Of a stretch of DNA of 64,000 nt, positions 1-64,000 are shown piece after piece. A model generated the notes under the pieces. That model had not been told where the DNA came from. It searched no databases and worked only from the letters and a program-made list of their open reading frames with translations. The stretch is taken from the NCBI RefSeq assembly GCF_019904295.1, contig NZ_CP065359.1:1575001-1639000 (forward strand). Reading direction: 5' to 3'. Made by a program: the position numbers and the translations under genes. This DNA comes from Ruegeria sp. SCSIO 43209. GTDB taxonomy: Bacteria; Pseudomonadota; Alphaproteobacteria; Rhodobacterales; Rhodobacteraceae. Numbering within the stretch: position 1 is the first letter of the stretch; every line of letters starts with the position of its first letter.

Positions 1-1
1 A

Positions 2-466
2 AACCCCTTGCTGCGGCTGCTGGACATGATGACCGAGATCACGTTCGGCTGGGGCATTGGCCGCCAGCATCAGGAAGAGGCTCCGGTGATGGACAACATG
101 GACCGTTCGGACAATCGGCTGCCGAATAAAACCTATGTCTGGGGGATCACAATCGGACAGGATGCCACCTGCTGGACCGACGATTTCGTTGTCGACAACG
201 ATTGGATCGTCAACGCGCGTGTCGGCGGGCGGGATATCGTCGTCAGCCTCGATCCAAAATTTGAAAGCTTGGGCGTTTGGTACAATGACAGCGGTCAGCC
301 CGTGACCCAATGTGACTTTTGGGGAATGTCTGATCAGGGCCAACTGCAACGGGTCGAAACTCTGCGCGCAGGCGTGTTCTGGCATGTCTGGTCCGAGTTT
401 TTTCCTAGCACCGATATCAATCGCGTCGGAGACGGCGCAGGCAAACCCGAAGACGTGGCAGCATGA
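2..466 (+). CDS. DUF3179-like protein, 5'-truncated by window edge
   Basis: The reading frame is open from the first bases of the window and stops at 464-466, so this is probably the C-terminal part of a longer protein. The segment with motifs YVWGITIG and IVNARVGGRDIVVSLDP resembles the DUF3179 family, where a similar stretch reads roughly vGV-idG-A-ay followed by vGg-pvVV-ydp. The function of that family is unknown. The C-terminus is hydrophilic with no membrane anchor. Family assignment is from motif memory only, and an internal ATG start at 26 cannot be excluded. Confidence 0.5.
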   Translation, partial: NPLLRLLDMMTEITFGWGIGRQHQEEAPVMDNMDRSDNRLPNKTYVWGITIGQDATCWTDDFVVDNDWIVNARVGGRDIVVSLDPKFESLGVWYNDSGQPVTQCDFWGMSDQGQLQRVETLRAGVFWHVWSEFFPSTDINRVGDGAGKPEDVAA

Positions 467-546
467 AAGAACGAACAATGCGCCTGGCTAGGTTGGCATG
501 AGGCGACAATAGAAATCAATTCAAGGTTCTTGGCGGGAGACGGAAA

Positions 547-1299
547 ATGGATGTGACAGTAAAGTGGACAGGATTGGCGCTTGGCCTCGCAATGGCAGGT
601 TCGATGGCACCAATGGCCTTGGCCCAACAGTCGGACTGGTCATATGAGGCCTCAATCTATCTTTTCATGCCGGAAACTGAGACCTCACTCAGCACACCGA
701 TGGGTACACTGGATGGCACCCTGAGTTTTTCCGATGCGTTGGACAATCTCGATTTTGCCTTCATGGCCGCGTTTGCCGCCACAAATGGCCGGTGGTCCCT
801 GTTGGCCGACTATAACTATACCAATCTGTCTTTCAGCAGTGACACTCCCGGCCCTGCCAGCTCAGGCTTGGACACATCCTTTACCACGCAATTTCTCAGC
901 GGCTATGTCGGCTATAGGGTCTACGAGGATCAAACCGCGAATGTGGATATTGTCGGTGGATTCAGGTGGTTCAGCACGGAAACCGACTTTGAATTGCAAC
1001 CAGGCGCGGCCCCCGGCCGTCGAACAACGGTTGATTCAAGCTGGACCGATCCCGTGATCGGGGCCCGCGCACGCGTCAAGTTCTCGGACAAATGGTCAGG
1101 AACTGGGTTTGTAGACTATGGCGGCTTCCGCAGTGGCAGCGAGACATGGCAGGTTCTGCTGACAGCCGACTATGCGATTAATGATCGTTGGCTGATCCGC
1201 GGTGGATACCGCTATATCTCATTCGACCACGATATCGACGGAAACGATTTCAAGTTCGACCAATCCGGTCCACTGATTGGCGCGACCTACCGCTTTTGA
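547..1299 (+). CDS. Outer-membrane beta-barrel protein, function unknown
   Basis: A 250-residue protein with a Sec signal peptide of about 26 residues ending MALA-QQ. It is then dominated by alternating aromatic/polar strands typical of an 8-10 stranded outer-membrane barrel (WSLLADYNYTNLSF, FLSGYVGYRVY, WLIRGGYRYISF) and ends in the BamA-type terminal signal YRF. GGGAG lies 8 bases before the ATG. Proteins of this shape are usually annotated as hypothetical or porin-family and no ligand can be inferred. The gene converges on livF with only 7 bases between the stop codons. Confidence 0.7.
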   Translation: MDVTVKWTGLALGLAMAGSMAPMALAQQSDWSYEASIYLFMPETETSLSTPMGTLDGTLSFSDALDNLDFAFMAAFAATNGRWSLLADYNYTNLSFSSDTPGPASSGLDTSFTTQFLSGYVGYRVYEDQTANVDIVGGFRWFSTETDFELQPGAAPGRRTTVDSSWTDPVIGARARVKFSDKWSGTGFVDYGGFRSGSETWQVLLTADYAINDRWLIRGGYRYISFDHDIDGNDFKFDQSGPLIGATYRF

Positions 1300-1306
1300 G
1301 CGGCTT

Positions 1307-2014
1307 TTAGTGACCGCCAAAGTAAGCCTCGAGCAATCGCTTATCATTCCGCAACTCGTCTGCGGTGCCTGATGTCTGCATGTGTCCTGACTCGAGCACG
1401 TAAATCCGGCTCGCCAGCGAAAGCGCGAAATTGGCGTTTTGCTCGGTGATTACAACTGTCAGCCCGTATTCCTTGTTGAGCTTGCGCACCACCTCGGCGA
1501 TTTCGTGACAGATTTTTGGGGCCAGACCAATCGTCGGTTCGTCGACGAGCAACAGCTCGGGGCTGGTCATCAGCGCGCGTCCGAACGAGACCATCTGACG
1601 TTCCCCGCCCGACTGGGTCGAGGTCTCCTGCCCTTCCCTCTCTTCGAGACGCGGGAACAGACTGTGTACCATTGCCAGATTGCTCTGGATGTCTTCGCGG
1701 GCCGTGAAGGCACCGACCATTAGGTTGTCACGCACCGACATATAGGGAAACAGGTTAAAGCGTTCGGGCGCATAACCCACGCCATGTCGTACAATTTCGG
1801 AAGGCGTCCGACCGGCAAGGCTGTGCCCCCTGAGCCGGATATCGCCCTCGATTTTGACTAGCCCCATGATGCTGTCCAGCAAGGTCGATTTTCCAGCCCC
1901 ATTTGGACCCACCACAGCGACAATCTCACCGGGTTGGACGGTGATCGAGATGTCGGTCAGCGCTTGCGCCTTGCCATAGAATGCCGACAGGTTTTCGATT
2001 TCCAGATACGACAT
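1307..2014 (-). CDS. livF: LIV/HAAT-type ABC transporter ATP-binding protein LivF
   Basis: Cytoplasmic ATPase of a branched-chain-amino-acid-type (HAAT) importer, 235 residues, the usual LivF length. Walker A GPNGAGKST is at residues 36-44, the signature SGGERQ at 135-140 and Walker B LLVDEP at 155-160. Its ATG overlaps the livG stop by one base (TAATG), so the two are translationally coupled. It is the last gene of a five-gene importer operon. The name describes the family: such systems carry amino acids, amides, urea or other small polar compounds, and context suggests the substrate feeds the neighbouring microcompartment locus. Confidence 0.9.
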   Translation of the reverse strand: MSYLEIENLSAFYGKAQALTDISITVQPGEIVAVVGPNGAGKSTLLDSIMGLVKIEGDIRLRGHSLAGRTPSEIVRHGVGYAPERFNLFPYMSVRDNLMVGAFTAREDIQSNLAMVHSLFPRLEEREGQETSTQSGGERQMVSFGRALMTSPELLLVDEPTIGLAPKICHEIAEVVRKLNKEYGLTVVITEQNANFALSLASRIYVLESGHMQTSGTADELRNDKRLLEAYFGGH

Positions 2015-2745
2015 TACGCGCCCCCCAGATACGAGGCCTGAACAGCCTTGTCGTTCATGACTTCGCTGAACGAGCCCTCGGCAATCATGGTGCCCCGTTC
2101 AATGGCGATCGCACGGTCGACCAATGGCTCAAGCGCAGGCAAATCATGGCTGACGATCAGAAAAGTCATCCCATCTTTGCGCATCGACTGAATGAGATCA
2201 GAGATTTGGGCGATCTCTCCTGTGGTGAGACCCGCAAACACTTCATCCAGCAGCATCACCTTGGGCGCGGTTGCCATTGTGCGCGCCATCTCAAGTTTAC
2301 GCAGATCACCCATGGCCAGTTCTGTCGGCGCGCGTTTCAAGTCCGCTTCTGTAAACCCGACGCTGAGCGCAAGCTCTCGCTCACGTTCTTTATCTGGGGG
2401 TGAGACGATCATCTGCCAGATATTGTCGGGCATTAGGCCAACCCGGATATTTTCGGCAACGCTCATATCACCAAACGGGCGTGGGATCTGATAGGTTCGG
2501 CTGACCCCGGCCCGAATGCGTTGTGGCGTCGACAGTGTCGAAATCTCCTGCCCGAACAGTTCGATCGTTCCGCCGTTTTGCCGCAACTCACCCATGATCT
2601 GGCTGAACACGGTCGTCTTGCCTGCCCCGTTGGGACCGATCAATCCAAGCGACTCGCCCTCTTTGAGAGAAAACGACAGATCATTCGTCGCGACTAATCC
2701 GCCGAAACGTTTTACCAGACCTGAAACCTGTAACGCCACGCTCAT
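2014..2745 (-). CDS. livG: LIV/HAAT-type ABC transporter ATP-binding protein LivG
   Basis: Second cytoplasmic ATPase of the importer, 243 residues. Walker A GPNGAGKTT is at residues 37-45, and the LivG-type insertion with SRTYQIPRPFGDMSV follows. The signature helix is degenerate, reading MGDLRKLEMART where LSGGxQ is usual. A degenerate signature is uncommon for LivG and may lower activity of one of the two ATP sites. The start overlaps the livM stop in an ATGA tetranucleotide and the stop overlaps the livF start. Confidence 0.9.
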   Translation of the reverse strand: MSVALQVSGLVKRFGGLVATNDLSFSLKEGESLGLIGPNGAGKTTVFSQIMGELRQNGGTIELFGQEISTLSTPQRIRAGVSRTYQIPRPFGDMSVAENIRVGLMPDNIWQMIVSPPDKERERELALSVGFTEADLKRAPTELAMGDLRKLEMARTMATAPKVMLLDEVFAGLTTGEIAQISDLIQSMRKDGMTFLIVSHDLPALEPLVDRAIAIERGTMIAEGSFSEVMNDKAVQASYLGGA

Positions 2746-3689
2746 GTCGTCCGCCCCTTGCCCAGGCCTTTGAAACCACGCCGAACCAGCTCAACAATGC
2801 CTTTCGGCTGATACATATAGAGGAGCAGCGCTATAGCTCCGTAGACGAAATACCGTTCGGCGCCAGGAAGGACCGGTCGCAGATACTCCAACAGGAATGT
2901 CATGAAGAACGCGCCGATCATGGGGCCGATGATGGTCGAGGTTCCACCCAGAAGTGCCGCGACAATGATGGTGAACAAGAAGTTGATATCAAACAGCGCA
3001 CGTGGAGCAAGCGATCCCAGATAGTGGACATAGAACGCCCCGCCTAGACCCGCAATCATAGCGCTTGTCAGAAAGGCAAACGCCTTAAGGCGCGTGGTGC
3101 TGAGGCCCGAGCCCCGCACACTTTCCTCGTTCATGCCAATCGCAGACAAGGCGGTTCCAAGCCTCGTCTTCATCAATAGCCACATACTGACAGCGATCGC
3201 CAGCATCAGCGTCGTCGACAGATAATACCCGTTCGCCGCGCCGCGCGTCAGCGTTTGAATGCCCGACATGCCGCGCGTTCCGCCGGTCAAGTCGGGACGA
3301 ATGACTTGAACCAGTTGATATAGCAGCTCCATAAAGGCCAGCGTGACCAGTGCGAAATAGCTGCCCCGAATTCGCAAGGCTGGCAGCAACACCAGCAGGC
3401 CCGCGATCATGGTGACAACAACAGCAATCGGGATTGATACCTCAACAGCGACATCGAACCGCTTGGTCAGGATTGCAGTGGTATAGGCCCCGATACCGAT
3501 CAGAAAAGGATGCCCAAAGCTCACATACCCTGTTCTGCCCGACAGCACGTCCCAACTGATGGCAAAGATCGCCAGATAGTTGGCAAAGATCATTGTGCGC
3601 AATGTCCCGTTCGAGACGACTTGCGGCAGCAGGAACATTCCCGCGATCAAGCCGCCCCAAAGCGCAAAGTGATACCAGCGTAGCCCCAT
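2742..3689 (-). CDS. livM: LIV/HAAT-type ABC transporter permease LivM
   Basis: Inner-membrane permease of 315 residues with about eight hydrophobic segments and the LivM hallmarks WDVLSGRTGYVSFGHPFLIGIGA and AIGMNEESVRGSGL. I start it at the ATG giving MGLRWYHF, two bases after the livH TGA, with GAGGAG 8 bases upstream. The frame stays open about 100 codons further upstream, but that part reads as an out-of-frame shadow of livH, rich in Arg, Cys and Gly with no membrane segments. Confidence 0.88.
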   Translation of the reverse strand: MGLRWYHFALWGGLIAGMFLLPQVVSNGTLRTMIFANYLAIFAISWDVLSGRTGYVSFGHPFLIGIGAYTTAILTKRFDVAVEVSIPIAVVVTMIAGLLVLLPALRIRGSYFALVTLAFMELLYQLVQVIRPDLTGGTRGMSGIQTLTRGAANGYYLSTTLMLAIAVSMWLLMKTRLGTALSAIGMNEESVRGSGLSTTRLKAFAFLTSAMIAGLGGAFYVHYLGSLAPRALFDINFLFTIIVAALLGGTSTIIGPMIGAFFMTFLLEYLRPVLPGAERYFVYGAIALLLYMYQPKGIVELVRRGFKGLGKGRTT

Positions 3690-3691
3690 GA

Positions 3692-4543
3692 TCACAGCTC
3701 CTCTCGGCCAAACAGGCCTTGCGGTCGCGTAACCAGCACGCCGATGATCAGAAGCATTGTGAATACTCCGCGCAACTCTGGTGCAAGCGTCGCCACAACG
3801 ATGACTTCGAGGAAGCCCACAATATGCGCCACCACCAAAGTGCCCAGGATCGAGCCGATCCCACCAACGATAACCACAGCCACCGAAATGATTAGCGGTG
3901 CCACCCACATGGATGGCGATAGCTGAGTGTAGCTGGCAAAGAAGACGCCTCCGATTGCGCCTAGTGCGCCCGAGATACCCCATGTGATCAGGTTGATGCG
4001 ATCCGGGTCGATCCCGGAAATTGCAGCGCCCTTGGCATCCATTGAAACCGCCTGCATCGCCCGTCCGGTATGGGTCAGCCGGACAAATGCATAGAGCCCC
4101 AGCAGAATGGCCCAGCTAATGAGTGTCGCGATCAAGATATTATACGTGACCGAAGCGCCAGCTACGTTGATCACCCCGGGAACAATCGGCAAAAGGATTT
4201 TGCTGCTGTCGCCAAAAACCAAAACGATGCCTGCCTGAATGACGACTGCAAGGATCAGCGTCGAAATCTCGACAGACACATGATCCCCTTTGAGCGTTTT
4301 GACGATCAGGCGATATTTCAAGACGCCCATAAGCACACCTAGCGCGGCGGCCACGGCAACCCCCATGAGCTTAGGCATCCCAAGCGATTGCGATATCCAA
4401 AAGTAAATATAGCCGCCGACCATCAGATATGCGCCATAGGCAAGATTCAGGACACGACCGATGCTGAAGATCAGCGTGAACCCCATAGCAATGAGCGCGT
4501 AGAGACCGCTGAGCAAAAGCCCCTGAATCAGTATCTGCAACAT
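3692..4543 (-). CDS. livH: LIV/HAAT-type ABC transporter permease LivH
   Basis: Inner-membrane permease of 283 residues with about eight membrane segments. Typical LivH motifs are GLYALIAMGFTLIFSIGRVLNLAYG near the N-terminus and the EAA-like loop VSMDAKGAAISGID. It lies 65 bases after the substrate-binding protein gene and directly before livM. It forms the heteromeric membrane channel with LivM. Confidence 0.9.
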   Translation of the reverse strand: MLQILIQGLLLSGLYALIAMGFTLIFSIGRVLNLAYGAYLMVGGYIYFWISQSLGMPKLMGVAVAAALGVLMGVLKYRLIVKTLKGDHVSVEISTLILAVVIQAGIVLVFGDSSKILLPIVPGVINVAGASVTYNILIATLISWAILLGLYAFVRLTHTGRAMQAVSMDAKGAAISGIDPDRINLITWGISGALGAIGGVFFASYTQLSPSMWVAPLIISVAVVIVGGIGSILGTLVVAHIVGFLEVIVVATLAPELRGVFTMLLIIGVLVTRPQGLFGREEL

Positions 4544-4608
4544 GTGTTGATCCTTGGCTGCGGGCGCGCGCCACCGCGCACCCGTTTCAAGCTATGGTTG
4601 GGTCAGGA

Positions 4609-5889
4609 TTACTGCTTAACCCAGCTGGGAAGCGTGAACTCGCCCGTCGCGTATTTCTCGGGGTACACAACTGCGGCAGTGCCGTCTTCATACCACTGAA
4701 CAACGACCATTGACGGGGCCGCATCATCAAACGGCTCGGACAGATCAAAGCGAATGTTGTGAGGATAGGTGCGGCCTGTCACAGGCTCGACCTCATCATC
4801 GCCCCAGAAGGCGTAGCGCAGCCAAAGCTGACCATCCATCTCAAGAACCAGATCCTGCTTCTTCATTGCGTCGGCCCAGCCTTCGACATTGTCGAAGCCA
4901 CCCGCCTCTTCCGCGGCAGCCATAGCCTGTTTCAGACCGTGGTAGGCGTTGAAACCATTGAAATGCGGCAGCAGTGGGCGGCTGTCATACTTGGCCTGAT
5001 AGGTGTCGACAAAGGTCTGGCTTGCCGGGTCAAGTTTGAACCCTACAGACGGGATCGGTGACAGGGTCGAGATGCCGCCCCCGGCTCCGCCAGTGTCTTC
5101 CCAATATTCCATACCCAATGCAGCTACGTTCACGCCTGTCATCGCCATGGGCACCTGCAGTTTCACATATTGCGACGAGACCACCTGAGAATTTACGGAT
5201 GAGACCTGGTAGATGAAATCCGCCCCTGTATCCTGCGCGCGGCTGAAGATCGGCGCGAAATCAACGGTGGCAACATCATAGGTGATGATGTCCTTGACCT
5301 CGATCCCCGCAACCGGCGCAAGCGCCTCGGTCACCAATCCGGTGATCGCTTCGCCAAACGCTGTATCCTCAGCCAGAATGACAACGGAGTCCCAACCCAT
5401 CTTTTCCTTCAGGACGTCGGCACCAAAATTTATATAGAGCGTGGCAAGCGCCTCGTCTGAGGCGATGTTCATAAAATATGGTGCCATGCTTTCGGGATCT
5501 TCGACCACCATGTCGATGATGCCGATATATGACGTCCACGTGTCCAGCGTCGGAATCCGGTATTCCTGCATTCGCGGCAGCCAGCCCAACGAAACATCAT
5601 CGATAGAGCCTGAGATGATGAAATCTACTTCCTCGGTTTCCGCCAGATATTCATAGGCCCGCACCCCTTCGGTCGGGTCCTGCCCAGTGTCGGCGGACAC
5701 CAGCGTGATCTGTTCCCCCATAACGCCGCCATTCGCATTAAGCTCTTCAATCGCGATCTCTGCACCACGCAGCGTCGACAGACCGGTGTCTGAGGAAAGA
5801 GATCCAATAAAGCCCACCTTGATTTCAGCTGCGGCCGCCGAGGCCACAAGCGCGATACATGTTCCGCTGAGTAGCGCTGTCTTGATCAT
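4609..5889 (-). CDS. LIV-family periplasmic substrate-binding protein
   Basis: Extracytoplasmic binding protein of 426 residues with a Sec signal peptide of about 21 residues (IALVASAAAA-E). The mature N-terminus IKVGFIGSLSSDTGL is the standard opening of type I periplasmic binding (LivK/AmiC/UrtA-like) proteins. I chose the ATG at 5889 because AGGGAG lies 9 bases upstream and the signal peptide begins there; an open extension to 5946 runs through the operator. First gene of the importer operon, preceded by a GTATACAG palindrome at 5922-5947, so it is probably controlled with the microcompartment genes. The ligand is unknown and may be an amine, amide or amino-acid derivative. Confidence 0.85.
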   Translation of the reverse strand: MIKTALLSGTCIALVASAAAAEIKVGFIGSLSSDTGLSTLRGAEIAIEELNANGGVMGEQITLVSADTGQDPTEGVRAYEYLAETEEVDFIISGSIDDVSLGWLPRMQEYRIPTLDTWTSYIGIIDMVVEDPESMAPYFMNIASDEALATLYINFGADVLKEKMGWDSVVILAEDTAFGEAITGLVTEALAPVAGIEVKDIITYDVATVDFAPIFSRAQDTGADFIYQVSSVNSQVVSSQYVKLQVPMAMTGVNVAALGMEYWEDTGGAGGGISTLSPIPSVGFKLDPASQTFVDTYQAKYDSRPLLPHFNGFNAYHGLKQAMAAAEEAGGFDNVEGWADAMKKQDLVLEMDGQLWLRYAFWGDDEVEPVTGRTYPHNIRFDLSEPFDDAAPSMVVVQWYEDGTAAVVYPEKYATGEFTLPSWVKQ

Positions 5890-5921
5890 CACATTAGCTC
5901 CCTGTGTCTTATTGTGCCCTT

Positions 5922-5947
5922 CTTGTATTCTGTATACAGTACACAAG
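5922..5947. promoter_or_regulatory. Operator candidate 1 (GTATACAG palindrome) before the importer operon
   Basis: A 26-bp inverted repeat centred on CTGTATACAG (5930-5939), with 11 of 13 base pairs symmetric. It lies 33 bases upstream of the start codon of the binding-protein gene, between it and the end of the RidA-like gene. Nineteen bases (TTGTATTCTGTATACAGTA) are identical to site 2 at 12726. Short AT-centred palindromes of this kind are typical for FadR/VanR-type GntR regulators, and one is encoded at 18246. Binding by that regulator is inference. Confidence 0.65.
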
Positions 5948-5985
5948 ACGATAGTTCGATCAAATCCTTTCTTGGTGACTCATGT

Positions 5986-6396
5986 TCAGATTCCGCTGAT
6001 TTCGCCGTTTACGTCGTGAATTACCGCATCCACATCTATTTCCACCGTCAATCCAGGCTGCGTAAGCCCCGCTTGAACGGCTGTCAGAACCGGATCGATA
6101 TCTTTGAATACCTCTCCGTGAACGCTCGCGAATTCACCCGCGCGCGACAGATCGGTCAGATACGCGCGGACCCGGCCTACATGGCGCATCTCGGCACCGA
6201 CGGCCTTAAGCGCCTCTTCTATACGGGACAGAATGTATTTTGTCTGGGCTCCCACATCTCCTGGCGCATGAATACGCCCGCTGGGTTCGATCGCTGTGGT
6301 CCCTGCGACCCAAACGAAGGGACCGATGCGCTTTGCGCGGGAATAAGACGCAACTTCTTCGAACCGCCCGCCTGACTTCCAGATGCGGAGGGTCAC
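5986..6396 (-). CDS. RidA-like protein lacking the catalytic arginine
   Basis: A 136-residue chorismate-mutase-fold RidA/YjgF/UK114 family protein (VWVAGTTAIEP, the helix QTKYILSRIEEALKAVGAEMRHVGRVRAYLTD split over two motifs, and VEIDVDAV at the end). Archetypal RidA hydrolyses reactive enamines/imines using an Arg in P-x-R-(S/T)-x-V. Here the segment reads DPVLTAV with Leu104 at that position, so classical imine deaminase activity is doubtful. The start is the GTG overlapping the upstream dehydrogenase stop (GTGA), with GAGG upstream; a longer upstream frame is a shadow of that gene. Last gene of the microcompartment operon; imine chemistry fits the neighbouring amine-oxidising enzymes. Confidence 0.82.
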   Translation of the reverse strand: MTLRIWKSGGRFEEVASYSRAKRIGPFVWVAGTTAIEPSGRIHAPGDVGAQTKYILSRIEEALKAVGAEMRHVGRVRAYLTDLSRAGEFASVHGEVFKDIDPVLTAVQAGLTQPGLTVEIDVDAVIHDVNGEISGI

Positions 6397-7574
6397 AGGC
6401 CTAACCTCGACCGGATGGCATCCGCCGCTTTCTGCAAGGCTGCTTGTTCTTGATCGGTCAGCCGCAACTCCTCGACTTCGACCAACCCGGAAGACCCCAG
6501 ATGGGCAGGAACACCAAGCACAACCCCATCGATGCCATATTCCCCCTGCAACATGACCGAGACCGGAACCGGGCCGGTGCGTGCGCCCCGGATATGGTCG
6601 ATCAACTCGATCGACGCGTGCGCCGGTGCTATGGTTGCGGAACCGGATTTCTTCAGGGCAACTACCTGCCCACCGCCGGTCACGGCGTCCTGAACGCAAG
6701 CCTCAATCTGATCAGGCGATAAAAACACATCCAATGCCCTGCCCTTAATTTTGGCCCCGCTTGGGATTGGCGCCATCTCGTCCCCGTGGCTTCCGAGCGT
6801 GAAGGCCTCGACATCAGCGGGCGCTACTCCCGCAGCCATAGCAAGGGCGTTGCGAAACCGGCTGCTGTCCAGAGTACCGGCCATGCCCAGCACTCTTTCA
6901 CGAGGGAACCCGGTTGCGCGCAGCATTTCTACGGTCATTTCGTCAAGCGGATTGGTCACCACGATGACGATGGAATCAGGCGCAGCGGAGCGTATGGCCT
7001 CAGCGGCCTGGCGGATCACGCGCGCATTCACGTCGATCAGATCCGCGCGGCTCATACCCGGACGCCGGGCACGGCCTGCGGTTACCACGACCACCTCAGC
7101 CCCTGACACAAGGTCCAGCGACTCGCCACCAACACATCGTGCCCGTGCGCCGGTAATGCCTGACGTGTGGTTCAGATCCAACGCCGTAGCAGCGGCCATT
7201 CCGGGCGCAATATCGATCAGCGCGATCTCATCCGCGATATCCTGCATCGCCGCCAGATGCGCCACATTGCCCCCGACGCCCCCTGCCCCGATCATGGCAA
7301 GTTTGCCAAGCCTTCGGGCCTTGCGTTTCGAACGCACCGGAGCAACCCATTTGGGCGAGCGGCGATACAACACACGCTGCATTGAAATAGCAGCGTCTGT
7401 ACGCGTTGATTGTGGCTTTTCCAGCGGTCCGTCGACAAGCTTTATGCCAACACGCTCGGCAGTTTCGCGTGCCAAGGCCGTCACGATATCGTCGGGAAGG
7501 ACTTCAAACACGATCCGACCGCGACGGCGGGCATCTTCGACCGCCTCTGAACCTATGACGCGCGGCGCTGCCAT
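6393..7574 (-). CDS. Malate/lactate-dehydrogenase family enzyme with BMC-associated N-terminal extension
   Basis: 393 residues, about 80 longer than ordinary malate dehydrogenases. Residues 92-393 are a full LDH/MDH fold: NAD-binding GAGGVGG at 96-102, ARRPGMSR at 169-176 (the MDH-type dicarboxylate arginine loop), catalytic Asp236 and Arg239 in LDSSRF, and His263 in GSHGDE. All key residues are present, so an active NAD-dependent 2-hydroxyacid (malate-type) dehydrogenase is likely. Residues 1-90 form an extra domain; its segment VLPDDIVTALARETAERVGI resembles short N-terminal modules of other microcompartment enzymes (EutQ-like), followed by a basic linker. It starts at the ATG right after the BMC-T gene stop. 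Inference: encapsulated NADH recycling. Confidence 0.78.
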   Translation of the reverse strand: MAAPRVIGSEAVEDARRRGRIVFEVLPDDIVTALARETAERVGIKLVDGPLEKPQSTRTDAAISMQRVLYRRSPKWVAPVRSKRKARRLGKLAMIGAGGVGGNVAHLAAMQDIADEIALIDIAPGMAAATALDLNHTSGITGARARCVGGESLDLVSGAEVVVVTAGRARRPGMSRADLIDVNARVIRQAAEAIRSAAPDSIVIVVTNPLDEMTVEMLRATGFPRERVLGMAGTLDSSRFRNALAMAAGVAPADVEAFTLGSHGDEMAPIPSGAKIKGRALDVFLSPDQIEACVQDAVTGGGQVVALKKSGSATIAPAHASIELIDHIRGARTGPVPVSVMLQGEYGIDGVVLGVPAHLGSSGLVEVEELRLTDQEQAALQKAADAIRSRLGL

Positions 7575-8197
7575 CAGTTGGCTTGCCCGTCCACCGCCTC
7601 TATCGCGCGGGTTGCGGCCTCGACGGCGGTCTTGACCGAGTTTTCAGACCCCGAGATGAACAGGCGGCCAAACCGCCCCACGGCGCGCACTTCGACAATA
7701 TCGATCTCTGCCGCCTTCTCCGCTTCATTCGCGGCAATCGAGATATAGGCTGCCGGGGCACATTCGACGATGCCCAGCGTCTGCCCTGGAACGATCAGAG
7801 CCCCTTTGCGCCATTTGTTCAGCAGTTGCGCCTGATAGGGTTCGACGCTGGTGATAATCTGCGTGGAACTGATCGCCGGTTTCAACCGGTCAGACATTGT
7901 TGCGCCGAGCTCGGCCAGCATCGCATCGCGCGCGGCGGACACCTCCGCATTCGACGGAGACCGCAGGATAAAGAACCCGAACTCGCGCTCGACCATTTGT
8001 GTTGTCGCCTCAACCGAAGATGCCTTGAGCGCCCGGTCGATCAGCGAGAATACTCCGTTACCCGGCGCAAACTCTCCGATCAAAACCGTATCCCCGGACA
8101 AGGGCACCGACCCTTGCACCGTCGCACCGTTATAGGCGGCGAATTTTGGTTGCAGGTTGTCGATCTGCATCAGCGCCCGGATAGTAATCTCGCTCAT
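7574..8197 (-). CDS. BMC-T (tandem-domain) microcompartment shell protein
   Basis: 207 residues made of two BMC folds in tandem (about 1-100 and 110-205). The second domain contains GIVECAPAAYISIAANEAEKAA and ends GRLFISGSENSVKTAVEAATRAI, the usual BMC helix-strand pattern. Trimers of such proteins form pseudohexagonal facet tiles, often with a gated central pore for larger substrates. The gene overlaps the aldehyde dehydrogenase stop by 4 bases and its own stop touches the next start, so it lies inside a tightly packed operon. It is the only BMC-T in the window. Confidence 0.88.
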   Translation of the reverse strand: MSEITIRALMQIDNLQPKFAAYNGATVQGSVPLSGDTVLIGEFAPGNGVFSLIDRALKASSVEATTQMVEREFGFFILRSPSNAEVSAARDAMLAELGATMSDRLKPAISSTQIITSVEPYQAQLLNKWRKGALIVPGQTLGIVECAPAAYISIAANEAEKAAEIDIVEVRAVGRFGRLFISGSENSVKTAVEAATRAIEAVDGQAN

Positions 8198-9576
8198 GCG
8201 CCATACTCCTCGTAAATGTCGCGCCAGGGTCTGCTTTCATAGGCTACCCGTTTGATGTTGATGAGATGCAGGGCCGTCACATTGTCCGAAGTGATCGAAC
8301 CTGACCACGTGCCGGTGCCCAGCATGAAGGATGGTTCCAGATCAGTCGAATATCCCATACCGCCCATGATGCCCGGTGTATTCACCAGTACCCGACCCGT
8401 CGGCACGGTGGCAAAACGGGCCACGATCTCAGGGTCGTCCGAATGGATGACCGAGGAATGACCCCAGCCTTCGAACTTGGCGATGGATTGTGCCAGCTCG
8501 ATCCCATGGTCTGTGGATTTCGCCGCGTAGAACGCCAGAACGGGGTTCAGCTTTTCTGCAGACAGCGGGCGCTGCCAACCTACTTCAGTTTCTTCCGAAA
8601 CAAGGCACCGGGTGCGTGGTGGGATGGAAAAACCGGCAGCATCCGCCAGCGCCTGCGGGCTTTGCCCCACCTTCTCAGGGTCCATGGCCTGCACGCCTTT
8701 GAAGATCACCCCGGCAAGTCGATCCGCTTCGGCCGGTGTGCAGAAATAGGCACCTTTCAATTTAAGCTCGTGGCGCAAATCACGTGCGATCTCGGGATCA
8801 GCGACGACGGCCTGCTCACTGACGCAGGCGGTCCCGTAGTCAAAGCTCTTCGAAGTCACGATCATCTCGGCGACTTCCGCCAGATCGCGTGCTTTCGACT
8901 TGTGTACGTAACACGGCACGTTGCCCGCACCGACCGCGAGCGTGGGTTTGCCGCTGGAATACGCCGCTTTGACCATGGCAGGACCACCGGTTGCCATCAC
9001 AACCGAGGTACGGCGGTGTTTCATCAACTCGGCTGTGCCCTGAATTGTCACGGAATCCAGACATTGGATTAGACCCGTGGGCGCACCCATTTGCTCTGCC
9101 ACGCGCGCCATAATTCGCACCGTTTCGATGCCACAACTCACGCCACGTGGATGCGGCGCGCACACGATCGCATTGCCTGCCTTCACCGCAGAAAGCACTT
9201 TGTAGATGATCGTTGAAGTGGGGTTCGTCACCGGGATCAGAGCTGCCACAACGCCCATCGGTTCACCGAAGGCTGCGATCTTTGTCGCATCATCGCGCCA
9301 AAGCAATCCCAGCGTTGTCACATCTCTTAGATAATCCGCGACTGAAAGCGCGTTGAACAGGTTCTTGACGCGCTTGTCCGGCACATTCCCATATCCGGTT
9401 TCCTCGACGGCCATTTGCCCCAGCCGTTCGGCCTCGGGCTCGATGGCGCGCGCCATGGCGTCGACTATTGCGTCTACCTGCGCCGGGTCGGTGCCCAGAA
9501 AGGCGCGATAAGCCTCGAAAGCGCTATCTGCGGCACGCCGTGCGGCGGCGATTGATTTCAGATCTGCATCCATCAA
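8194..9576 (-). CDS. CoA-acylating aldehyde dehydrogenase (EutE/PduP/SauS-like), microcompartment-associated
   Basis: 460 residues, aldehyde-dehydrogenase superfamily, CoA-acylating branch. The catalytic Cys251 lies in FDYGTACVSEQ; NAD-site elements VTNPTSTIIYKVL and AVGAGNVPCYV are present. Such enzymes convert an aldehyde plus CoA and NAD to acyl-CoA and are the signature core enzyme of aldehyde-processing microcompartments. No clear separate encapsulation peptide is seen, although the N-terminal helix DLKSIAAARRAADSAFEAYR is amphipathic and could serve. It overlaps both neighbours by 4 bases. The aldehyde (acetaldehyde, propionaldehyde, sulfoacetaldehyde or other) cannot be decided from the sequence. 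Confidence 0.87.
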   Translation of the reverse strand: MMDADLKSIAAARRAADSAFEAYRAFLGTDPAQVDAIVDAMARAIEPEAERLGQMAVEETGYGNVPDKRVKNLFNALSVADYLRDVTTLGLLWRDDATKIAAFGEPMGVVAALIPVTNPTSTIIYKVLSAVKAGNAIVCAPHPRGVSCGIETVRIMARVAEQMGAPTGLIQCLDSVTIQGTAELMKHRRTSVVMATGGPAMVKAAYSSGKPTLAVGAGNVPCYVHKSKARDLAEVAEMIVTSKSFDYGTACVSEQAVVADPEIARDLRHELKLKGAYFCTPAEADRLAGVIFKGVQAMDPEKVGQSPQALADAAGFSIPPRTRCLVSEETEVGWQRPLSAEKLNPVLAFYAAKSTDHGIELAQSIAKFEGWGHSSVIHSDDPEIVARFATVPTGRVLVNTPGIMGGMGYSTDLEPSFMLGTGTWSGSITSDNVTALHLINIKRVAYESRPWRDIYEEYGA

Positions 9577-10757
9577 GAAGCTCCGGTGACGATGGTGTCA
9601 AAGATACGGCGCGCTTGATCAACGTCGCCCGCTGAAACCCCGATGGCTTCGAGGCGCCGTCCGGCGGCAGCCACATCCGCCCCCAAAATTCGGTCGGACA
9701 TCGCGATTAGGCTGTTCGTCAACGGGCTCGGGATACCCGCAAGCTCACCCGCTGAGACCAAAGGTACAAGCGAGCCCAACACGCCATCCCGCATCATACC
9801 GCGCGACGTTTGCTGATCCGGGATCGGACGCGCGCCCGAGCCACGTTCGGCGCCGGCAAAGGTGGCTATCCACTGCCCTGTCTCCGGCAGGTTGCGAACT
9901 CCAAACGCAGCAGCAATGCGTCGCCGTTCGTCTGCAAGCCCCTGAATGACCTCCGTCTGGTCCGGACCAATCAGAGACGCAAAGGTCTGGTTATCCTCAA
10001 GCTGAACACCACCCATTGGAATGTCAGGACCACCTGTCCCCATTGCGGCACCGCCGAGGATCAGCGCAGGTATCTCGACTGCGGCCGACAGATCGTTGAA
10101 GCCGCACGACAAAACCGAGTCGACCGCCTGAACGTTGGACAAATAGGCGGACACGGCGTCCAGAACCTCTTCCCGACCGCGCGGCAAGGTTGCCGCAGCC
10201 ATCGGTGCCGCCTGCGAAAGCGTCAAAGCTGCGCCCTCGGAACGGAACCAGTATGGCAGACCCTGAACCTCGACCAGCGTGACGTCCGCCGCGCAGCCTC
10301 CGATCCGCAATAGCCAGGCTGTTTCCACAGCCCCCAAAGATCGTCCCGGCGCAAGGACCAAGATTTGCCCGTCGCTGAGGTGATCGGCCAGCACCATCGC
10401 ATAAGTGCGCTGTTTGTGAAGCGGTCCGGTCAGGAATATCACCTGTGCATCGCGCACCGCTGCATCCAGCTCAGCGGTTGTGCGCACCGACGGCCCATCC
10501 CGATCGACTTGATAGGTCCCGACCGGACCTTCACCGCGAAGCGAAATGCCCGAGGACTGGGCCAACAGCGACAGTTCGGCCCCATAGGCCGAAAACAGGG
10601 TGACCTCAGCCCCTTCGGCAAGGCAAAGAGCGGCCAACAGGCGTGCATCAGCCCCGCCGCCCAACACCGATATCCGGTCGAGCTTGGGATGTTCAGGTGC
10701 ACCCCGGGTTGAGCCACGTGTCGCTGCACGTGTGAATTCCTCGAAACCGGCTGACAT
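9573..10757 (-). CDS. Opine-dehydrogenase-like NAD(P)-dependent oxidoreductase
   Basis: 394 residues. An N-terminal Rossmann domain has SVLGGGADARLLAALCLAEGAEVTLFS split around the dinucleotide-binding glycines, followed by a helical C-terminal half with DERRRIAAAFGV and LVPLVSAGELAGIPSPLTNSLI (quoted in parts). This matches the octopine/nopaline dehydrogenase family, which makes or splits secondary amines joining an amino acid to an oxo compound. The first about 25 residues before the Rossmann strand are extra and could be a targeting segment. It sits between the shell gene for BMC-H and the acylating aldehyde dehydrogenase. Inference: oxidative cleavage of an N-substituted amino acid to an aldehyde or oxo acid. 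A related NAD-dependent dehydrogenase of other specificity is possible. Confidence 0.65.
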   Translation of the reverse strand: MSAGFEEFTRAATRGSTRGAPEHPKLDRISVLGGGADARLLAALCLAEGAEVTLFSAYGAELSLLAQSSGISLRGEGPVGTYQVDRDGPSVRTTAELDAAVRDAQVIFLTGPLHKQRTYAMVLADHLSDGQILVLAPGRSLGAVETAWLLRIGGCAADVTLVEVQGLPYWFRSEGAALTLSQAAPMAAATLPRGREEVLDAVSAYLSNVQAVDSVLSCGFNDLSAAVEIPALILGGAAMGTGGPDIPMGGVQLEDNQTFASLIGPDQTEVIQGLADERRRIAAAFGVRNLPETGQWIATFAGAERGSGARPIPDQQTSRGMMRDGVLGSLVPLVSAGELAGIPSPLTNSLIAMSDRILGADVAAAGRRLEAIGVSAGDVDQARRIFDTIVTGAS

Positions 10758-10780
10758 AGCGTCTCCTCAAGACAGACGGA

Positions 10781-11089
10781 TTAAGCCGCAGAGCCAGCAC
10801 CAAGGCTGTCGATTATGGCCTCAAGTTCATCATGTGGGCGCGCGATCACGTGGACGGATACGACTTCACCCACTTTGTTTGCCGCTGTCGCTCCGGCATC
10901 CGCGGCGGCTTTGACTGCGCCGACTTCACCACGCACAAGGGTGGTGACTAGGCCTCCGCCAGCCTTGGTTTGGCCGACAATCGAAACGCTGGCCGCCTTG
11001 ACCATCGCATCTGCCGCTTCGATCGCGCCGACCAGTCCGCGCGTTTCGATCATGCCCAGGGCCATTTGCCCCGCCACTGGTTTCGCCAT
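10781..11089 (-). CDS. BMC-H microcompartment hexameric shell protein
   Basis: 102 residues, one BMC domain, close to PduA/CcmK/Eut[21 protein letters not shown], the pore loop KAGGGLV at 42-48, [15 protein letters not shown] and [12 protein letters not shown]. PduA has Ser in its KIGSGLV pore loop. Here the position is Gly, which would give a less polar and possibly wider pore. The start is the ATG at 11089 with GGAGG 8 bases upstream. It is the only BMC-H in the window, so the shell may be built from a single hexamer type. Confidence 0.95.
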
Positions 11090-11132
11090 TTTTCGTTCCT
11101 CCAAAGAAATTTAGATGTTTGGTGTTCTTGGT

Positions 11133-11399
11133 TCAGGTCGTGGACACGCGATCCACAATCGCGATGATCGCCAGATCGACGGGCGCGGTGGACAGACCGG
11201 CGGCCATACGCGCCGCCGAGCCGTTGACCAGCAGAACCGTATCCCCCACCCCGGCACCGCAGGTGTCGACGGCGACCCGCGCCGGTTCGATCACCTTGCC
11301 TTTGCTATCGACCAAATCCGTCACCAGCAGTTTCGTACCGACCAGTTTTGCGTCTTTGGCCGTGGCTGTGACGGTCCCGGCGACCTTGCCCAAATGCAT
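11133..11399 (-). CDS. BMC-P (EutN/CcmL-type) vertex protein
   Basis: 88 residues, full length for the family. It opens MHLGKVAGTVTATAKD, has VAVDTCGAGVGDTVLLVNGSAAR in the centre and ends PVDLAIIAIVDRV, the EutN/CcmL/CsoS4 pattern. Five copies close each vertex of the icosahedral shell. Its start overlaps the stop of the glutamine-synthetase-like gene, coupling a core ligase directly to the shell genes. Confidence 0.94.
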   Translation of the reverse strand: MHLGKVAGTVTATAKDAKLVGTKLLVTDLVDSKGKVIEPARVAVDTCGAGVGDTVLLVNGSAARMAAGLSTAPVDLAIIAIVDRVSTT

Positions 11400-12691
11400 C
11401 AGAAGGTCCTCAGGTAACGGTCCAACTCAACCGGAGTGACCTGTTGATTGAAGAATTCAAGCTCGCGCTCGGCCTGTTGCAATACCAACTCCCACAGCAT
11501 TTCGCCCATGAGATCGCGAAGCCATTCGGATCCTCGCGCCAGTTCGATCGCCGTTGGCAAGTCGGTCGGGATCGGATCGCCGATCCCTTCTTCGTAACCG
11601 TTGCCGGTTGTCGGCTCTGACGGAGCCAGGCCCTGCTCGATCCCGTCCAGCCCCGCTGCAATCTCGGCCGCCAGCAGAAGGTAGGGATTGGCATCTGCAC
11701 CAGCGTCACGTTTTTCTACGCGCACCGCGCTGTCGGATCCTTCAATGACCCGAATACCAACGGTCCGGTTGTCATAACCCCAGCTCGTGTTGATCGGGCA
11801 GAAAGTATAAGGCTGACGGCGTCGATAACCATTGACGGTGCCACTGCCACAGATTGCCGTTTCGCACATGCGTTGTTGCAGCCCGGCGATGAAGGATTTG
11901 CCGGTATCGTTTACCTTGCCGTTATCGGCAAAGACATTCTTGCCGTCTTTCCAAAGCGAGTAGTGTGTGTGGAAGCCGTTGCCGGACTGATCGAAGAACG
12001 GTTTTGGCATGAAGGTTGCCAGATAGCCGTGGGCGATGCCCAGCTGGCGGATCAGCGACTTAAACAAGACGACACGATCTGCCGCTGCCAGCGCTTCGCC
12101 GTAACGGATATTCACCTCAATCTGACCCGCAGCGTATTCGGGGTTCGATTGCTCGATTGGAATACCGCACTCGTTGATCTGTTGGCGGATCGGCCCAACG
12201 ATGTGCTCCATCCGCGCAGCACGGCCCAGACCGTAGACCTGGATCCCGCTATCGCGCGGCTGTCCGGTCTCCGGATCCAGTAGATAGAATTCAAGTTCAG
12301 TACCGACATTGACCTCGAACCCCATTTCGCGGGCCCGTTCAACTTGACGCACCAACGCCTGACGCGGATCGATCGGAACAGGCTTGTGATCCATACCTTC
12401 CGCCCGACCAAAGCAAACAGCGACGCCTGGCTCCCACGGCACAGCGACGGGCTGGGTCATTGGGAAGACGTGCATATCGGGGTAGCCGTTGTCGAAATTG
12501 ACATAAGGCGTATCCCAGACGTCGCACGTCATATCGATCGCCATCAATGCAATCGACAGCGCATTGCCGCTTTTGCAGACGTGGTCCCAGTGGCTGGCCG
12601 GAATGCGCTTGCCACGCATGATGCCGTTGAGGTCACCCACACCAAGTATGACGGTGTGCGTGCCTTCGGGCAGATCAAATCCCGAACTCAT
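11399..12691 (-). CDS. Glutamine-synthetase-like gamma-glutamyl-amine ligase
   Basis: 430 residues, glutamine synthetase fold. GTELEFYL is the metal-binding motif, GNGFHTHYSLWKDGKN the ATP/Glu region, NGYRRRQPYTFCP and VEKRDAGADANPYLLLA the catalytic C-terminal part. The sequence resembles the PuuA/GmaS/GlnT/IpuC branch, which ligates glutamate to amines rather than to ammonia only. First gene of the microcompartment operon, with operator site 2 between it and the divergent flavoprotein. Co-occurrence with MgsABC-like subunits supports gamma-glutamylation of an amine substrate. True glutamine synthesis or another amine specificity cannot be excluded. Confidence 0.8.
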   Translation of the reverse strand: MSSGFDLPEGTHTVILGVGDLNGIMRGKRIPASHWDHVCKSGNALSIALMAIDMTCDVWDTPYVNFDNGYPDMHVFPMTQPVAVPWEPGVAVCFGRAEGMDHKPVPIDPRQALVRQVERAREMGFEVNVGTELEFYLLDPETGQPRDSGIQVYGLGRAARMEHIVGPIRQQINECGIPIEQSNPEYAAGQIEVNIRYGEALAAADRVVLFKSLIRQLGIAHGYLATFMPKPFFDQSGNGFHTHYSLWKDGKNVFADNGKVNDTGKSFIAGLQQRMCETAICGSGTVNGYRRRQPYTFCPINTSWGYDNRTVGIRVIEGSDSAVRVEKRDAGADANPYLLLAAEIAAGLDGIEQGLAPSEPTTGNGYEEGIGDPIPTDLPTAIELARGSEWLRDLMGEMLWELVLQQAERELEFFNQQVTPVELDRYLRTF

Positions 12692-12725
12692 TGATGCGCT
12701 CTCCCTGTTTTTTGCTTTATAATTG

Positions 12726-12751
12726 TTGTATTCTGTATACAGTATTCACAA
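12726..12751. promoter_or_regulatory. Operator candidate 2 in the divergent promoter region of the BMC operon and flavoprotein
   Basis: Contains CTGTATACAG at 12733-12742 and shares 19 identical bases with site 1. It lies in the 91-base space between two divergent starts (12691 on the minus strand, 12783 on the plus strand), so one bound regulator could control both units. The region around it is AT-rich (TTTGCTTTATAATTGTTGTA), as expected for promoter elements. Confidence 0.65.
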
Positions 12752-12782
12752 AGACAATCGATAAACAAGGAAAATCTGCATC

Positions 12783-13922
12783 ATGTCCAAGAACTCGGTC
12801 ATCGTTGTCGGAGGCGGCATCGTCGGCGTCATGACGGCGCTTACACTGCAACGACGTGGTGAGGCAGTGACTTTGATAGATCGCTGGGAACCGGGACATT
12901 CCCGTGCATCTTCAACGGATTACAACCGTGTCATCCGTGCGATTTCCGGGCGGGACGAGTTCTATACACGTTGGGCCCGCGAAAGCCGCTTGCGCTGGCT
13001 GGAACTGCAAGCCGAGAGCGGCCAGAACCTGATGTATGAATGCGGTGCGCTGATTCTTGCAACAGGCGGTCATTGCGACTGGGAGAACGCCACAGCCGAA
13101 ACCTTCGACCGCGTTGGTGTGCCCTACTACAAGTTCGGGCGGCAGGACATCGAATCGCGATTTCCGCAGTTTCGCGTTCCTGACATCGAATACGCCCTGT
13201 TCGAACCCGAAGCCGGAATGCTGATGGCGCATCGCTGCGTCCTGACCGGGCTTGAGCTGTTTCGTCGAGCGGGCGGGATCGTACAGCGCGGTCGCGTGAC
13301 CACCGATGGATCAGAGTGCCCAATGCTGGATGGAAAGCCGCTTGAGGCTGATCTTATCATTGTCTCAACCGGCCCCTGGATGGCGGACATGTTCCCCAGG
13401 ACGATCAAGCCGATATCGACGGTGGTTGGTGTGAATGTCCTCTATACCTCAACGCCAGATGGGTCCGAGGAGTTCGATATGAGCCGGATGCCCTGCTGGA
13501 TCGATCATGGTCAGGGCTCATTCGGGCTACCCTCATCCGAAGGTTCAGGCGTGAAAGCCGCGGTCGTCATCCCGGACAAGATCGATCTGGACAATGACGA
13601 AAGGCTAATCCGACAGGAAACGCTAGGACGCACTCGCAGCTACATCCGTCATCGTCTTCCGGGCCTTGAAGGTGAGCGGGTAGTGGATTCCAAATTCAAC
13701 CAGATCATCCTGACACCTGACACGCACTTTATTGTCGACTGGCACCCCGAGCATGAAAACGTGCTGTTCGCCGGAGGCTGCTCGGGACATCTGTTCAAAC
13801 ACGCGCCGGTTTTTGCAGAGTTTGCGGCAGGTGTTGGAATGAAGGATTTCGGAACGGCTGATCGTTTCAAGATCACTGGTCGAAGAAAACTGAGCCCAAA
13901 AGAAAGTCCAAGCGGGCGTTAA
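12783..13922 (+). CDS. Sarcosine-oxidase (MSOX/SolA)-like FAD-dependent amine oxidase
   Basis: 379 residues, DAO-type flavoprotein. GGGIVGVMTAL at residues 10-20 binds the FAD dinucleotide, and SSTDYNRVIR parallels the flavin/substrate arginine segment of monomeric sarcosine oxidase. The C-terminal LTPDTHFIVDWHPEHENVLF and GCSGHLFKHAP match that family. In MSOX the residue before this motif is the Cys carrying covalent FAD; here the aligned residue appears to be Asn306, so the flavin is probably non-covalent. The family oxidises secondary amines such as sarcosine, N-methyl or N-fructosyl amino acids. Divergent to the microcompartment operon across operator 2. Inference: oxidation of an N-substituted glutamate intermediate. 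Confidence 0.8.
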   Translation: MSKNSVIVVGGGIVGVMTALTLQRRGEAVTLIDRWEPGHSRASSTDYNRVIRAISGRDEFYTRWARESRLRWLELQAESGQNLMYECGALILATGGHCDWENATAETFDRVGVPYYKFGRQDIESRFPQFRVPDIEYALFEPEAGMLMAHRCVLTGLELFRRAGGIVQRGRVTTDGSECPMLDGKPLEADLIIVSTGPWMADMFPRTIKPISTVVGVNVLYTSTPDGSEEFDMSRMPCWIDHGQGSFGLPSSEGSGVKAAVVIPDKIDLDNDERLIRQETLGRTRSYIRHRLPGLEGERVVDSKFNQIILTPDTHFIVDWHPEHENVLFAGGCSGHLFKHAPVFAEFAAGVGMKDFGTADRFKITGRRKLSPKESPSGR

Positions 13923-14269
13923 CCTTCTGAAAGCGCCGCATAGAGCCCTGAATTCGGGCACTTTTCCTGAGGCAGGCGAACACCTGATCGAATTGCATCT
14001 CGGCAGGTCTTTGCTTGGCGACAATGTCCACATTTTTCCGCCAACTCAAGGCCAAGCTCAGGATGGGCCTTAAGATCATCTTCACTCAGGCCAAACTGAC
14101 TAGCCATCGAGAGTATACGCTCTCGCGCGTTGGGCGCGCCAGAACGCAACATGGCCAAATCAGTGCGGGACAGGCCGAGATCCGATAGCTCCAGATCGCT
14201 GATACTTCCCTCGCGTGGAGCATTCACAATCCGCGCAATCCTCTCAAAGAAATCCTTGTATCCCGTCAT
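13919..14269 (-). CDS. Small DUF6455-like protein with four-Cys C-terminal motif
   Basis: 116 residues, no signal or membrane segment. An N-terminal helical part (residues 20-75, DLELSDLGLSRTDLAMLRSG) looks like a helical bundle. The C-terminus carries Cys80, Cys83, Cys89 and Cys104 (CGHC, KTC, KCP), suitable for binding a metal or Fe-S cluster. It resembles the DUF6455 family common in Rhodobacteraceae, of unknown function. I chose the ATG at 14269 with GGGAG 8 bases upstream. It overlaps the flavoprotein gene tail-to-tail by 4 bases and has its own operator candidate at 14293, which ties it to the island. Confidence 0.7.
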   Translation of the reverse strand: MTGYKDFFERIARIVNAPREGSISDLELSDLGLSRTDLAMLRSGAPNARERILSMASQFGLSEDDLKAHPELGLELAEKCGHCRQAKTCRDAIRSGVRLPQEKCPNSGLYAALSEG

Positions 14270-14292
14270 TGCCAAATCTCCCAACCGATTGC

Positions 14293-14306
14293 GTATACAG
14301 TATACA
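14293..14306. promoter_or_regulatory. Operator candidate 3 upstream of the DUF6455-like gene
   Basis: The sequence GTATACAGTATACA is identical to the complement of 18143-18156 within site 4. It is 24 bases upstream of the DUF6455-like start codon. It lacks the CT that precedes GTATACAG in sites 1, 2 and 4, so it is symmetric around a single central base rather than in the 26-bp register. Confidence 0.55.
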
Positions 14307-14358
14307 TAGTGCGGCTTGGCTGGACTTGATTAGGATCAAGAGCCGCTCGCTCAAAGGC

Positions 14359-15057
14359 TTATTGCTCAGGGACGTATGTACCGCGAAAAAGCTCTACTGC
14401 TTGAAGCGCTGCAATATCGTCGGGCACAATTGCCGCGCTGACCGAGGACATCCCATCATCCGCTTCCGTAGCTGACAAAAGCACCTCTCGACCTCTGGTG
14501 AACAGATCGCGCAAGTGATGCGCCTTGTATTCGGGATGAAACTGAACAGAGCGGGCAGGAAAATCATAATCCAGTGCACCAACTGGACAGTGGCCCGCTG
14601 ATCCGGTCACCCGAGCCGAGTCCGGAATGCTTGTTACCTGATCCTGATGCCAGACATATGCATCCACGCTATCTCCGCCATAGTTGAAGGGCCGTGCGCC
14701 AACGACATTGCCTACCTCGACTTTCTCGGCCCGACCACCATAGACGTCAGCCATGATCTGATGTCCGAAACAGATACCAAAGACTGGTTTTCGGATTTCT
14801 CGACAACGGTCCAGGAAGGCACGTAGCGGCTGCATCCAATCCGTGTCATCATAAACGCCAAATTCAGATCCGCCGACTATAGCGCCGTCGAAATCGCTCT
14901 CGTCCGGGAGCGGTTCTCCATCAACGACCCCGACTACTACGAACTCGGCTTCCGGTAGGTGTGGGGCGATCCACTCCTGAATCTGCTGTGAAGTCCGCGG
15001 CATTCCCTCCAACAATGGCAGCGGGTGGCTAGTCAACTCAAGAACTGCGATTTTCAC
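14359..15057 (-). CDS. Class I glutamine amidotransferase-like protein
   Basis: 232 residues. The class I (GuaA/PuuD-type) triad is visible: Cys96 in FGICFGHQI and His174/Glu176 in QFHPEYK. The domain hydrolyses a gamma-glutamyl amide bond. Its start overlaps the stop of the GlxD-like gene by 4 bases, making it the last gene of that operon. In known pathways such stand-alone domains release amines from gamma-glutamyl conjugates (PuuD) or are stand-alone amidotransferase-domain proteins of unknown role. Inference: reversal or proof-reading of the ligase step, or use of a glutamyl intermediate. Confidence 0.82.
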   Translation of the reverse strand: MKIAVLELTSHPLPLLEGMPRTSQQIQEWIAPHLPEAEFVVVGVVDGEPLPDESDFDGAIVGGSEFGVYDDTDWMQPLRAFLDRCREIRKPVFGICFGHQIMADVYGGRAEKVEVGNVVGARPFNYGGDSVDAYVWHQDQVTSIPDSARVTGSAGHCPVGALDYDFPARSVQFHPEYKAHHLRDLFTRGREVLLSATEADDGMSSVSAAIVPDDIAALQAVELFRGTYVPEQ

Positions 15058-16478
15058 CAGTCAAAAGCCCTGTCAATTCCAGCCATTTTCACCCCAGTGA
15101 AAGCTGACGCTTGAAAGCTAAGCGCACGCAAGTCTTCGGTTTCCAGATTGTGTACCGAGGACTTTCCGCAGGCTTTCGCAAGCGCTGTAATCTCCATGGT
15201 CATGGCCGTCAGATAGCGCGCAATGCGCTCTGCCCCTGCATTAGGGTTCATACGAGCTTCGAGACTTTCATCCTGCGTCGCAATGCCAACCGGGCAACGA
15301 CCAGTGTGGCAATGGTGGCAGGCGCCCGGCGAGGTTCCCAACGCCGCGTAATCTTCGAGATAGCGCGGACTGTTGCATCCTAGCGCAACCATGGCCGCGT
15401 TGCCGATCATCACAGCGTCAGCACCGAGGGCCAGACACTTCGCGGCGTCCACACCGGACCGAATGCCACCGGCAGCGACCAGAGAGACTTTGCCGGTCAT
15501 GCCGCATTCGTCCAATGCTTCACGCGCGGCACGAATAGCGCTCATCGTTGGGATTCCGGTATGGTTTAGCAATAGCTCCGGAGACGCGCCGGTACCACCT
15601 TCGGCACCATCAACTACTACAACATCAGCACCCGCTTTGGCGGCAACTGCCACGTCAAACCGGGGACGTGTCGCACCCATCTTGATGAAGATCGGCACCT
15701 GATAGTTGGTGGCGATGCGCAATTCTTCAATCTTCACTGCCAAATCATCAGCGCCGAGAAAATCTGGATGGCGGATCGTAGATCGCTGATCCACGCCTTC
15801 GGGCAAAGTTCGCATCTGGCTGACGCGCGGGCTGACCTTCATACCCAGCAACAGACCCCCGGTTCCGGGTTTCGCACCCTGCCCCACGACAAGTTCCAAG
15901 GCATCCGCGCGGCGCAGATGATCCAGATCCACACCATACCGCGCGGGTGACATCTGATAGAGCAGGCGTTGGGAGGCTTCGCGCTCCTCTTCCAGCATGC
16001 CACCCTCACCCGTGCAAGTCATGGTTCCTACTTTCGAGGCCCCATAACCCAGCGATGCCTTGGCCGATGCCGACAAAGCACCAAAGGACATTGAAGCGAT
16101 GTAGATCGGGATCTTCAATTCAAGCGGGCGCTCCACAAGGCCGCGCCCTCCACCCAGAACGGTCGTCGTATCGCAATTCTCGCGATAGCCTTCTAGAGGC
16201 AGGCGGGTCATCGTTGCAGGAACGAATGTCAGATCATCAAAAGTCGGCAATTGCTTGTTGAACGTGTTGTATCCACGTACCTGATAGCGCCCAAGCTGCG
16301 CCAGCGCGTGAACTTCCGAGATCGCCTCGGGTGTCCAGCGGGTCGATCCTCCTTCGTCATACGACGAAGGAACGCCAGCCGGGCGGCCGTCGATCGCTCC
16401 CGCATCGCGGAACCTGATTTCCTCTTCCGAGGCAACGTCGAACGGATATTCGTAAGGTTTACTCAGATCATGAGCCAT
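15054..16478 (-). CDS. GlxD/MgsC-like FMN-binding glutamate-synthase domain protein
   Basis: 474 residues, equivalent to the central and FMN domains of glutamate synthase large subunit, as a separate protein. It shows PIYIASMSFGALSASAK, the TIM-barrel phosphate/FMN site VVVVDGAEGGTGASP, VAAGGIRSGVDAAKCLALGADAV and the 3Fe-4S-type Cys cluster CHHCHTGRCPVGIATQD. In N-methylglutamate synthase (MgsABC) and GlxBCD this subunit performs the reductive transfer onto 2-oxoglutarate. It overlaps the GlxC-like gene by 16 bases. Glutamate synthase activity proper is the alternative, but no GltD-like NADPH subunit is nearby. Confidence 0.85.
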   Translation of the reverse strand: MAHDLSKPYEYPFDVASEEEIRFRDAGAIDGRPAGVPSSYDEGGSTRWTPEAISEVHALAQLGRYQVRGYNTFNKQLPTFDDLTFVPATMTRLPLEGYRENCDTTTVLGGGRGLVERPLELKIPIYIASMSFGALSASAKASLGYGASKVGTMTCTGEGGMLEEEREASQRLLYQMSPARYGVDLDHLRRADALELVVGQGAKPGTGGLLLGMKVSPRVSQMRTLPEGVDQRSTIRHPDFLGADDLAVKIEELRIATNYQVPIFIKMGATRPRFDVAVAAKAGADVVVVDGAEGGTGASPELLLNHTGIPTMSAIRAAREALDECGMTGKVSLVAAGGIRSGVDAAKCLALGADAVMIGNAAMVALGCNSPRYLEDYAALGTSPGACHHCHTGRCPVGIATQDESLEARMNPNAGAERIARYLTAMTMEITALAKACGKSSVHNLETEDLRALSFQASAFTGVKMAGIDRAFDW

Positions 16479-17176
16479 GCGCTTGCGTCCCTGCTTTCAA
16501 AATACCAAAGACGCTGGCCCGAAACCATTTTGCGCCAATTTCGCGAACTGTCGACAAGCCCGAGCGGGTCGAGGATCGCATCGACCTCGGCCACTTCTTC
16601 AGCAGTCGGTTCGATCACGTCGACATCCACACCCAGGCTGTCGACCTCGCCAGCTACCCAGACCTCACCTTCCCAAAGCGCATCAGCACAGGATTCCCCC
16701 GCTCCGCCAAGCGCTATGATCCGACCGGAATGCGCCATGAAGCCGGACTGATAGCCAATCTTTCCTTCGACGACGATGTTTCCACCTTTCATCGCAACGC
16801 CCACCCTTGGACCCGCATCGCCTTTGACATGGATCGTGCCGCCGATCATCGCAGCACCACAGGACATACCGGCATAGCCACCGACAGTGATGTGCCCTTT
16901 GGCCATACCTTCGCCAACGGCCCACCCACAATTGCGCTCAATTGTGATGTTCGCCCCGGTATTGAGGCCGCCGCAGTAGTACCCCACAGAGCCCTCAAAT
17001 GTGATATCCACATTGTCTGGCAGACCCACGCCCAAATTATGACGAGACAGCGTATCTACCACGCGGATCGGCCGACCCATTGTGCAGGCTTCCATTATCT
17101 CACGATTGACCTCGCGGATATGTCGCTTGCCGACTTCGATGACGATCTCATCCATCTTTGCAGCCACCTCATTCAT
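16463..17176 (-). CDS. GlxC/MgsB-like glutamate-synthase C-terminal (GXGXG) domain protein
   Basis: 237 residues. The central part is a run of right-handed beta-helix repeats rich in GG and GxxxG (GSVGYYCGGLNTGANI, NCGWAVGEGMAKGHI, GGYAGMSCGAAMIGGTI), the alpha-subunit GXGXG domain of glutamate synthase. It acts as a structural linker that supports the ammonia or amine channel between the amidotransferase and FMN subunits. I place the start at the ATG overlapping the upstream stop in ATGA (17176). The longer open frame upstream is a shadow of the GATase II gene. Confidence 0.85.
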   Translation of the reverse strand: MNEVAAKMDEIVIEVGKRHIREVNREIMEACTMGRPIRVVDTLSRHNLGVGLPDNVDITFEGSVGYYCGGLNTGANITIERNCGWAVGEGMAKGHITVGGYAGMSCGAAMIGGTIHVKGDAGPRVGVAMKGGNIVVEGKIGYQSGFMAHSGRIIALGGAGESCADALWEGEVWVAGEVDSLGVDVDVIEPTAEEVAEVDAILDPLGLVDSSRNWRKMVSGQRLWYFESRDASAWLMI

Positions 17177-18117
17177 GCCGCCAAACTCCGGTTTCCGACG
17201 CCCCAGATACCGGTCAGCGACGGGCCGTCGTAGTTGATCACATCGCATTCCTCGGTCATCACCCGGCGGACCGCTTGTTCTTCGGTCGCAGCCGCCAGAT
17301 CGCCATTGCGGTTGACGACGACCAGAGGCTTCATTGCAAATCGGTCTTTGGCAAACCCAATCCCGTTTGGCGTTGCGATCATGTAGGTAAACACACCATC
17401 GATAGAGGTAATGGACTTCTTTAGCGCCTGCTCCATGGTCAGGCCCGCCTTCATCTGGTCGCTGACCCACACGGCAATCAACTCGCTGTCATTCTCAGTC
17501 AAGAACCGATAACCCATTCGGGTCAGCTTATCGCGCCAGGTGAAGTAATCGGTGATCTGCCCGTTATGTACGATCGCGACATCCGAAAATGGGCGCGCCC
17601 AGAACGGATGCGATGCGTTAGGCAATACCGAACTTTCCGTAGCAAGCCGCGCATGCCCCAGCCCATGTGTTCCTATCATATCGCGAACGCCGTGCTTTTC
17701 TGCCACGGCTTCGGCACCACCAATATCCTTGATGATCTCAAGACTACGGCCGCAGGATTGTACTTCAATGCGGTCTGTCAGCTCATCCGCGTCTGCGACC
17801 CAGGCTTGAAGATTCCTTGGGTCTGAAATTTCCATCCGAAAGCAATAGTGACGACTTTGGTCCGTTACGATTTGGGGGTCAGACAGAAAGCTGCTTCCGT
17901 GTTCACGCAATATCGTTTCAAACGCGGAGAGATCCGCATCCTGTTGAGACTTGTCGAATCCCATTCCGCGTAAAACGTATCCCGTTTCTCGTGGCAAACC
18001 ATAAACGGCGAAGCCAGTGCTGTCGGCGCCTCGATGTTCCTGCGCATCCATCAGGTCAACAAGATCCGCCCCAACCTTCCCGGGCGCGGCCAGTATTCTA
18101 CCAGCAATTCCACACAT
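17173..18117 (-). CDS. GlxB/MgsA-like class II glutamine amidotransferase
   Basis: 314 residues, N-terminal nucleophile amidotransferase. The start must be the ATG at 18117 because the protein then begins MCGIAGRI, giving Cys as the N-terminal residue after Met removal. GGGAG lies upstream. Further motifs are HRGADSTGFAVYG, ATESSVLPNASHPFW and IVHNGQITDYFTWR. It releases ammonia, or an amine from a gamma-glutamyl amide in the MgsA case, for the FMN subunit. First gene of the four-gene glxBCD-amidotransferase operon, with operator site 4 only 27 bases upstream. Confidence 0.87.
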   Translation of the reverse strand: MCGIAGRILAAPGKVGADLVDLMDAQEHRGADSTGFAVYGLPRETGYVLRGMGFDKSQQDADLSAFETILREHGSSFLSDPQIVTDQSRHYCFRMEISDPRNLQAWVADADELTDRIEVQSCGRSLEIIKDIGGAEAVAEKHGVRDMIGTHGLGHARLATESSVLPNASHPFWARPFSDVAIVHNGQITDYFTWRDKLTRMGYRFLTENDSELIAVWVSDQMKAGLTMEQALKKSITSIDGVFTYMIATPNGIGFAKDRFAMKPLVVVNRNGDLAAATEEQAVRRVMTEECDVINYDGPSLTGIWGVGNRSLAA

Positions 18118-18140
18118 GAAGAGCTCCCTGTTCATTCTTT

Positions 18141-18163
18141 CCTGTATACTGTATACAGTACAC
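18141..18163. promoter_or_regulatory. Operator candidate 4 between glxBCD-like operon and gntR
   Basis: A 20-bp palindrome at 18144-18163, GTATACTGTATACAGTACAC, with nine of ten pairs matching and CTGTATACAG as its core (18149-18158). It is the most complete of the four sites. It lies between divergent genes: 27 bases before the GlxB-like start and about 80 bases before the gntR GTG, so it could mediate both control of the operon and autoregulation. Confidence 0.68.
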
Positions 18164-18206
18164 GAACAATAGCAACCCCATTCGCCTTGGCAGCAGTTGT
18201 TTTATT

Positions 18207-18219
18207 GAATACAGAATTC
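18207..18219. promoter_or_regulatory. Weak operator-like sequence close to gntR
   Basis: GAATACAGAATTC lies 27 bases before the GTG of gntR. It matches the GTATACAGTATAC form in 10 of 13 positions by eye and is itself a partial inverted repeat. It could be a low-affinity autoregulatory site, or just the -10 region of the promoter. Low confidence. Confidence 0.25.
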
Positions 18220-18245
18220 ATGAAGGACAGAAAGAGAGGCTCCGA

Positions 18246-18917
18246 GTGGCTCTGAAACAAATCAAAACACAACGCAGACGCCTGGCGGACGAGGTCTATG
18301 ACCAACTGGTCGAAGCCATCATGAGTCGCGAGATCACCGGTGAAGATCGGCTGGTGCAGGAAAAGCTGGCCGCCGAGTTGAACATCAGCAGGACGCCCGT
18401 ACGCGAAGCGCTCATGCGGTTGGAGACTGAAGGCGTGTTGGAAGTGGCCGCCAGCGGCGGATTTCGATTGGCGCGCATGGACCAGACCGAGGTGCGGCAA
18501 CTATACCAGGCACGTGCCGCGATCGAAGGACAAGCCGCGCGCATACTTGCGGTACACGCAGAACCAGAGGTGCTGGATCGATTGCGTGAACTCATTCGTC
18601 GCGAAGAAGATCTGAGCCAGCCAACGACCCGAGACTATTTTATCGCAAACCGACGCATTCATCGTGCCTTCATGGTTGAGGCGGGCAACAAATTTCTTAT
18701 CGATATGTTCGATATGATCTGGGGCAAAGCGATGGCGTTCCATCTGTTTTCAGCGATTGAGAATGTTGATATCTCCAAATCGCTCGGAAACCACCTGACG
18801 CTAGTTGACGCGATAGCGACGGGTGATGTCACCGAAGCGCTGGAAACTTTCACCAGCCACATTCAGGAAGGTTTCGACCTTCAGATCGAAGGTCTGAAAG
18901 AAGCGGATAACGGTTAA
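18246..18917 (+). CDS. GntR-family transcriptional regulator, FCD subfamily
   Basis: 223 residues. The N-terminal winged helix is RRLADEVYDQLVEAIMSREI, with recognition helix LNISRTPVREALMRLETEGV. The C-terminal FCD domain carries the metal-ligand type residues in RRIHRAFMVEAGN and SLGNHLTLVDA and TSHIQEGF. FCD regulators bind small carboxylates or acyl compounds and usually repress their neighbours. The GTG start has GAGAGG 6 bases upstream. Position at the edge of the island and the palindromes in front of every unit make it the likely local regulator; whether it represses or activates is not visible. Confidence 0.87.
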   Translation: MALKQIKTQRRRLADEVYDQLVEAIMSREITGEDRLVQEKLAAELNISRTPVREALMRLETEGVLEVAASGGFRLARMDQTEVRQLYQARAAIEGQAARILAVHAEPEVLDRLRELIRREEDLSQPTTRDYFIANRRIHRAFMVEAGNKFLIDMFDMIWGKAMAFHLFSAIENVDISKSLGNHLTLVDAIATGDVTEALETFTSHIQEGFDLQIEGLKEADNG

Positions 18918-18934
18918 ACCGCGTTTCTGAGCGA

Positions 18935-18967
18935 GCGGCCAATCAGGGCCTTTGCCTGATTGGCCGC
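18935..18967. terminator. Bidirectional hairpin between convergent gntR and SHMT-like gene
   Basis: A perfect 13-bp stem: left arm GCGGCCAATCAGG (18935-18947), 7-base loop, right arm CCTGATTGGCCGC (18955-18967). It fills the 57-base gap between the two stop codons. No long T-run follows on either side, so it may act as a rho-assisted terminator or RNA-stabilising hairpin. Confidence 0.7.
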
Positions 18968-18974
18968 AGCTTGT

Positions 18975-20282
18975 TCAAATCACGAAATGCAGCCTGTCGA
19001 ACTCAGCGCGCCATCCAGATACCTCGGTTAGAACGGATTCACCGCTCAAGCCACGTCGGATCAGTTCCGCCAGACGCTCTGCATCTCCTGCTGTCATACC
19101 CCACCGGACCAGCTCGGGCGTGCCGATCCGTAGGCCATTCATGTCGCCTTCCACCGGCTCAACTGGCAATCCGATGCCACATGCCAGAAACCCGGATTTA
19201 CGAAGCAGTTTGGAGGCAGTCTGACCGCCACCATACGGCGCTGCCAGTACCGCGAATTGATGAGAATTGGTGAAACCCTCTCCACCCGCGAAGACCGGAA
19301 CACCTTGCGCATCCAACGCGGCAGCAAGTGCTTTGGACATCGCAATCATCTCATCTGCATAGGCTGAGCCGAACTCTTTCCAATCCAGCATGGTGACGGC
19401 AAGTGCAGCCGTTTTTGCGGCATCAAAGTTGGCTGTCATACCGGGGAAAGCAATTGCATCCAGCGCCTTGGCGATTTCTGCATCGTTCGACACAATCAGA
19501 CCCCCGGCCGGTCCGCCCAGGCTTTTGTAGGTACTCATGGTCATGAAATGCGCACCCTCCTTCAGCGGGTTGCACCACGCACGCCCTGCGATGATGCCGC
19601 ACTGATGGGCGGCGTCGAACATGACCTTTGCGCCAATTTCATCTGCTATGGCACGCACCTCGGCCACAGGATGCTCAAACAGGTTCAGACTGCCGCCTAT
19701 CGTGATTAGCTTGGGGCATTCGGTCTTCGCCAATGCCCTCAACCGGTCCAAATCAACGGTATACCCATCCGCATTGACGGGGGCCTCAATAGTGCGCAGA
19801 CCAAACAGCCCCGCACACCCCGCCAAATGATGAGTCACATGGCCACCAATCGATGCTGGCGGAGCGATTATCGCATCACCGGGTTTGCAGGTCGCCATAA
19901 AACCATAGAGGTTGGCAATTGCGCCCGAAGGCACGCGAACCTCGGCGAACTGCGCATCAAAGACATCGGCACATAGTTCTGCGGCGATAACTTCGATCTC
20001 TTCGATCGCCTCCAGTCCCATTTCATATTTGTCACCGGGGTATCCCAGCGATGGTCTGGATCCAATGCCCGAAGACAATAGCGCCTCGGCCCTCGGGTTC
20101 ATGACATTTGTCGCCGGGTTGAGATTGAAGCACTCTTTTTCGTGAATGCGCCGGTTTTCGTCCGCCAGATGCTCGATCCGGACCAGTAGATCGCCAGACG
20201 ACGTCGAGGCGGCCTTTGTCGCGATATCCTGAATCAGGGTTTCGCTTGCGGCAGGCACCCAGTCTCTTTGTACAAGTGTCAT
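18975..20282 (-). CDS. Serine-hydroxymethyltransferase-like PLP enzyme with altered active site
   Basis: 435 residues, fold type I PLP enzyme with the SHMT layout: RPSLGYPGDKYEMG (canonical YaEGYPGkRYYGG), PSGAIANLYGFMA, DAAHQCGIIAG (Asp223, His226) and the PLP lysine K253 in MSTYKSLGGPAGG. Two diagnostic SHMT residues differ: the catalytic Glu of SEN is Thr58 (PATNV), and the His before the Schiff-base Lys (THK) is Tyr252. A true folate-dependent SHMT role is therefore doubtful; an aldolase or transaldolase on a different beta-hydroxy amino acid is more likely. The start has AGGAGG 7 bases upstream. It is divergent from a LysR regulator. Confidence 0.75.
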   Translation of the reverse strand: MTLVQRDWVPAASETLIQDIATKAASTSSGDLLVRIEHLADENRRIHEKECFNLNPATNVMNPRAEALLSSGIGSRPSLGYPGDKYEMGLEAIEEIEVIAAELCADVFDAQFAEVRVPSGAIANLYGFMATCKPGDAIIAPPASIGGHVTHHLAGCAGLFGLRTIEAPVNADGYTVDLDRLRALAKTECPKLITIGGSLNLFEHPVAEVRAIADEIGAKVMFDAAHQCGIIAGRAWCNPLKEGAHFMTMSTYKSLGGPAGGLIVSNDAEIAKALDAIAFPGMTANFDAAKTAALAVTMLDWKEFGSAYADEMIAMSKALAAALDAQGVPVFAGGEGFTNSHQFAVLAAPYGGGQTASKLLRKSGFLACGIGLPVEPVEGDMNGLRIGTPELVRWGMTAGDAERLAELIRRGLSGESVLTEVSGWRAEFDRLHFVI

Positions 20283-20378
20283 CTGACATCCTCCTGTTTT
20301 TTGCAGTTTGGCGGCTTTCGCGTGACACCGCAAAGCAGAATTGTTATTTCTTGGCGTAGAAAAACTAAGGCTAGATCG

Positions 20379-21257
20379 ATGAGTGTCGCCCCCAAACGCC
20401 CCAAGGGACCTCCGCTGAATGCAATGAGGGCGTTCGAGGCCGCGGCGCGGCATGTCAGCTTTGTCGCGGCGGCGGAAGAGTTGAACGTCTCACCGGGGGC
20501 GATCTCGCAACATGTAAAGGCGTTGGAGGGTTGGGCAGGTGCGCCGCTGTTTCGCCGCAACGCGCAAGGGGTTGAACTGACGCCCCAAGGTCAATCACTT
20601 GTCGCTGTCTTCACCACAGCCTTTGATCAGATGGGCGATGCCGCTCGGGCCTTGCGAAACCTTAAACCAAATGCCGATTTTCACATCGCCGCTTTGCCTG
20701 CTGTTGCCCAACTCTGGTTGCCCAAACGATTGCGCCGGATCAGAGAGTGTTTTCCGCATATCAATTTTTCGGTCACGGCGCTGGAAACACCACCCAGCCT
20801 GTCGCGTGAGATGTTCGATTTGGCGATCTTCTTCGCGACCTTGGACGAAGCACCTGACCAAATTGTGCTGTGCGAGGATGAAACCCAACCGGTTTGCGCG
20901 CCTGCTCTGCTGGATCGGGTGACCGGCAACAACGGGTTTCAGGGCACTCCCTTGTTGCACGATCAGACGTGGAGCAGCGATTGGTCCACATGGTCGCGAA
21001 GCACAGGTTGTGAGGTCCCAGATGTCAAAACTGGTCCGCAGTTTTCGCTTTACAGCCTTGCCGTGGAAGAGGCCAAGGCCGCAGCTGGCGTGCTAATGGG
21101 GCACCTATGCTTACTCGAAGAGCCATTGAAATCTGGTGCACTCGTAACGGCCCACGCGCAATCCTGCCCGACAGGGCGTGCTCTAGCGGTTCAAGTGCCA
21201 GTGGCATCGCGACGAAGACCCGAAACCGATCAAGTCATCGCCTTGTTGTCAGATTGA
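20379..21257 (+). CDS. LysR-family regulator, GcvA-like
   Basis: 292 residues. The N-terminal winged helix PPLNAMRAFEAAARHVSFVAAAEELNVSPGAISQHVKALE (quoted in part) is the GcvA/AmpR branch of LysR regulators. A periplasmic-binding-like sensor domain follows. The start is the ATG at 20379, with AAGG 8 bases upstream. It is divergent from the SHMT-like gene across 96 bases, the usual arrangement for a regulator and its target. The inducer is probably the substrate or product of that enzyme (inference). Confidence 0.85.
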   Translation: MSVAPKRPKGPPLNAMRAFEAAARHVSFVAAAEELNVSPGAISQHVKALEGWAGAPLFRRNAQGVELTPQGQSLVAVFTTAFDQMGDAARALRNLKPNADFHIAALPAVAQLWLPKRLRRIRECFPHINFSVTALETPPSLSREMFDLAIFFATLDEAPDQIVLCEDETQPVCAPALLDRVTGNNGFQGTPLLHDQTWSSDWSTWSRSTGCEVPDVKTGPQFSLYSLAVEEAKAAAGVLMGHLCLLEEPLKSGALVTAHAQSCPTGRALAVQVPVASRRRPETDQVIALLSD

Positions 21258-21364
21258 GTCAAATCTCATCAATCCGGTGCATTGTGCACGTCACTTCACA
21301 TTGAAAGCCGTGCACAAAACAGTCTCGCATAGACCGCAAGGCAACTCAGATTACATAGGGCATA

Positions 21365-21454
21365 TGGCGGAGAGACAGGGATTCGAACCCTGGAGACGGT
21401 TTCCCGCCTACACACTTTCCAGGCGTGCGCCTTCGACCACTCGGCCACCTCTCC
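21365..21454 (-). tRNA. tRNA-Ser(GGA)
   Basis: 90 bases including the encoded 3' CCA. The acceptor stem pairs GGAGAGG with TCTCTCC, the anticodon loop is CTGGAAA giving anticodon GGA, a long variable arm is present (GTAGGCGGGAAACCGTCT region), and the T arm is CAGGGTTCGAATCCCTG. It decodes UCC/UCU serine codons. No integrase or attachment-site duplication is seen next to it. Confidence 0.95.
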
Positions 21455-21518
21455 GGTAGAGGTGACTTATGCGAATTTCTGAACCGAGCGCAAGGCCCCT
21501 TTCGTAAAAATGGACGGG

Positions 21519-22349
21519 TCAGAAAATACGAAAGCTGGCGACAAATGGCAGATGATCCGACACCTCATCCTTGAACGCCTCGCGCCCCATATTCATGGTC
21601 CAGTGCATTGGAAACAGTCGCAAGCTGCCGCGGACATAATCGGTGGAATAAGTGCGTGATACGGCAAAACCGTCCAGTAAATTGGCGCGACCCCTATCCA
21701 GAATATGCGAAAATCGGTCTTGCAGATCCCAGCACGAAACAAAGTCCATCATGTCATCCCCACCAAGATGGTGGAAATTGCTGACGTCCTGACCGGGGAT
21801 CATGTTGAAGTCGCCCATCAGCAGAATCGTGCGTTGTGTCAGACCGGGGGTCGAGCGGATTTCAGCGATCTTATCACCGATGATCTTGCATTGGCTGTCA
21901 CGTATCTGCTGCTCGGGCCGGTCTCGTCCGGATTTAAGATGCACAGCGATCAGCTTGGCCTTGAATTTGCCGACCTCGACATCGGCGATCAGGGCCTGAC
22001 GTCCGCCGGGATCGTCACCTTCCGAGCCGTCGATCAGCTGCAAACCTGTCACCGAGACCCCCGGTTTGTGCAGAAACCCGATATGGATATTGCCGTTGGG
22101 CTGCGGCAGGATCTTGACCTGATAGTCCAGCCCCTTATCGGCCAGACCCAAGGCAAGCCGATCAATATGTTCGATGGGGCTGACCTCGACCAGAGTGATC
22201 AGTTCGGCGTCCAGCAGGGCCAGCCCTTCGATTTGATGGGTGACTCGGTCACTGCTGGCTAGAATACCCAGACTTGTGTTCACCGGATTGAAGCCGGCCA
22301 GATTCCAGACGGCAATACGCGCGAGGCTGTGTGAAAATGTAACCATCAA
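21519..22349 (-). CDS. Endonuclease/exonuclease/phosphatase (EEP) family protein
   Basis: 276 residues. It carries the EEP-fold landmarks IAVWNLAGFNP, VEVSPIEH in place of the metal-site Glu segment, AVHLKSGRDR, LLMGDFNMIPG and SDHLPFVASF at the C-terminus (catalytic Asn and His). No signal peptide is clear. Members cleave phosphodiester or phosphomonoester bonds in nucleic acids, lipids or small molecules, and the substrate cannot be assigned here. It stands alone between a tRNA gene and a mechanosensitive channel gene. Confidence 0.78.
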   Translation of the reverse strand: MMVTFSHSLARIAVWNLAGFNPVNTSLGILASSDRVTHQIEGLALLDAELITLVEVSPIEHIDRLALGLADKGLDYQVKILPQPNGNIHIGFLHKPGVSVTGLQLIDGSEGDDPGGRQALIADVEVGKFKAKLIAVHLKSGRDRPEQQIRDSQCKIIGDKIAEIRSTPGLTQRTILLMGDFNMIPGQDVSNFHHLGGDDMMDFVSCWDLQDRFSHILDRGRANLLDGFAVSRTYSTDYVRGSLRLFPMHWTMNMGREAFKDEVSDHLPFVASFRIF

Positions 22350-22433
22350 AATTCCTCCTGCAAATGACTTCAGACTACATCAAAATGAAACAGTCCGATA
22401 ACCATTTGCGGGAAAATGCCGATCGCATCACGC

Positions 22434-24890
22434 TCAGTGGTTGTCGCCCTCGCCGTCCTGATCCCCTGCCGCGTCCAGATCGTCCGCTGTCATGTCCACT
22501 GGTTTTGTCGATGGCGCATGGGGTGATAGGTCGTCATCCACGGCAGAAGCATCATTGGACGGATCGGACTGACCCGTCAGCACCTCAGGGTTACGGAGCC
22601 ACAGGTCACGCTGCGCAAACGGGATCTCGATGCCTTCCTCAACGAACCGGCGATTGATCTCGTGGTTCATGTCGGATTTGACAGACAGCACCCAATTCAC
22701 ATCCCGCAGGATCGCGCGGATTTCGAAATCCAACGAGTCTGCACCGAAGCCCTGGAACACTACGCTGGGCGCGGGATTGGCCAGAACCATCGGGTGCCCG
22801 TTTGCGATCTCGCCCAGAATAGTTTCGACCTTGCGGGTATCGGTACCATAGGCGACGCCTACAGGCACGATCACTCGGCCAATCGTATTGCCCCGGGTGT
22901 AATTCGTAACCACCCCACTGATCAGGTCCGAGTTCGGAACGATCACATCCGTCCGGTCGAACGTCTCGATCCGCGTCGACCGGACTGAGATATCGCGCAC
23001 ATATCCCATCATGCCGTTCACATCGATCCAGTCACCTTTGGAGATAGGACGCTCAACCAGCAGGATGATCCCTGAGACAAAGTTCGATACAATGGTCTGA
23101 AGACCGAAACCGATGCCGACCGACAAAGCACCCGCAACGATCGCAAGCGAGGACAGGTCAAAACCGGCAACCATGATAGCGATCAGTGCCGCCAGAAAAA
23201 TTCCGACATATCCGGTACCCGACACGATGGCATTCTGCCCGCCGGGATCAATGCTGGTCTTCGGCAGCAGTGAATTGCGCAGCCCGCTTTGCAGCAAACG
23301 GGTCAGCGTATATCCAATGGCGAAAATGGCAACGAACGTCAGGAAATTACTGGGTGAAATCGTAACCCCGCCAATATCAAACCCCAGCAACAATCGCGAC
23401 CAAGCTTCAAGCAGGTCCGTCTGGCGCGCGCCCCAGTAAAGCGCCAATATCGGCAACGCCAGAATGGCCAGCGCGAACCCGACCAGAACCGAAAACAGTG
23501 AATCGCGCGCGGCGTCGCCCTGCCCCGAAAGCCAGCCATATACCGTACCAATAAATCGCTGCACGATCACTAGTGCTGCAATCAGAACCAGCGTTTTGAT
23601 GGCAGGAAATACGATAGCTTCGGCAGCGTTAATGTATCCGAAAGCCCCCAGGATTGGAGTCGCAATCCCAAGCATGAACAAGGCGCGCCGCAAGAACTCG
23701 ACCAATTGGCTGAACCCTGCGCCACGGCGGGTAGCTTCCTGGTCCGTCTGTTCTTGCTGAGGCTCTGATTGGCGGACCTGACGCACACGCAGCAGAAGAA
23801 GGGCCGATACCACAACGATCGGGAAGCCAACAACGGCGCGGGTCGCGTCAGAGATATTCTCGATCTGCTCGAACAATTGCGCCAGCTCGTGCAAAATAAG
23901 CATGACCGCCAACAGGTCTATATAAACCCGCAATTCTCTGATTTTGCCTGCGGACAGTCTTTGGAAGTTCTGCGCCGCTCCCATCAGATAGACCTGCCGG
24001 CCGATCCAATCAAAATAGAAGATAATCGCGGCCCAATAGGGGATTTGCTGGAACAAAAGTGTACCGCGCAGGCCCAGCACGCCAGTTAGCACGACGGCGG
24101 TGACCAACGCCAACACGCCCAACCAAGGCAACAGAATGCGCAACAGCGAGACAATAAAGGTCCAGACCCCGCTGCCGCTACCTCCTAGCGAGCGGAGATA
24201 TTCGCCACCTTTCTCGGACCATTTGCGCCCAAACAGCAATAGAACTGCTGAAACAACCAACAGCACGAGAATGCCAAGACCGCGCTCGCGGATTTGTTCG
24301 CGCACCACATCAGAGCGCAAGTTTTCGATGGTTTCGTTAATAAGGCTGTGCGTCGCCTCTTTGATGTCGACCCAAGCTGGTCCCCAATAGACGGGGTTGA
24401 GCGGCGACGGCCCGCGTTTCAGCATCTCTTTCTTTTGTCGGTCTCGGACTATCCGATCAATTTCGCTGATCAGCCCATTCGCGCGACTGAAAGCCTCTTC
24501 CGAGATGATGCGGGGAACACGCAAACTGTTCAGTTGTGTTTCGAGTTGCGCACGCAGCTTGGCAATGTCTTCGGCCTCGCTTTCCCCTTCAGCCGGCTTT
24601 GGGCCAAGCGCCTTGAGTTGGCTTTCCAGCGTCTGAATACGATCGGTGTTGGCACCGCGGGCTTTGTTAAAGTCTTCGCGATACTCATTTATTTCCGAAC
24701 GCAAATTCTCTAATGCTGCGTTGGATGCACGGTTCGCGCGAATAACAGATTCCGCCCGGTCCGCCGTGCTGACCCAGCCCTGATAATATTCGCTCTGCCG
24801 GTCAGTAAGTTGGGCAGAGGCGATCCCGCCCGAACCAATCAAGCAGAATAGCACCAGAACCAGACACAGGCGGACCTGTCGCAGCATCAC
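22434..24890 (-). CDS. MscS-family mechanosensitive channel with DUF3772 N-terminus
   Basis: 818 residues. A Sec signal peptide (VLFCLIGSGGIASA) precedes a periplasmic coiled coil of about 200 residues (LENLRSEINEYREDF, LESQLKAL). About 10-11 membrane segments follow, then the MscS core with GFGLQTIVSNFVSGIILLVE and the cytoplasmic vestibule part RSTRIETFDRTDVIVPNSDL (quoted in part). It releases solutes on hypo-osmotic shock. The GTG at 24890 overlaps the cysK stop; the adjacent ATG at 24887 is equally possible. The C-terminal about 60 residues are acidic and disordered. Confidence 0.9.
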   Translation of the reverse strand: MMLRQVRLCLVLVLFCLIGSGGIASAQLTDRQSEYYQGWVSTADRAESVIRANRASNAALENLRSEINEYREDFNKARGANTDRIQTLESQLKALGPKPAEGESEAEDIAKLRAQLETQLNSLRVPRIISEEAFSRANGLISEIDRIVRDRQKKEMLKRGPSPLNPVYWGPAWVDIKEATHSLINETIENLRSDVVREQIRERGLGILVLLVVSAVLLLFGRKWSEKGGEYLRSLGGSGSGVWTFIVSLLRILLPWLGVLALVTAVVLTGVLGLRGTLLFQQIPYWAAIIFYFDWIGRQVYLMGAAQNFQRLSAGKIRELRVYIDLLAVMLILHELAQLFEQIENISDATRAVVGFPIVVVSALLLLRVRQVRQSEPQQEQTDQEATRRGAGFSQLVEFLRRALFMLGIATPILGAFGYINAAEAIVFPAIKTLVLIAALVIVQRFIGTVYGWLSGQGDAARDSLFSVLVGFALAILALPILALYWGARQTDLLEAWSRLLLGFDIGGVTISPSNFLTFVAIFAIGYTLTRLLQSGLRNSLLPKTSIDPGGQNAIVSGTGYVGIFLAALIAIMVAGFDLSSLAIVAGALSVGIGFGLQTIVSNFVSGIILLVERPISKGDWIDVNGMMGYVRDISVRSTRIETFDRTDVIVPNSDLISGVVTNYTRGNTIGRVIVPVGVAYGTDTRKVETILGEIANGHPMVLANPAPSVVFQGFGADSLDFEIRAILRDVNWVLSVKSDMNHEINRRFVEEGIEIPFAQRDLWLRNPEVLTGQSDPSNDASAVDDDLSPHAPSTKPVDMTADDLDAAGDQDGEGDNH

Positions 24891-25921
24891 ACGTCCTCAA
24901 ACACGCCAGGAATACTGCGCGGCGCATCGGTCATCCAATCGGGCACGGGAAGTTCCTTTTCACGCAGGAATTCAGGATTGAACAGTTTGGATTGATAGCG
25001 GGTGCCGTAGTCACACAAAATCGTAACAATGGTGTGCCCTGGCCCCAGTTCTTTCGCCAAACGGACGGCACCGGCAATGTTGATCGCAGTTGAACCGCCC
25101 ATCACCAGACCCTCTTCGCGCAGCAGATCGAAGATATAAGGCAGCGCTTCGCTATCGGTAATCTGCCAGGAATGGTCAGGTGTGAACCCTTCGAGGTTCT
25201 TGGTAATCCGCACCTGTCCGATACCTTCTGCGATAGAACCTCCCTCCATCGCGATCTCACCAGTGGTGTAGAAGGAATAGAGCCCCGCCCCCATCGGATC
25301 AGCCAAACCGATCTTGACACCCTTGGGCTGCAACGCTTCAGCCACCCCGGCCAGAGTACCACCCGATCCAACGGCACAGATGAAGCCATCGACTTTACCG
25401 CCGGTCTGCTCCCAGATTTCGGGACCAGTGGTTTCCACATGTGCCTGACGGTTGGCGACATTGTCGAACTGATTGGCCCAAATCGCACCATTTGGTTCGG
25501 TTTGAGCCAATTGTTCGGCCAGTCGGCGCGAATAGTGCACAAAGTTGTTGGGATTACGGTACGGCGCTGCAGGCACCTGCACAAGCTGAGCCCCCGCCAG
25601 GCGGAGCATATCCTTTTTCTCTTCGGATTGGGTTTCGGGAATGACGATCACCGTCTTGAACCCCATCGAGGCACCAACCAGCGCCAGACCGATACCGGTA
25701 TTCCCGGCCGTGCCCTCAACAATCGTGCCGCCGGGTTTCAGATCACCGCGCGCAATCGCATCGCGGATGATAAACAACGCAGCACGGTCTTTGACGGACT
25801 GACCCGGGTTCATGAATTCGGCCTTGCCGAGGATCTCGCATCCCGTTTCTTCGCTGACGCGACGCAGCCGGATCAAAGGTGTTTTACCGACGGCGTCGGC
25901 AAGGTCTCGTGCAATGCGCAT
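24887..25921 (-). CDS. cysK: Cysteine synthase (O-acetylserine sulfhydrylase)-like
   Basis: 344 residues, fold type II PLP enzyme. PLP lysine in PGQSVKDRAA, substrate loop GTAGNTGIGLA, phosphate-binding GSGGTLAGVAE. It forms cysteine from O-acetylserine and sulfide. Together with the downstream-reading trgB and trgA genes this is the cysK/trgAB set linked to tellurite resistance in Rhodobacter. A cystathionine-beta-synthase-like relative is the main alternative. Confidence 0.85.
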   Translation of the reverse strand: MRIARDLADAVGKTPLIRLRRVSEETGCEILGKAEFMNPGQSVKDRAALFIIRDAIARGDLKPGGTIVEGTAGNTGIGLALVGASMGFKTVIVIPETQSEEKKDMLRLAGAQLVQVPAAPYRNPNNFVHYSRRLAEQLAQTEPNGAIWANQFDNVANRQAHVETTGPEIWEQTGGKVDGFICAVGSGGTLAGVAEALQPKGVKIGLADPMGAGLYSFYTTGEIAMEGGSIAEGIGQVRITKNLEGFTPDHSWQITDSEALPYIFDLLREEGLVMGGSTAINIAGAVRLAKELGPGHTIVTILCDYGTRYQSKLFNPEFLREKELPVPDWMTDAPRSIPGVFEDV

Positions 25922-25987
25922 GGCATCCTCTTGTCATATGGTATTGCAGCAGATTTACAGGTGCCCTGACGCGATCACAAGCAGGGA

Positions 25988-27106
25988 TCACTTAGCGCGC
26001 AGTCGATCGCGGTTCCGCGCCAACCAATAAGCAAGAGTTAGAAGCGGCAGATCCTTGAAAACATGAGCATCTACCATGTTCATGAATTTATCAAACGGCA
26101 GAATTCTGCTGCGGATATCCTCACCTTCGGAAGCGAGGCCACCGCTTACAACCGTACTAGTCAGATCCCCAAGACCGACATAGAGATAAACATACTCTGT
26201 TGACGATCCGCTGGATGAATAGGCACCACCTGCATATTCCAGTTGGTATAGTGAAATCTGCGCTTCTTCCATGGCCTCGCGGGTGGCCGCCTGCTGAGGT
26301 GTTTCGCCCGGATCGATCATACCAGCCACAGGCTCCCACATCCACGGCTCGGGGTCGTCGATCAGGAACACGGGCGCACGGAATTGCTCTACCAGCAACA
26401 CCGTATCGCGCACCGGATCATAAGGCAGGACGATCACTGCAGACCCTTGCATCAACCCGCTGCGATGCAGCACCGGGCTCAGGGCGCCGTCATACTGACG
26501 ATGCTGCAGTTCAATTTCATCCATCCCAAAATAGTTGACATAAGCGTGCTTGCGGTCATGAACGATCACGTCATCCGCAACGCTCCGCTCATCCCCCGTT
26601 CCACGTTGTCTTGCCGCTAATCTGGCCCAGGCGCGTGTTCTCATAGCTGGAAAGCTGCGCACGATGTCCGAGGCATCGACTCTTCCAAAATGGGCCATCA
26701 CCTCGTCTGCCGCGAACACCGAAAGCGCACCCCAATCCCTGATCCAGGTTTCAAGATCCCACGGTGCGCCTTTTTTCCAAATGTCAGTATCCGGAAAGAA
26801 CACCAAGGCCTGATGTTCTTTTCCATCCTCAGTCACGATTGTCTCCGGGCGCAGTTCATATTCGAACCCGCCTTCATAGAAGGCCAATCGACTACGCTCG
26901 ACGTCACCTAGGCCCTGCACCAGAACGCCACTGGCCTTACTGCCCTTTTCGGTGACAATCATTGGAAAGGGTTGATCTTGAACCGCATATACGGCGTGAT
27001 CGGGCAAAACAGCCTGCATCGCCGATAAATCGTCTGCGCTGCGACCCATGACGAGTTCCAGCAAAGAGACATGGCGCAGAGTGCCATAGAAAAACAGATT
27101 GGACAA
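25988..27106 (-). CDS. trgB: TrgB-like NUDIX hydrolase with gamma-glutamylcyclotransferase-like N-terminus
   Basis: 372 residues with two domains. Residues 1-160 (MSNLFFYGTLRHVSLLE) look like a gamma-glutamylcyclotransferase-fold AIG2-like module. Residues 190-372 hold a NUDIX domain with GMIDPGETPQQAATREAMEEAQI, close to the GX5EX7REUXEEXGU box (quoted at 20 residues or fewer per segment elsewhere), as in ADP-ribose pyrophosphatases. This two-part layout is typical of TrgB annotated for tellurite resistance in Rhodobacteraceae. The in vivo substrate is unproven. Confidence 0.82.
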   Translation of the reverse strand: MSNLFFYGTLRHVSLLELVMGRSADDLSAMQAVLPDHAVYAVQDQPFPMIVTEKGSKASGVLVQGLGDVERSRLAFYEGGFEYELRPETIVTEDGKEHQALVFFPDTDIWKKGAPWDLETWIRDWGALSVFAADEVMAHFGRVDASDIVRSFPAMRTRAWARLAARQRGTGDERSVADDVIVHDRKHAYVNYFGMDEIELQHRQYDGALSPVLHRSGLMQGSAVIVLPYDPVRDTVLLVEQFRAPVFLIDDPEPWMWEPVAGMIDPGETPQQAATREAMEEAQISLYQLEYAGGAYSSSGSSTEYVYLYVGLGDLTSTVVSGGLASEGEDIRSRILPFDKFMNMVDAHVFKDLPLLTLAYWLARNRDRLRAK

Positions 27107-27135
27107 AGTTGAGGCCCCGAATTGGCAGATCAGAT

Positions 27136-27576
27136 TTAACGCCAGCGGCGAAAGGCAATTTCGGTAAGTATCCCGCTGAGAACAGCACCAAAACCCAGCG
27201 TAAGCAGGATTTCCGGTGCCAGAAGCTGTTCACCATAGCCAATCCCGATCTGAAAGATAGCAAGCAGAGCCTCAAACGGACCACCAAACCGATGGCGCAT
27301 CGCCTGACAGAACATCTCGTAGGTGCCCTGAACGAACAGCCCCCAGAAGACCAGCGCCGCAACACCGGTCAAACCGTTGTTGACGGCCGCGGTCCAGCCA
27401 CGGCCAGCACGTTTACCCATGACAACCCAGCCGCAGATCCAACCCAGGATTATGTTCACGTAAGTGAAATAACCATAGTCCTTACCCTCTTCCCCGTTGT
27501 CGATAATCATGCCTGAAACAAGGAATGCGATCACCAGCAGACACAACGCGGCGACGAGACGTGAGGCTGTAGGCAT
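27136..27576 (-). CDS. trgA: TrgA-like membrane protein (tellurium resistance)
   Basis: 146 residues with about four hydrophobic segments (LVAALCLLVIAFLVSG, VNIILGWICGWVVMG, GVAALVFWGLFVQG, LTLGFGAVLSGILTEIAF). Sequence and position next to trgB match the TrgA family. It is 29 bases upstream of trgB in the same direction, so probably co-transcribed. Biochemical role unknown. Confidence 0.78.
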   Translation of the reverse strand: MPTASRLVAALCLLVIAFLVSGMIIDNGEEGKDYGYFTYVNIILGWICGWVVMGKRAGRGWTAAVNNGLTGVAALVFWGLFVQGTYEMFCQAMRHRFGGPFEALLAIFQIGIGYGEQLLAPEILLTLGFGAVLSGILTEIAFRRWR

Positions 27577-27592
27577 TCGATTTTTCCGTTCT

Positions 27593-28858
27593 TCAACTGG
27601 GTTTGGCTATCGTGATCTGTGTCACATCACAATTACCGGTGTCAAAGGCTGCGCCACATGCGGTCAAATAATAATTCCACATGCGGCGAAAACGCTCATC
27701 AAACCCCATCTCCGATATCTGATCCCACTTGGCATTGAATGTCTCGTACCAGCGTCGCAGGGTCAGATCGTAGCTTTTGCCAAACTCTTTTGAGCGCACA
27801 ACGGTCAACCCCGCCTGATCGATCTGATCTCTAAGGATTGACGGTGCGGGCAGCATCCCGCCGGGAAAGATGTATTTCTGAATGAAATCAACGCCGTTCT
27901 TGTAAATGTCCCAGCGATGATCCGCGACTGTGATGATCTGCAAAGTGGCATGGGCACCCGGCTTCAACCGATCACGGACCGTGTTGAAATATGCGGGCCA
28001 GTATTTTTGACCGACTGCTTCGAACATCTCGATCGAGGCAATTCCATCATATTGACCCTGCTCATCGCGGTAGTCCTGTAGCTTGAACTCCACGAGATCA
28101 GAAAGCCCTGCTTTTTCAATTCGCTCTCTAGCAAACTTCAACTGCTCTTGGCTAATGGTCAGCCCGGTGACGCGCAACCCACGCTCTTTCGCGGCATATT
28201 CGGCGAACCCACCCCAGCCGCACCCGATCTCAAGGATATGATCCCCCGGTTTGGCCCCCATTTCATCCACCAGGCTGGCATATTTCGCAGTTTGCGCCTT
28301 TTCGAGGCTTTCCTGACCCGTTTCAAATATGGCGCTGGAATAGGTCATCGTGTCATCCAGCCACAGGCCATAGAAGTCATTGCCGAGATCATAGTGATAC
28401 GAGATGTTCTTTTTCGCCTGCGACCGGTTGTTACGATGCAACCAGAACCGCAGTCTTTCATAGGCTCGCACTAGAAACTGTCCGGTAAAATCATCGTAGA
28501 CCGTCTCAGTTCCCAGATGCACGAGGTCCATGAAACTGCGTAGGTCCGGTGTGCTCCAATCGCCTTCAAGGTAGCCGTCCGAGAAGCCCAGCTCTCCCTC
28601 GCGCACCAGCCGGGAAAAGACGTCCGGGTCGTGGATGTCCACATGTGCCACGGGGCCTGGTTGTGGCGCATCCGCGCGGAAAATGCGTCCGTCGGGCAGC
28701 GCGATGTCAAGTCGGCCGCGCTCCATCCTCTTCAGCATCTTGAAGACTTGTGTAAAATATCTCGGCAGGTTTTCCTGCCCTTCGGTGCTCGTCAGGAACA
28801 TCCGCTCTCCCCTCTGCGGTTGCGGGTCAAAGCTAGGACGGGATTCGGTTTCTGGCAA
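27593..28858 (-). CDS. Cyclopropane-fatty-acyl-phospholipid synthase family methyltransferase
   Basis: 421 residues. The C-terminal two thirds is an SAM-dependent methyltransferase with motif I LEIGCGWGGFAEYAA, and carries CFA-synthase segments YHYDLGNDFYGLWLDDTMTYSS (quoted in part), VGQKYWPAYFNTV and FIQKYIFPGGMLP. It methylenates unsaturated phospholipid acyl chains at the inner membrane. It lies 12 bases before the photolyase gene end on the same strand; the two are probably one operon with the photolyase upstream. Confidence 0.87.
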   Translation of the reverse strand: MPETESRPSFDPQPQRGERMFLTSTEGQENLPRYFTQVFKMLKRMERGRLDIALPDGRIFRADAPQPGPVAHVDIHDPDVFSRLVREGELGFSDGYLEGDWSTPDLRSFMDLVHLGTETVYDDFTGQFLVRAYERLRFWLHRNNRSQAKKNISYHYDLGNDFYGLWLDDTMTYSSAIFETGQESLEKAQTAKYASLVDEMGAKPGDHILEIGCGWGGFAEYAAKERGLRVTGLTISQEQLKFARERIEKAGLSDLVEFKLQDYRDEQGQYDGIASIEMFEAVGQKYWPAYFNTVRDRLKPGAHATLQIITVADHRWDIYKNGVDFIQKYIFPGGMLPAPSILRDQIDQAGLTVVRSKEFGKSYDLTLRRWYETFNAKWDQISEMGFDERFRRMWNYYLTACGAAFDTGNCDVTQITIAKPS

Positions 28859-28870
28859 GTTTTCAGTTCC

Positions 28871-30295
28871 TTACTGGTCTTTTCCGGCATTATACGCGCC
28901 CAACGCACGGGCGCGGCCTTCCTTCAGCCCCACCACCGGTGCGGGATACATCTGGTCAGGAGAAAGCCCCCATGATCGCGGCACGGCATCAAAATAGGCT
29001 AGCGCGTTCGATGGCGGCTCGGATTGGCCCTCGGCAATCCAGCGACGCACAAAACCTGAGTTTGGATCAAACCGCTCGCGCTGTGTGTCGGGATTGAAGA
29101 TACGGAAATACGGTGCGGCATCAGGCCCGCAACCGGCCACCCATTGCCATCCCATCGCATTTGCAGCTGGGTCCCAGTCGATCAGGCAATCCCCGAACCA
29201 GTCTGCGCCGATTTTCCAATGCGTCATCAGATGCTTTGTCAGATAACTCGCGACAATCATCCGAGCCCGATTGTGCATGCGTCCGGTGACATACATTTGT
29301 CTTAGACCGGCATCGACAAGCGGAATTCCGGTTCTTGCCTGACGCCACGCGCGCACTTCGGGCGTGTCGGGATCAGTATTCCAAGGGAATGCGTCCCATT
29401 CAGGCTTCCAATTGGCACTCAGAAGATGCGGCCAGTGGTACATTAAGTGATATGCGAACTCACGCCACACAAGCTGACGCAGATAGCCTTCACCACCATG
29501 CGCCCCGGTTTGGTCGGCGATTTGCACCCGATGCCAGATTGTACGCGGCCCGATCTCGCCCAGTGCAAGGTATTCTGAAAGATCAGAGGTTCCAGATTGA
29601 TCCAGTTGGTCCCGCTGTTCGCGATACTGATCAATACGTTCTAGAAACGCATCCAACTGGTCCAGCGCCGCATTTTCGCCCGGGTGGACAAACGGGCGGA
29701 CCACTGCGGCCCCGCGCTGCATAACCCGATCCAATCGCCAATCAGACAATTGATCGGACGCAGGCCAGGTTTTCGGCGTCATAAGCCGCGCGGGCGCGGG
29801 CTCGGGCAAAGAGACTTCGCGCCCCTGCACTGATCGCCACATCGGAGTGAAGACCCGAAACGGCTGGCCGGTTTTGGTGGCGATCGTCCAAGGCTCAAAC
29901 AGAAGTTGGCCAGCAAATGACTGTGCCTGGATACCCTGTTCGGTCAAAGCAGCCTTGATCTGGGTATCCCTGTTGATCGCCTCCGGATCATAAGCCCGCG
30001 TCCAGAATACGGAGCCTGCCCCAGTTTCTCTGACCAGTTCACAAAGAACATCCAGTGCTTGACCCTGGCGCAGTATCAACTTGCTGCCAAGCTGCTCAAG
30101 CCTGCCGGCAAAAGCGTCAAGGCCCAGACCAAGGCGCCATTTCGGCGCGGCACCCAAAGTCTGAACCTGATGATCGAGAACAAATACGGGCACGATGGGT
30201 CGACCTGATTGCACCGCCGCGCTCAGCGCCGGATGATCTCCTAACCGAAGATCGCGCCTGAACCACAAAATGATCGGAGAATGATCAAAATTCAT
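28871..30295 (-). CDS. phrB: Deoxyribodipyrimidine photolyase (cryptochrome/photolyase family)
   Basis: 474 residues. N-terminal IILWFRRDLRLGDHPAL is the antenna-domain opening, and the FAD domain contains WREFAYHLMYHWP, TGIPLVDAGLRQMYVTGRMHNR (quoted in part) and DWDPAANAMGWQWVAG. It repairs UV-induced cyclobutane dimers in light. I start at the ATG 30295, which begins exactly at the family N-terminus; a 17-residue upstream extension is not family-like. The start lies 48 bases after the end of the upstream aminotransferase gene. Confidence 0.9.
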   Translation of the reverse strand: MNFDHSPIILWFRRDLRLGDHPALSAAVQSGRPIVPVFVLDHQVQTLGAAPKWRLGLGLDAFAGRLEQLGSKLILRQGQALDVLCELVRETGAGSVFWTRAYDPEAINRDTQIKAALTEQGIQAQSFAGQLLFEPWTIATKTGQPFRVFTPMWRSVQGREVSLPEPAPARLMTPKTWPASDQLSDWRLDRVMQRGAAVVRPFVHPGENAALDQLDAFLERIDQYREQRDQLDQSGTSDLSEYLALGEIGPRTIWHRVQIADQTGAHGGEGYLRQLVWREFAYHLMYHWPHLLSANWKPEWDAFPWNTDPDTPEVRAWRQARTGIPLVDAGLRQMYVTGRMHNRARMIVASYLTKHLMTHWKIGADWFGDCLIDWDPAANAMGWQWVAGCGPDAAPYFRIFNPDTQRERFDPNSGFVRRWIAEGQSEPPSNALAYFDAVPRSWGLSPDQMYPAPVVGLKEGRARALGAYNAGKDQ

Positions 30296-30342
30296 GTCCG
30301 CCCCATGTTTTCTTCGAACTACGAAGCGCCGCAGAAACTGGA

Positions 30343-31569
30343 TCACAAAACGCGGTCAAGCGCCTCCAAAAGCTGATCAATTTCCTGTCGACTGGTGTAG
30401 TGTGTAAAGCTAAGGCGCAAGACCCCTTGTTCTGCGTCAACGCCCATCGCTTGCAACGGGCGATGTGCGTAGAAATCACCGCCACCTGCCATGATACCGT
30501 GTTTGGAAAGCTCGGCAGCAACAGGCTCGGCCTTCTTATTCAGACTTAACGCTACCGTCGGTGCACGCCGGCTGGCATCAGACGGTCCGATGAGGCGCAG
30601 AGCGTTCCGGTCTTTGACCGCGTCCAGCAGAGGTTGCAATAAAGTGACCTCGTGTTCCCGCATCAGATCATGCACAAAGGACCCCCTTGCCGAAGCTCCT
30701 GTTTCCGGTCCTCCATGATGGGCACAAAGCAGGTCCACATAGTCCGCCATGCCTGCGCTGGCCGCGATCTGAGCATGGTCAGGCCCGGCTGGTGTGAACC
30801 GCTTAAAAAGAGTGTCGCCGTTAAAATAATGCGCTTGGTTGGGCAGCAATTCACCCAAAGCTCGTCGAATAACCATGCAACCCTGATGCGGGCCATAGGT
30901 TTTGTAGGCGGAAAACAGATAGATATCTGGGCCCAGATCACCGACATTGGGGAACCCGTGCGGTGCGTAAGAAACCCCGTCGACACAGGCAAAAGCACCC
31001 GCAGCATGGGCGATCGCGGTGATTTCGGTGACCGGGTTGATTTCCCCAACGACATTCGAGCAATGCGGAAAGCACACCAGCCGCACTTTCTCGTCCAGCA
31101 AATTCTCCAAATCTTGCGGGTTCAAAGACCCACTCTCCGGATCAATCTTCCATTCCCGAATTTCGATCCCCTCATCGGCCAATCGCCGCCAGGGCCCCGA
31201 GTTTGCTTCGTGGTCCTGATTGGTCACGACAATCGCTTCGCCCGGCTGCATCCACTGCCGGAATGCCTGAGCCAGTACATAGGTGTTCTGTGTCGTCGAA
31301 GGGCCAAAGCTCAGCTCATCTGTTTCCACCCCCAATATCGCGGCAAGTCGCGCTCGTGCTTCGTCCATTTCCGCGCCACCCGCACGGCTCGCCTCATAGG
31401 GCGCGTAGGGCTGAACCTTTCGCTGGATGTAGAACCGGCTCAACCGATCAAGCACAGGTTTGCAGGTATAGGACCCACCTGCATTCTCAAAAAAGGCCTG
31501 TCCTTGAAGGCTGGGTTCCGAAAAGGCCGGGAATTGTGCCCGAACGAATTCAATATCAAGAGCGCCCAT
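30343..31569 (-). CDS. Class V aminotransferase (cysteine-desulfurase-like) PLP enzyme
   Basis: 408 residues, fold type I. FFENAGGSYTCKPVLDRL at the N-terminus, TTQNTYVLAQAFRQ, the PLP Asp in FACVDGVSYAPHGF and Schiff-base Lys in LFSAYKTYGPHQG. No active-site Cys loop typical of IscS/SufS is obvious, so the reaction could be a desulfurase, a kynureninase-like or an aminotransferase. The ATG at 31569 has AGGGAG upstream; an ATG seven codons earlier has no ribosome-binding site. Confidence 0.75.
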   Translation of the reverse strand: MGALDIEFVRAQFPAFSEPSLQGQAFFENAGGSYTCKPVLDRLSRFYIQRKVQPYAPYEASRAGGAEMDEARARLAAILGVETDELSFGPSTTQNTYVLAQAFRQWMQPGEAIVVTNQDHEANSGPWRRLADEGIEIREWKIDPESGSLNPQDLENLLDEKVRLVCFPHCSNVVGEINPVTEITAIAHAAGAFACVDGVSYAPHGFPNVGDLGPDIYLFSAYKTYGPHQGCMVIRRALGELLPNQAHYFNGDTLFKRFTPAGPDHAQIAASAGMADYVDLLCAHHGGPETGASARGSFVHDLMREHEVTLLQPLLDAVKDRNALRLIGPSDASRRAPTVALSLNKKAEPVAAELSKHGIMAGGGDFYAHRPLQAMGVDAEQGVLRLSFTHYTSRQEIDQLLEALDRVL

Positions 31570-31902
31570 CGCATCTCTCTCCCTTATCATGCACTACAGT
31601 CCGGGTTGTTGCCCGCGCAAAGTCCGGACATCCCCGAAAACAAGGCAGGTCTTCCAGCCCAGCCGCAGGTCCTTGGAACGGGTAAGGATCGACGGCAGCC
31701 CCCATGATGGCCCCATCACCACCAGCAGACCCGGCCAGATAGCCAGAGGTAGAAGGTTGGGTCAAGTGATTGCGTTAATGGTATTTTTTGCCGCCACGCA
31801 ATGCGTGCACTGACGAAGTCATTGGCCCACGCGGGGCTTAGTTTCTTTTAGGTAGGAAAATGCCGGGCAGAGATGCCCGGCTCAGTGTTGCTCAAATCAG
31901 CA
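31570..31902. other. Intergenic region without a supported gene
   Basis: 333 bases between the aminotransferase start and the pyrH stop. It contains the pyrH terminator near its right end and presumably the aminotransferase promoter. Several short open frames overlap here on both strands, but none has a ribosome-binding site or protein-like composition. Confidence 0.5.
31855..31881 (-). terminator. Rho-independent terminator of pyrH
   Basis: An 8-bp stem GCCGGGCA (31862-31869) / TGCCCGGC (31874-31881) with a 4-base loop. Read on the minus strand it is followed by ATTTTCC, a short T-run. It is 21 bases after the pyrH stop. Confidence 0.7.
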
Positions 31903-32655
31903 TTAGCCCTGAACTTTGGTATAAGTCCCCTCACCCGCCAGGATGCCGCGGAACCCGCCGGGTTCATCCAGACCGAAAACGATCAGTGGCAGATTGTTGT
32001 CGCGCGCCAATGCAATGGCCGATGCGTCCATCACGCGCAGCCGCTTGGCCAAAACATCGTCATAGGAAACCTGATCATAGCGCACTGCATCCGAGTGTAC
32101 CTTGGGGTCTTTGTCATAAACGCCATCCACACCGTTCTTGCCCATGAAGATCGCCTGACACGCCATTTCGTTAGCGCGCAGAGTCGCAGCGGTATCGGTG
32201 GTGAAATAGGGGTTCCCGGTTCCTGCGGCAAAGATGCAAACCCGCTTTTTCTCAAGGTGACGAACAGCACGGCGGCGAATGTAGGGCTCGCACACCTCAT
32301 CCATCCGAATGGCCGAAATTACACGTGTAAAGACCCCTACCCCCTCCAGAGCGGATTGCATCGCCAGCGCGTTCATGACAGTCGCCAGCATACCCATGTA
32401 GTCGGCTGTCGTACGCTCCATCCCCTGCGCAGATCCAGACAGACCACGGAAGATATTGCCACCCCCGATGACCATGCAAATCTCAACACCAAGATCATGA
32501 ACCGATTTGACCTCTTGCGCGATGCGCTGAACGGTGGGCGGATGCAGTCCGAATCCCTGATCTCCCATCAGCGCCTCGCCGGAAATCTTCAACATGACAC
32601 GGTCATATGTTGTTTTTGGGGTCTCGGTGGTCTCGACGGAAGGGGAAAGGCTCAT
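31903..32655 (-). CDS. pyrH: UMP kinase
   Basis: 250 residues, amino-acid-kinase fold. Motifs [40 protein letters not shown], and [13 protein letters not shown] are all in place. It phosphorylates UMP to UDP in pyrimidine nucleotide synthesis. The first about 12 residues are variable. A terminator follows directly, so the frequent partner gene frr is not co-transcribed here. Confidence 0.95.
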
Positions 32656-32752
32656 GTTGCGCTCCGGGCTGGCACGGGGTTATTTTCCGGCGCAAAATGA
32701 AGCAAAACCTCCGCAGGTTCAATGCGGATAGTCAGGAACGGGGCAACCAGTC

Positions 32753-33646
32753 ATGGCCGACAACTCTGAGAACCGGCTTTTGGCGCAATTGCCGTCGATT
32801 CCCGATGACAAACCTGTATTGATCGCCGGGCCCACTGCCTCGGGTAAATCGGCGCTGGCGCTGTTGATCGCCGAGCGTTTCGGAGGCGTGATTGTCAACG
32901 CCGATGCTAGTCAGGTCTATGACTGCTGGCGTATTATCTCGGCCCGCCCCTCGCCCGAGGATGAGGCCCGCGCACCGCACCGTCTGTATGGGCATGTTGC
33001 CTATGACCAGACCTATTCGACTGGTCATTGGCTGCGAGAGGTCACGCCGATGCTGTCGCAACGCCCTCGTCCGATAATCGTCGGAGGGACCGGTCTGTAT
33101 TTCACAGCTCTGACCGAGGGGATGGCCGATATCCCCGCAACCCCGCCGGAAATCCGGGAACACGCGGATAAGTTGCCGTTGCAAGAACTAATCGCGGGTT
33201 TGGACGGTCTGACCCTGCAGAGGATCGACACCCAAAACCGCGCGCGTGTTCAGCGCGCCTGGGAGGTTCAGAACGCAACCGGGCGATCCCTTTCGGATTG
33301 GCAGGCTGACACCCCCGCCCCGATACTGGATATTCAAAACACGGTGCCGATTGTTTTCGACGCCAGAAAAGACTGGCTGCTGGATCGCATCAACCGACGG
33401 TTCGACCTGATGTTGGACCAAGGAGCTATAGAGGAAGTGGAGGCCATGCGCGATCGCTTTGACCCCTCTTTTCCCTCCTGTAAAGCGATCGGCGTTCCGG
33501 AGCTAATGGGCTACCTGGACGGCCGCATGACACTGGATGAGGCGCGCGAAAAAGCGACGATCGCGACACGGCAGTTTGCCAAGCGCCAACGCACATGGTT
33601 CCGTGCGCGCATGAAGTTCTGGCATCACCTTGACGCTGCGTGTTGA
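32753..33646 (+). CDS. miaA: tRNA dimethylallyltransferase MiaA
   Basis: 297 residues. Walker [13 protein letters not shown] at the N-terminus, [13 protein letters not shown] (substrate Asp/Ser region), [16 protein letters not shown], and the C-terminal [13 protein letters not shown] tRNA-binding segment. It adds the isopentenyl group to A37 of tRNAs reading UNN codons. It is divergent from pyrH with 97 bases between starts. Confidence 0.94.
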
Positions 33647-33997
33647 AGGCTGCAGTCGCCGGAGACGATAAAGCCTAATATAACAACGCTTTAATCAGCA
33701 CTATGGTGAGAGATAGATATGTATCCATCTATCCGTCACAACGCGACTCGTTTCCTTTCACATTGAAACTTTCCGAACCTCACTTTCTGCCCGGATGTCG
33801 TTTTTGTACCATCTATGACGATTTCCAACATTGACGCAGGGAAAAAACTGGTGCCGAATGCGGCTATGGGGATGTTGATAAATCGTAAATCCAAGCCCGT
33901 GGCCCTACCAACCGAGACCAAACGGTCCCTGTAGTGCCCGGCTCTATCAATCAGAAACACGAAATCTAAAAAAATTATGTGTCACAGGGAGACATCT
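33647..33997. other. AT-rich intergenic region upstream of the peptide-type ABC importer
   Basis: 351 bases, clearly lower in GC than the flanks (for example 33670-33730 and 33960-33980). It most likely holds the promoter and leader of the importer operon. A 74-codon minus-strand frame at 33736-33960 has no ribosome-binding site and no recognisable domain. I see no repeat or RNA motif that I can name. Confidence 0.4.
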
Positions 33998-35668
33998 ATG
34001 GAAAACCAGACAATCAACGGAAAGCCGATGCATTGGGCGGCAGAGATGCACGCCAAGGAATATCGTGAGGGCAATCTGAGCCGTCGTGAATTTCTGGCCC
34101 GTGTAACCGCGCTGGGCGTTGCTGTACCGACGGCATATGGCATGATTGGCCTGCAGTCACCGGCAGCCGCTGCCGAACCTCAGCGTGGCGGCACCATCCG
34201 CTATCAAATGGAAGTGCGCGCACTGAAAGACCCGCGCACATATGACTGGACGCAGATCGCAACCTTCACGGCTGGCTGGCTGGAATATCTTGTCGAATAC
34301 AATAATGACGGCTCGTTCAAACCCATGCTGCTGGAAAGCTGGGAAGCCAATGATGACGCCACTGAATACACGCTGAACGTCCGCAAAGGTGTGAAGTGGA
34401 ACAATGGTGACGATTTCACTGCCGAAGACGTAGCTCGTAATATCGAAGGTTGGTGCGACGGGTCTCTTGAAGGGAACTCGATGGCCTCGCGCATGGCCTC
34501 ACTGATGGATGAGAGCACTCAGAAAGCCGCAGATGGCGCCATCACCGTTGTCGACTCGCATACAGTCAAGCTGAAGTGCAACGCGCCGGATATCACGATC
34601 ATCCCCGGCATGGCAGACTATCCGGGTGCAATCGTACACAGCAGCTTTGATGCAAATGATATGCTGTCCAACCCAGTTGGTACGGGTTTCATGATGCCCG
34701 AAAGCCATGAAGTCGGCGTGAAGGGCGTACTGGTCCGCAACGAAGGCTTTGACTGGTGGGGCTACGAAGCTGGTAAAGGCGGCTATATCGACCGGATCGA
34801 ATTCATCGATTATGGCACTGACCCTGCCGCTTTCCTGGCCGCCTATGAGGCCGAAGAGATCGATATGAACTGGGAATCGGTTGGCGAGTTTGTCGACATC
34901 TTTGACAGTATTGGCCTTGTCCGCTCGGAAATCCCATCGGGCTTTACCATTGTCATTCGCCCCAACCAGCTGGCTGAAGACGCCGATGGCAACAAAATCT
35001 ATGGCGACAAGAGGGTCCGTCAGGCCCTCGCCATGGCAGTCGACAACGCCGTCTGCCTTGAACTTGGCATGTCCGGCTACGGCATCACTGCCGACAACTG
35101 TCATGTAGGCCCGATGCACCCCGAGTACGACTCGGCTGTGACGCGTATCCCTTACGATCCGGCAGGCGCAAAGGCGCTGATGGACGAAGCGGGTATGGGC
35201 GATTTCGAGCACGAAGTGCAGTCGATCGACGATGACTGGCGTCGCAATACCACGGCTGCGGTAGTGGCTCAATTGAACGATGCGGGCATCAAGGCAAAGC
35301 ACACGGTTCTGCCTGGTTCGACATTCTGGAACGACTGGACCAAGTACCCGTATTCCTCGACCAACTGGAACCACCGCCCGCTGGGCACGCAGGTTCTGGC
35401 ACTGGCGTATAAGTCGGGTGTCGCTTGGAACGAATCTGGTTTTGCCAACGAAGAGTTCGACAAGCTGCTGGCCGAGGCGAACTCGATCGCGGATGTCGAT
35501 ATGCGCCGCGAGGTGATGGCGAAACTGCAGGCGATCATGATCGACGAAGGCGTGGTCATCCAGCCGTATTGGCGGACCGCGATGCGTCACCACCGCGACA
35601 ATATGGTCGGTGTCGAAAAGCACATTGCGGACCTGCCGCAGCTTTATAAGTTCGGCCTGACTTCCTAA
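33998..35668 (+). CDS. Peptide/nickel-type ABC transporter substrate-binding protein (SBP family 5), Tat-exported
   Basis: 556 residues. A twin-arginine signal [20 protein letters not shown] ends at AAAEPQ. The mature protein has the family 5 layout [20 protein letters not shown] (quoted at 20), [20 protein letters not shown] and [16 protein letters not shown]. It delivers oligopeptides, opines or other solutes to the two permeases downstream. The ATG at 33998 has GGGAG 7-8 bases upstream. A 13-bp hairpin follows the gene, probably lowering expression of the permeases relative to the binding protein. Confidence 0.88.
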
Positions 35669-35680
35669 GCCGAAACCTAC

Positions 35681-35709
35681 AAGGGCCGCGCCAATCTGGC
35701 GCGGCCCTT
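35681..35709 (+). terminator. Intra-operon attenuating hairpin after the binding-protein gene
   Basis: Perfect 13-bp stem AAGGGCCGCGCCA (35681-35693) / TGGCGCGGCCCTT (35697-35709) with a 3-base loop, 12 bases after the stop codon, followed by CGTCCTC rather than a T-run. Such hairpins after a binding-protein gene usually stabilise its mRNA and partly stop transcription before the permease genes. Confidence 0.7.
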
Positions 35710-35789
35710 CGTCCTCAATACGGCGACCAGAATAATAGCAATGCGTGGGGCGAAATGCCTGTCACGCCAGCCGATCAACAGGGGCTAAC

Positions 35790-36836
35790 ATGGGACTTTT
35801 TATTCTAAGGCGTGTGGGGATTATGCTGCTGACAGCATTGTGCCTGACATTCCTGGTCTTCTTCCTTACCAATCTCTACCCGAACCTGGAAAAGCTTGCG
35901 AAGACGCAGGGCAATTTCAGGATGTCTGATGAACAGGTAGAAAGCTATCTGGAGAAAAACGGCTACCTCCAGTCCACGCCGATCAAATACGGTGAATGGC
36001 TCGGTGTCCTGCCCTCGTTCCGACACACGAATGAGGACGGTACCGTTCAGGGCAGATGTATCCTGCCAGGCAAAACTGCCGAGGAATCTCCGAATTTCTG
36101 CGGTATCCTGCAGGGGTACTGGGGATATTCAACTGTCTTCAAGGAAGAGGTCTCTACCGTTGTTGGCAACCGGCTGGCACTGACCGGACGGCTGATGTTC
36201 TGGGTGATGCTGCTGATGGTCCCTTCGGCACTTATTCTGGGCATCCTGGCCGGGATGAAGGAAGGTTCGGCCACTGACCGGACGCTTTCAACCTTTGCCA
36301 TTACGACGACGGCGACCCCAGAATACGTCTCGGGTGTGATCTTCATAGCGATCTTCACATCCTCCGCCGTCGGACTCAAATGGTTCAAAGGCACCGCCAC
36401 TCAGGCGATGGAGAACCCGACATTTGAGAATTTCTTCTTACCAGTGTTGACCATCGCGCTTTACGGGATGGGCTATATCGCCCGGATGACCCGCGCCTCA
36501 ATGACCGAGGTGATGACGGCGCAATACATCAGGACGGCGCGTCTGAAAGGCGTGTCATTCCCGAACATCGTCATGAAACACGCGCTGCGCAACGCGCTTA
36601 TCGCGCCCTTTACAGTCATCATGCTGCAGTTCCCATGGCTGCTGAATGGTGTCGTGATCGTCGAGACCCTGTTCAACTACAAGGGCTTTGGCTGGGCGCT
36701 TGTACAGGCAGCGGGCAACAATGACATCCAGCTGCTGCTGGCGATCTCGGTCGTGTCGGTCTTTGTGGTGCTGGTGACGCAGCTGATCTCGGATATCGGC
36801 TATGTCTACCTCAACCCGCGCATCCGCATTTCGTAA
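35790..36836 (+). CDS. Peptide-type ABC transporter permease 1 (DppB-like)
   Basis: 348 residues with about six membrane segments. The N-terminus FILRRVGIMLLTALCLTFLVFFL is the usual DppB opening and the EAA loop region reads RTARLKGVSFPNIVMKHALRNA. The ATG at 35790 has AGGGG upstream; an earlier in-frame start at 35745 adds a non-family extension. The periplasmic loop between TM1 and TM2 (residues 30-120) is longer than in E. coli DppB. Next gene follows after 13 bases. Confidence 0.88.
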   Translation: MGLFILRRVGIMLLTALCLTFLVFFLTNLYPNLEKLAKTQGNFRMSDEQVESYLEKNGYLQSTPIKYGEWLGVLPSFRHTNEDGTVQGRCILPGKTAEESPNFCGILQGYWGYSTVFKEEVSTVVGNRLALTGRLMFWVMLLMVPSALILGILAGMKEGSATDRTLSTFAITTTATPEYVSGVIFIAIFTSSAVGLKWFKGTATQAMENPTFENFFLPVLTIALYGMGYIARMTRASMTEVMTAQYIRTARLKGVSFPNIVMKHALRNALIAPFTVIMLQFPWLLNGVVIVETLFNYKGFGWALVQAAGNNDIQLLLAISVVSVFVVLVTQLISDIGYVYLNPRIRIS

Positions 36837-36849
36837 GGAGGGATAGATC

Positions 36850-38364
36850 ATGGAACCACTTACCTGGACCGGCTCTATCGCCTTCCTGAACCCGCTGTTG
36901 ATGCTTGCGTTGGGACTGATGCTTTTGTCCATCGTTGTCTGGATGCTGGCAAGTATCGTGCTGCCCGAAGATCAGATGATTGTGAATGCCGATGGGACGC
37001 TCAGTTCGAGCTCTGGCCTAAGAATCCTGATACAATCGTCGCTACGCTATAGCTTTCTGGCAAGTGTGGGAATTGCGGTGGCGTACATTGTCCTTGGCAT
37101 CCTGATGGGGACCAGTGCTGGCATCATCGGCGCTATCTCTCAGCAGTTTCTGCCCGTCTGGCTGTCGCTGATCATCCTTTATGCGATGTCGATTGCGTTC
37201 AAGCGCAAGCTGGGCCTATATGGCAAGCTGTTCGACAGCCCCATTGGTATGATCGGCTTTGGCCTTGTGATGTTCTGGGTGTTCACCGGCATATTTGGCG
37301 CACTCGATCTGATCGTAACCCACGATCCCCTGTCGCAGGTCTCGGGTATGAAGAACAAAGTGCCGGGCACCCCGCTTCCCAATCTGGAGGACGGTCAATA
37401 CGCTTGGTATTTGCTGGGTGGAGATAACCTCGCGCGCGACGTCTTTAGCCGTATGGTTAAAGGTGCTTGGATCGTCGTGCAGATCGCGCCGCTGGCGACG
37501 ATGTTTGCCTTCATGGTCGGTATCACTCTGGGTTTACCCGCAGGCTACTATGGCGGGCGTCTGGATACGCTCCTGTCATTCCTCGCGAACCTGATCCTGG
37601 CTTTTCCCGTTATCTTGCTGTTCTACCTTTTGGTCACGCCCGAGATCGTAGCGACCGGCGTGCCGAACTATATGGCGGCGATCCTATTCGTGTTCCCGAT
37701 CATCTTCCTCGGCGTTCTGCTGAATTCGCGTTTCTATACGCGTCCCAGTTTTCGAACGCCTTTGTTGATCGGCGTTCTGGGTGTTGCGCTCTGGCTCTAC
37801 CTGTCGCTGATTTCGACCGGTGGCTACATCATCAACACCGACAGCTACCGCATCTGGGGTCTGCCGACCTACCTTGATCTGTTCGATATTCCAGGCGGTA
37901 TTCTGGTGGTGTTCGTCTCGGTGGTCTTCGTGAACTCTCCGACCGTGTTCCGCATCGTACGCGGACTGGCGCTGGACATCAAAACTCGCGACTATGTGGC
38001 TGCGGCCCAAACGCGCGGCGAGGGTCCATGGTACATCATGCTGTGGGAAATCCTGCCCAACGCGCGTGGCCCGCTGATCGTCGATTTCTGCCTGCGCATC
38101 GGCTACACGACCATCCTGCTTGGAACCTTGGGTTTCTTCGGGCTGGGGCTGCCACCGGAAAAGCCCGGACTGGGGCTCGACGATCAACGAGGGGCGCAAG
38201 CTTCTGTCGATCTATCTACATCCCGCACTGCCGCCCGCGCTGGCATTGCTGTCGCTGGTTCTTGGCTTGAACCTGCTGGCGGATGGTCTGCGCGAAGAAA
38301 GTCTGAAGGACTGATTGTGATCGAGGCCGGGGGCTCTGCCCCCGGACCCCCGAGATATTTTTAG
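36850..38364 (+). CDS. Peptide-type ABC transporter permease 2 (DppC-like), frameshifted near the C-terminus
   Basis: A DppC-type permease with a long N-terminal region: about 200 residues with several membrane segments precede the canonical core (AWIVVQIAPLATMFAFMVG and the EAA-type segment TRGEGPWYIMLWEILPNARG). As given, the frame runs to 38364, but after GLGLPPEK it turns into a low-complexity tail (GLGLDDQRGAQASVDL). The expected ending PDWGSTINEGRKLLSIYLHP and the last membrane helix continue in the next frame to a stop at 38314. One extra C in CCC at 38164-38166 explains it. Either a sequencing error or a real inactivating mutation; without repair the last helix is lost. Confidence 0.82.
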   Translation: MEPLTWTGSIAFLNPLLMLALGLMLLSIVVWMLASIVLPEDQMIVNADGTLSSSSGLRILIQSSLRYSFLASVGIAVAYIVLGILMGTSAGIIGAISQQFLPVWLSLIILYAMSIAFKRKLGLYGKLFDSPIGMIGFGLVMFWVFTGIFGALDLIVTHDPLSQVSGMKNKVPGTPLPNLEDGQYAWYLLGGDNLARDVFSRMVKGAWIVVQIAPLATMFAFMVGITLGLPAGYYGGRLDTLLSFLANLILAFPVILLFYLLVTPEIVATGVPNYMAAILFVFPIIFLGVLLNSRFYTRPSFRTPLLIGVLGVALWLYLSLISTGGYIINTDSYRIWGLPTYLDLFDIPGGILVVFVSVVFVNSPTVFRIVRGLALDIKTRDYVAAAQTRGEGPWYIMLWEILPNARGPLIVDFCLRIGYTTILLGTLGFFGLGLPPEKPGLGLDDQRGAQASVDLSTSRTAARAGIAVAGSWLEPAGGWSARRKSEGLIVIEAGGSAPGPPRYF

Positions 38365-38373
38365 CCAGATGAA
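38327..38373 (+). repeat. GC hairpin plus GAGATATTTTTAGCCAGATGAA, Rhodobacteraceae-type dispersed intergenic element
   Basis: A perfect 8-bp stem CCGGGGGC (38327-38334) / GCCCCCGG (38338-38345) with TCT loop, followed by ACCCCCGAGATATTTTTAGC and CAGATGAA. This combination of a G-run hairpin and CCCCGAGTATTTTxGCCAGATGAAG-like tail is, to my knowledge, very common between genes in Roseobacter-group genomes. It lies between the true permease stop (38314) and the ATPase start, and may act as a terminator or mRNA-stabilising element. Confidence 0.55.
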
Positions 38374-38407
38374 GGGGAACCCCCGGACTCTCGCGAGGAG
38401 TAATAAG

Positions 38408-40495
38408 ATGAACAAACTGGCGGATTATGACGGGCCAATCCTGGAGATCGACAAGCTTTCGATTTCCTTCTTTACCCGCCTTCGTGAGATCCCTGCCGTG
38501 ATGGATTTCTCGGTCAGTGTGCAACCCGGCGAAGCCGTCGGTTTGGTGGGTGAATCAGGTTGTGGGAAATCTACCGTGGCGTTGGGTGTCATGCAGGATT
38601 TGGGCAAGAATGGCCGCATCGTCGGTGGCTCGATCAAGTTCAAGGGGCGTGATCTGGGTGAAATGACCACCGAAGAGCTGCGCGACATACGTGGCAATGA
38701 AATCGCGATGATCTATCAAGAGCCGATGGCATCGCTGAATCCGGCGATGAAGATCGGCAAGCAGCTGATGGAAGTGCCGATGATCCACGAAGGTGTGGGC
38801 GCGGAAGAGGCCTACGCGCGTGCGCTGGAGGTCGTCACCGATGTACGCCTGCCCGACCCTGAGCGGATGCTGAACTCGTTCCCGCATCAGCTGTCAGGCG
38901 GTCAGCAGCAGCGGATCGTGATTGCGATGGCGCTGATGTCGAAACCTGCCTTGTTGATCTTGGATGAGCCAACAACCGCTCTGGACGTGACGGTCGAGGC
39001 CGCCGTGGTCGAGTTGGTCAAGGATCTGGGCAAGAAATACGGCACCTCGATGCTGTTCATTTCGCACAATCTGGGTCTGGTGCTGGAAACCTGCGACCGG
39101 CTGTGCGTGATGTATTCAGGTGAAGCCGTCGAGCGTGGCTCGATCAAGGATGTATTCGACGAGATGCAGCACCCGTATACGCAGGCGCTGTTCCGCTCGA
39201 TCCCGCTGCCGGGCGCTGACAAGAACTCGCGCCCGCTGGTGGCCATACCTGGGAATTTTCCACTGCCCCATGAGCGGCCTCCGGGCTGTAACTTTGGTCC
39301 GCGCTGCGACTATTTCGAAGAAGGTCGCTGTGACGCCAAGGATATCCTGATGGAGGCGGTACCGGGCAACGACCGACACCACACGCGATGCTTGAAATTC
39401 CAGGAAATCGACTGGAACGCGCCAATCACCGTTGGTGAACAGAAAGAGAAAGGCGAGATTGGCCGGACTGTTCTGAAAATGGACAACCTCAAGAAATACT
39501 ATGAGGTGGCGGCGAATGCATTGTTCGGCGGTGGTGAGACCAAAGTGGTCAAGGCCAATGAGACGCTAAGCTTTGAAGCGCATGAATCCGAGACGCTTGC
39601 CATTGTCGGCGAATCCGGTTGCGGCAAATCCACTTTTGCGAAGGTCTTGATGGGGCTGGAAACGGCCACCGACGGGCAGATCCTGCTGGACAACCGCAAT
39701 ATCGAGGACGTGCCCATCGAAGAACGCGACGCCAAGACCGTTGGCGAAGTGCAGATGGTGTTTCAGAACCCGTTCGACACGCTGAACCCGTCGATGACCG
39801 TAGGCCGTCAAATCATCCGGGCGCTGGAAATCTTTGGCGTCGGTGACTCCGAGGCTGATCGCAAGAAGCGGATGCTGGAACTGCTGGATCTCGTGAAATT
39901 GCCCCGCGCCTTCGCGGACAGGATGCCACGCCAGCTATCAGGCGGTCAGAAGCAGCGCGTCGGTATCGCCCGCGCATTTGCCGGTGATGCACGGATCGTG
40001 GTTGCGGATGAACCGGTTTCGGCGCTGGACGTATCCGTACAAGCTGCCGTTACAGACCTGTTGATGGAAATTCAGCGCGAGCACAAAACCACGCTGCTGT
40101 TCATCAGTCACGACCTTTCAATCGTGCGCTATCTCAGTGACCGTGTGATGGTGATGTATCTGGGGCATGTGGTTGAACTGGGCACCACCGATCAGGTCTT
40201 TAGCCCACCCTATCATCCCTACACTGAGGCATTGCTAAGTGCGGTTCCAATCGCAGACACATCGATCGAAAAGCAGCACATCGTGCTTGAGGGCGATATC
40301 CCCTCGGCCATGAACCCGCCGCCGGGTTGCCCATTCCAAACACGCTGTCGCTGGAAATCAGAAGTGCCGGATGGGCGATGCGAATCCCATGTGCCTCCGG
40401 TGCAGACACTTGCGGATGGTCATCAGGTGAAATGTCACCTTGCCGAAGACATTCTGGCCAAAATGGAGCCGGTTATCAAAATTGCGGCCGAATAA
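38408..40495 (+). CDS. Fused dual ABC ATPase of peptide-type importer (DppD-DppF)
   Basis: 695 residues containing two complete ATPase domains. Walker A motifs are GESGCGKSTVAL (first) and GESGCGKSTFAK (second); signatures LSGGQQQRIVIAMAL and LSGGQKQRVGIARAF; each domain ends in an oligopeptide-transport-type Cys-rich tail (PPGCNFGPRCDYF and PPGCPFQTRCRW). It powers the importer encoded just upstream. The start has GAGGAG 7 bases before the ATG at 38408. Confidence 0.92.
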   Translation: MNKLADYDGPILEIDKLSISFFTRLREIPAVMDFSVSVQPGEAVGLVGESGCGKSTVALGVMQDLGKNGRIVGGSIKFKGRDLGEMTTEELRDIRGNEIAMIYQEPMASLNPAMKIGKQLMEVPMIHEGVGAEEAYARALEVVTDVRLPDPERMLNSFPHQLSGGQQQRIVIAMALMSKPALLILDEPTTALDVTVEAAVVELVKDLGKKYGTSMLFISHNLGLVLETCDRLCVMYSGEAVERGSIKDVFDEMQHPYTQALFRSIPLPGADKNSRPLVAIPGNFPLPHERPPGCNFGPRCDYFEEGRCDAKDILMEAVPGNDRHHTRCLKFQEIDWNAPITVGEQKEKGEIGRTVLKMDNLKKYYEVAANALFGGGETKVVKANETLSFEAHESETLAIVGESGCGKSTFAKVLMGLETATDGQILLDNRNIEDVPIEERDAKTVGEVQMVFQNPFDTLNPSMTVGRQIIRALEIFGVGDSEADRKKRMLELLDLVKLPRAFADRMPRQLSGGQKQRVGIARAFAGDARIVVADEPVSALDVSVQAAVTDLLMEIQREHKTTLLFISHDLSIVRYLSDRVMVMYLGHVVELGTTDQVFSPPYHPYTEALLSAVPIADTSIEKQHIVLEGDIPSAMNPPPGCPFQTRCRWKSEVPDGRCESHVPPVQTLADGHQVKCHLAEDILAKMEPVIKIAAE

Positions 40496-40513
40496 ATCCG
40501 CGCAAACGAAAGA

Positions 40514-40540
40514 AAAGGGCCGGTCAAAGACCGGCCCTTT
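40514..40540 (+). terminator. Terminator of the peptide-type ABC operon
   Basis: Perfect 12-bp stem AAAGGGCCGGTC (40514-40525) / GACCGGCCCTTT (40529-40540) with AAA loop, 18 bases after the stop codon. The A/T-rich stem base supplies a short T-run (CTTTCAATTT). It may also work in the opposite direction for the convergent neighbour. Confidence 0.8.
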
Positions 40541-40610
40541 CAATTTGCGTCACGTTTAGTGGGGAGACAGGCGACGCAGGTCGTGGGTGAGTGGCAGTTT
40601 CTGATCGTAA

Positions 40611-41597
40611 TCAGCCCGTCATCACGTTGTTGCCGAAGTGCATGAACTCCTGGTTCATACCCGCCACATCTCCGGCTTCCAGTTTTAGACTGGCGCTGTC
40701 GAGCATCTTGTAACTCTGCTGGCTTTTGACCCAATCGTCTGCGGCCTGCAGCGTCGTAAGCGTGTATGACGTAACCTCATTGAGGTAGTGCGTCGGGATG
40801 ATGATCTTGGGCTTGAGCTTGGCGACAATATCGTTGCCCTGATCGAAGCTAAGGATGTGTTCCGATCCGTCGACGGGCAAAGTCAGCACGTCTACCTGTC
40901 CTATAGCATCCCAGAACTCCTGAGGCGGATTGTGGCGGTTGTCGCCCCAGATCAAGGTGCGAATGCCTCCGGTTTCGACAAGGTAGACCACCATATCCAT
41001 ATGTCCGACGTTGTTGGGCGGACAAGCTTCCGCGCCAAACTCGGCCAAGGCGTTGGTCCATTCGTACCAACCCGGCGCAACGCAGGCATGTTTGTCAGCA
41101 AAACCTGTGATCTTAAGATCAGCAAATTCAAAATTGCCCGCCATCCTGTCTAAAACCATTGTGGAACTTGGCCGCTCGATAGCGTCATGGTCAAAATGAG
41201 CATGAGTGGACATAGTGATATCAACTGGGATCTGCGGGAACTCGTTGCGGAACCACAGGCCCCATGCGCCGGAGGGATCATCGCGCCAAGGATCAAACAA
41301 CACGGTCGCTCCGTTTGGAGAGGTGATTTTAATCGCGCAGTGACCGTAATAATCGATTCCAACCGCTCCCGTGCTTGCCTGACCAGTCGAGCCCTGTAGA
41401 TCGATTACGTGGTTATTATTGCCAGGCTGTAGCCAGGCCTGCGATTGCGCCTCGGCCGGTTTGCTACCCAGCAGTGAGGCCCCTGCACCGACACCGGCGG
41501 CCCCGGCAGCCATAAAGAACGATCGACGCGACAGACCAGTTGCCAATGTGTCGCGTTCTCCGTTTAGAATTGTGGGTTTCAGATCTTTGCGATCCAT
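40611..41597 (-). CDS. Tat-exported metallo-beta-lactamase-fold hydrolase (UlaG-like)
   Basis: 328 residues. A twin-arginine signal (LSRRSFFMAAGAAGVGAGAS) ends near AEAQ. The metal site THAHFDHDAIERP carries the HxHxDH motif, with further ligands HACVAPG, LIWGDNRHNPP and IIPTHYLNE. It is probably a periplasmic Zn or Mn hydrolase resembling UlaG-type lactonases; substrate unknown. The start has GGGAGG 7 bases upstream. The LuxR-type gene ends 130 bases upstream of it on the same strand, with a 25-bp inverted repeat between them. Confidence 0.8.
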   Translation of the reverse strand: MDRKDLKPTILNGERDTLATGLSRRSFFMAAGAAGVGAGASLLGSKPAEAQSQAWLQPGNNNHVIDLQGSTGQASTGAVGIDYYGHCAIKITSPNGATVLFDPWRDDPSGAWGLWFRNEFPQIPVDITMSTHAHFDHDAIERPSSTMVLDRMAGNFEFADLKITGFADKHACVAPGWYEWTNALAEFGAEACPPNNVGHMDMVVYLVETGGIRTLIWGDNRHNPPQEFWDAIGQVDVLTLPVDGSEHILSFDQGNDIVAKLKPKIIIPTHYLNEVTSYTLTTLQAADDWVKSQQSYKMLDSASLKLEAGDVAGMNQEFMHFGNNVMTG

Positions 41598-41696
41598 TTT
41601 TATCCTCCCGAGTTGAAAAGGCCCGGCTTGGTCCGCACCCTTGCGACCAGCCTAGCGCGCGTGGCACAGGTTGCTCAGATCAGAAAAATCGGGGGG

Positions 41697-41721
41697 GAAT
41701 ATGGGGGAAATCCCCATATTC
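41697..41721. repeat. Perfect inverted repeat between the LuxR-type and MBL genes
   Basis: Arms GAATATGGGG (41697-41706) and CCCCATATTC (41712-41721) around GAAAT. It lies 5 bases after the LuxR-type stop and about 100 bases before the MBL-fold gene start on the same strand. It could be the LuxR gene terminator or an operator for the MBL gene; the absence of a T-run right after the minus-strand stem (CCCCCCCGATTTTT follows) favours neither clearly. Confidence 0.5.
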
Positions 41722-41726
41722 AGAAA

Positions 41727-42701
41727 TCACGAAATCGACAAAAGATGGCTTCGCAAGTTCTGGTCACGGCCTTCGAGGCCAAGTTTTCGACGAATATTGT
41801 TACGATGAAAATCAATTGTAGAAGTTTCGCGCGACATCGCCCGGGCGATATCTTTCGTGGTTTTGCCCGACATGACCAGCTGAGCAATTTCGATCTCGGT
41901 CGGCGTCATGACCGAAAACGCATCCGATAGTTTGTCGGAAATCATTGAAGTAATCTCTTGCAGATTACGCTCGGCCAATTCCAGATAAACTTGCGAGGCG
42001 TCGCCTTCGGTCAATAGCCCGCGCAACTTGTCCAGATAAGGCAACACCATCGTGCGAACCTGATCTACGATATCCTGATCCCGGTCTTTCCGATCGTCGT
42101 CCAAACTGGTCAACAGCACCCGTAGCGCCGTGTTTGTTTCCTGCAGCTCCCGCGTCCTCGCCGCGACGCGGTGCTCCAGTTGCGCCAGAGTTTCATTCAA
42201 CTTCACTTCCAGCGCTCGGCGCAGGTAAACCTCTTGGATCAAAGCCAAATCCGATTCAACCATGCGCGCAAACTGTGCCAAACCTTCACGAAACAACAAG
42301 GCCCGGCGATTGCGGTGACGGTCCAAGACGCAGATTGTTCCGAATACCGAACCATCCGGCCACTTCAGCGGAAAACCGATATAGAAGGACATGCCATGCT
42401 CCATGTCCTCATTGTCGCTCCAGGCCGGGTCACATGTTGCGTCCTCGACAACAAATTCGCCGTCGCGTTCCAGAACGCCCTGACAATAGAGCTTGGGGTT
42501 CAGTCGAAAATTCATGCCGACCGGGTATGGGTTTTCTGGATGATCCGATGTGATCAGAACCGCATGATCCGGCGCTTCGGTCTTCATGATCAAAGTGGCG
42601 GGCACATCGGCCAGCTGCGAAACAAGGTCGACCAAACGCTGCCAGTTCGCCATTGTTTCGGGTGGTATGTTGGGTCGATCTTGGATCATCGTAATTCGCA
42701 C
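41727..42701 (-). CDS. GAF-domain LuxR-family transcriptional regulator
   Basis: 324 residues. Residues 15-165 form a GAF domain (FYIGFPLKWPDGSVFGTICVLD is typical), 170-215 a coiled coil (LNETLAQLEHRVAARTRELQ), and 255-324 a LuxR helix-turn-helix (MTPTEIEIAQLVMSGKTTKDIARAMSRE, quoted in parts, then HRNNIRRKLGL). It likely senses a small molecule or redox state in the cytoplasm. Probably regulates the adjacent MBL-fold gene (inference from position). Confidence 0.8.
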   Translation of the reverse strand: MRITMIQDRPNIPPETMANWQRLVDLVSQLADVPATLIMKTEAPDHAVLITSDHPENPYPVGMNFRLNPKLYCQGVLERDGEFVVEDATCDPAWSDNEDMEHGMSFYIGFPLKWPDGSVFGTICVLDRHRNRRALLFREGLAQFARMVESDLALIQEVYLRRALEVKLNETLAQLEHRVAARTRELQETNTALRVLLTSLDDDRKDRDQDIVDQVRTMVLPYLDKLRGLLTEGDASQVYLELAERNLQEITSMISDKLSDAFSVMTPTEIEIAQLVMSGKTTKDIARAMSRETSTIDFHRNNIRRKLGLEGRDQNLRSHLLSIS

Positions 42702-42776
42702 AAGTCCGAAAGGTTATCCAATCAGACTAGGACAGCGTTTGGCGGTAGATCAAGAAACAGACACGCTGCGGCGCAG

Positions 42777-43355
42777 CTAGCCCCCCCAGATCACTTTTAC
42801 GTAATTCTGGGTTTCCTTGTAGGGTGGAATTCCGCCGTGCTTTTCAACTGCTTTGGGCCCTGCATTGTAAGCTGCCAGTGCAAGGCGCCAGGACTTGAAC
42901 TTGCGGTATTGCCAGGAAAGATAACGCGCACCACCCTCCAGATTCTGGATCGGATCGTGCGGATTGACGCCCAGCAGCCGCGCGGTCTGGGGCATCAGTT
43001 GCGCAAGACCTAAGGCCCCTTTGTGGGATTTGGCATTCGGGTTCCACCCGCTTTCTTGTTGAACAAGTCGCAGGAAAAGTTCTTCCGGCACGTTATGTTG
43101 CCGCGCTGCTTTTCTGGCATGATCCAGATACTGGCCCCGGTAGTTACCAGAGTAACGCTTGACGAATTTCCCACGCTCGGTCTTGGGTTTAAGCCGTTCA
43201 GAGCCGCGATATTGCGTAGCGGCCCGATTATCCAAAACCTTGGATTGCTTGAGGAATATCGCCTTGCGATTCTTGGTGGACAGCGTTTCTGCCTGCGTCA
43301 CGAACGACGTCAGACAAAGACCCAATACCGAGATACCGCCGACCAGAAAACGCAT
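42777..43355 (-). CDS. Lytic transglycosylase (SLT domain) lipoprotein-like/periplasmic enzyme
   Basis: 192 residues. A Sec signal peptide ([20 protein letters not shown]) precedes a basic linker and a C-terminal SLT domain: [20 protein letters not shown] with the catalytic Glu in [19 protein letters not shown], and [20 protein letters not shown]. It cleaves peptidoglycan glycan strands. I use the ATG at 43355, where the signal peptide begins and AGGA lies 9 bases upstream. The signal peptide lacks a lipobox Cys at the cleavage site, so the protein is probably soluble. Confidence 0.88.
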
Positions 43356-43562
43356 TAATGCCAATCCTGCACCCTCAACAACCAATCAGATTATAGTTAA
43401 ATCAGCCGGAAATGAAAGCTTGGTTAAGACAGTCCTAATGTTTTCCTGCTCAGCGTTGCACGATCAATCATGTTTCAACCAAGTCGTAGCCCGTATAGGG
43501 TCAGCAGCAGAATACAGCGCCAGATTCGGGCGCCATCCAGTCAGAGTAAAACGAGGGAATAT

Positions 43563-44048
43563 ATGGCGGGTTCAGTCAACAAGGTCATTCTGATCGGCAA
43601 TCTCGGTGCCGACCCCGAGGTGCGGTCGTTCCAGAACGGTGGTAAGGTGTGCAACCTGCGCATCGCAACATCAGAGACATGGAAAGACCGCAACACTGGT
43701 GAGCGTCGGGATCGAACCCAATGGCACACAGTCGCCATCTTCTCGGAACCTCTGGTTCGCGTTGCCGAGCAGTATTTGCGTAAAGGCAGCAAAGTCTATG
43801 TCGAGGGCCAGTTAGAGACCCGCAAGTGGCAGGATCAGTCGGGGCAGGATCGCTATTCGACTGAGGTTGTCCTGCGCCCTTACCGCAGCGAGCTGACTAT
43901 GCTGGATGCCCGCGGTGAAGGCGGTGGCGGCGGTGGTGGCTATGGCGGTGGTCAGGCCGGAGGAGGCTATGGTGATCCCTATGGCGGTCAGTCCAGCGCC
44001 CCTGCCCCTGCATCCGGCGGCATCGATGACGACGAGATTCCGTTCTAA
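43563..44048 (+). CDS. ssb: Single-stranded DNA-binding protein
   Basis: 161 residues. The OB fold (residues 1-112: [38 protein letters not shown] quoted to 20, [13 protein letters not shown]) is followed by a Gly-rich linker ([17 protein letters not shown]) and the acidic protein-interaction tip DDDEIPF. The ATG at 43563 follows GAGGG; an upstream in-frame ATG at 43470 adds a non-family extension. Confidence 0.95.
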
Positions 44049-44066
44049 ACCAAACGGAGAAACAAC

Positions 44067-45137
44067 ATGGCATGGTCCTTCTCACTTGGCCGATTGCTCG
44101 GCTCGGAACTGAGGGTCCATGTCACCTTCTTCCTGCTGCTCGCCTGGGTTGGTTTTGCGGCGTATTCCAGCGGCGGTTGGCCCGCTGCGCTCAACAACAT
44201 CCTGTTCGTTCTGGCTTTGTTTGCCTGTGTCGTCGCGCATGAATTCGGTCACGCGCTCATGGCAAGGCGATACGGCATTCGCACCCCTGATATCACTTTG
44301 CTGCCAATCGGTGGACTGGCACGTCTTGAGCGGATGCCAGAAAAACCGATGCAGGAGGTTTGGGTCGCCTTAGCAGGCCCGGCCGTAAACGTCGTCATCT
44401 GGGCCATCCTCGTGGTTTTAGGCGCGGGGATACAACTTGGATCGCTGGCCCAGATCGACTCGGCAGGCACGAACCTATTGAGCCGTCTGGCCTATGTGAA
44501 TCTGCTGCTGGCGGCCTTCAACATGATCCCGGCATTTCCGATGGACGGCGGGCGTGTATTCCGCGCCTTGCTATGTATGAAGATGGAACGTGCCAAGGCC
44601 ACGCGGATCGCCGCCCTTGGCGGTCAGATCGTAGCGGTCGGGCTTGGCTTTCTGGGGCTGACCTCTGGCAACCCGATACTGGTTCTGATCGCCGTCTTTG
44701 TCTTCATTGCCGCGAATTCCGAAAACCAGGACGTTGCGCTACGTTCGGTTGCGCGGCGTGTTAAGGCCCGGGATGCGATGATCACCGAGTTCAAGGCATT
44801 GTCGCCCGATGATACGTTGGCGACGGCGGCTCAAGCGGTCATTCATACGACCCAGCACGAGTTTCCCGTCTTGGCCGAGGATGGCAGCCTTTTGGGTTTT
44901 GTCACCCGTGACCGACTGTTCGCAGCGTTAGCAAGCGACCATCCCCGATCCGAGCCTGCAGCGTCGATTATGGATAAGAACATACCACAAGTCGCACTCA
45001 CCAGCGGATTGGACCAAGTTCTGAATGGCCTGCATAAAGGTGCACCCGCAATTGCTGTATGCACCAAATCGGGACACATGGTTGGCTATATCACCCGCGA
45101 AAACATCGGCGAGCTGATGGTAATCCAGGGGCGCTGA
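44067..45137 (+). CDS. Site-2-protease-type (M50) membrane metalloprotease with CBS pair
   Basis: 356 residues. Zn site HEFGHALMARR (HExxH) in a membrane segment, second motif FNMIPAFPMDGGRVFRAL (NxxPxxPxDGG). About six membrane helices are followed by a cytosolic CBS-domain pair (residues 230-356, RRVKARDAMITEFKALSPDD and ITRENIGELM). It is an intramembrane protease of the CBS-containing SREBP/S2P clade; its target is unknown. It starts 18 bases after ssb and may be co-transcribed with it. Confidence 0.88.
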   Translation: MAWSFSLGRLLGSELRVHVTFFLLLAWVGFAAYSSGGWPAALNNILFVLALFACVVAHEFGHALMARRYGIRTPDITLLPIGGLARLERMPEKPMQEVWVALAGPAVNVVIWAILVVLGAGIQLGSLAQIDSAGTNLLSRLAYVNLLLAAFNMIPAFPMDGGRVFRALLCMKMERAKATRIAALGGQIVAVGLGFLGLTSGNPILVLIAVFVFIAANSENQDVALRSVARRVKARDAMITEFKALSPDDTLATAAQAVIHTTQHEFPVLAEDGSLLGFVTRDRLFAALASDHPRSEPAASIMDKNIPQVALTSGLDQVLNGLHKGAPAIAVCTKSGHMVGYITRENIGELMVIQGR

Positions 45138-45140
45138 ATC

Positions 45141-46253
45141 TCAGCAGGCGGCCAGCGCATCATCAAGCACCGAGACCACTGTCTCGCGCGGCACTTCTGA
45201 AGTGACGAATGCCTGCCCGATGCCTCGTGCCATAATGAAACGCAACTGGCCATCCACGACCTTTTTGTCCTGCGCCATCAGATCGACCAGTGTTTCTGCA
45301 TCCGGCAGTTCACCCGGAATATCGGCCAGATCAGTCTTCATGCCCATGGCGCGCAAATGCGCCCTGACACGGCTTGGATCTTCTTGCGGGCAAAGCCCCA
45401 GCCGAGAAGAAGTTTCAAACGCCAGCGCACAGCCGATGGCGACACCTTCACCGTGCAGCAATCGATCAGAATAATCGGTCGCAGCCTCAAGCGCGTGGCA
45501 GAAAGTATGACCCAGATTGAGCAGCGCCCGGTCGCCCTGCTCGGTCTCGTCGCGTGCCACGATATCGGCCTTCATCTGAACCGAACGTGTGACGGCCTGC
45601 ACACGCGCCGCCATGTCGCCGGATGCTAACAGAGGCCCGTTGTCTTCAAGCCACTCAAAGAACTGGGCATCGCCCAACAGTCCATATTTGACGACTTCGC
45701 CATATCCGGCGAGAAAGTCCCGCGTCTGTAAAGTACCCAGCACGTCCGTGTCGGCCAACACCAGTGACGGCTGGTGAAACGCTCCAATCAGGTTCTTGCC
45801 CTGTGGCGCATTGATCCCGGTCTTGCCCCCAACCGAGCTGTCGACCTGTGCTAGCAGCGAGGTAGGTATCTGAACAAAGCGTACCCCTCGCCGCATCACT
45901 GCTGCAGCAAATCCCACCAGATCACCGATCACACCCCCACCTAGCGCAACGACGATGTCGTTCCGTTCGACCTTCTCCGCCAGCAACCATTCTACCGCGC
46001 GCTCAAAATGCGGCCAGCTTTTGGTGGCCTCACCCGCTGGCAGTGCCAGAGCATTCATCCCGATCCCGGCTGAGGCCAGGCCTTCACGCAGTGCATCCAG
46101 ATGCAGGCCCGCGACAGTCTCATCCGTCAGAACCGCGACACGCTTACGCTTTATCAGTGGAGCAATCCGTTCCCCAGATTGCGCCAAAAGGCCGGGACCG
46201 ATCTCAACATCATATGAACGCTCGGCCAGATCAACATGTACGGTTTGATGCAT
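45141..46253 (-). CDS. aroB: 3-dehydroquinate synthase
   Basis: 370 residues. NAD-binding VALGGGVIGDLVGFAAAVMRRG (quoted in part: GGGVIGDLVGFAA), VQIPTSLLAQVDSSVGGKTG, NLGHTFCHALEAAT (Zn-ligand His) and LLHGEGVAIG. Second step of the shikimate pathway. Its start overlaps the aroK stop by one base, giving the conserved aroK-aroB order. Confidence 0.95.
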   Translation of the reverse strand: MHQTVHVDLAERSYDVEIGPGLLAQSGERIAPLIKRKRVAVLTDETVAGLHLDALREGLASAGIGMNALALPAGEATKSWPHFERAVEWLLAEKVERNDIVVALGGGVIGDLVGFAAAVMRRGVRFVQIPTSLLAQVDSSVGGKTGINAPQGKNLIGAFHQPSLVLADTDVLGTLQTRDFLAGYGEVVKYGLLGDAQFFEWLEDNGPLLASGDMAARVQAVTRSVQMKADIVARDETEQGDRALLNLGHTFCHALEAATDYSDRLLHGEGVAIGCALAFETSSRLGLCPQEDPSRVRAHLRAMGMKTDLADIPGELPDAETLVDLMAQDKKVVDGQLRFIMARGIGQAFVTSEVPRETVVSVLDDALAAC

Positions 46254-46840
46254 TAAATTCGTTCCAAAATATCAGGGCGCGTCACCAATGCAGCGATCAC
46301 CCGATCCACCATATCTTCGATTGCGGTTTCGCCATCTGAGTCAGCCACCAGATCGGCCTGTTCATAGATCGGCACGCGCGCCTCGTACAAACCGCGCAAC
46401 GTTGCATACGGGTCTGCCGTACGCAGCAATGGGCGCGTGTCTTTATGTTTGACGCGATTCCACAACACGTTCAGATCGGCCCGCAACCACACAGATGCAC
46501 CGCGATCTGAGATCATTTTTCGATTGCCTTCTGCCAGAAACGCGCCGCCCCCAGTCGACAGGATGCCTTTTTCCTCGTCCAGAAGCCGCCCGATGATCTG
46601 ACTTTCCTTGCTGCGAAAGAACGCCTCACCATCGCGGGCAAAGATCTCGGGGATGGTCATGTTGGCGGCCGATTCGATCTCGGAATCGCTATCGAGAAAG
46701 GGAACGCCTAGCCGAGCCGCAAGGGCCCGGCCCACCGCAGTCTTTCCAGCCCCCATCATTCCGACCAAAACGACGGTTTTGTGCAGTTGAAACTGCGCCG
46801 CTGTGTCGGAACGCACCGTGTTATGCTTAATTTCGCTCAT
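46253..46840 (-). CDS. aroK: Shikimate kinase
   Basis: 195 residues. Walker A GMMGAGKTAVGRALA, shikimate-binding DSDSEIE and FRSKESQI, GGGAFLAE and the lid residues RPLLRTADPYATLRGL. It phosphorylates shikimate. Sits directly upstream of aroB on the same strand. The first about 20 residues before the P-loop strand are variable. Confidence 0.94.
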   Translation of the reverse strand: MSEIKHNTVRSDTAAQFQLHKTVVLVGMMGAGKTAVGRALAARLGVPFLDSDSEIESAANMTIPEIFARDGEAFFRSKESQIIGRLLDEEKGILSTGGGAFLAEGNRKMISDRGASVWLRADLNVLWNRVKHKDTRPLLRTADPYATLRGLYEARVPIYEQADLVADSDGETAIEDMVDRVIAALVTRPDILERI

Positions 46841-46919
46841 TTCGTCGTGAATGACGTGATCTTAAGAAAAATGCTAGTTATAACTTGGGCAAAAGCAAAA
46901 ATTGAGGCAGCGTTCACCC

Positions 46920-47069
46920 ATGGGCCGTTTAATCAAGTTCCTGATTTACCTCATCTGCCTGTGTTTCATCGGGCTGGTTGGGTATGCCTATGTCGGGCCG
47001 TTTTTTGGTGCGGACTTTTCCGCTCCTCAAAGTGAAGTCCGCGAACCGGTCATCTTGAATGCCGACTAG
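46920..47069 (+). CDS. Small single-span membrane protein, 49 residues
   Basis: ATG at 46920 opens MGRLIKFLIYLICLCFIGLV, a single hydrophobic helix of about 20 residues behind a short basic start, followed by GYAYVGPFFGADFSAPQSEV and an acidic end to the TAG at 47067. It overlaps the next gene by 11 bases, which suggests translational coupling. The position before a long periplasmic-type protein and the clear membrane signature support a real gene; function unknown. Confidence 0.65.
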   Translation: MGRLIKFLIYLICLCFIGLVGYAYVGPFFGADFSAPQSEVREPVILNAD

Positions 47070-48585
47070 AACCACTCTTCTGGCGTTTTTTCTAGCCGGA
47101 ACTGCGCAGGCACAATCGACGGAGCCCTTGTCGATCATCGACTGGCTGACCGACCCGCCTGAGAATCTGCCGGGCACAGTGCTATTAGAGCCACCTGTCA
47201 CCCAGACAGGGTTGCAGCCGGATATTCAGGTCACCCCGCTTGAGGCGCTGTCGCCTCCGCTGGGTTTGGTGGCCTCTTCCGTCACGGGTCTGCCAGTCAA
47301 CTTGTGGCAGAACAGCGATGCGGATCGTCTGGCGGAACTGATCGGGCAGGTGCGGGTCAAGTCCAACCCCGCAATGCAACGGCTGCTGTTCACCCTGCTC
47401 CTTTCCGAGGCACGTCCCCCAAGCGGAGGACAGGCAGAAGACAAATTGCTTATGGCGCGACTGGACCGCCTTATGCAATTGGGCGCATCCGATCCGGTAC
47501 AGTCTCTGGTTCAGCTGGCCGGTCCGACCGATACGCAAGCTCGTTTCAAACGCTGGTTCGATGCGACGTTGCTGACGGGTGACGAAGACCGGAGTTGCAC
47601 CGCGCTGATCGCGCAGCCGAATTTGTCTCGGGATTACGCAGCGCAAATATTCTGCAAGGCCCGTCGTGGAGATTGGGCGTCAGCTGCTCTGACACTCGAA
47701 GCCGCTCATGCGCTGCAGGTGCTTCCCGATGAACAGCTGGCATTGCTCGATCGCTTTCTCAGCCCGGAATTGTTCGAAGGGGCCGAGTATCTTCCTCAGC
47801 CCGACGACCCGAATCCGCTTACGTTCCGTCTGTTCGAAGCCATTGGTGAACGTTTGCCCACGGCTTCACTGCCACGGGCGTTCGCCAATGCCGATCTGCG
47901 CGATGTGGCGGGCTGGAAAGCCCAGGTCGAAGCTGCTGAACGATTGACGCGGATTGGGGCGCTGACACCCAATCAGTTGCTCGGCCTGTATACCGAACGT
48001 TCTCCGGCTGCTTCGGGTGCTGTCTGGGACCGCGTGGCTGCCATCCAACGGTTCGAAACCGCATTGGAAACCGGAAATCCCGAGGCAGTTTCCAAAACTC
48101 TTGTTGAGGTCTGGGCTCAGATGAAAACCGTCGGGCTTGAGGTTCCATTTGCCGAACTCTTTGCCCCGCGCCTGGCTGCAATCAAACTGTCTGGTCCGGC
48201 TGCCGAGAATCTGAGGTGGCGTATTCTGCTGTTGTCCGAGCTTTATGAAGACGCGGCGCAAAACGTGCCTGATAGTTCAGAGACCAACATGTTTCTGGCC
48301 GCCCTGGCGCAGGGCGATCCGCAGCGCGCACCGTCACCAACCCCTCTGGCGGATGCCATTTCGCAGGGCTTTGCCTGGTCCGCGCCCATCCCTTCGGATA
48401 TCGACGGGCTTCTGAGCAACGATCAATTGGGCGAAGCCATTCTGGAAACGATGCAATTGTTCGCCCATGGCGCGCGCGGCAATCTGGTCGACCTGACCGC
48501 TGCAATCGCTGCGTTCCGCCGCGTGGGTCTTGAAGACACCGCACGTCGGGCCGCGTTGCAGTTGATGATCTTGAACGGGGCTTGA
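47059..48585 (+). CDS. Hypothetical exported alpha-helical protein
   Basis: 508 residues, no domain that I recognise. The first about 18 residues (LLAFFLAGTAQAQ) look like a Sec signal peptide. The remainder is rich in Leu/Ala helices of 30-40 residues (FAELFAPRLAAIKLSG, AENLRWRILLLSELYEDAA), suggesting a helical-repeat solenoid. The start overlaps the small membrane protein and the stop overlaps a possible TTG start of xerD, so the three genes form one operon. The set recurs as far as I recall in the Rhodobacteraceae, but no role can be stated. Confidence 0.7.
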   Translation: MPTRTTLLAFFLAGTAQAQSTEPLSIIDWLTDPPENLPGTVLLEPPVTQTGLQPDIQVTPLEALSPPLGLVASSVTGLPVNLWQNSDADRLAELIGQVRVKSNPAMQRLLFTLLLSEARPPSGGQAEDKLLMARLDRLMQLGASDPVQSLVQLAGPTDTQARFKRWFDATLLTGDEDRSCTALIAQPNLSRDYAAQIFCKARRGDWASAALTLEAAHALQVLPDEQLALLDRFLSPELFEGAEYLPQPDDPNPLTFRLFEAIGERLPTASLPRAFANADLRDVAGWKAQVEAAERLTRIGALTPNQLLGLYTERSPAASGAVWDRVAAIQRFETALETGNPEAVSKTLVEVWAQMKTVGLEVPFAELFAPRLAAIKLSGPAAENLRWRILLLSELYEDAAQNVPDSSETNMFLAALAQGDPQRAPSPTPLADAISQGFAWSAPIPSDIDGLLSNDQLGEAILETMQLFAHGARGNLVDLTAAIAAFRRVGLEDTARRAALQLMILNGA

Positions 48586-48587
48586 GC

Positions 48588-49544
48588 ATGACCGCGCCCG
48601 CGTCTCAGGAGCTGTGGATTTCCACCTTCCTCGAAGCGCAAGCTGCCGAGCTTGGCGCTGCCACCAACACCCTGCTCGCCTATGGCCGGGATCTGAAAGA
48701 TTTCTCTGATTGGTTGACGCGTCGGAAATCGGGCTTTTCCGAAGCGGATCGCGATCGGATCGAAGGTTACCTGATCGATTGCGATGCGCAGGGCCTGTCG
48801 CGCTCGACAAGGGCACGGCGGTTGTCGGCGATCAAACAATTGTACCGATTTGCTTTCGAAGAAGGCTGGCGCGAAAGCAATCCGGCCATCCAGATCAAGG
48901 GACCAGGGCGCCCCAAGCGATTGCCAAAAACACTGGACGTGCCCGAAGTTGACCACCTGCTTGCAGCAGCGCGGCGCACGGGCCGTTCCGACGCAGACAG
49001 AATTCGCAACACGTGCCTGATGGAACTGCTCTATGCGACGGGGATGCGGGTGACAGAGCTGGTATCGCTGCCGGTCAGTTCAGCCAGAGGTGATCCCCGC
49101 ATGCTGCTGGTCCTCGGCAAAGGCGGGAAAGAGCGGATGGTTCCGCTGTCCCCCCCTGCCCGCGAGGCGTTGGCAGACTGGCTGCAAGCCCGCGATGCGG
49201 CCGAGGAAAAAGCTATTTCCAAAGGGGGGCAAGCGTCGCGTTTCCTGTTCCCGTCGCGCGGGAAATCCGGGCACCTGACGCGGCATCGCTTCTTTCTGCT
49301 GGTCAAGGAACTGGCGATCGAAGGCGGTGTTTCGCCTGAAAAAGTCACACCTCATACGCTGCGCCATGCGTTTGCGACGCACCTGCTGGCCAATGGCGCG
49401 GATTTGCGCTCGATCCAGACGCTGTTGGGCCATGCAGATGTGGCGACAACCGAGATCTATACGCATGTTCTGGATGAGCGCCTGTCGGAACTGGTGTTGG
49501 AACACCACCCGCTGGCCAAAGACGACACCACAGATCAGGGCTAA
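48588..49544 (+). CDS. xerD: Tyrosine recombinase XerD (chromosome dimer resolution type)
   Basis: 318 residues. The N-terminal SAM-like DNA-binding domain (FLEAQAAELGAATNTLLAYG) precedes the catalytic domain with Arg in TGMRVTEL, HTLRHAFATHLL (HxxR) and LLGHADVATTEIYTHV (His and nucleophile Tyr). Length and motifs fit housekeeping XerC/XerD rather than a phage integrase; XerD versus XerC is a judgement. No att-like repeats are nearby. The TTG two codons earlier overlaps the previous stop and is an alternative start. Confidence 0.85.
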   Translation: MTAPASQELWISTFLEAQAAELGAATNTLLAYGRDLKDFSDWLTRRKSGFSEADRDRIEGYLIDCDAQGLSRSTRARRLSAIKQLYRFAFEEGWRESNPAIQIKGPGRPKRLPKTLDVPEVDHLLAAARRTGRSDADRIRNTCLMELLYATGMRVTELVSLPVSSARGDPRMLLVLGKGGKERMVPLSPPAREALADWLQARDAAEEKAISKGGQASRFLFPSRGKSGHLTRHRFFLLVKELAIEGGVSPEKVTPHTLRHAFATHLLANGADLRSIQTLLGHADVATTEIYTHVLDERLSELVLEHHPLAKDDTTDQG

Positions 49545-49607
49545 CCCCTTGATTGGCCGGGCCCGCACCCCCATAACGAATGCAGCAACACGAACAACCT
49601 AGGACCA

Positions 49608-50915
49608 ATGGAACCCACTCCTTCTCTGCTTGATGGCGCATTCTGGATCACGACAGGATCCATTCTTCTTCTCCTTGTCCTATCGGGCTTTTTTTCGGGC
49701 TCCGAAACTGCGCTGACCGCATCATCGCGTGGCAAGCTGAGAGCGCAGGCTGACAAAGGCTCGCGCGGGGCGAAAAAAGCGCTGGAAATCACCGATGATA
49801 ACGAACGTCTGATCGGCTCGGTCCTTCTCGGCAACAACCTTGTCAACATCCTTGCCGCTTCGTTGGCAACCGCCCTGTTTACCCGCCTGTTCGGCGAAAG
49901 CGGTGTGGCGCTGGCGACGCTCGTGATGACCCTTCTGGTGCTGATCTTTGCCGAGGTGCTGCCCAAGACCTACGCGATTACCAACGCCGAAAAAGCCGCC
50001 GCCTTGGTGGCACCCGTTATCAGCGTCGTCGTAACGGTGTTCTCGCCGGTGGTGGCTGCCGTCCGGCTACTGGTGCGCGGTGTATTGCGCCTGTTCGGCG
50101 TACAGATCGACCCCGATAGCAACATCCTTGCGGTCCGTGAAGAAATCGCTGGCGCATTGCAACTGGGCCATTCCGAAGGTGTGGTCGAAAAAGAAGATCG
50201 CGACCGTATTCTGGGCGCGCTCGATCTTGGCGACCGCGCGGTGGAAGAGATCATGCTTCACCGTTCGAATATTGAGATGATCGATGCGGATGACGAACCC
50301 GAGGCGATCCTGAAACAGTGTCTGGAAAGCCCACACACCCGCCTGCCTGTGTTCCGTGAAGAACAGGAAAACATCGTGGGTGTCGTGCACGCCAAAGACT
50401 TGTTCCGCGCAATGTATGCACAGGTAGGCGGCGCGGATGGTGATCCAGAGCGGCTTAAGAATTTCGACATCGCGAAGGTTGCCAACGATCCTTATTTCGT
50501 GCCCGAAACCACCACTCTGGACGACCAAATGCGTGAGTTTCTTCGCATGCACAGCCATTTCGCGCTTGTTGTTGACGAATATGGATCGCTGCGCGGGCTG
50601 ATCACGCTGGAAGATATTCTGGAAGAGATCGTGGGCGAGATCGCAGACGAGTTCGACATCGACGAAGATGTCCCCGTTACCCGATCTGACGACGGCCAGT
50701 ATCTGGTCGAAGGCGCAATGACCATCCGCGACGCCAACCGCGCGCTTGACTGGTCGCTGCCGGATGAAGAAGCCAACACGCTGGCCGGTTTGGTGATCCA
50801 CGAGGCTCAGATGATCCCCATTGTGGGCCAAGTATTCTCGTTCCACGGTTTCCGATTTGAGGTCACGGCCCGCGAAGGCAACAGGATCACCGCCCTCAAG
50901 GTTCGTCCTCTCTAA
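49608..50915 (+). CDS. CNNM/CorC-family membrane protein with CBS pair (HlyC/CorC family)
   Basis: 435 residues. An N-terminal DUF21 domain with four membrane segments (ILLLLVLSGFFSGSETALTA, LLGNNLVNILAASLATALF quoted to 20, ISVVVTVFSPVVAAVRLLV) is followed by a CBS pair (residues 205-335) and a C-terminal CorC_HlyC transporter-associated domain (YLVEGAMTIRDANRALDW). Members are linked to Mg or Co efflux. The old haemolysin name has no support here. Confidence 0.88.
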   Translation: MEPTPSLLDGAFWITTGSILLLLVLSGFFSGSETALTASSRGKLRAQADKGSRGAKKALEITDDNERLIGSVLLGNNLVNILAASLATALFTRLFGESGVALATLVMTLLVLIFAEVLPKTYAITNAEKAAALVAPVISVVVTVFSPVVAAVRLLVRGVLRLFGVQIDPDSNILAVREEIAGALQLGHSEGVVEKEDRDRILGALDLGDRAVEEIMLHRSNIEMIDADDEPEAILKQCLESPHTRLPVFREEQENIVGVVHAKDLFRAMYAQVGGADGDPERLKNFDIAKVANDPYFVPETTTLDDQMREFLRMHSHFALVVDEYGSLRGLITLEDILEEIVGEIADEFDIDEDVPVTRSDDGQYLVEGAMTIRDANRALDWSLPDEEANTLAGLVIHEAQMIPIVGQVFSFHGFRFEVTAREGNRITALKVRPL

Positions 50916-50981
50916 GCCCTACAGCGCGCGTATTCAGCAAACGACGCGCGGTGTCGCGAACGGAACAGTAATACGCCAGAG

Positions 50982-51016
50982 CCCTCGGCAGGCTCGGCCA
51001 AAAGCCGAGGGAGAAA
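50982..51016 (+). promoter_or_regulatory. Alternative hairpins masking the ribosome-binding site of the GcvT-type flavoprotein gene
   Basis: The segment GCCGAGGG (51004-51011) can pair either with CCCTCGGC (50982-50989) or, in part, with CTCGGC (50993-50998). The right arm overlaps the GGGAG ribosome-binding site of the gene starting at 51021. Two competing stems over a start region look like a translational switch, but no riboswitch class that I know fits. Confidence 0.35.
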
Positions 51017-51020
51017 CATC

Positions 51021-53438
51021 GTGAAAACCACCACCCGTGTCGCAGTTATCGGAGGCGGCGTTGTCGGATGCTCGGTCCTCTATCACCTGACCAAGCTCGG
51101 TTGGTCGGATGTGATGCTGCTGGAACGGTCTGAGCTGACCAGCGGTTCGACCTGGCATGCGGCGGGCGGGTTTCACACCCTGAACGGCGACACAAACATG
51201 GCCGCCCTGCAGGGTTATACCATCCGGCTGTACAAAGAGCTGGAAGAGATCACGGGCATGTCGTGTGGCCTGCACCACGTCGGCGGCGTCACGCTGGCCG
51301 ACAATTATGACCGGTTCGACATGTTGCTCGCCGAACGCGCCAAGCACCGATTCATGGGTCTTGAGACCGAGATTGTCGGGCCAGAGGAGATCAAGAAAAT
51401 TGCTCCGATCACCAACACCGATGGCATCCTTGGTGCGCTGTATGATCCGCTGGACGGGCATCTTGATCCGTCGGGTACAACACACGCATACGCCAAGGCC
51501 GCGCGTATGGGCGGGGCTACGATCGAAACACATTGCATGGTGCGCGAGACGAACCAGCGCCCGGACGGAACTTGGGACGTGGTGACCGACAAGGGTACAA
51601 TTCACGCCGAACATATCGTCAATGCGGGCGGATTGTGGGCGCGCGAGGTCGGTGCGATGGCCGGGATCTATTTCCCGTTGCATCCGATGGAGCATCAATA
51701 TCTGGTCACCGATAACATACCCGAGATCGAGGCCATCATCGACGCAGGTGGCGAGCACCCGCATGTGATGGACCCCGCTGGCGAAAGCTATCTGCGGCAG
51801 GAAGGGCGTGGACTGTGCATCGGCTTCTACGAACAGCCCTGCAAGCCTTGGGCGGTCGACGGCACCCCGTGGGAGTTTGGCCATGAATTGCTGCCCGATG
51901 ACTTCGACAAGATCACCGATAGCATCGAATTCGCCTACAAACGCTTCCCTGTTCTCGCTGAGGCGGGTGTCAAATCCGTCATCCATGGGCCGTTTACCTT
52001 TGCCCCGGATGGCAACCCTCTGGTCGGCCCGGTGCCCGGCGTGCGGAACTACTGGTCAGCCTGCGGTGTCATGGCCGGTTTCAGCCAAGGCGGTGGTGTT
52101 GGCTTGACCCTCGCTCAATGGATGATCGAAGGCGAACCCGAACGCGATGTGTTTGCCATGGATGTGGCGCGGTTTGGCGATTGGATCAGCCCGGGCTATA
52201 CGCGCCCCAAGGTGATCGAGAACTATCAGAAGCGGTTCAGCGTCGCTTATCCGAACGAGGAACTGCCTGCAGCGCGTCCCAACCGAACAACACCAATGTA
52301 CGACATCTTCAGCGATCTCGGTGCCGTTTGGGGGCAGCAATACGGGCTGGAAGTACCAAACTACTTTGCCCAAGGCGATGAACCGGATTTCGAGACACCC
52401 TCGTTCCGCCGTTCCAACGCCTTTGAGGCCACCGGCCGCGAAGTTCGTGCCGTGCGTGGAGGTGTTGGGATCAACGAAGTCCACAATTTCGGAAAATACC
52501 GTATTACCGGTGCCGGTGCTCGTGCATGGCTGGATCGCATCATGGCGGGCCGCATACCCAAACCAAGCCGCGTTTCACTGACGCCAATGTTGTCGCATAA
52601 AGGTAAGCTGATCGGGGATTTCACCGTCTCCTGCTTGGGCGACGACCTTTTTCACCTGACCGCCTCATACGGCAGTCAGGCATTTCATATGCGCTGGTTC
52701 CTGCAAAACCAGGACCATGGCGTGGGCATCGAGAACATCAGCGACCGGTTGAATGGGTTTCAGATCGCAGGCCCCAAGGCCACCGAGGTTTTGTCGGCCT
52801 GCACCCGAGAAGCAGTCAACTCGCTCAGGTTTCTAGACGTGCGCGAGATGACAATTGGCATGACCGACTGCATCGTTCAGCGTGTCAGCTATACGGGCGA
52901 TCTGGGTTATGAGATTTATTGCGACCCAATGGCCCAACGGCAACTTTGGTGGAGCCTGTGGCAAGCGGGTCAAGCCCACGGCATGACCCCGTTTGGCATG
53001 CGCGCAATGATGAGTCTGCGTCTGGACAAGTTCTTTGGCTCGTGGATGCGAGAATTTTCACCCGACTATACAGCGGCAGAAACCGGGTTGGATCGGTTTA
53101 TCTCATTCTCCAAGAGCAGCGAATTCATAGGCCGAGCAGCGGCCGAGGCCGAGCGCGCATCTGGCGCTGATCGCTGCTTGGTGGCTTTTGAGGTCGACGC
53201 GGCAGATGCAGATGTAAACGCGTACGAACCGATCTGGTTAGACGGCGCTGTTGTCGGCTTCTGTACATCTGGTGGGTATTCGCACTTTGCGGGCAAGTCG
53301 ATTGCCATGGGGTTCCTCCCGACTGAACAGGCCACCGAGGGACGTGCGGTTGAAATTGAAATTCTAGGTCAGATGCACAAAGCGCGTGTCATCACGACCC
53401 CACTTTTCGATCCCGATGGCGCAAGAATGCGGGGATGA
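51021..53438 (+). CDS. Dimethylglycine/sarcosine dehydrogenase-like FAD and GcvT-domain protein
   Basis: 805 residues in two halves. Residues 1-380 are a DAO-type FAD domain with VIGGGVVGCSVLYHLTKLG and the flavin-attachment segment TSGSTWHAAGGF (His in the WHAA motif is the covalent FAD site of DMGDH). Residues 430-805 are a folate-binding GcvT-like aminomethyltransferase domain (MLSHKGKLIGDFTVSCL, YTGDLGYEIYCD). Such enzymes demethylate dimethylglycine, sarcosine or related N-methyl amines and pass the one-carbon unit to tetrahydrofolate. The GTG start follows GGGAG 7 bases upstream. It has no direct link to the 6-18 kb island. Confidence 0.88.
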   Translation: MKTTTRVAVIGGGVVGCSVLYHLTKLGWSDVMLLERSELTSGSTWHAAGGFHTLNGDTNMAALQGYTIRLYKELEEITGMSCGLHHVGGVTLADNYDRFDMLLAERAKHRFMGLETEIVGPEEIKKIAPITNTDGILGALYDPLDGHLDPSGTTHAYAKAARMGGATIETHCMVRETNQRPDGTWDVVTDKGTIHAEHIVNAGGLWAREVGAMAGIYFPLHPMEHQYLVTDNIPEIEAIIDAGGEHPHVMDPAGESYLRQEGRGLCIGFYEQPCKPWAVDGTPWEFGHELLPDDFDKITDSIEFAYKRFPVLAEAGVKSVIHGPFTFAPDGNPLVGPVPGVRNYWSACGVMAGFSQGGGVGLTLAQWMIEGEPERDVFAMDVARFGDWISPGYTRPKVIENYQKRFSVAYPNEELPAARPNRTTPMYDIFSDLGAVWGQQYGLEVPNYFAQGDEPDFETPSFRRSNAFEATGREVRAVRGGVGINEVHNFGKYRITGAGARAWLDRIMAGRIPKPSRVSLTPMLSHKGKLIGDFTVSCLGDDLFHLTASYGSQAFHMRWFLQNQDHGVGIENISDRLNGFQIAGPKATEVLSACTREAVNSLRFLDVREMTIGMTDCIVQRVSYTGDLGYEIYCDPMAQRQLWWSLWQAGQAHGMTPFGMRAMMSLRLDKFFGSWMREFSPDYTAAETGLDRFISFSKSSEFIGRAAAEAERASGADRCLVAFEVDAADADVNAYEPIWLDGAVVGFCTSGGYSHFAGKSIAMGFLPTEQATEGRAVEIEILGQMHKARVITTPLFDPDGARMRG

Positions 53439-53469
53439 CTTATTAATCCACCGACGGCATGCTTGCGAA

Positions 53470-54084
53470 ATGACCCAGATTCCCATCATCCTGCTCGCTG
53501 CCGGGCAATCCAGCCGCATGGGTGGTGCTGATAAGTTAATGCAACCGATTGAAGGCGTGCCGCTTCTGCGCCGAGTGGCTCAGCGGGCGCTTGCCGCAGG
53601 TCACGTTATCATCGCCCTGCCCCCGGCCCCACATCCCCGATATACGGTGCTACAGGGCCTCGATGTTCAACTGGTCGAAATCCCAAATGCGCAAGAAGGC
53701 ATGAATGCCAGTTTGAGAGGCGCAATGGCCTCCGTTCCAGCAAATGCACCTGCGGTCATGATCCTGTTATCGGACCTTCCGGACCTCACAACCCAAGACC
53801 TGAACAGCGTTCTCCGATCAGTCAAAACCCACCCTGACAATCTGATATGGCGTGGGGCTACTGACGAAGGCGCTCCCGGCCATCCTGTCGTGTTTGATCG
53901 TTCTCTATTTTCAGAGCTTTCGGAACTGAACGGTGACAGCGGCGCGCAGATTGTTGTGCAACGCTACAAGGGCAAGGTTCATCTGCATCGCCTGCCCGCC
54001 CAGAATGCGCTGCTTGATTTGGATACACCCGCCGATTGGACCCGTTGGAATGCGGGCCGACCGCAAAAGCAGCCCCTCAAATAA
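53470..54084 (+). CDS. MobA/MocA-like nucleotidyltransferase
   Basis: 204 residues. N-terminal NTP-binding IILLAAGQSSRMGGADKLM and VMILLSDLPDLTTQDLNS match the molybdenum-cofactor cytidylyl/guanylyltransferase (MocA/MobA-like) family, which transfers a nucleotide to molybdopterin or a sugar phosphate. The C-terminal PGHPVVFDRSLFSEL and DLDTPADW are typical. The start is the ATG at 53470; upstream in-frame codons overlap the preceding gene. A molybdoenzyme partner is not in the window. Confidence 0.8.
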   Translation: MTQIPIILLAAGQSSRMGGADKLMQPIEGVPLLRRVAQRALAAGHVIIALPPAPHPRYTVLQGLDVQLVEIPNAQEGMNASLRGAMASVPANAPAVMILLSDLPDLTTQDLNSVLRSVKTHPDNLIWRGATDEGAPGHPVVFDRSLFSELSELNGDSGAQIVVQRYKGKVHLHRLPAQNALLDLDTPADWTRWNAGRPQKQPLK

Positions 54085-54086
54085 AC

Positions 54087-54114
54087 GCGACCCGGTCAAT
54101 AATGACCGGGTCGC
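54087..54114 (+). terminator. Hairpin after the MobA-like gene
   Basis: Perfect 12-bp stem GCGACCCGGTCA (54087-54098) / TGACCGGGTCGC (54103-54114) with ATAA loop, 2 bases after the stop codon. There is no T-run, so it is a hairpin-only or rho-assisted terminator. Confidence 0.7.
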
Positions 54115-54830
54115 ATGCCCAAAAACAGGACTACCACTTTCACCAATCTCTAAAGCGCGGTCAGATCGCCAATCAGGCTTCCCGACGTTGTGCTGCTGAA
54201 CCTAAACAAGACCCCCTCGTTAACATGCCGCTCAGCGCTATGGAGACTGAGATGCGCCTTTGACACCCCCTAGTGCCTAAGGCCCCCCTCACTTGGGCAA
54301 CTCCAATGTCGCTGATCCGATGCGTTCAAACAATGTAAAATTGGATGAAATGGTAAATTTCAGCGCAGGCGCACTGGCTTTTGAGCAACAATGCAACACT
54401 CTGGATTCTACCAATGGTTGCATCGACTTATACTTTTTCCAGAAGTTTCCGTCAGTTGCGCACTTAGAATACGGCTAACTTACCTATTTCAAAGGCATCG
54501 ACGGGCGTGTTCGAAATTTGAACACTCCATCTCACGCAACTTTTAGGAGAAGTATTTTTGAGACCGCAAAAGCGTCGTTTCTTTGTTAACAAAAATGAAT
54601 CAATTCAATGCTTTTTCGAAATTATTGACTTTATCGGCAACAATCCACCGATTCGCCACATAGCACCCAAGCTGATTCTTGCTACCCGAGCACGTTGAAC
54701 GGAGTCATTAAAGCGGCGAAACGTGGCGAAATTAAGGTTTCTTAATATTTCTCTCAGGATATCCCAAGGTTGCCAGTGCATCTCCTGTCTCAATGCGCGG
54801 GATCAACCGCCGAAATAGACAGGAGTCAAA
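54115..54830. other. Long low-GC region upstream of the DegP-like gene
   Basis: 716 bases with GC content visibly lower than the flanks. No protein-like frame of useful size is present; one short candidate with a good ribosome-binding site is listed separately. The 3' part must carry the stress-inducible promoter of degP. A remnant of an older gene or an unrecognised RNA remains possible. Confidence 0.5.
54558..54698 (+). CDS. Possible 46-residue ORF in the low-GC region
   Basis: A TTG start preceded by AGGAG at 8 bases opens a basic 46-residue frame (RPQKRRFFVNKN, IIDFIGNNPPIRHIAPKL). The ribosome-binding site is good but the base composition is unlike the neighbours and the product resembles nothing I know. 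Treat as tentative. Confidence 0.2.
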   Translation: MRPQKRRFFVNKNESIQCFFEIIDFIGNNPPIRHIAPKLILATRAR

Positions 54831-56267
54831 ATGAGCATCCGTAAATCCTCACTGCTTATTCCACGCACATCCAGCTGGATGGGAGCTACCGCACTGGGCG
54901 CGGCCATGATGGCCACCACCGCCCTGCCCGCAATGGCAGACGAGGCTCTGGCCGATCTGGTCGAAACCGTCTCGCCTTCGGTGGTCACGATCACCGCCAA
55001 GCAAGATGCCAAACCACGCCCCACACAAGGTCAGGAGTTCGACCTCGAAAACCATCCCTTTGGCGAGTTCTTTAAACGGTTCGGCGGTCCTGAAGGATTT
55101 GACATGCCGCAGCGAGGCCCCAGCCAGGGTTTGGGATCAGGCTTTGTACTTGATAAGGCGGGATACATCGTTACCAACCACCACGTTGTCGACAACGCCA
55201 GCGAAGTGACCGTACGTCTGAGCGATAACCGCACTTTCGAAGCCGAAATCGTCGGAACAGATCCGCTGACGGACATCGCCGTACTTAAAATCGACGCAGG
55301 GGAAGACCTGCAAGCCGTTCAAATGGGTGACAGCGACGTCATTCGTGTGGGCGAAGACGTCGTCGCCATCGGCAACCCGTTTGGCCTGAATGCAACTGTC
55401 ACGACCGGTATTGTTTCCGCGAAGGGACGCAATATTTCGGAAGGCCCTTATGCCGAATTCATCCAGACCGATGCTGCCATCAACAAAGGCAACTCGGGCG
55501 GTCCGCTGTTCAACATGGAAGGTGAAGTGATCGGTGTGAACTCGGCTATCTATTCGCCAAGCGGCGGCTCAGTCGGGCTCGGCTTTGCGGTGACCTCGAA
55601 TATTGTAGATCACATCACGGCTGATCTGCGCGATGACGGCGAGGTCAGCCGCGGTTGGTTGGGAGTGTCGATCCAGAATGTCAGCCCCGAACTGGCTGCT
55701 GCGATGGGTATCGATACGGCAACAGGTGCACTGGTATCGGATGTTGTACCTGACAGCCCGGCCGATGGCGTACTGCAGCAAGGTGACGTGATCCTGACCT
55801 TCAATGACGAAGCCGTTGATTCCAGTAGCGATCTTCCGATCCTGGTTGGCACGACCAAGGTAGGTACTGATAGCACGCTGACTGTTCTTCGAAATGGCAA
55901 AGAAGAACAGATCGAACTGACAATCGGTCAGCATCAGTCAGCCTCGGCGGCGACCGATAGCGTGGTTGAAGACAAGTTCGAAGGTACGTCGCTGGGCGTA
56001 ACCGTGGCACCGCTGACCGAAACCGCCCGCGCCGAGATTGGCGTGGCCGAGAACATCGATGGTGTTGTTGTCACCGATCTGGAGCCCGAAAGCCCTGCGG
56101 CCAAGGCCGGATTGCAGCGTGGTGATGTGATCGTTCGACTGGGCAATCTGGATACCGTTACGCCAGACGCTTTGAAAGAAGCGCTGGAGAACGAAAAGAC
56201 GGATCCAGCTCTGGTTTTGATCAATCGCGGTGGCAACCAGATCTTCGTCGCGGTCGAAATCGCCTAA
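54831..56267 (+). CDS. DegP/HtrA-family serine endoprotease
   Basis: 478 residues. Signal peptide about 35 residues ending PAMA-DEA. The trypsin-like domain has the triad His in TNHHVVDNA, Asp in DIAVLKID and Ser in GNSGGPLF. Two PDZ domains follow (residues 260-350 and 385-475, GWLGVSIQNVSPE, GVVVTDLEPESPAAKAGLQ). It degrades misfolded periplasmic proteins. It shares the strand with a two-component system directly downstream, but a strong terminator separates them. Confidence 0.92.
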   Translation: MSIRKSSLLIPRTSSWMGATALGAAMMATTALPAMADEALADLVETVSPSVVTITAKQDAKPRPTQGQEFDLENHPFGEFFKRFGGPEGFDMPQRGPSQGLGSGFVLDKAGYIVTNHHVVDNASEVTVRLSDNRTFEAEIVGTDPLTDIAVLKIDAGEDLQAVQMGDSDVIRVGEDVVAIGNPFGLNATVTTGIVSAKGRNISEGPYAEFIQTDAAINKGNSGGPLFNMEGEVIGVNSAIYSPSGGSVGLGFAVTSNIVDHITADLRDDGEVSRGWLGVSIQNVSPELAAAMGIDTATGALVSDVVPDSPADGVLQQGDVILTFNDEAVDSSSDLPILVGTTKVGTDSTLTVLRNGKEEQIELTIGQHQSASAATDSVVEDKFEGTSLGVTVAPLTETARAEIGVAENIDGVVVTDLEPESPAAKAGLQRGDVIVRLGNLDTVTPDALKEALENEKTDPALVLINRGGNQIFVAVEIA

Positions 56268-56351
56268 CCCTACACCTAAGCGCGCCACATGATGGGGAAA
56301 TCTGGAGCGCTTATTCTGGCAGGCACGGATTGTCCACGTGCCGCCGGAACA

Positions 56352-56385
56352 GCCGGGTGCACCTTTGCACCCGGCATGTTTTTTT
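56352..56385 (+). terminator. Strong rho-independent terminator after degP
   Basis: 9-bp stem GCCGGGTGC (56352-56360) / GCACCCGGC (56367-56375), loop ACCTTT, then ATG and seven T residues (56379-56385). It ends the DegP transcript before the response-regulator gene. Confidence 0.85.
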
Positions 56386-56430
56386 CAAAGAGTATGTGTG
56401 TTTAAATCCCATTGGGAAGGAGCCCTGACC

Positions 56431-57111
56431 ATGAGCAGACGCTTGTTGATCGTTGAAGATGACCAAGACACACGGGACTTCATTGCCAAGGGATTTGGTG
56501 AAGAAGGCTATGTTGTCGAAGTCGCATCAGATGGCCGCGAAGGCCTGTACCACGCAACTGACGGCGGATTTGATGCGGTCGTACTGGACCGAATGCTTCC
56601 CGGGCTGGACGGGTTATCACTGATTAAGTCAATGCGTGCGGCTGGGTTGAAAACACCTGTTCTGATGTTAACCGCCATGAGTGCAGTGGACGAGCGAGTC
56701 AAAGGCCTCCGCGCGGGCGCAGACGATTATCTGGTCAAACCATTTTCATTCCAGGAACTTCATGCCCGGATCGAAGCCCTGTTGCGTCGACCGCAAGAAG
56801 CCGAAGAAACGCCGACCCTTGCCTGCCGCGATCTCGAAATGGATCTGTTGACCCGCAAGGTCACGCGCAACGGTCGTGAAATCACCCTGACCCCGCGCGA
56901 ATTTCAAATTCTGGAGTTCTTTCTGCGCCGAAAAAACCGCGTCGTCTCGCGCACGATGTTGCTTGAAGGTGTGTGGGATTACCACTTTGACCCGAACACC
57001 AACGTGGTCGACGTCCATATTTCGAAACTGCGCCGCCAGCTTGATGAAGACGGAGCTGACCCGGTGATTGAAACAGTCCGAGGCGCCGGATACATGGTTT
57101 CGGATGGATAA
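56431..57111 (+). CDS. OmpR-family response regulator
   Basis: 226 residues. Receiver domain with VEDDQDTRDF acidic pocket, phosphorylatable Asp in AVVLDRMLPGLDG and Lys in YLVKPFSF; C-terminal winged helix with ITLTPREFQILEFFLRRKNR and TNVVDVHISKLRRQL. The ATG at 56431 has AAGGAG upstream. It overlaps the kinase gene by 8 bases. Position just after degP suggests control of envelope stress functions, but this is inference. Confidence 0.92.
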   Translation: MSRRLLIVEDDQDTRDFIAKGFGEEGYVVEVASDGREGLYHATDGGFDAVVLDRMLPGLDGLSLIKSMRAAGLKTPVLMLTAMSAVDERVKGLRAGADDYLVKPFSFQELHARIEALLRRPQEAEETPTLACRDLEMDLLTRKVTRNGREITLTPREFQILEFFLRRKNRVVSRTMLLEGVWDYHFDPNTNVVDVHISKLRRQLDEDGADPVIETVRGAGYMVSDG

Positions 57112-58474
57112 CCTGCGCCTGTCGCTGAAAAACTCTCGTACTCGGTTGGTTCTGGCCAGCATGGTGCTTAGCACTTTGCTGACGGCGACCGTTCTGACGA
57201 TGGTGTATTTTACGGCCAATCGCACGATTTCAGGCGAGACGCGTTCGGTCGTTCAGGCCGAGCTTACGGGCCTGGCAGATGAATATGAACGACGTGGCAT
57301 GATCGGGTTGATCTCGGCCATCGACCGCCGCTTGCCGACAGCGGCCGAGCGGGATGCCTTGTACCTGCTGACAGGTCGGCAAGGCACGAAACTGGCGGGC
57401 AACCTGACGCATTGGCCGGAAGGGATAACTCCGGGCAGCGGCTGGGTCGATCTTCAGCTTCGCAAAGAAGATACGGATCAATATGTCCCGATCTCTGCCG
57501 CTTCGGTCCGGCTGCCGGGTGGTGAGAGGCTGCTTGTCGGGCGTGATTCATTGGCCAGACAGCAATTCGACCGGGTTCTGTTCCGGTCTGTTGCACTGGC
57601 ACTTGCCACCGCATTGGCGCTGAGTTTGTTGACCGGCTGGCTGCTGACCCGGCTGGTGTTTTCACGACTGAAAGACATCGCCAATACAGCCGACAATATC
57701 GTTTCCGGCGATTTAGCTCTGCGCATGCCTCTACGTGGCACGGGCGATGAATTCGATCAGGTCGCAGGCACACTGAACAACATGCTGGATCGTATTGAAG
57801 AACTGATCAGCAACCTGCGCACAACCTCCAATTCGATTGCTCATGACCTGCGCTCTCCCTTGTCGCGGCTGCGGCAAAGGGTCGAATCCCTGGCTGAGCC
57901 CGGCAAAAGCGATCAAGATCGCGAGATCGACATGGCGCGCGCGACCGGAGAGATTGACCACCTGCTGCGCGTTCTCAGCCAACTGACCGAGATTTCGCGC
58001 GCCGAGGCCGGTCTGGGCCGCGAACAATTTGAACCGGTAAAGCTTTTGCAACTGGTCGGTGATGTGGTTGAGTTATACGAACCTGTCGCGTCTGATCAGA
58101 ACATCCGACTCGAGGTCGTTGGAAACGCGAAACCCATCCAAGGCCACCGCCCTTTGCTGTCTCAAGCGCTGTCGAACCTTCTTGAAAACGCCATGCGCTA
58201 CGCCCCGCCCGGCACCGCGATCACCATCGAAATTCAAGACGACGGCGACTATGCTTTACTCAGCGTTCGCGACCGGGGCCCTGGCGTACCAGAAAGCGAT
58301 CTGCCTCGATTGCAGATGCCGTTTGTCACGCTTGATCCTGCAAGGACCGGGCGCAATGCCGGTCTTGGACTGGCGCTTGTGGCGGCAATTTCGCATATGC
58401 ACGGCGGCACATTTCTTGCGCGTAACCGGAAGCCAGGGCTTGAGACAACTCTGAAGTTGTCACGCAATTCGTAA
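57104..58474 (+). CDS. Sensor histidine kinase
   Basis: 456 residues. Two membrane helices (residues 13-37 and about 165-190) bracket a periplasmic sensor region of about 130 residues; a HAMP domain follows (residues 190-240), then HisKA with the phospho-His in SIAHDLRSPLSRLRQRV and a HATPase domain (NLLENAMRYAPPG, VRDRGPGVPESDL, GLGLALVAAI). It phosphorylates the response regulator encoded upstream. The signal sensed is unknown. The start overlaps the regulator stop by 8 bases. Confidence 0.92.
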   Translation: MDNLRLSLKNSRTRLVLASMVLSTLLTATVLTMVYFTANRTISGETRSVVQAELTGLADEYERRGMIGLISAIDRRLPTAAERDALYLLTGRQGTKLAGNLTHWPEGITPGSGWVDLQLRKEDTDQYVPISAASVRLPGGERLLVGRDSLARQQFDRVLFRSVALALATALALSLLTGWLLTRLVFSRLKDIANTADNIVSGDLALRMPLRGTGDEFDQVAGTLNNMLDRIEELISNLRTTSNSIAHDLRSPLSRLRQRVESLAEPGKSDQDREIDMARATGEIDHLLRVLSQLTEISRAEAGLGREQFEPVKLLQLVGDVVELYEPVASDQNIRLEVVGNAKPIQGHRPLLSQALSNLLENAMRYAPPGTAITIEIQDDGDYALLSVRDRGPGVPESDLPRLQMPFVTLDPARTGRNAGLGLALVAAISHMHGGTFLARNRKPGLETTLKLSRNS

Positions 58475-58509
58475 TTACATGAAGAACATCTACTATAGCC
58501 TTGATAAAA

Positions 58510-59733
58510 TTACATAACTGCAGGCAAGGAAGCGTATCCGTGAAAGCGAATGCGACCACCCTGCACCCGTTTTCCTTGAATCTGGTAATCGGGAAAACGA
58601 TTCAACAACCGGCCCAATGCAACACGACCTTCAAGACGCGCCAAAGTCAGGCCAACGCAGACATGCGGCCCGCCTGCGAAAGCTAGGTGCCTGTTCGGCT
58701 TGCGTGTGATGTCAAACCGGGTCGGGTCGGTGAACACCTCGGGATCACGGTTCGCTGCCCCGATACATAGATGCAGGTTCGTTCCTTTGGCGATCTGATG
58801 TCCTCGGATTTCAACGTCCGACGTAGTTTCCCGGTTGCCAAATTGGTTGGGCGACCGAAAGCGCAAGACCTCTTCAACCGCCGGAGCAATCAATTCGCCA
58901 TCTTCCAACAGTCTTTGGCGTTGTTCTGGATAGTCATGAAGCAGCGCCAGCCCATTGCCGATCAGATTGGTGGTCGTTTCGTGGCCCGCGTTCAGTATGA
59001 AGATGCAGTTTTGCAGAAGCTCAATCTCGCTCAGCATCTCATCCGCGCCTTCGCCACGGATCAGACGTGTCAGAACATCTGTTTCCGGATCTCCCGGTTT
59101 TGCGCGACGACGGGCGACGAGATCCCGAAGGTAAGTTTTGAAGTCGCGAACAGCAGTGTGACCCTTTTCCAGCTGAGCTTCCGTCAAAGCGGGTTCCAAA
59201 GCACCAAGGATAGCCAGAGACCAATCGCGCAGAGGCGCGCGTTCATCCATCGGTACATCCAGCAGATTGCCGATGATTTGGATTGGAATGGTCGAGGCAA
59301 AATCCGCAATCAGATCAACCCGTCCCCTGCCCGCCATATCATCCAGCAGCGTATCAACGGTTTCGATCAGACCCGGCTCCATCCGCGCGATTGCCCGGGG
59401 CGTCAGGGCTGAGGTCATGATCTTGCGCACACGCGTGTGCAAAGGCGGGTCGGAGAACACCAATGAAGTTGTATGATGTTCGAATAACGGCGAGCCAACA
59501 CCGAATTTAGGGCCAAACGCCGCCTCCTTATCCGAGGAATAAAGCGTCGTATTGCGATAAATGGCATCCAGATCCGCATGGCGCGACAACAACATGGAAC
59601 CGTCAGGCTGCCGCATTACAGGTGCATGCTTAAGCAGTGCATCATAAAAGGGGAACGGGTCGTCGACAAACCCCTCGGGCGGGTTCATCAGGTCCAGATT
59701 TTGCGCGACATTCTCTAGGCTTAGATCGTTCAT
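58510..59733 (-). CDS. Cytochrome P450
   Basis: 407 residues, no membrane anchor (soluble class I type). Heme-Cys loop FAGGPHVCVGLTLARLEGR, I-helix FILNAGHETTTN, ExxR in EEVLRFRSPNQ. It hydroxylates an unknown substrate using an electron-transfer partner that is not in the window. The ATG at 59733 is chosen because the upstream extension is Arg-rich and unlike P450 N-termini. It faces the upstream kinase gene tail to tail. Confidence 0.9.
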   Translation of the reverse strand: MNDLSLENVAQNLDLMNPPEGFVDDPFPFYDALLKHAPVMRQPDGSMLLSRHADLDAIYRNTTLYSSDKEAAFGPKFGVGSPLFEHHTTSLVFSDPPLHTRVRKIMTSALTPRAIARMEPGLIETVDTLLDDMAGRGRVDLIADFASTIPIQIIGNLLDVPMDERAPLRDWSLAILGALEPALTEAQLEKGHTAVRDFKTYLRDLVARRRAKPGDPETDVLTRLIRGEGADEMLSEIELLQNCIFILNAGHETTTNLIGNGLALLHDYPEQRQRLLEDGELIAPAVEEVLRFRSPNQFGNRETTSDVEIRGHQIAKGTNLHLCIGAANRDPEVFTDPTRFDITRKPNRHLAFAGGPHVCVGLTLARLEGRVALGRLLNRFPDYQIQGKRVQGGRIRFHGYASLPAVM

Positions 59734-59825
59734 GCTTGGCCCCTCCAACGCTTGGGTAGCGGAAAGGGAAGCTGCAAACAACCTTGAGCGGGTGACAGGC
59801 CGTATCGGGCGGGATAAGACAAGGC

Positions 59826-60173
59826 ATGTCTGATCCGATCTCCTCCATCCGCAATCTTGGCCCGGCATTCGAGCAAGCCTGCGCACGTGCCGGCATTATG
59901 ACAGCTCAGGAGTTGCGAGCGTTGGGAGCAGACGAGGCTTATACGCGCCTGCTACAGGCCGGAACGCGTCCTCATTTCATCGGCTACTATGTATTGGTCA
60001 TGGGCTTGCAAGGTCGCCCCTGGAATGACTGCAAGGGCGAGGAAAAGAAGACCTTGCGCGAACGATTTGACGCAATCAAAGCCGGAGTCAGCATAACGCC
60101 AAAGCATCAGATGATTGCCGATCTTGATGCTTTGGGCGTGCGAATATCGGCCAAGGATCTGGCGGCAGACTAG
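59826..60173 (+). CDS. TfoX C-terminal domain family protein
   Basis: 115 residues. RNLGPAFEQACARAGIMTAQ and LLQAGTRPHFIGYYVLVMGL match the TfoX C-terminal (helix-hairpin-helix-like) domain; the N-terminal TfoX half is absent, so this is the stand-alone form. TfoX regulates competence in gammaproteobacteria, but this short form has no known role. It ends overlapping the rpiB stop on the other strand. Confidence 0.75.
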   Translation: MSDPISSIRNLGPAFEQACARAGIMTAQELRALGADEAYTRLLQAGTRPHFIGYYVLVMGLQGRPWNDCKGEEKKTLRERFDAIKAGVSITPKHQMIADLDALGVRISAKDLAAD

Positions 60174-60619
60174 GCTTCGAGCGCCCCGATCATATCGACC
60201 CGCGTTGCGTGGCGACCACCTTCAAATTCGGATGTCAGGAAAGCAGCCGTGATTTCCAGTGCTTGCTTTTCATCGAGAATCCGCGCCCCCAGCGAGAGCA
60301 TGTTTGCGTCATTGTGCTGCCGGATCATCTGGGCCGAAAAGACATCACTGCAAACACCACATCTGACGCCGTTGATTTTGTTGGCCGCTATCATGATGCC
60401 CTGCCCGGTGCCACACAGGATGATACCAAAGCGACAATCACCCGATGCCACGAGGCGCGCGGCGGCGGCTCCGTGTTCGGGATAGTGAGTGCTTTCCGAT
60501 GTGGTCGGACCGATATCTACGGCCTCCCAACCTTGGGATTCAACGTAAGCAGAGATAGCCTGCCTGAGGTCGATTGCAGCGTGATCACTGGAAAGAACAA
60601 TGCGTTTGTTTGTGCTCAT
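60170..60619 (-). CDS. rpiB: Ribose-5-phosphate isomerase B
   Basis: 149 residues. The family core IVLSSDHAAIDLRQAISAYV, catalytic Cys in FGIILCGTGQGIMIAANK and the RHNDANMLSLGARI type segment (here IRQHNDANMLSLGARIL) are present. It interconverts ribulose-5-P and ribose-5-P. I use the ATG at 60619 that begins at the family N-terminus; the longer open frame upstream has no support. Confidence 0.9.
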   Translation of the reverse strand: MSTNKRIVLSSDHAAIDLRQAISAYVESQGWEAVDIGPTTSESTHYPEHGAAAARLVASGDCRFGIILCGTGQGIMIAANKINGVRCGVCSDVFSAQMIRQHNDANMLSLGARILDEKQALEITAAFLTSEFEGGRHATRVDMIGALEA

Positions 60620-60687
60620 GACGGCATTTCGCTCCTGTCGACTAAAGCAATGCGGACAAACACTCTTGAGCCCTGCCCTCATAAGAA

Positions 60688-60715
60688 AGGCCGCACCCGA
60701 TATGGGGTACGGCCT
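60688..60715 (-). terminator. Terminator of ndk
   Basis: Inverted repeat AGGCCGCACCC (60688-60698) / GGGGTACGGCCT (60704-60715) with one mismatch. On the minus strand it is followed by TTTCTTAT, a T-rich stretch, and lies 22 bases after the ndk stop. Confidence 0.7.
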
Positions 60716-60737
60716 AAAGCTGTGATCTGACGACCGA

Positions 60738-61160
60738 TTAGCCGACCAGTTCGATGCCCGAGAAGAAGTAGGCGATCTCAACCGCGGCAGTTTCCGGTGC
60801 GTCCGAACCGTGGACCGAGTTTTCACCGACCGATTCAGCGAACTCGGCGCGGATGGTGCCAGGTGCTGCGTCTGCAGGGTTGGTTGCGCCCATGACTTCG
60901 CGGTTCTTTGCAATGGCACCTTCGCCTTCGAGAACCTGAACAACAACAGGGGCCGACGACATGAATTCGCACAGTTCGTCATAGAACGGACGCTCGGCGT
61001 GCACGTCATAGAACTTGCCTGCTTGAGCTTTGGTCATGTGGATGCGCTTTTGCGCAACGATGCGCAGGCCAGCTTCTTCGAACTTGGCATTGATCTTGCC
61101 AGTCAGGTTGCGGCGGGTTGCATCGGGTTTGATGATCGAGAATGTGCGTTCCAGTGCCAT
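60738..61160 (-). CDS. ndk: Nucleoside diphosphate kinase
   Basis: 140 residues. It begins [17 protein letters not shown], has [19 protein letters not shown] and the phospho-His in [13 protein letters not shown]. It equilibrates nucleoside di- and triphosphates. The start is the ATG at 61160 with GGAGAG upstream. Length and motifs are standard. Confidence 0.96.
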
Positions 61161-61264
61161 ATTGGCCTCTCCTTGACTTAAGGGCGCGATACCCGCGCCG
61201 AAATCCATCGCGCGCCGCCTAACATGGTATTTGCCTCATGAAAAGCGTTATGATCGTTTATCGC

Positions 61265-62467
61265 TCAGATCGCCTCAGGCAGCGGGTCGGTACGATCCAA
61301 CCGGCGGACATAGAGCACTGCCAAAAGACCCGCAAAGCTGCTGCCGCACATCATGCTCAGCACCAGATAAGGCCCGTTTTCGGGGCTTACGAACGTCCCG
61401 GTCATCATGGTCAAGACCGCCCCCAGCGCCACGATCAAAGCGCCTGATAATCCAGCCGCGCTGCCGGCCAATTTCGGGCGCACCGACATCACCCCGGCCG
61501 AGGCATTTGCATTGGTCAAACCATTTCCGAAACCAACGCAGATGGCGGATCCAAAAAACACCCAGACCGAGCCCATATTGCCGATGAACAGCAGCAGCCC
61601 GCAAAATGGACCAACCGAGGCCACGACCCGACCGAACAAGATCATTGTCGTCAGCTGGGTACGCTTTGCGATGCGCCCGGTAACAAAGTTGCCGACCATA
61701 AACCCGCCCGTGATGATACCGATGCCCAGACTCAGCATTGCTGGGCTCAGGTCGAACCAGGCTGCGGCGACCAGAGGCGCGCCGGTGATAAAACTAAAAA
61801 AACCGCCGATGGAGAACGCGGCGCATAAGGCGTAACCCCAGAACCTACGCGCGCGGAACAAATGCGGGTATTCCCGCATCTGCGCCGCGAAAGTCGACGA
61901 GCGGTTGGTGTTGGTTTCACCCATGTCAGCCCAAAGCAGCAACAGCACCCCTGCCCCAAGCAGCGAATACAGCACGAACCCGGCCCGCCAACCAAAAAGC
62001 ATATCCAGCGCGCCACCTAGCATTGGCCCAAGCATCGGTGCCAGTGCCATGGCCATTGCGACATAGCCCAGCTTGCTGGCGGCCTCGTTTGGTGGATATC
62101 GGTCGCGGATCGAAGCACTCGACAGCACCGGCCCGGCCACCACCGCCGCCTGAATCATCCGAAACGAAAGGAAAACCCAGATTGACTCGGCTAAGACGCA
62201 TCCAATTGAAGCGGCGACAAATATGACCATCGCGATCAACAAGACAGGTCTTCGCCCGTAGCGATCCGACAGCGGCCCGACGATCAACTGCAAGACCGCC
62301 GAGACAAATAGGTACCCTGCGACGGCCACGTTCATCAGGCCATAATCCACGCCGAAATCTTCGCTCATATGCGCCAGCGACGGCAGGAACATGTTCAGTG
62401 TCAGAACCGAGAGCGCCGTTGCAAAGATCAGCGTTATCAGGGTCGGAGGAGATTGAGCCGCACGCAT
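61265..62467 (-). CDS. MFS drug-resistance transporter, Bcr/CflA subfamily
   Basis: 400 residues, 12 membrane segments. The motif GPLSDRYGRRPVLL between helices 2 and 3 is the MFS motif A, and RMIQAAVVAGPVLSSASIRD matches Bcr/CflA helix 4. These exporters remove drugs such as bicyclomycin or chloramphenicol, or amino acids. Substrate not inferable. Confidence 0.87.
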   Translation of the reverse strand: MRAAQSPPTLITLIFATALSVLTLNMFLPSLAHMSEDFGVDYGLMNVAVAGYLFVSAVLQLIVGPLSDRYGRRPVLLIAMVIFVAASIGCVLAESIWVFLSFRMIQAAVVAGPVLSSASIRDRYPPNEAASKLGYVAMAMALAPMLGPMLGGALDMLFGWRAGFVLYSLLGAGVLLLLWADMGETNTNRSSTFAAQMREYPHLFRARRFWGYALCAAFSIGGFFSFITGAPLVAAAWFDLSPAMLSLGIGIITGGFMVGNFVTGRIAKRTQLTTMILFGRVVASVGPFCGLLLFIGNMGSVWVFFGSAICVGFGNGLTNANASAGVMSVRPKLAGSAAGLSGALIVALGAVLTMMTGTFVSPENGPYLVLSMMCGSSFAGLLAVLYVRRLDRTDPLPEAI

Positions 62468-62572
62468 AGCGAAACCAATTGGAGGACGAACCGGAACAGC
62501 GCTAACACATCGCTTCTGAATTGAACATGGCGACCTCTGGCGGCGGTTTGGATGCTCTGGTAAGAGCGGCTC

Positions 62573-64000
62573 ATGCTACGGATCGAGAACATCACCTACG
62601 CCGTTGAAGGGCGTCCTCTGTTCGACGGGGCCAGTGCGACCATTCCCGATGGCCACAAGGTCGGCCTTGTCGGGCGCAATGGTACCGGAAAGACGACGCT
62701 CTTTCGGTTGATCCGGGGAGAGCTGTCGCTTGAATCAGGCAATGTATCCCTGCCAAAACGCGCGCGGATCGGGGGCGTGGCGCAGGAAGTGCCATCCTCG
62801 GATGTCTCGCTAATCAACACGGTTCTGGCCGCGGATGTGGAACGCAGCACATTGATGGCCGAAGCAGACAGCGCAATAGATCCGGACCGGATTGCTGAAA
62901 TCCAGACACGGCTGGCTGATATTGATGCTTGGTCGGCTGAGGCTCGGGCAGCCTCGATCCTCAAAGGACTGGGCTTTGACGATGAGGATCAGCTGAAACC
63001 CTGTTCGGATTTCTCGGGCGGATGGCGCATGAGGGTGGCGCTGGCGGCCGTACTGTTTTCGCAGCCTGACTTGTTGCTGTTGGACGAACCGACCAACTAT
63101 CTGGACCTTGAAGGTGCGTTGTGGCTTGAAAGCTATCTGGCCAAATACCCTCACACCGTCATCATCATCAGCCACGACCGGGGGTTGTTGAACCGCGCCG
63201 TGGGATCAATTCTGCATCTCGAAGACCGCAAGTTGACCTATTACGCGGTTCCCTACGACAAGTTTGCCGAACGTCGCGCTGAACGTCTGGCACAAGCGGA
63301 GTCGGAAAACGCCAAGGCCAAGGCCCGCATCGCACATCTGCAAAGTTTCGTGGATCGTTTCCGCTATAAGGCGTCAAAGGCCGTACAGGCCCAGTCTCGT
63401 TTGAAGATGATCGAGCGCATCCAACTGGTTTCAACTCCGCAAGAGGCGGCTTTGCGCGCCTTTTCATTCCCCGAGCCAGAAGAGCTGTCGCCACCGATCA
63501 TTCAGCTTGAAGGAGGCGCGACCGGTTATGGTGAGACCGAGGTTCTGCGACGACTGAACCTGCGTATTGATCAGGATGATCGCATCGCTCTGCTGGGCAA
63601 GAATGGTCAGGGCAAGTCAACCCTTTCAAAACTGCTATCTGACCGCCTACCCCTGATGGCTGGTAAAATAACCCGAAGCTCCAAGCTGCGCATCGGCTAT
63701 TTCGCGCAGCATCAGGTGGATGAGCTGCATGTTGACGAAACACCATTGGATCACCTGCGCCGCCTACGCCCCAATGAGGCGCCCGGCAAGTGGCGCTCGC
63801 GTCTGGCGGGGTTCGGATTGAACGCGGATCAAGCAGAAACGCTGGTCGGTCGCCTGTCGGGCGGACAAAAGGCGCGCTTGTCGCTGCTGATCGCTACCAT
63901 CGACGCGCCGCATATGCTGATCCTTGACGAACCGACGAACCATCTGGACATCGAAAGCCGCGAAGCGTTGGTCGAAGCGCTGACTGCCTATTCCGGCGCG
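62573..64000 (+). CDS. ABC-F family ATPase, 3'-truncated by window edge
   Basis: The ATG at 62573 opens 476 codons to the window end with no stop. Two ATPase domains without membrane segments: Walker A GRNGTGKTT and GKNGQGKST, signatures FSGGWRMRVALAA and LSGGQKARLSLL, Walker B LLLLDEPTNYLDLEG and MLILDEPTNHLDIES. A linker of about 80 residues (AERRAERLAQAESENAKAKA) joins them. This is the Uup/EttA-type ABC-F layout, which acts on ribosomes. C-terminal part lies beyond the window. Confidence 0.9.
   Translation, partial: MLRIENITYAVEGRPLFDGASATIPDGHKVGLVGRNGTGKTTLFRLIRGELSLESGNVSLPKRARIGGVAQEVPSSDVSLINTVLAADVERSTLMAEADSAIDPDRIAEIQTRLADIDAWSAEARAASILKGLGFDDEDQLKPCSDFSGGWRMRVALAAVLFSQPDLLLLDEPTNYLDLEGALWLESYLAKYPHTVIIISHDRGLLNRAVGSILHLEDRKLTYYAVPYDKFAERRAERLAQAESENAKAKARIAHLQSFVDRFRYKASKAVQAQSRLKMIERIQLVSTPQEAALRAFSFPEPEELSPPIIQLEGGATGYGETEVLRRLNLRIDQDDRIALLGKNGQGKSTLSKLLSDRLPLMAGKITRSSKLRIGYFAQHQVDELHVDETPLDHLRRLRPNEAPGKWRSRLAGFGLNADQAETLVGRLSGGQKARLSLLIATIDAPHMLILDEPTNHLDIESREALVEALTAYSGA

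Follow-up and report, generated by a model that had tools for sequence, protein, structure and literature searches.

A probable new type of microcompartment locus in Ruegeria combining shell genes with putative enzymes of glutamate-linked amine oxidation

Many metabolosome loci are described as encoding an aldehyde dehydrogenase without any evident origin for the aldehyde (Sutter et al., PMC8217296). A locus on the chromosome of Ruegeria sp. SCSIO 43209, at positions 5986 to 18917 of the 64,000-nucleotide stretch analyzed here (the window), raises the question of whether an amine carried on glutamate could be such a source: three shell genes and an acylating aldehyde dehydrogenase (AldDH) lie together with amine-module enzymes. 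All gene families that the original prediction named for this region were recovered as Pfam or NCBIfam profile matches (Table 1); the matches include GATase-I, GXGXG, class II GATase, and GntR-FCD. That earlier list omitted the malate dehydrogenase (MDH)-like gene, in whose product the enzyme domain begins at residue 91. The system extends beyond the region to a livKHMGF-type transporter at 1307 to 5946.

Table 1. Features of the locus and its flanking transporter, in window coordinates
Feature	Position	Strand	Basis and remarks
LivF	1307..2014	-	Liv set: Pfam ABC_tran, BPD_transp_2
LivG	2014..2745	-	Liv set, as above
LivM	2742..3707	-	Liv set, as above
LivH	3692..4543	-	Liv set, as above
LivK-like periplasmic binding protein	4609..5946	-	Peripla_BP_6, 133 bits; true start probably inside ORF
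Operator-like palindrome	5928..5941		5' end of livK ORF; 0-1 mismatch to TACTGTATACAG, 1 mismatch to ACTGTATACAGT
RidA-like imine/enamine hydrolase	5986..6387 (start approximate)	-	PF01042 (Ribonuc_L-PSP), 79 bits
Malate/lactate dehydrogenase-like enzyme with N-terminal encapsulation-type extension	6393..7574	-	Ldh_1_N + Ldh_1_C from residue 91
BMC-T shell protein, CcmP-like	7574..8197	-	PF00936; CcmP model 206 bits, below cut-off of 340
Acylating aldehyde dehydrogenase	8194..9576	-	Aldedh over cut-off; TIGR02518 505 bits, cut-off 620
Opine dehydrogenase-like enzyme (OpDH)	9573..10757	-	N-terminal F-x-x-F helix + linker
BMC-H shell protein	10781..11104	-	PF00936, 90 bits
BMC-P shell vertex protein	11133..11399	-	PF03319 (EutN_CcmL), 92 bits
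Glutamine synthetase (GS)-like ligase, presumed gamma-glutamyl-amine ligase	11399..12691	-	PF00120 (Gln-synt_C), 296 bits
Operator (predicted)	12731..12744		Palindrome match between divergent ligase and oxidase genes
Monomeric sarcosine oxidase (MSOX)-like FAD oxidase	12783..13922	+	DAO, 139 bits; conserved C-terminal tail SPSGR
121-aa protein, accessory	13919..14284	-	No Pfam or NCBIfam match; 16/67 loci
Weak operator-like site	14291..14307		Two matches, 2 mismatches each to TACTGTATACAG; more than 2 mismatches to ACTGTATACAGT
Class I glutamine amidotransferase, accessory	14359..15057	-	PF00117; 29/67 loci
MgsC/GlxD-like FMN glutamate synthase-domain subunit	15054..16478	-	PF01645 (Glu_synthase), 325 bits
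MgsB/GlxC-like GXGXG subunit	16463..17176 (start approximate)	-	PF01493
MgsA/GlxB-like class II glutaminase subunit	17173..18117	-	PF13522; starts MCGI
Operator (predicted)	18140..18160		Between mgsA-like gene and gntR; exact ACTGTATACAGT at 18148
GntR-FCD regulator	18246..18917	+	PF00392 + PF07729; presumed operator binder

A rare and tightly conserved gene set

The locus has the makings of a metabolosome: BMC-H, BMC-T, and BMC-P genes occur together, with PF00936 and PF03319 over cut-off, beside an AldDH recognized by Aldedh over cut-off. The two PF00936 matches and the one PF03319 match here are the only ones in the genome. The AldDH scores below the cut-off of TIGR02518, a model for acetylating acetaldehyde dehydrogenases; its nearest solved structure, 5j78 (431 bits), is an enzyme of that kind. 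A PduL-family phosphotransacylase (PF06130) was not found in the genome (2 of 14 control genomes match), leaving CoA recycling inside the shell unexplained.

Using AldDH as the query, we fetched 80 loci, 67 of which are of this type and 11 of which are MIC1-like cousins. Because the loci were found through AldDH and are related by descent, the counts that follow are not independent events. The genes for the ligase, the oxidase (DAO), OpDH, BMC-P, and BMC-H are present in 58/58 loci with at least 5 kb of upstream DNA, and BMC-T, MDH-like, and RidA genes are present in 57/57 loci with at least 3 kb downstream. The interleaved order GS-BMCP-BMCH-OpDH-AldDH-BMCT-MDH-RidA is kept across loci. Recurrence of gene set and order in 67 related loci shows that the arrangement is not due to chance. 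The conserved core includes the RidA, MDH-like, and OpDH genes; the 121-aa protein lies outside it, as does the class I amidotransferase, which had been counted as an island member.

The locus type is a rare, tightly conserved gene set. Among 244 genomes of the order, AldDH and MgsC each occur in three, and these are the same three for both, that of our strain included; a ligase of 63 to 68% identity occurs without AldDH in 2 of the 244. Hosts include Ruegeria and Sulfitobacter, as well as Planktomarina if database names are followed. MgsC is encoded inside the locus in 40 of the 67 cases. For the 27 loci that lack it locally, 21 genomes were searched and 19 contained an orthologue (77 to 93% identity); no close MgsC was found in the other two, both MAGs (G261 and G262). 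Overall, Mgs is present in 59 of 61 locus genomes checked. Two actinobacterial loci (L073 and L074) retain the ligase, Mgs set, AldDH, MDH-like, OpDH, and shell genes. The L073 genome has no MSOX-like gene at E ≤ 1e-15, and the oxidase step may therefore not be universal.

Enzymes of the amine module and a common operator

Against the GmaS model TIGR03105, the ligase scores 241 bits (cut-off, 469.6), and the genome has no GmaS above that cut-off; assignment of the ligase as GmaS or gamma-glutamylputrescine synthetase fails the curated cut-offs. The three-subunit MgsABC make-up is complete, with the MCG class II GATase, GXGXG, and FMN glutamate synthase subunits side by side; the glutaminase keeps its MCG motif in 38/38 rows and C-CPVG in 37/38. 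Elsewhere in the genome, an open frame of 1560 aa that presumably encodes GltB contains a Glu_synthase domain.

The MSOX fold of the oxidase and its sequence similarity to MSOX were confirmed. Residues aligned to MSOX Arg49, Arg52, Lys265, and Lys348, which have functional roles in sarcosine oxidase, are kept in 58 to 59 of 59 rows, suggesting that an N-substituted amino acid is the likely substrate. The position of Cys315, the covalent-flavin Cys of MSOX, is occupied by Asn in 56 of the 59 rows, by Cys in 2, and by Gln in 1.

OpDH matches the Octopine_DH domain at 25 bits, below the cut-off of 30; its opine dehydrogenase fold was confirmed separately and is nearest to those of CENDH and octopine dehydrogenase. 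Its N terminus consists of a helix (residues 3 to 12), with F-x-x-F in 65/67 rows, and a disordered linker (residues 13 to 21). This is an encapsulation-type N terminus, by which OpDH looks encapsulated; the GS and DAO proteins of the window begin at their domains. At the position of CENDH His202, the catalytic His of the opine dehydrogenase family, Glu is found in 63/67 rows and Asp in 2; only L073 has His, and L074 has a gap. The MDH-like enzyme, a candidate NADH recycler, scores 314 bits against the MDH model NF004863 and has the MDH-type Arg, which favors a carboxylated substrate, in 62/63 rows.

The Liv genes adjoin the shell genes in 41 to 42 of 49 loci with at least 8.5 kb downstream, and L074 has an amino acid permease. 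The usual cargo of Liv-type transporters is an amino acid or an amide rather than an alkylamine. Structural relatives of the LivK-like protein in the PDB are weak (≤42 bits), several being leucine or amino acid binding proteins.

A palindrome, ACTGTATACAGT, is found at most Mgs, ligase, and oxidase promoters. Overlapping operator matches number 12 in the window versus 0.79 expected, and all but one of the 12 fall within the cluster; at ≤1 mismatch, 400 kb of the same genome has no sites versus 3 in the window. With ≤2 mismatches, the operator is present in the ligase/oxidase gap of 60/62 loci and was not found there in L061 and L068. Within 250 bp upstream, it precedes GAT6 in 34/36 cases, GS in 59/61, DAO in 58/61, and LivK in 19/47; none was found in that interval for AldDH (0/69), MDH (0/61), BMC-T (0/68), LivF (0/46), GltC (0/37), or RidA (0/59), and class I amidotransferase genes had none in 6 tested. 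All 11 separate Mgs operons that we fetched, 13 to 106 kb away or on another contig, carry the operator, and gntR adjoins mgsA in each. In L050, the shell locus lacks Liv genes, and the Mgs operon adjoins livKHMGF, which has its own operator. MIC1-like loci had no operator at ≤1 mismatch. The common operator, present also on distant Mgs operons, suggests that ligase, Mgs set, and shell form one regulon.

Synteny, co-occurrence, and operator all make the shell/AldDH genes look like a single unit with those for the ligase, the Mgs-like set, and the MSOX-like oxidase. The original prediction had linked ligase, Mgs, and shell functionally; these three lines of evidence support it in part, within the limits set by the sub-cut-off GmaS score, the 2 genomes with a close ligase but no AldDH, and the cousins without an amine module. 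Homologous shell loci without ligase and Mgs genes, which it had named as counting against itself, are not seen within the locus type but do occur as the 11 cousins.

A possible pathway and its alternatives

On balance, we favor the reading that the locus encodes a metabolosome that consumes a small primary amine and is controlled as a single regulon; we infer every reaction, cargo assignment, and substrate of the pathway. LivKHMGF would import the substrate, and the GS-like ligase would use ATP to attach the amine to glutamate at its gamma-carboxyl. The MgsABC-like class II glutaminase would free the amine for reductive fixation on 2-oxoglutarate, giving an N-alkylglutamate, whose N-alkyl C-N bond the MSOX-like oxidase, aided by RidA, would oxidize to yield glutamate and an aldehyde. 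AldDH, within a shell composed of a single BMC-H, a single BMC-T, and a single BMC-P protein, would turn the aldehyde into acyl-CoA, with NADH reoxidized by the apparently encapsulated MDH-like enzyme. OpDH could provide a second route for splitting N-alkylglutamate, or handle redox or imine chemistry. Because the nearest solved relatives of AldDH are acetaldehyde enzymes, a C2 amine is our first guess, a tentative one even for ethylamine (first) and ethanolamine (second) jointly; the transporter type makes amino acid-like amines a serious alternative.

One competing explanation, an ordinary MIC1-like shell locus that happens to adjoin an unrelated GS/GOGAT-like nitrogen assimilation island, would account for the cousins, which lack ligase, Mgs, and OpDH yet have the same shell and AldDH (and, in 10 of 11, an MDH-like gene); membership in this shell lineage is by itself no sign of an amine route. 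It is contradicted by the common operator, separate Mgs operons included, by the interleaved and conserved gene order, and by a presumed GltB elsewhere in the genome, and we regard it as very improbable. A different division of labor, unlikely in our judgment, would make encapsulated OpDH rather than the flavin oxidase the signature enzyme, with NAD+-dependent splitting of N-alkylglutamate in the shell and the MDH-like enzyme balancing NADH. Within the amine module, it is OpDH that carries an encapsulation-type N terminus; it accompanies every locus with room and both actinobacterial ones, and in L073, where no MSOX-like gene was found, it keeps the catalytic His. Yet this His is replaced by Glu throughout most of the proteobacterial set, and the oxidase is equally constant in loci with room. 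Moreover, opine dehydrogenases oxidize the alpha-carbon side, which would return amine and 2-oxoglutarate.

The substrate might instead be not an alkylamine but an opine, for example one from marine invertebrates, or another amino acid-like amine such as an omega-amino acid, with OpDH and RidA acting on it first. The fold closest to CENDH and octopine dehydrogenase, the Liv-type transporter of most loci, the permease of L074, and the MDH-type Arg are in keeping with such a substrate; however, an opine would need neither an ATP-dependent ligase nor an Mgs-like complex, both of which are conserved, and OpDH has lost its catalytic His. We give this option little weight. Less probable still is an ethanolamine route like that of Streptomyces GlnA4, in which gamma-glutamylethanolamide would be made and oxidized on glutamate and the shell would serve another aldehyde. 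GlnA4-type clusters, as described, combine ligase, aldehyde dehydrogenase, amidotransferase, and transporter (PMC6529630); our locus also has a class I amidotransferase. On the other hand, that description names no Mgs or shell genes, and here the class I amidotransferase occurs in 29/67 loci versus Mgs in nearly all genomes checked.

The amine metabolosome that we favor resembles several known systems. The N-methylglutamate pathway of Methylobacterium extorquens DM4 (gmaS-mgsABC-mgdABCD) is described as yielding formaldehyde through GMAS/NMGS steps with GS/GOGAT-like transfer to 2-oxoglutarate (PMC6237917). It shares with the scheme proposed here a ligase and a three-subunit glutamate synthase-like complex, followed by an N-alkylglutamate-oxidizing enzyme. 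Unlike that pathway, our locus has a ligase below the GmaS cut-off, a shell, an acylating AldDH, and a monomeric MSOX-like oxidase in place of the four-gene dehydrogenase MgdABCD, absent from its annotated genes. The MIC1 metabolosome, as described, has in common with the locus an AldDH, a lactate/malate dehydrogenase-type enzyme, and no PTAC (Axen et al. 2014, PMC4207490). The 11 MIC1-like loci, with AldDH 50 to 55% and BMC-H 69 to 75% identical to those of the window, differ in lacking DAO and RidA as well and in their HAD phosphatase, MreB/FtsA-like, Zn-alcohol dehydrogenase, PucR-type regulator, and PPDK-like genes; in the gene lists compared, the MIC1 markers phosphatase and MreB-like are confined to them.

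RMM1/RMM2 amino-alcohol metabolosomes are similar in their amine-related substrate, AldDH, GntR regulator, and incomplete core, but are described as actinobacterial, with a phosphotransferase and a short-chain dehydrogenase and no ligase or Mgs named (Axen et al. 2014). The EUT metabolosome shares an acetaldehyde-type acylating AldDH, with a C2 amine a plausible substrate here; it differs in its ethanolamine ammonia-lyase, absent from the annotated genes of the locus, and its PduL-family PTAC, absent from the genome. MIC2 to MIC7 likewise combine shell genes and AldDH without a clear signature enzyme, and for them the main text gives no substrate route (Sutter et al. 2021, PMC8217296); by that main-text description, the locus may be one of them.

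We conclude that this is probably a microcompartment of a new type. More specifically, and rather speculatively, it may be an undescribed metabolosome that carries a glutamate-borne amine, first as the gamma-glutamyl compound and then as N-alkylglutamate. Its signature enzyme would be an opine dehydrogenase derivative that lost the catalytic His and was recruited into the shell, where it would release the aldehyde or handle an imine, and a malate-type dehydrogenase would be the redox valve. The operator offers a handle, as an inducing amine would point to the substrate. If the pathway is correct, the aldehyde source question of Sutter et al. would become testable, and glutamate-carried amines would join the substrates that marine bacteria burn in protein shells.

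Gene layout and conservation of the shell locus

The genome harboring the window spans 4.6 Mb, and the closest named relatives are Ruegeria proteins. The PF00936 and PF03319 genes of the cluster are the only ones found in this genome. LivK resembles solved structures too weakly for its ligand to be named. The 121-aa protein has no Pfam or NCBIfam match and is present in 16 of the 67 loci of the same type as that in the window.

Features of the cluster and of related loci
Feature	Location	Strand	Content or context
Mgs block (MgsABC/GlxBCD-like)		minus	In transcription order: class II glutaminase, GXGXG, and FMN glutamate-synthase subunits, class I amidotransferase, 121-aa protein
Shell block		minus	Tight, after the Mgs block: glutamine synthetase (GS)-like ligase, BMC-P, BMC-H, opine dehydrogenase-like enzyme (OpDH), acylating aldehyde dehydrogenase (AldDH), BMC-T, MDH-like, RidA
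Transporter livKHMGF	1307-5946	minus	After the shell block
MSOX-like oxidase (DAO)			Divergent from the ligase
GntR-FCD regulator			Divergent from the Mgs set
121-aa protein	13919-14284	minus	Last gene of the Mgs block
Weak operator	14291-14307		Directly upstream of the 121-aa protein gene
Oxidase tail ending in SPSGR	13875-13919		C-terminal end of the oxidase
Operator variant, L074	15217		Two mismatches
Histidine kinase and response regulator, L032	1601-3653		Near the oxidase
Extra DAO-family gene, L120	7387-8394		Separate Mgs operon
Extra DAO-family gene, L128	10148-11221		Separate Mgs operon
Ligase relative cluster, L139	1722-15327		Genome G038

An alignment of 11 AldDH sequences was scanned against genome contigs and yielded 469 relatives. 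Among the best 80 of these 469 loci, 67 are of the same type as that in the window. Two more, L073 from Acidimicrobiia and L074 from Nocardioidaceae, are actinobacterial variants; the remaining 11, here called MIC1-like, have the shell and AldDH core but lack the amine module. By database names, 36 of the 67 same-type loci belong to Rhodobacterales and the rest to Hyphomicrobiales, Granulosicoccaceae, Chromatiales, Arenicellales, and further groups; the MIC1-like loci are from Burkholderiales or “Proteobacteria,” plus one from Acidimicrobiales.

The original prediction had linked shell genes to a GS-like ligase, and their synteny holds across genomes: the ligase is accompanied by BMC-P and BMC-H, as well as OpDH and the oxidase, in all 58 same-type loci that extend 5 kb or more upstream (tblastn, ≥50 bits). 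By the same search, BMC-T, the MDH-like protein, and RidA are present in 57 of 57 with at least 3 kb downstream, and every absence of any of these genes falls at a contig or locus end. Liv absences are not explained by such ends; LivK is missing from 8 of the 49 loci with 8.5 kb downstream. These counts come from kin loci that were all found through one gene, AldDH, a point counted against the amine-metabolosome reading. The locus type is rare. Of 244 genomes from the order, three, including this one, have AldDH at an E value of ≤1e-80; among the 385 of the class sample, this genome alone has it at ≤1e-150.

The SPSGR peptide ends the oxidase in 57 of 59 rows (the window and the oxidases of L009 to L080) and is absent from the oxidase of actinobacterial L074. 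Residue counts included the window's own row and left out proteins shorter than 85% of the window protein, along with L007 and L008, which duplicate genomes represented by other loci; those for MDH and AldDH also took in the MIC1-like and actinobacterial rows. The last 15 residues of the oxidase are modeled with low confidence; the tail is short, conserved, and probably disordered, and it may act as a signal for targeting or docking. The gammaproteobacterial loci L032 and L053 both encode, close to the oxidase, a histidine kinase paired with a response regulator (annotated in L032).

Mgs operons and a shared operator

MgsC, the FMN glutamate-synthase subunit, lies inside 40 of the 67 same-type loci. 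Whole genomes were searched for 21 of the remaining 27 (all but L038, L041, L043, L063, L066, and L067), and 19 of the 21 have an MgsC ortholog with 77 to 93% identity, clearly separate from paralogs at ≤58%; the two without a close MgsC are both MAGs. In the order, MgsC (E ≤ 1e-200) is found in exactly the 3 of 244 genomes that have AldDH. None of the 11 MIC1-like genomes gave a match, a weak negative, though the same query and threshold matched in 21 of 21 locus genomes. Eleven of the 19 separate Mgs operons were fetched: 8 are on a contig that matches the shell locus's in length and is taken to be the same one, ∼13 to 106 kb from AldDH, and 3 are on another contig. In L129, from the genome of L050, the transporter adjoins the Mgs operon, and the L050 shell locus is without Liv. 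In two separate Mgs operons, MgsC and the class I amidotransferase flank an additional DAO-family gene, distant from the oxidase of the window (21 to 24%). The second MgsC homolog of the Ruegeria genome, C4, has MCE and efflux genes as neighbors and is uninformative on the amine route.

Within the window, the palindrome CTGTATACAG precedes livK and also lies in the gaps between the ligase and oxidase genes and between mgsA and gntR. Allowing up to two mismatches, TACTGTATACAG has 12 overlapping matches in the window, 11 of them in the cluster, versus 0.79 expected, and ACTGTATACAGT is found in the ligase/oxidase gap of 60 of 62 loci (L008, a duplicate of a fetched genome, is counted among the 62). 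The operator lies within 250 bp upstream of the class II glutaminase gene (34/36), the ligase (59/61), the oxidase (58/61), and LivK (19/47), with base shuffles giving at most 0.55 matches for each upstream set. It was found upstream of none of the control genes over the same distance: AldDH (0/69), MDH (0/61), BMC-T (0/68), LivF (0/46), GltC (0/37), RidA (0/59), and the class I amidotransferase (0/6).

The gntR-mgsA gap carries the operator in all 11 fetched separate Mgs operons, whose 204,833 bp hold only four further matches, including two that precede livK in L129. Since matches with up to two mismatches number three in a 400-kb background from the same genome versus four in the window, the one-mismatch level is the telling one; at that level there are none in the 400 kb versus three in the window, all in the cluster, and none in 207,584 bp of MIC1-like loci. 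Weaker variants with two mismatches occur in L073 (one, upstream of mgsA) and L074 (one upstream of the ligase and one at the position in the table). We infer that the operator is bound by the GntR-FCD protein.

Known systems, alternative readings, and a proposed route

By the naming rules in the sections considered of Axen et al. (PMC4207490), the window system is a metabolosome with an incomplete core, close to MIC1. The main-text sections considered of Sutter et al. (PMC8217296) list MIC2 to MIC7 without description, and the locus in the window may be one that they have catalogued. A ligase/Mgs shell route or locus is not described among the literature matches listed, nor does such a locus appear in the sections considered of PMC8217296, PMC4207490, PMC9052549, PMC6237917, PMC6529630, PMC12180729, and PMC12376047. 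The MIC1-like loci L077, L079, and L082 differ in having a PPDK_N/PEP-utilizer gene, a second, small PEP-utilizer gene, an HAD phosphatase, an MreB/FtsA-like protein, a Zn-ADH, and a PucR-type regulator; phosphoryl transfer may be a step that supplies the MIC1-like shell.

The canonical methylamine pathway is not favored, because no GmaS above the cutoff is found in the genome and a C1 aldehyde is a poor fit to an acetaldehyde-type AldDH. Nitrogen assimilation by a duplicate GS/GOGAT pair is disfavored by the operator, the interleaving with shell genes, and a separate 1,560-aa Glu_synthase frame. A Puu-type route was rejected: against gamma-glutamylputrescine synthetase the ligase reaches 200.6 of 650 bits, and AldDH scores 35.8 of 850 against PuuC. 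Several points count against an amine metabolosome as well: a PduL-family PTAC was not found in this genome, the ligase falls below every curated family cutoff tested, and the three genomes with AldDH share the ligase (E ≤ 1e-120) with two others of the 244 from the order that lack AldDH. Ligase relatives in genomes without AldDH are those of G174 and G038. The G038 relative (63% identity) is accompanied by a GntR regulator and a Liv-type transporter of its own, and its neighbors are a P450, a flavohemoprotein-type reductase, an ADH, a class I amidotransferase, and an SSADH, suggestive of a different amine-oxidation cluster.

In the sections considered of PMC6237917, the GMAS/NMGS route is proposed to pass the methylamine of the gamma-amide to 2-oxoglutarate, giving N-methylglutamate, from which NMG dehydrogenase frees formaldehyde. 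In the amine metabolosome proposed here, this three-step logic would be carried over to an MSOX-like oxidase and an acetaldehyde-type AldDH in a shell: an amine would be converted to a gamma-glutamyl amide, then to an N-alkylglutamate, an aldehyde, and finally an acyl-CoA, each step being predicted. As the substrate of this route, a C2 amine would fit AldDH, and the Liv-type transporter, together with the amino-acid permease of L074, leaves room for an amino-acid-like amine.
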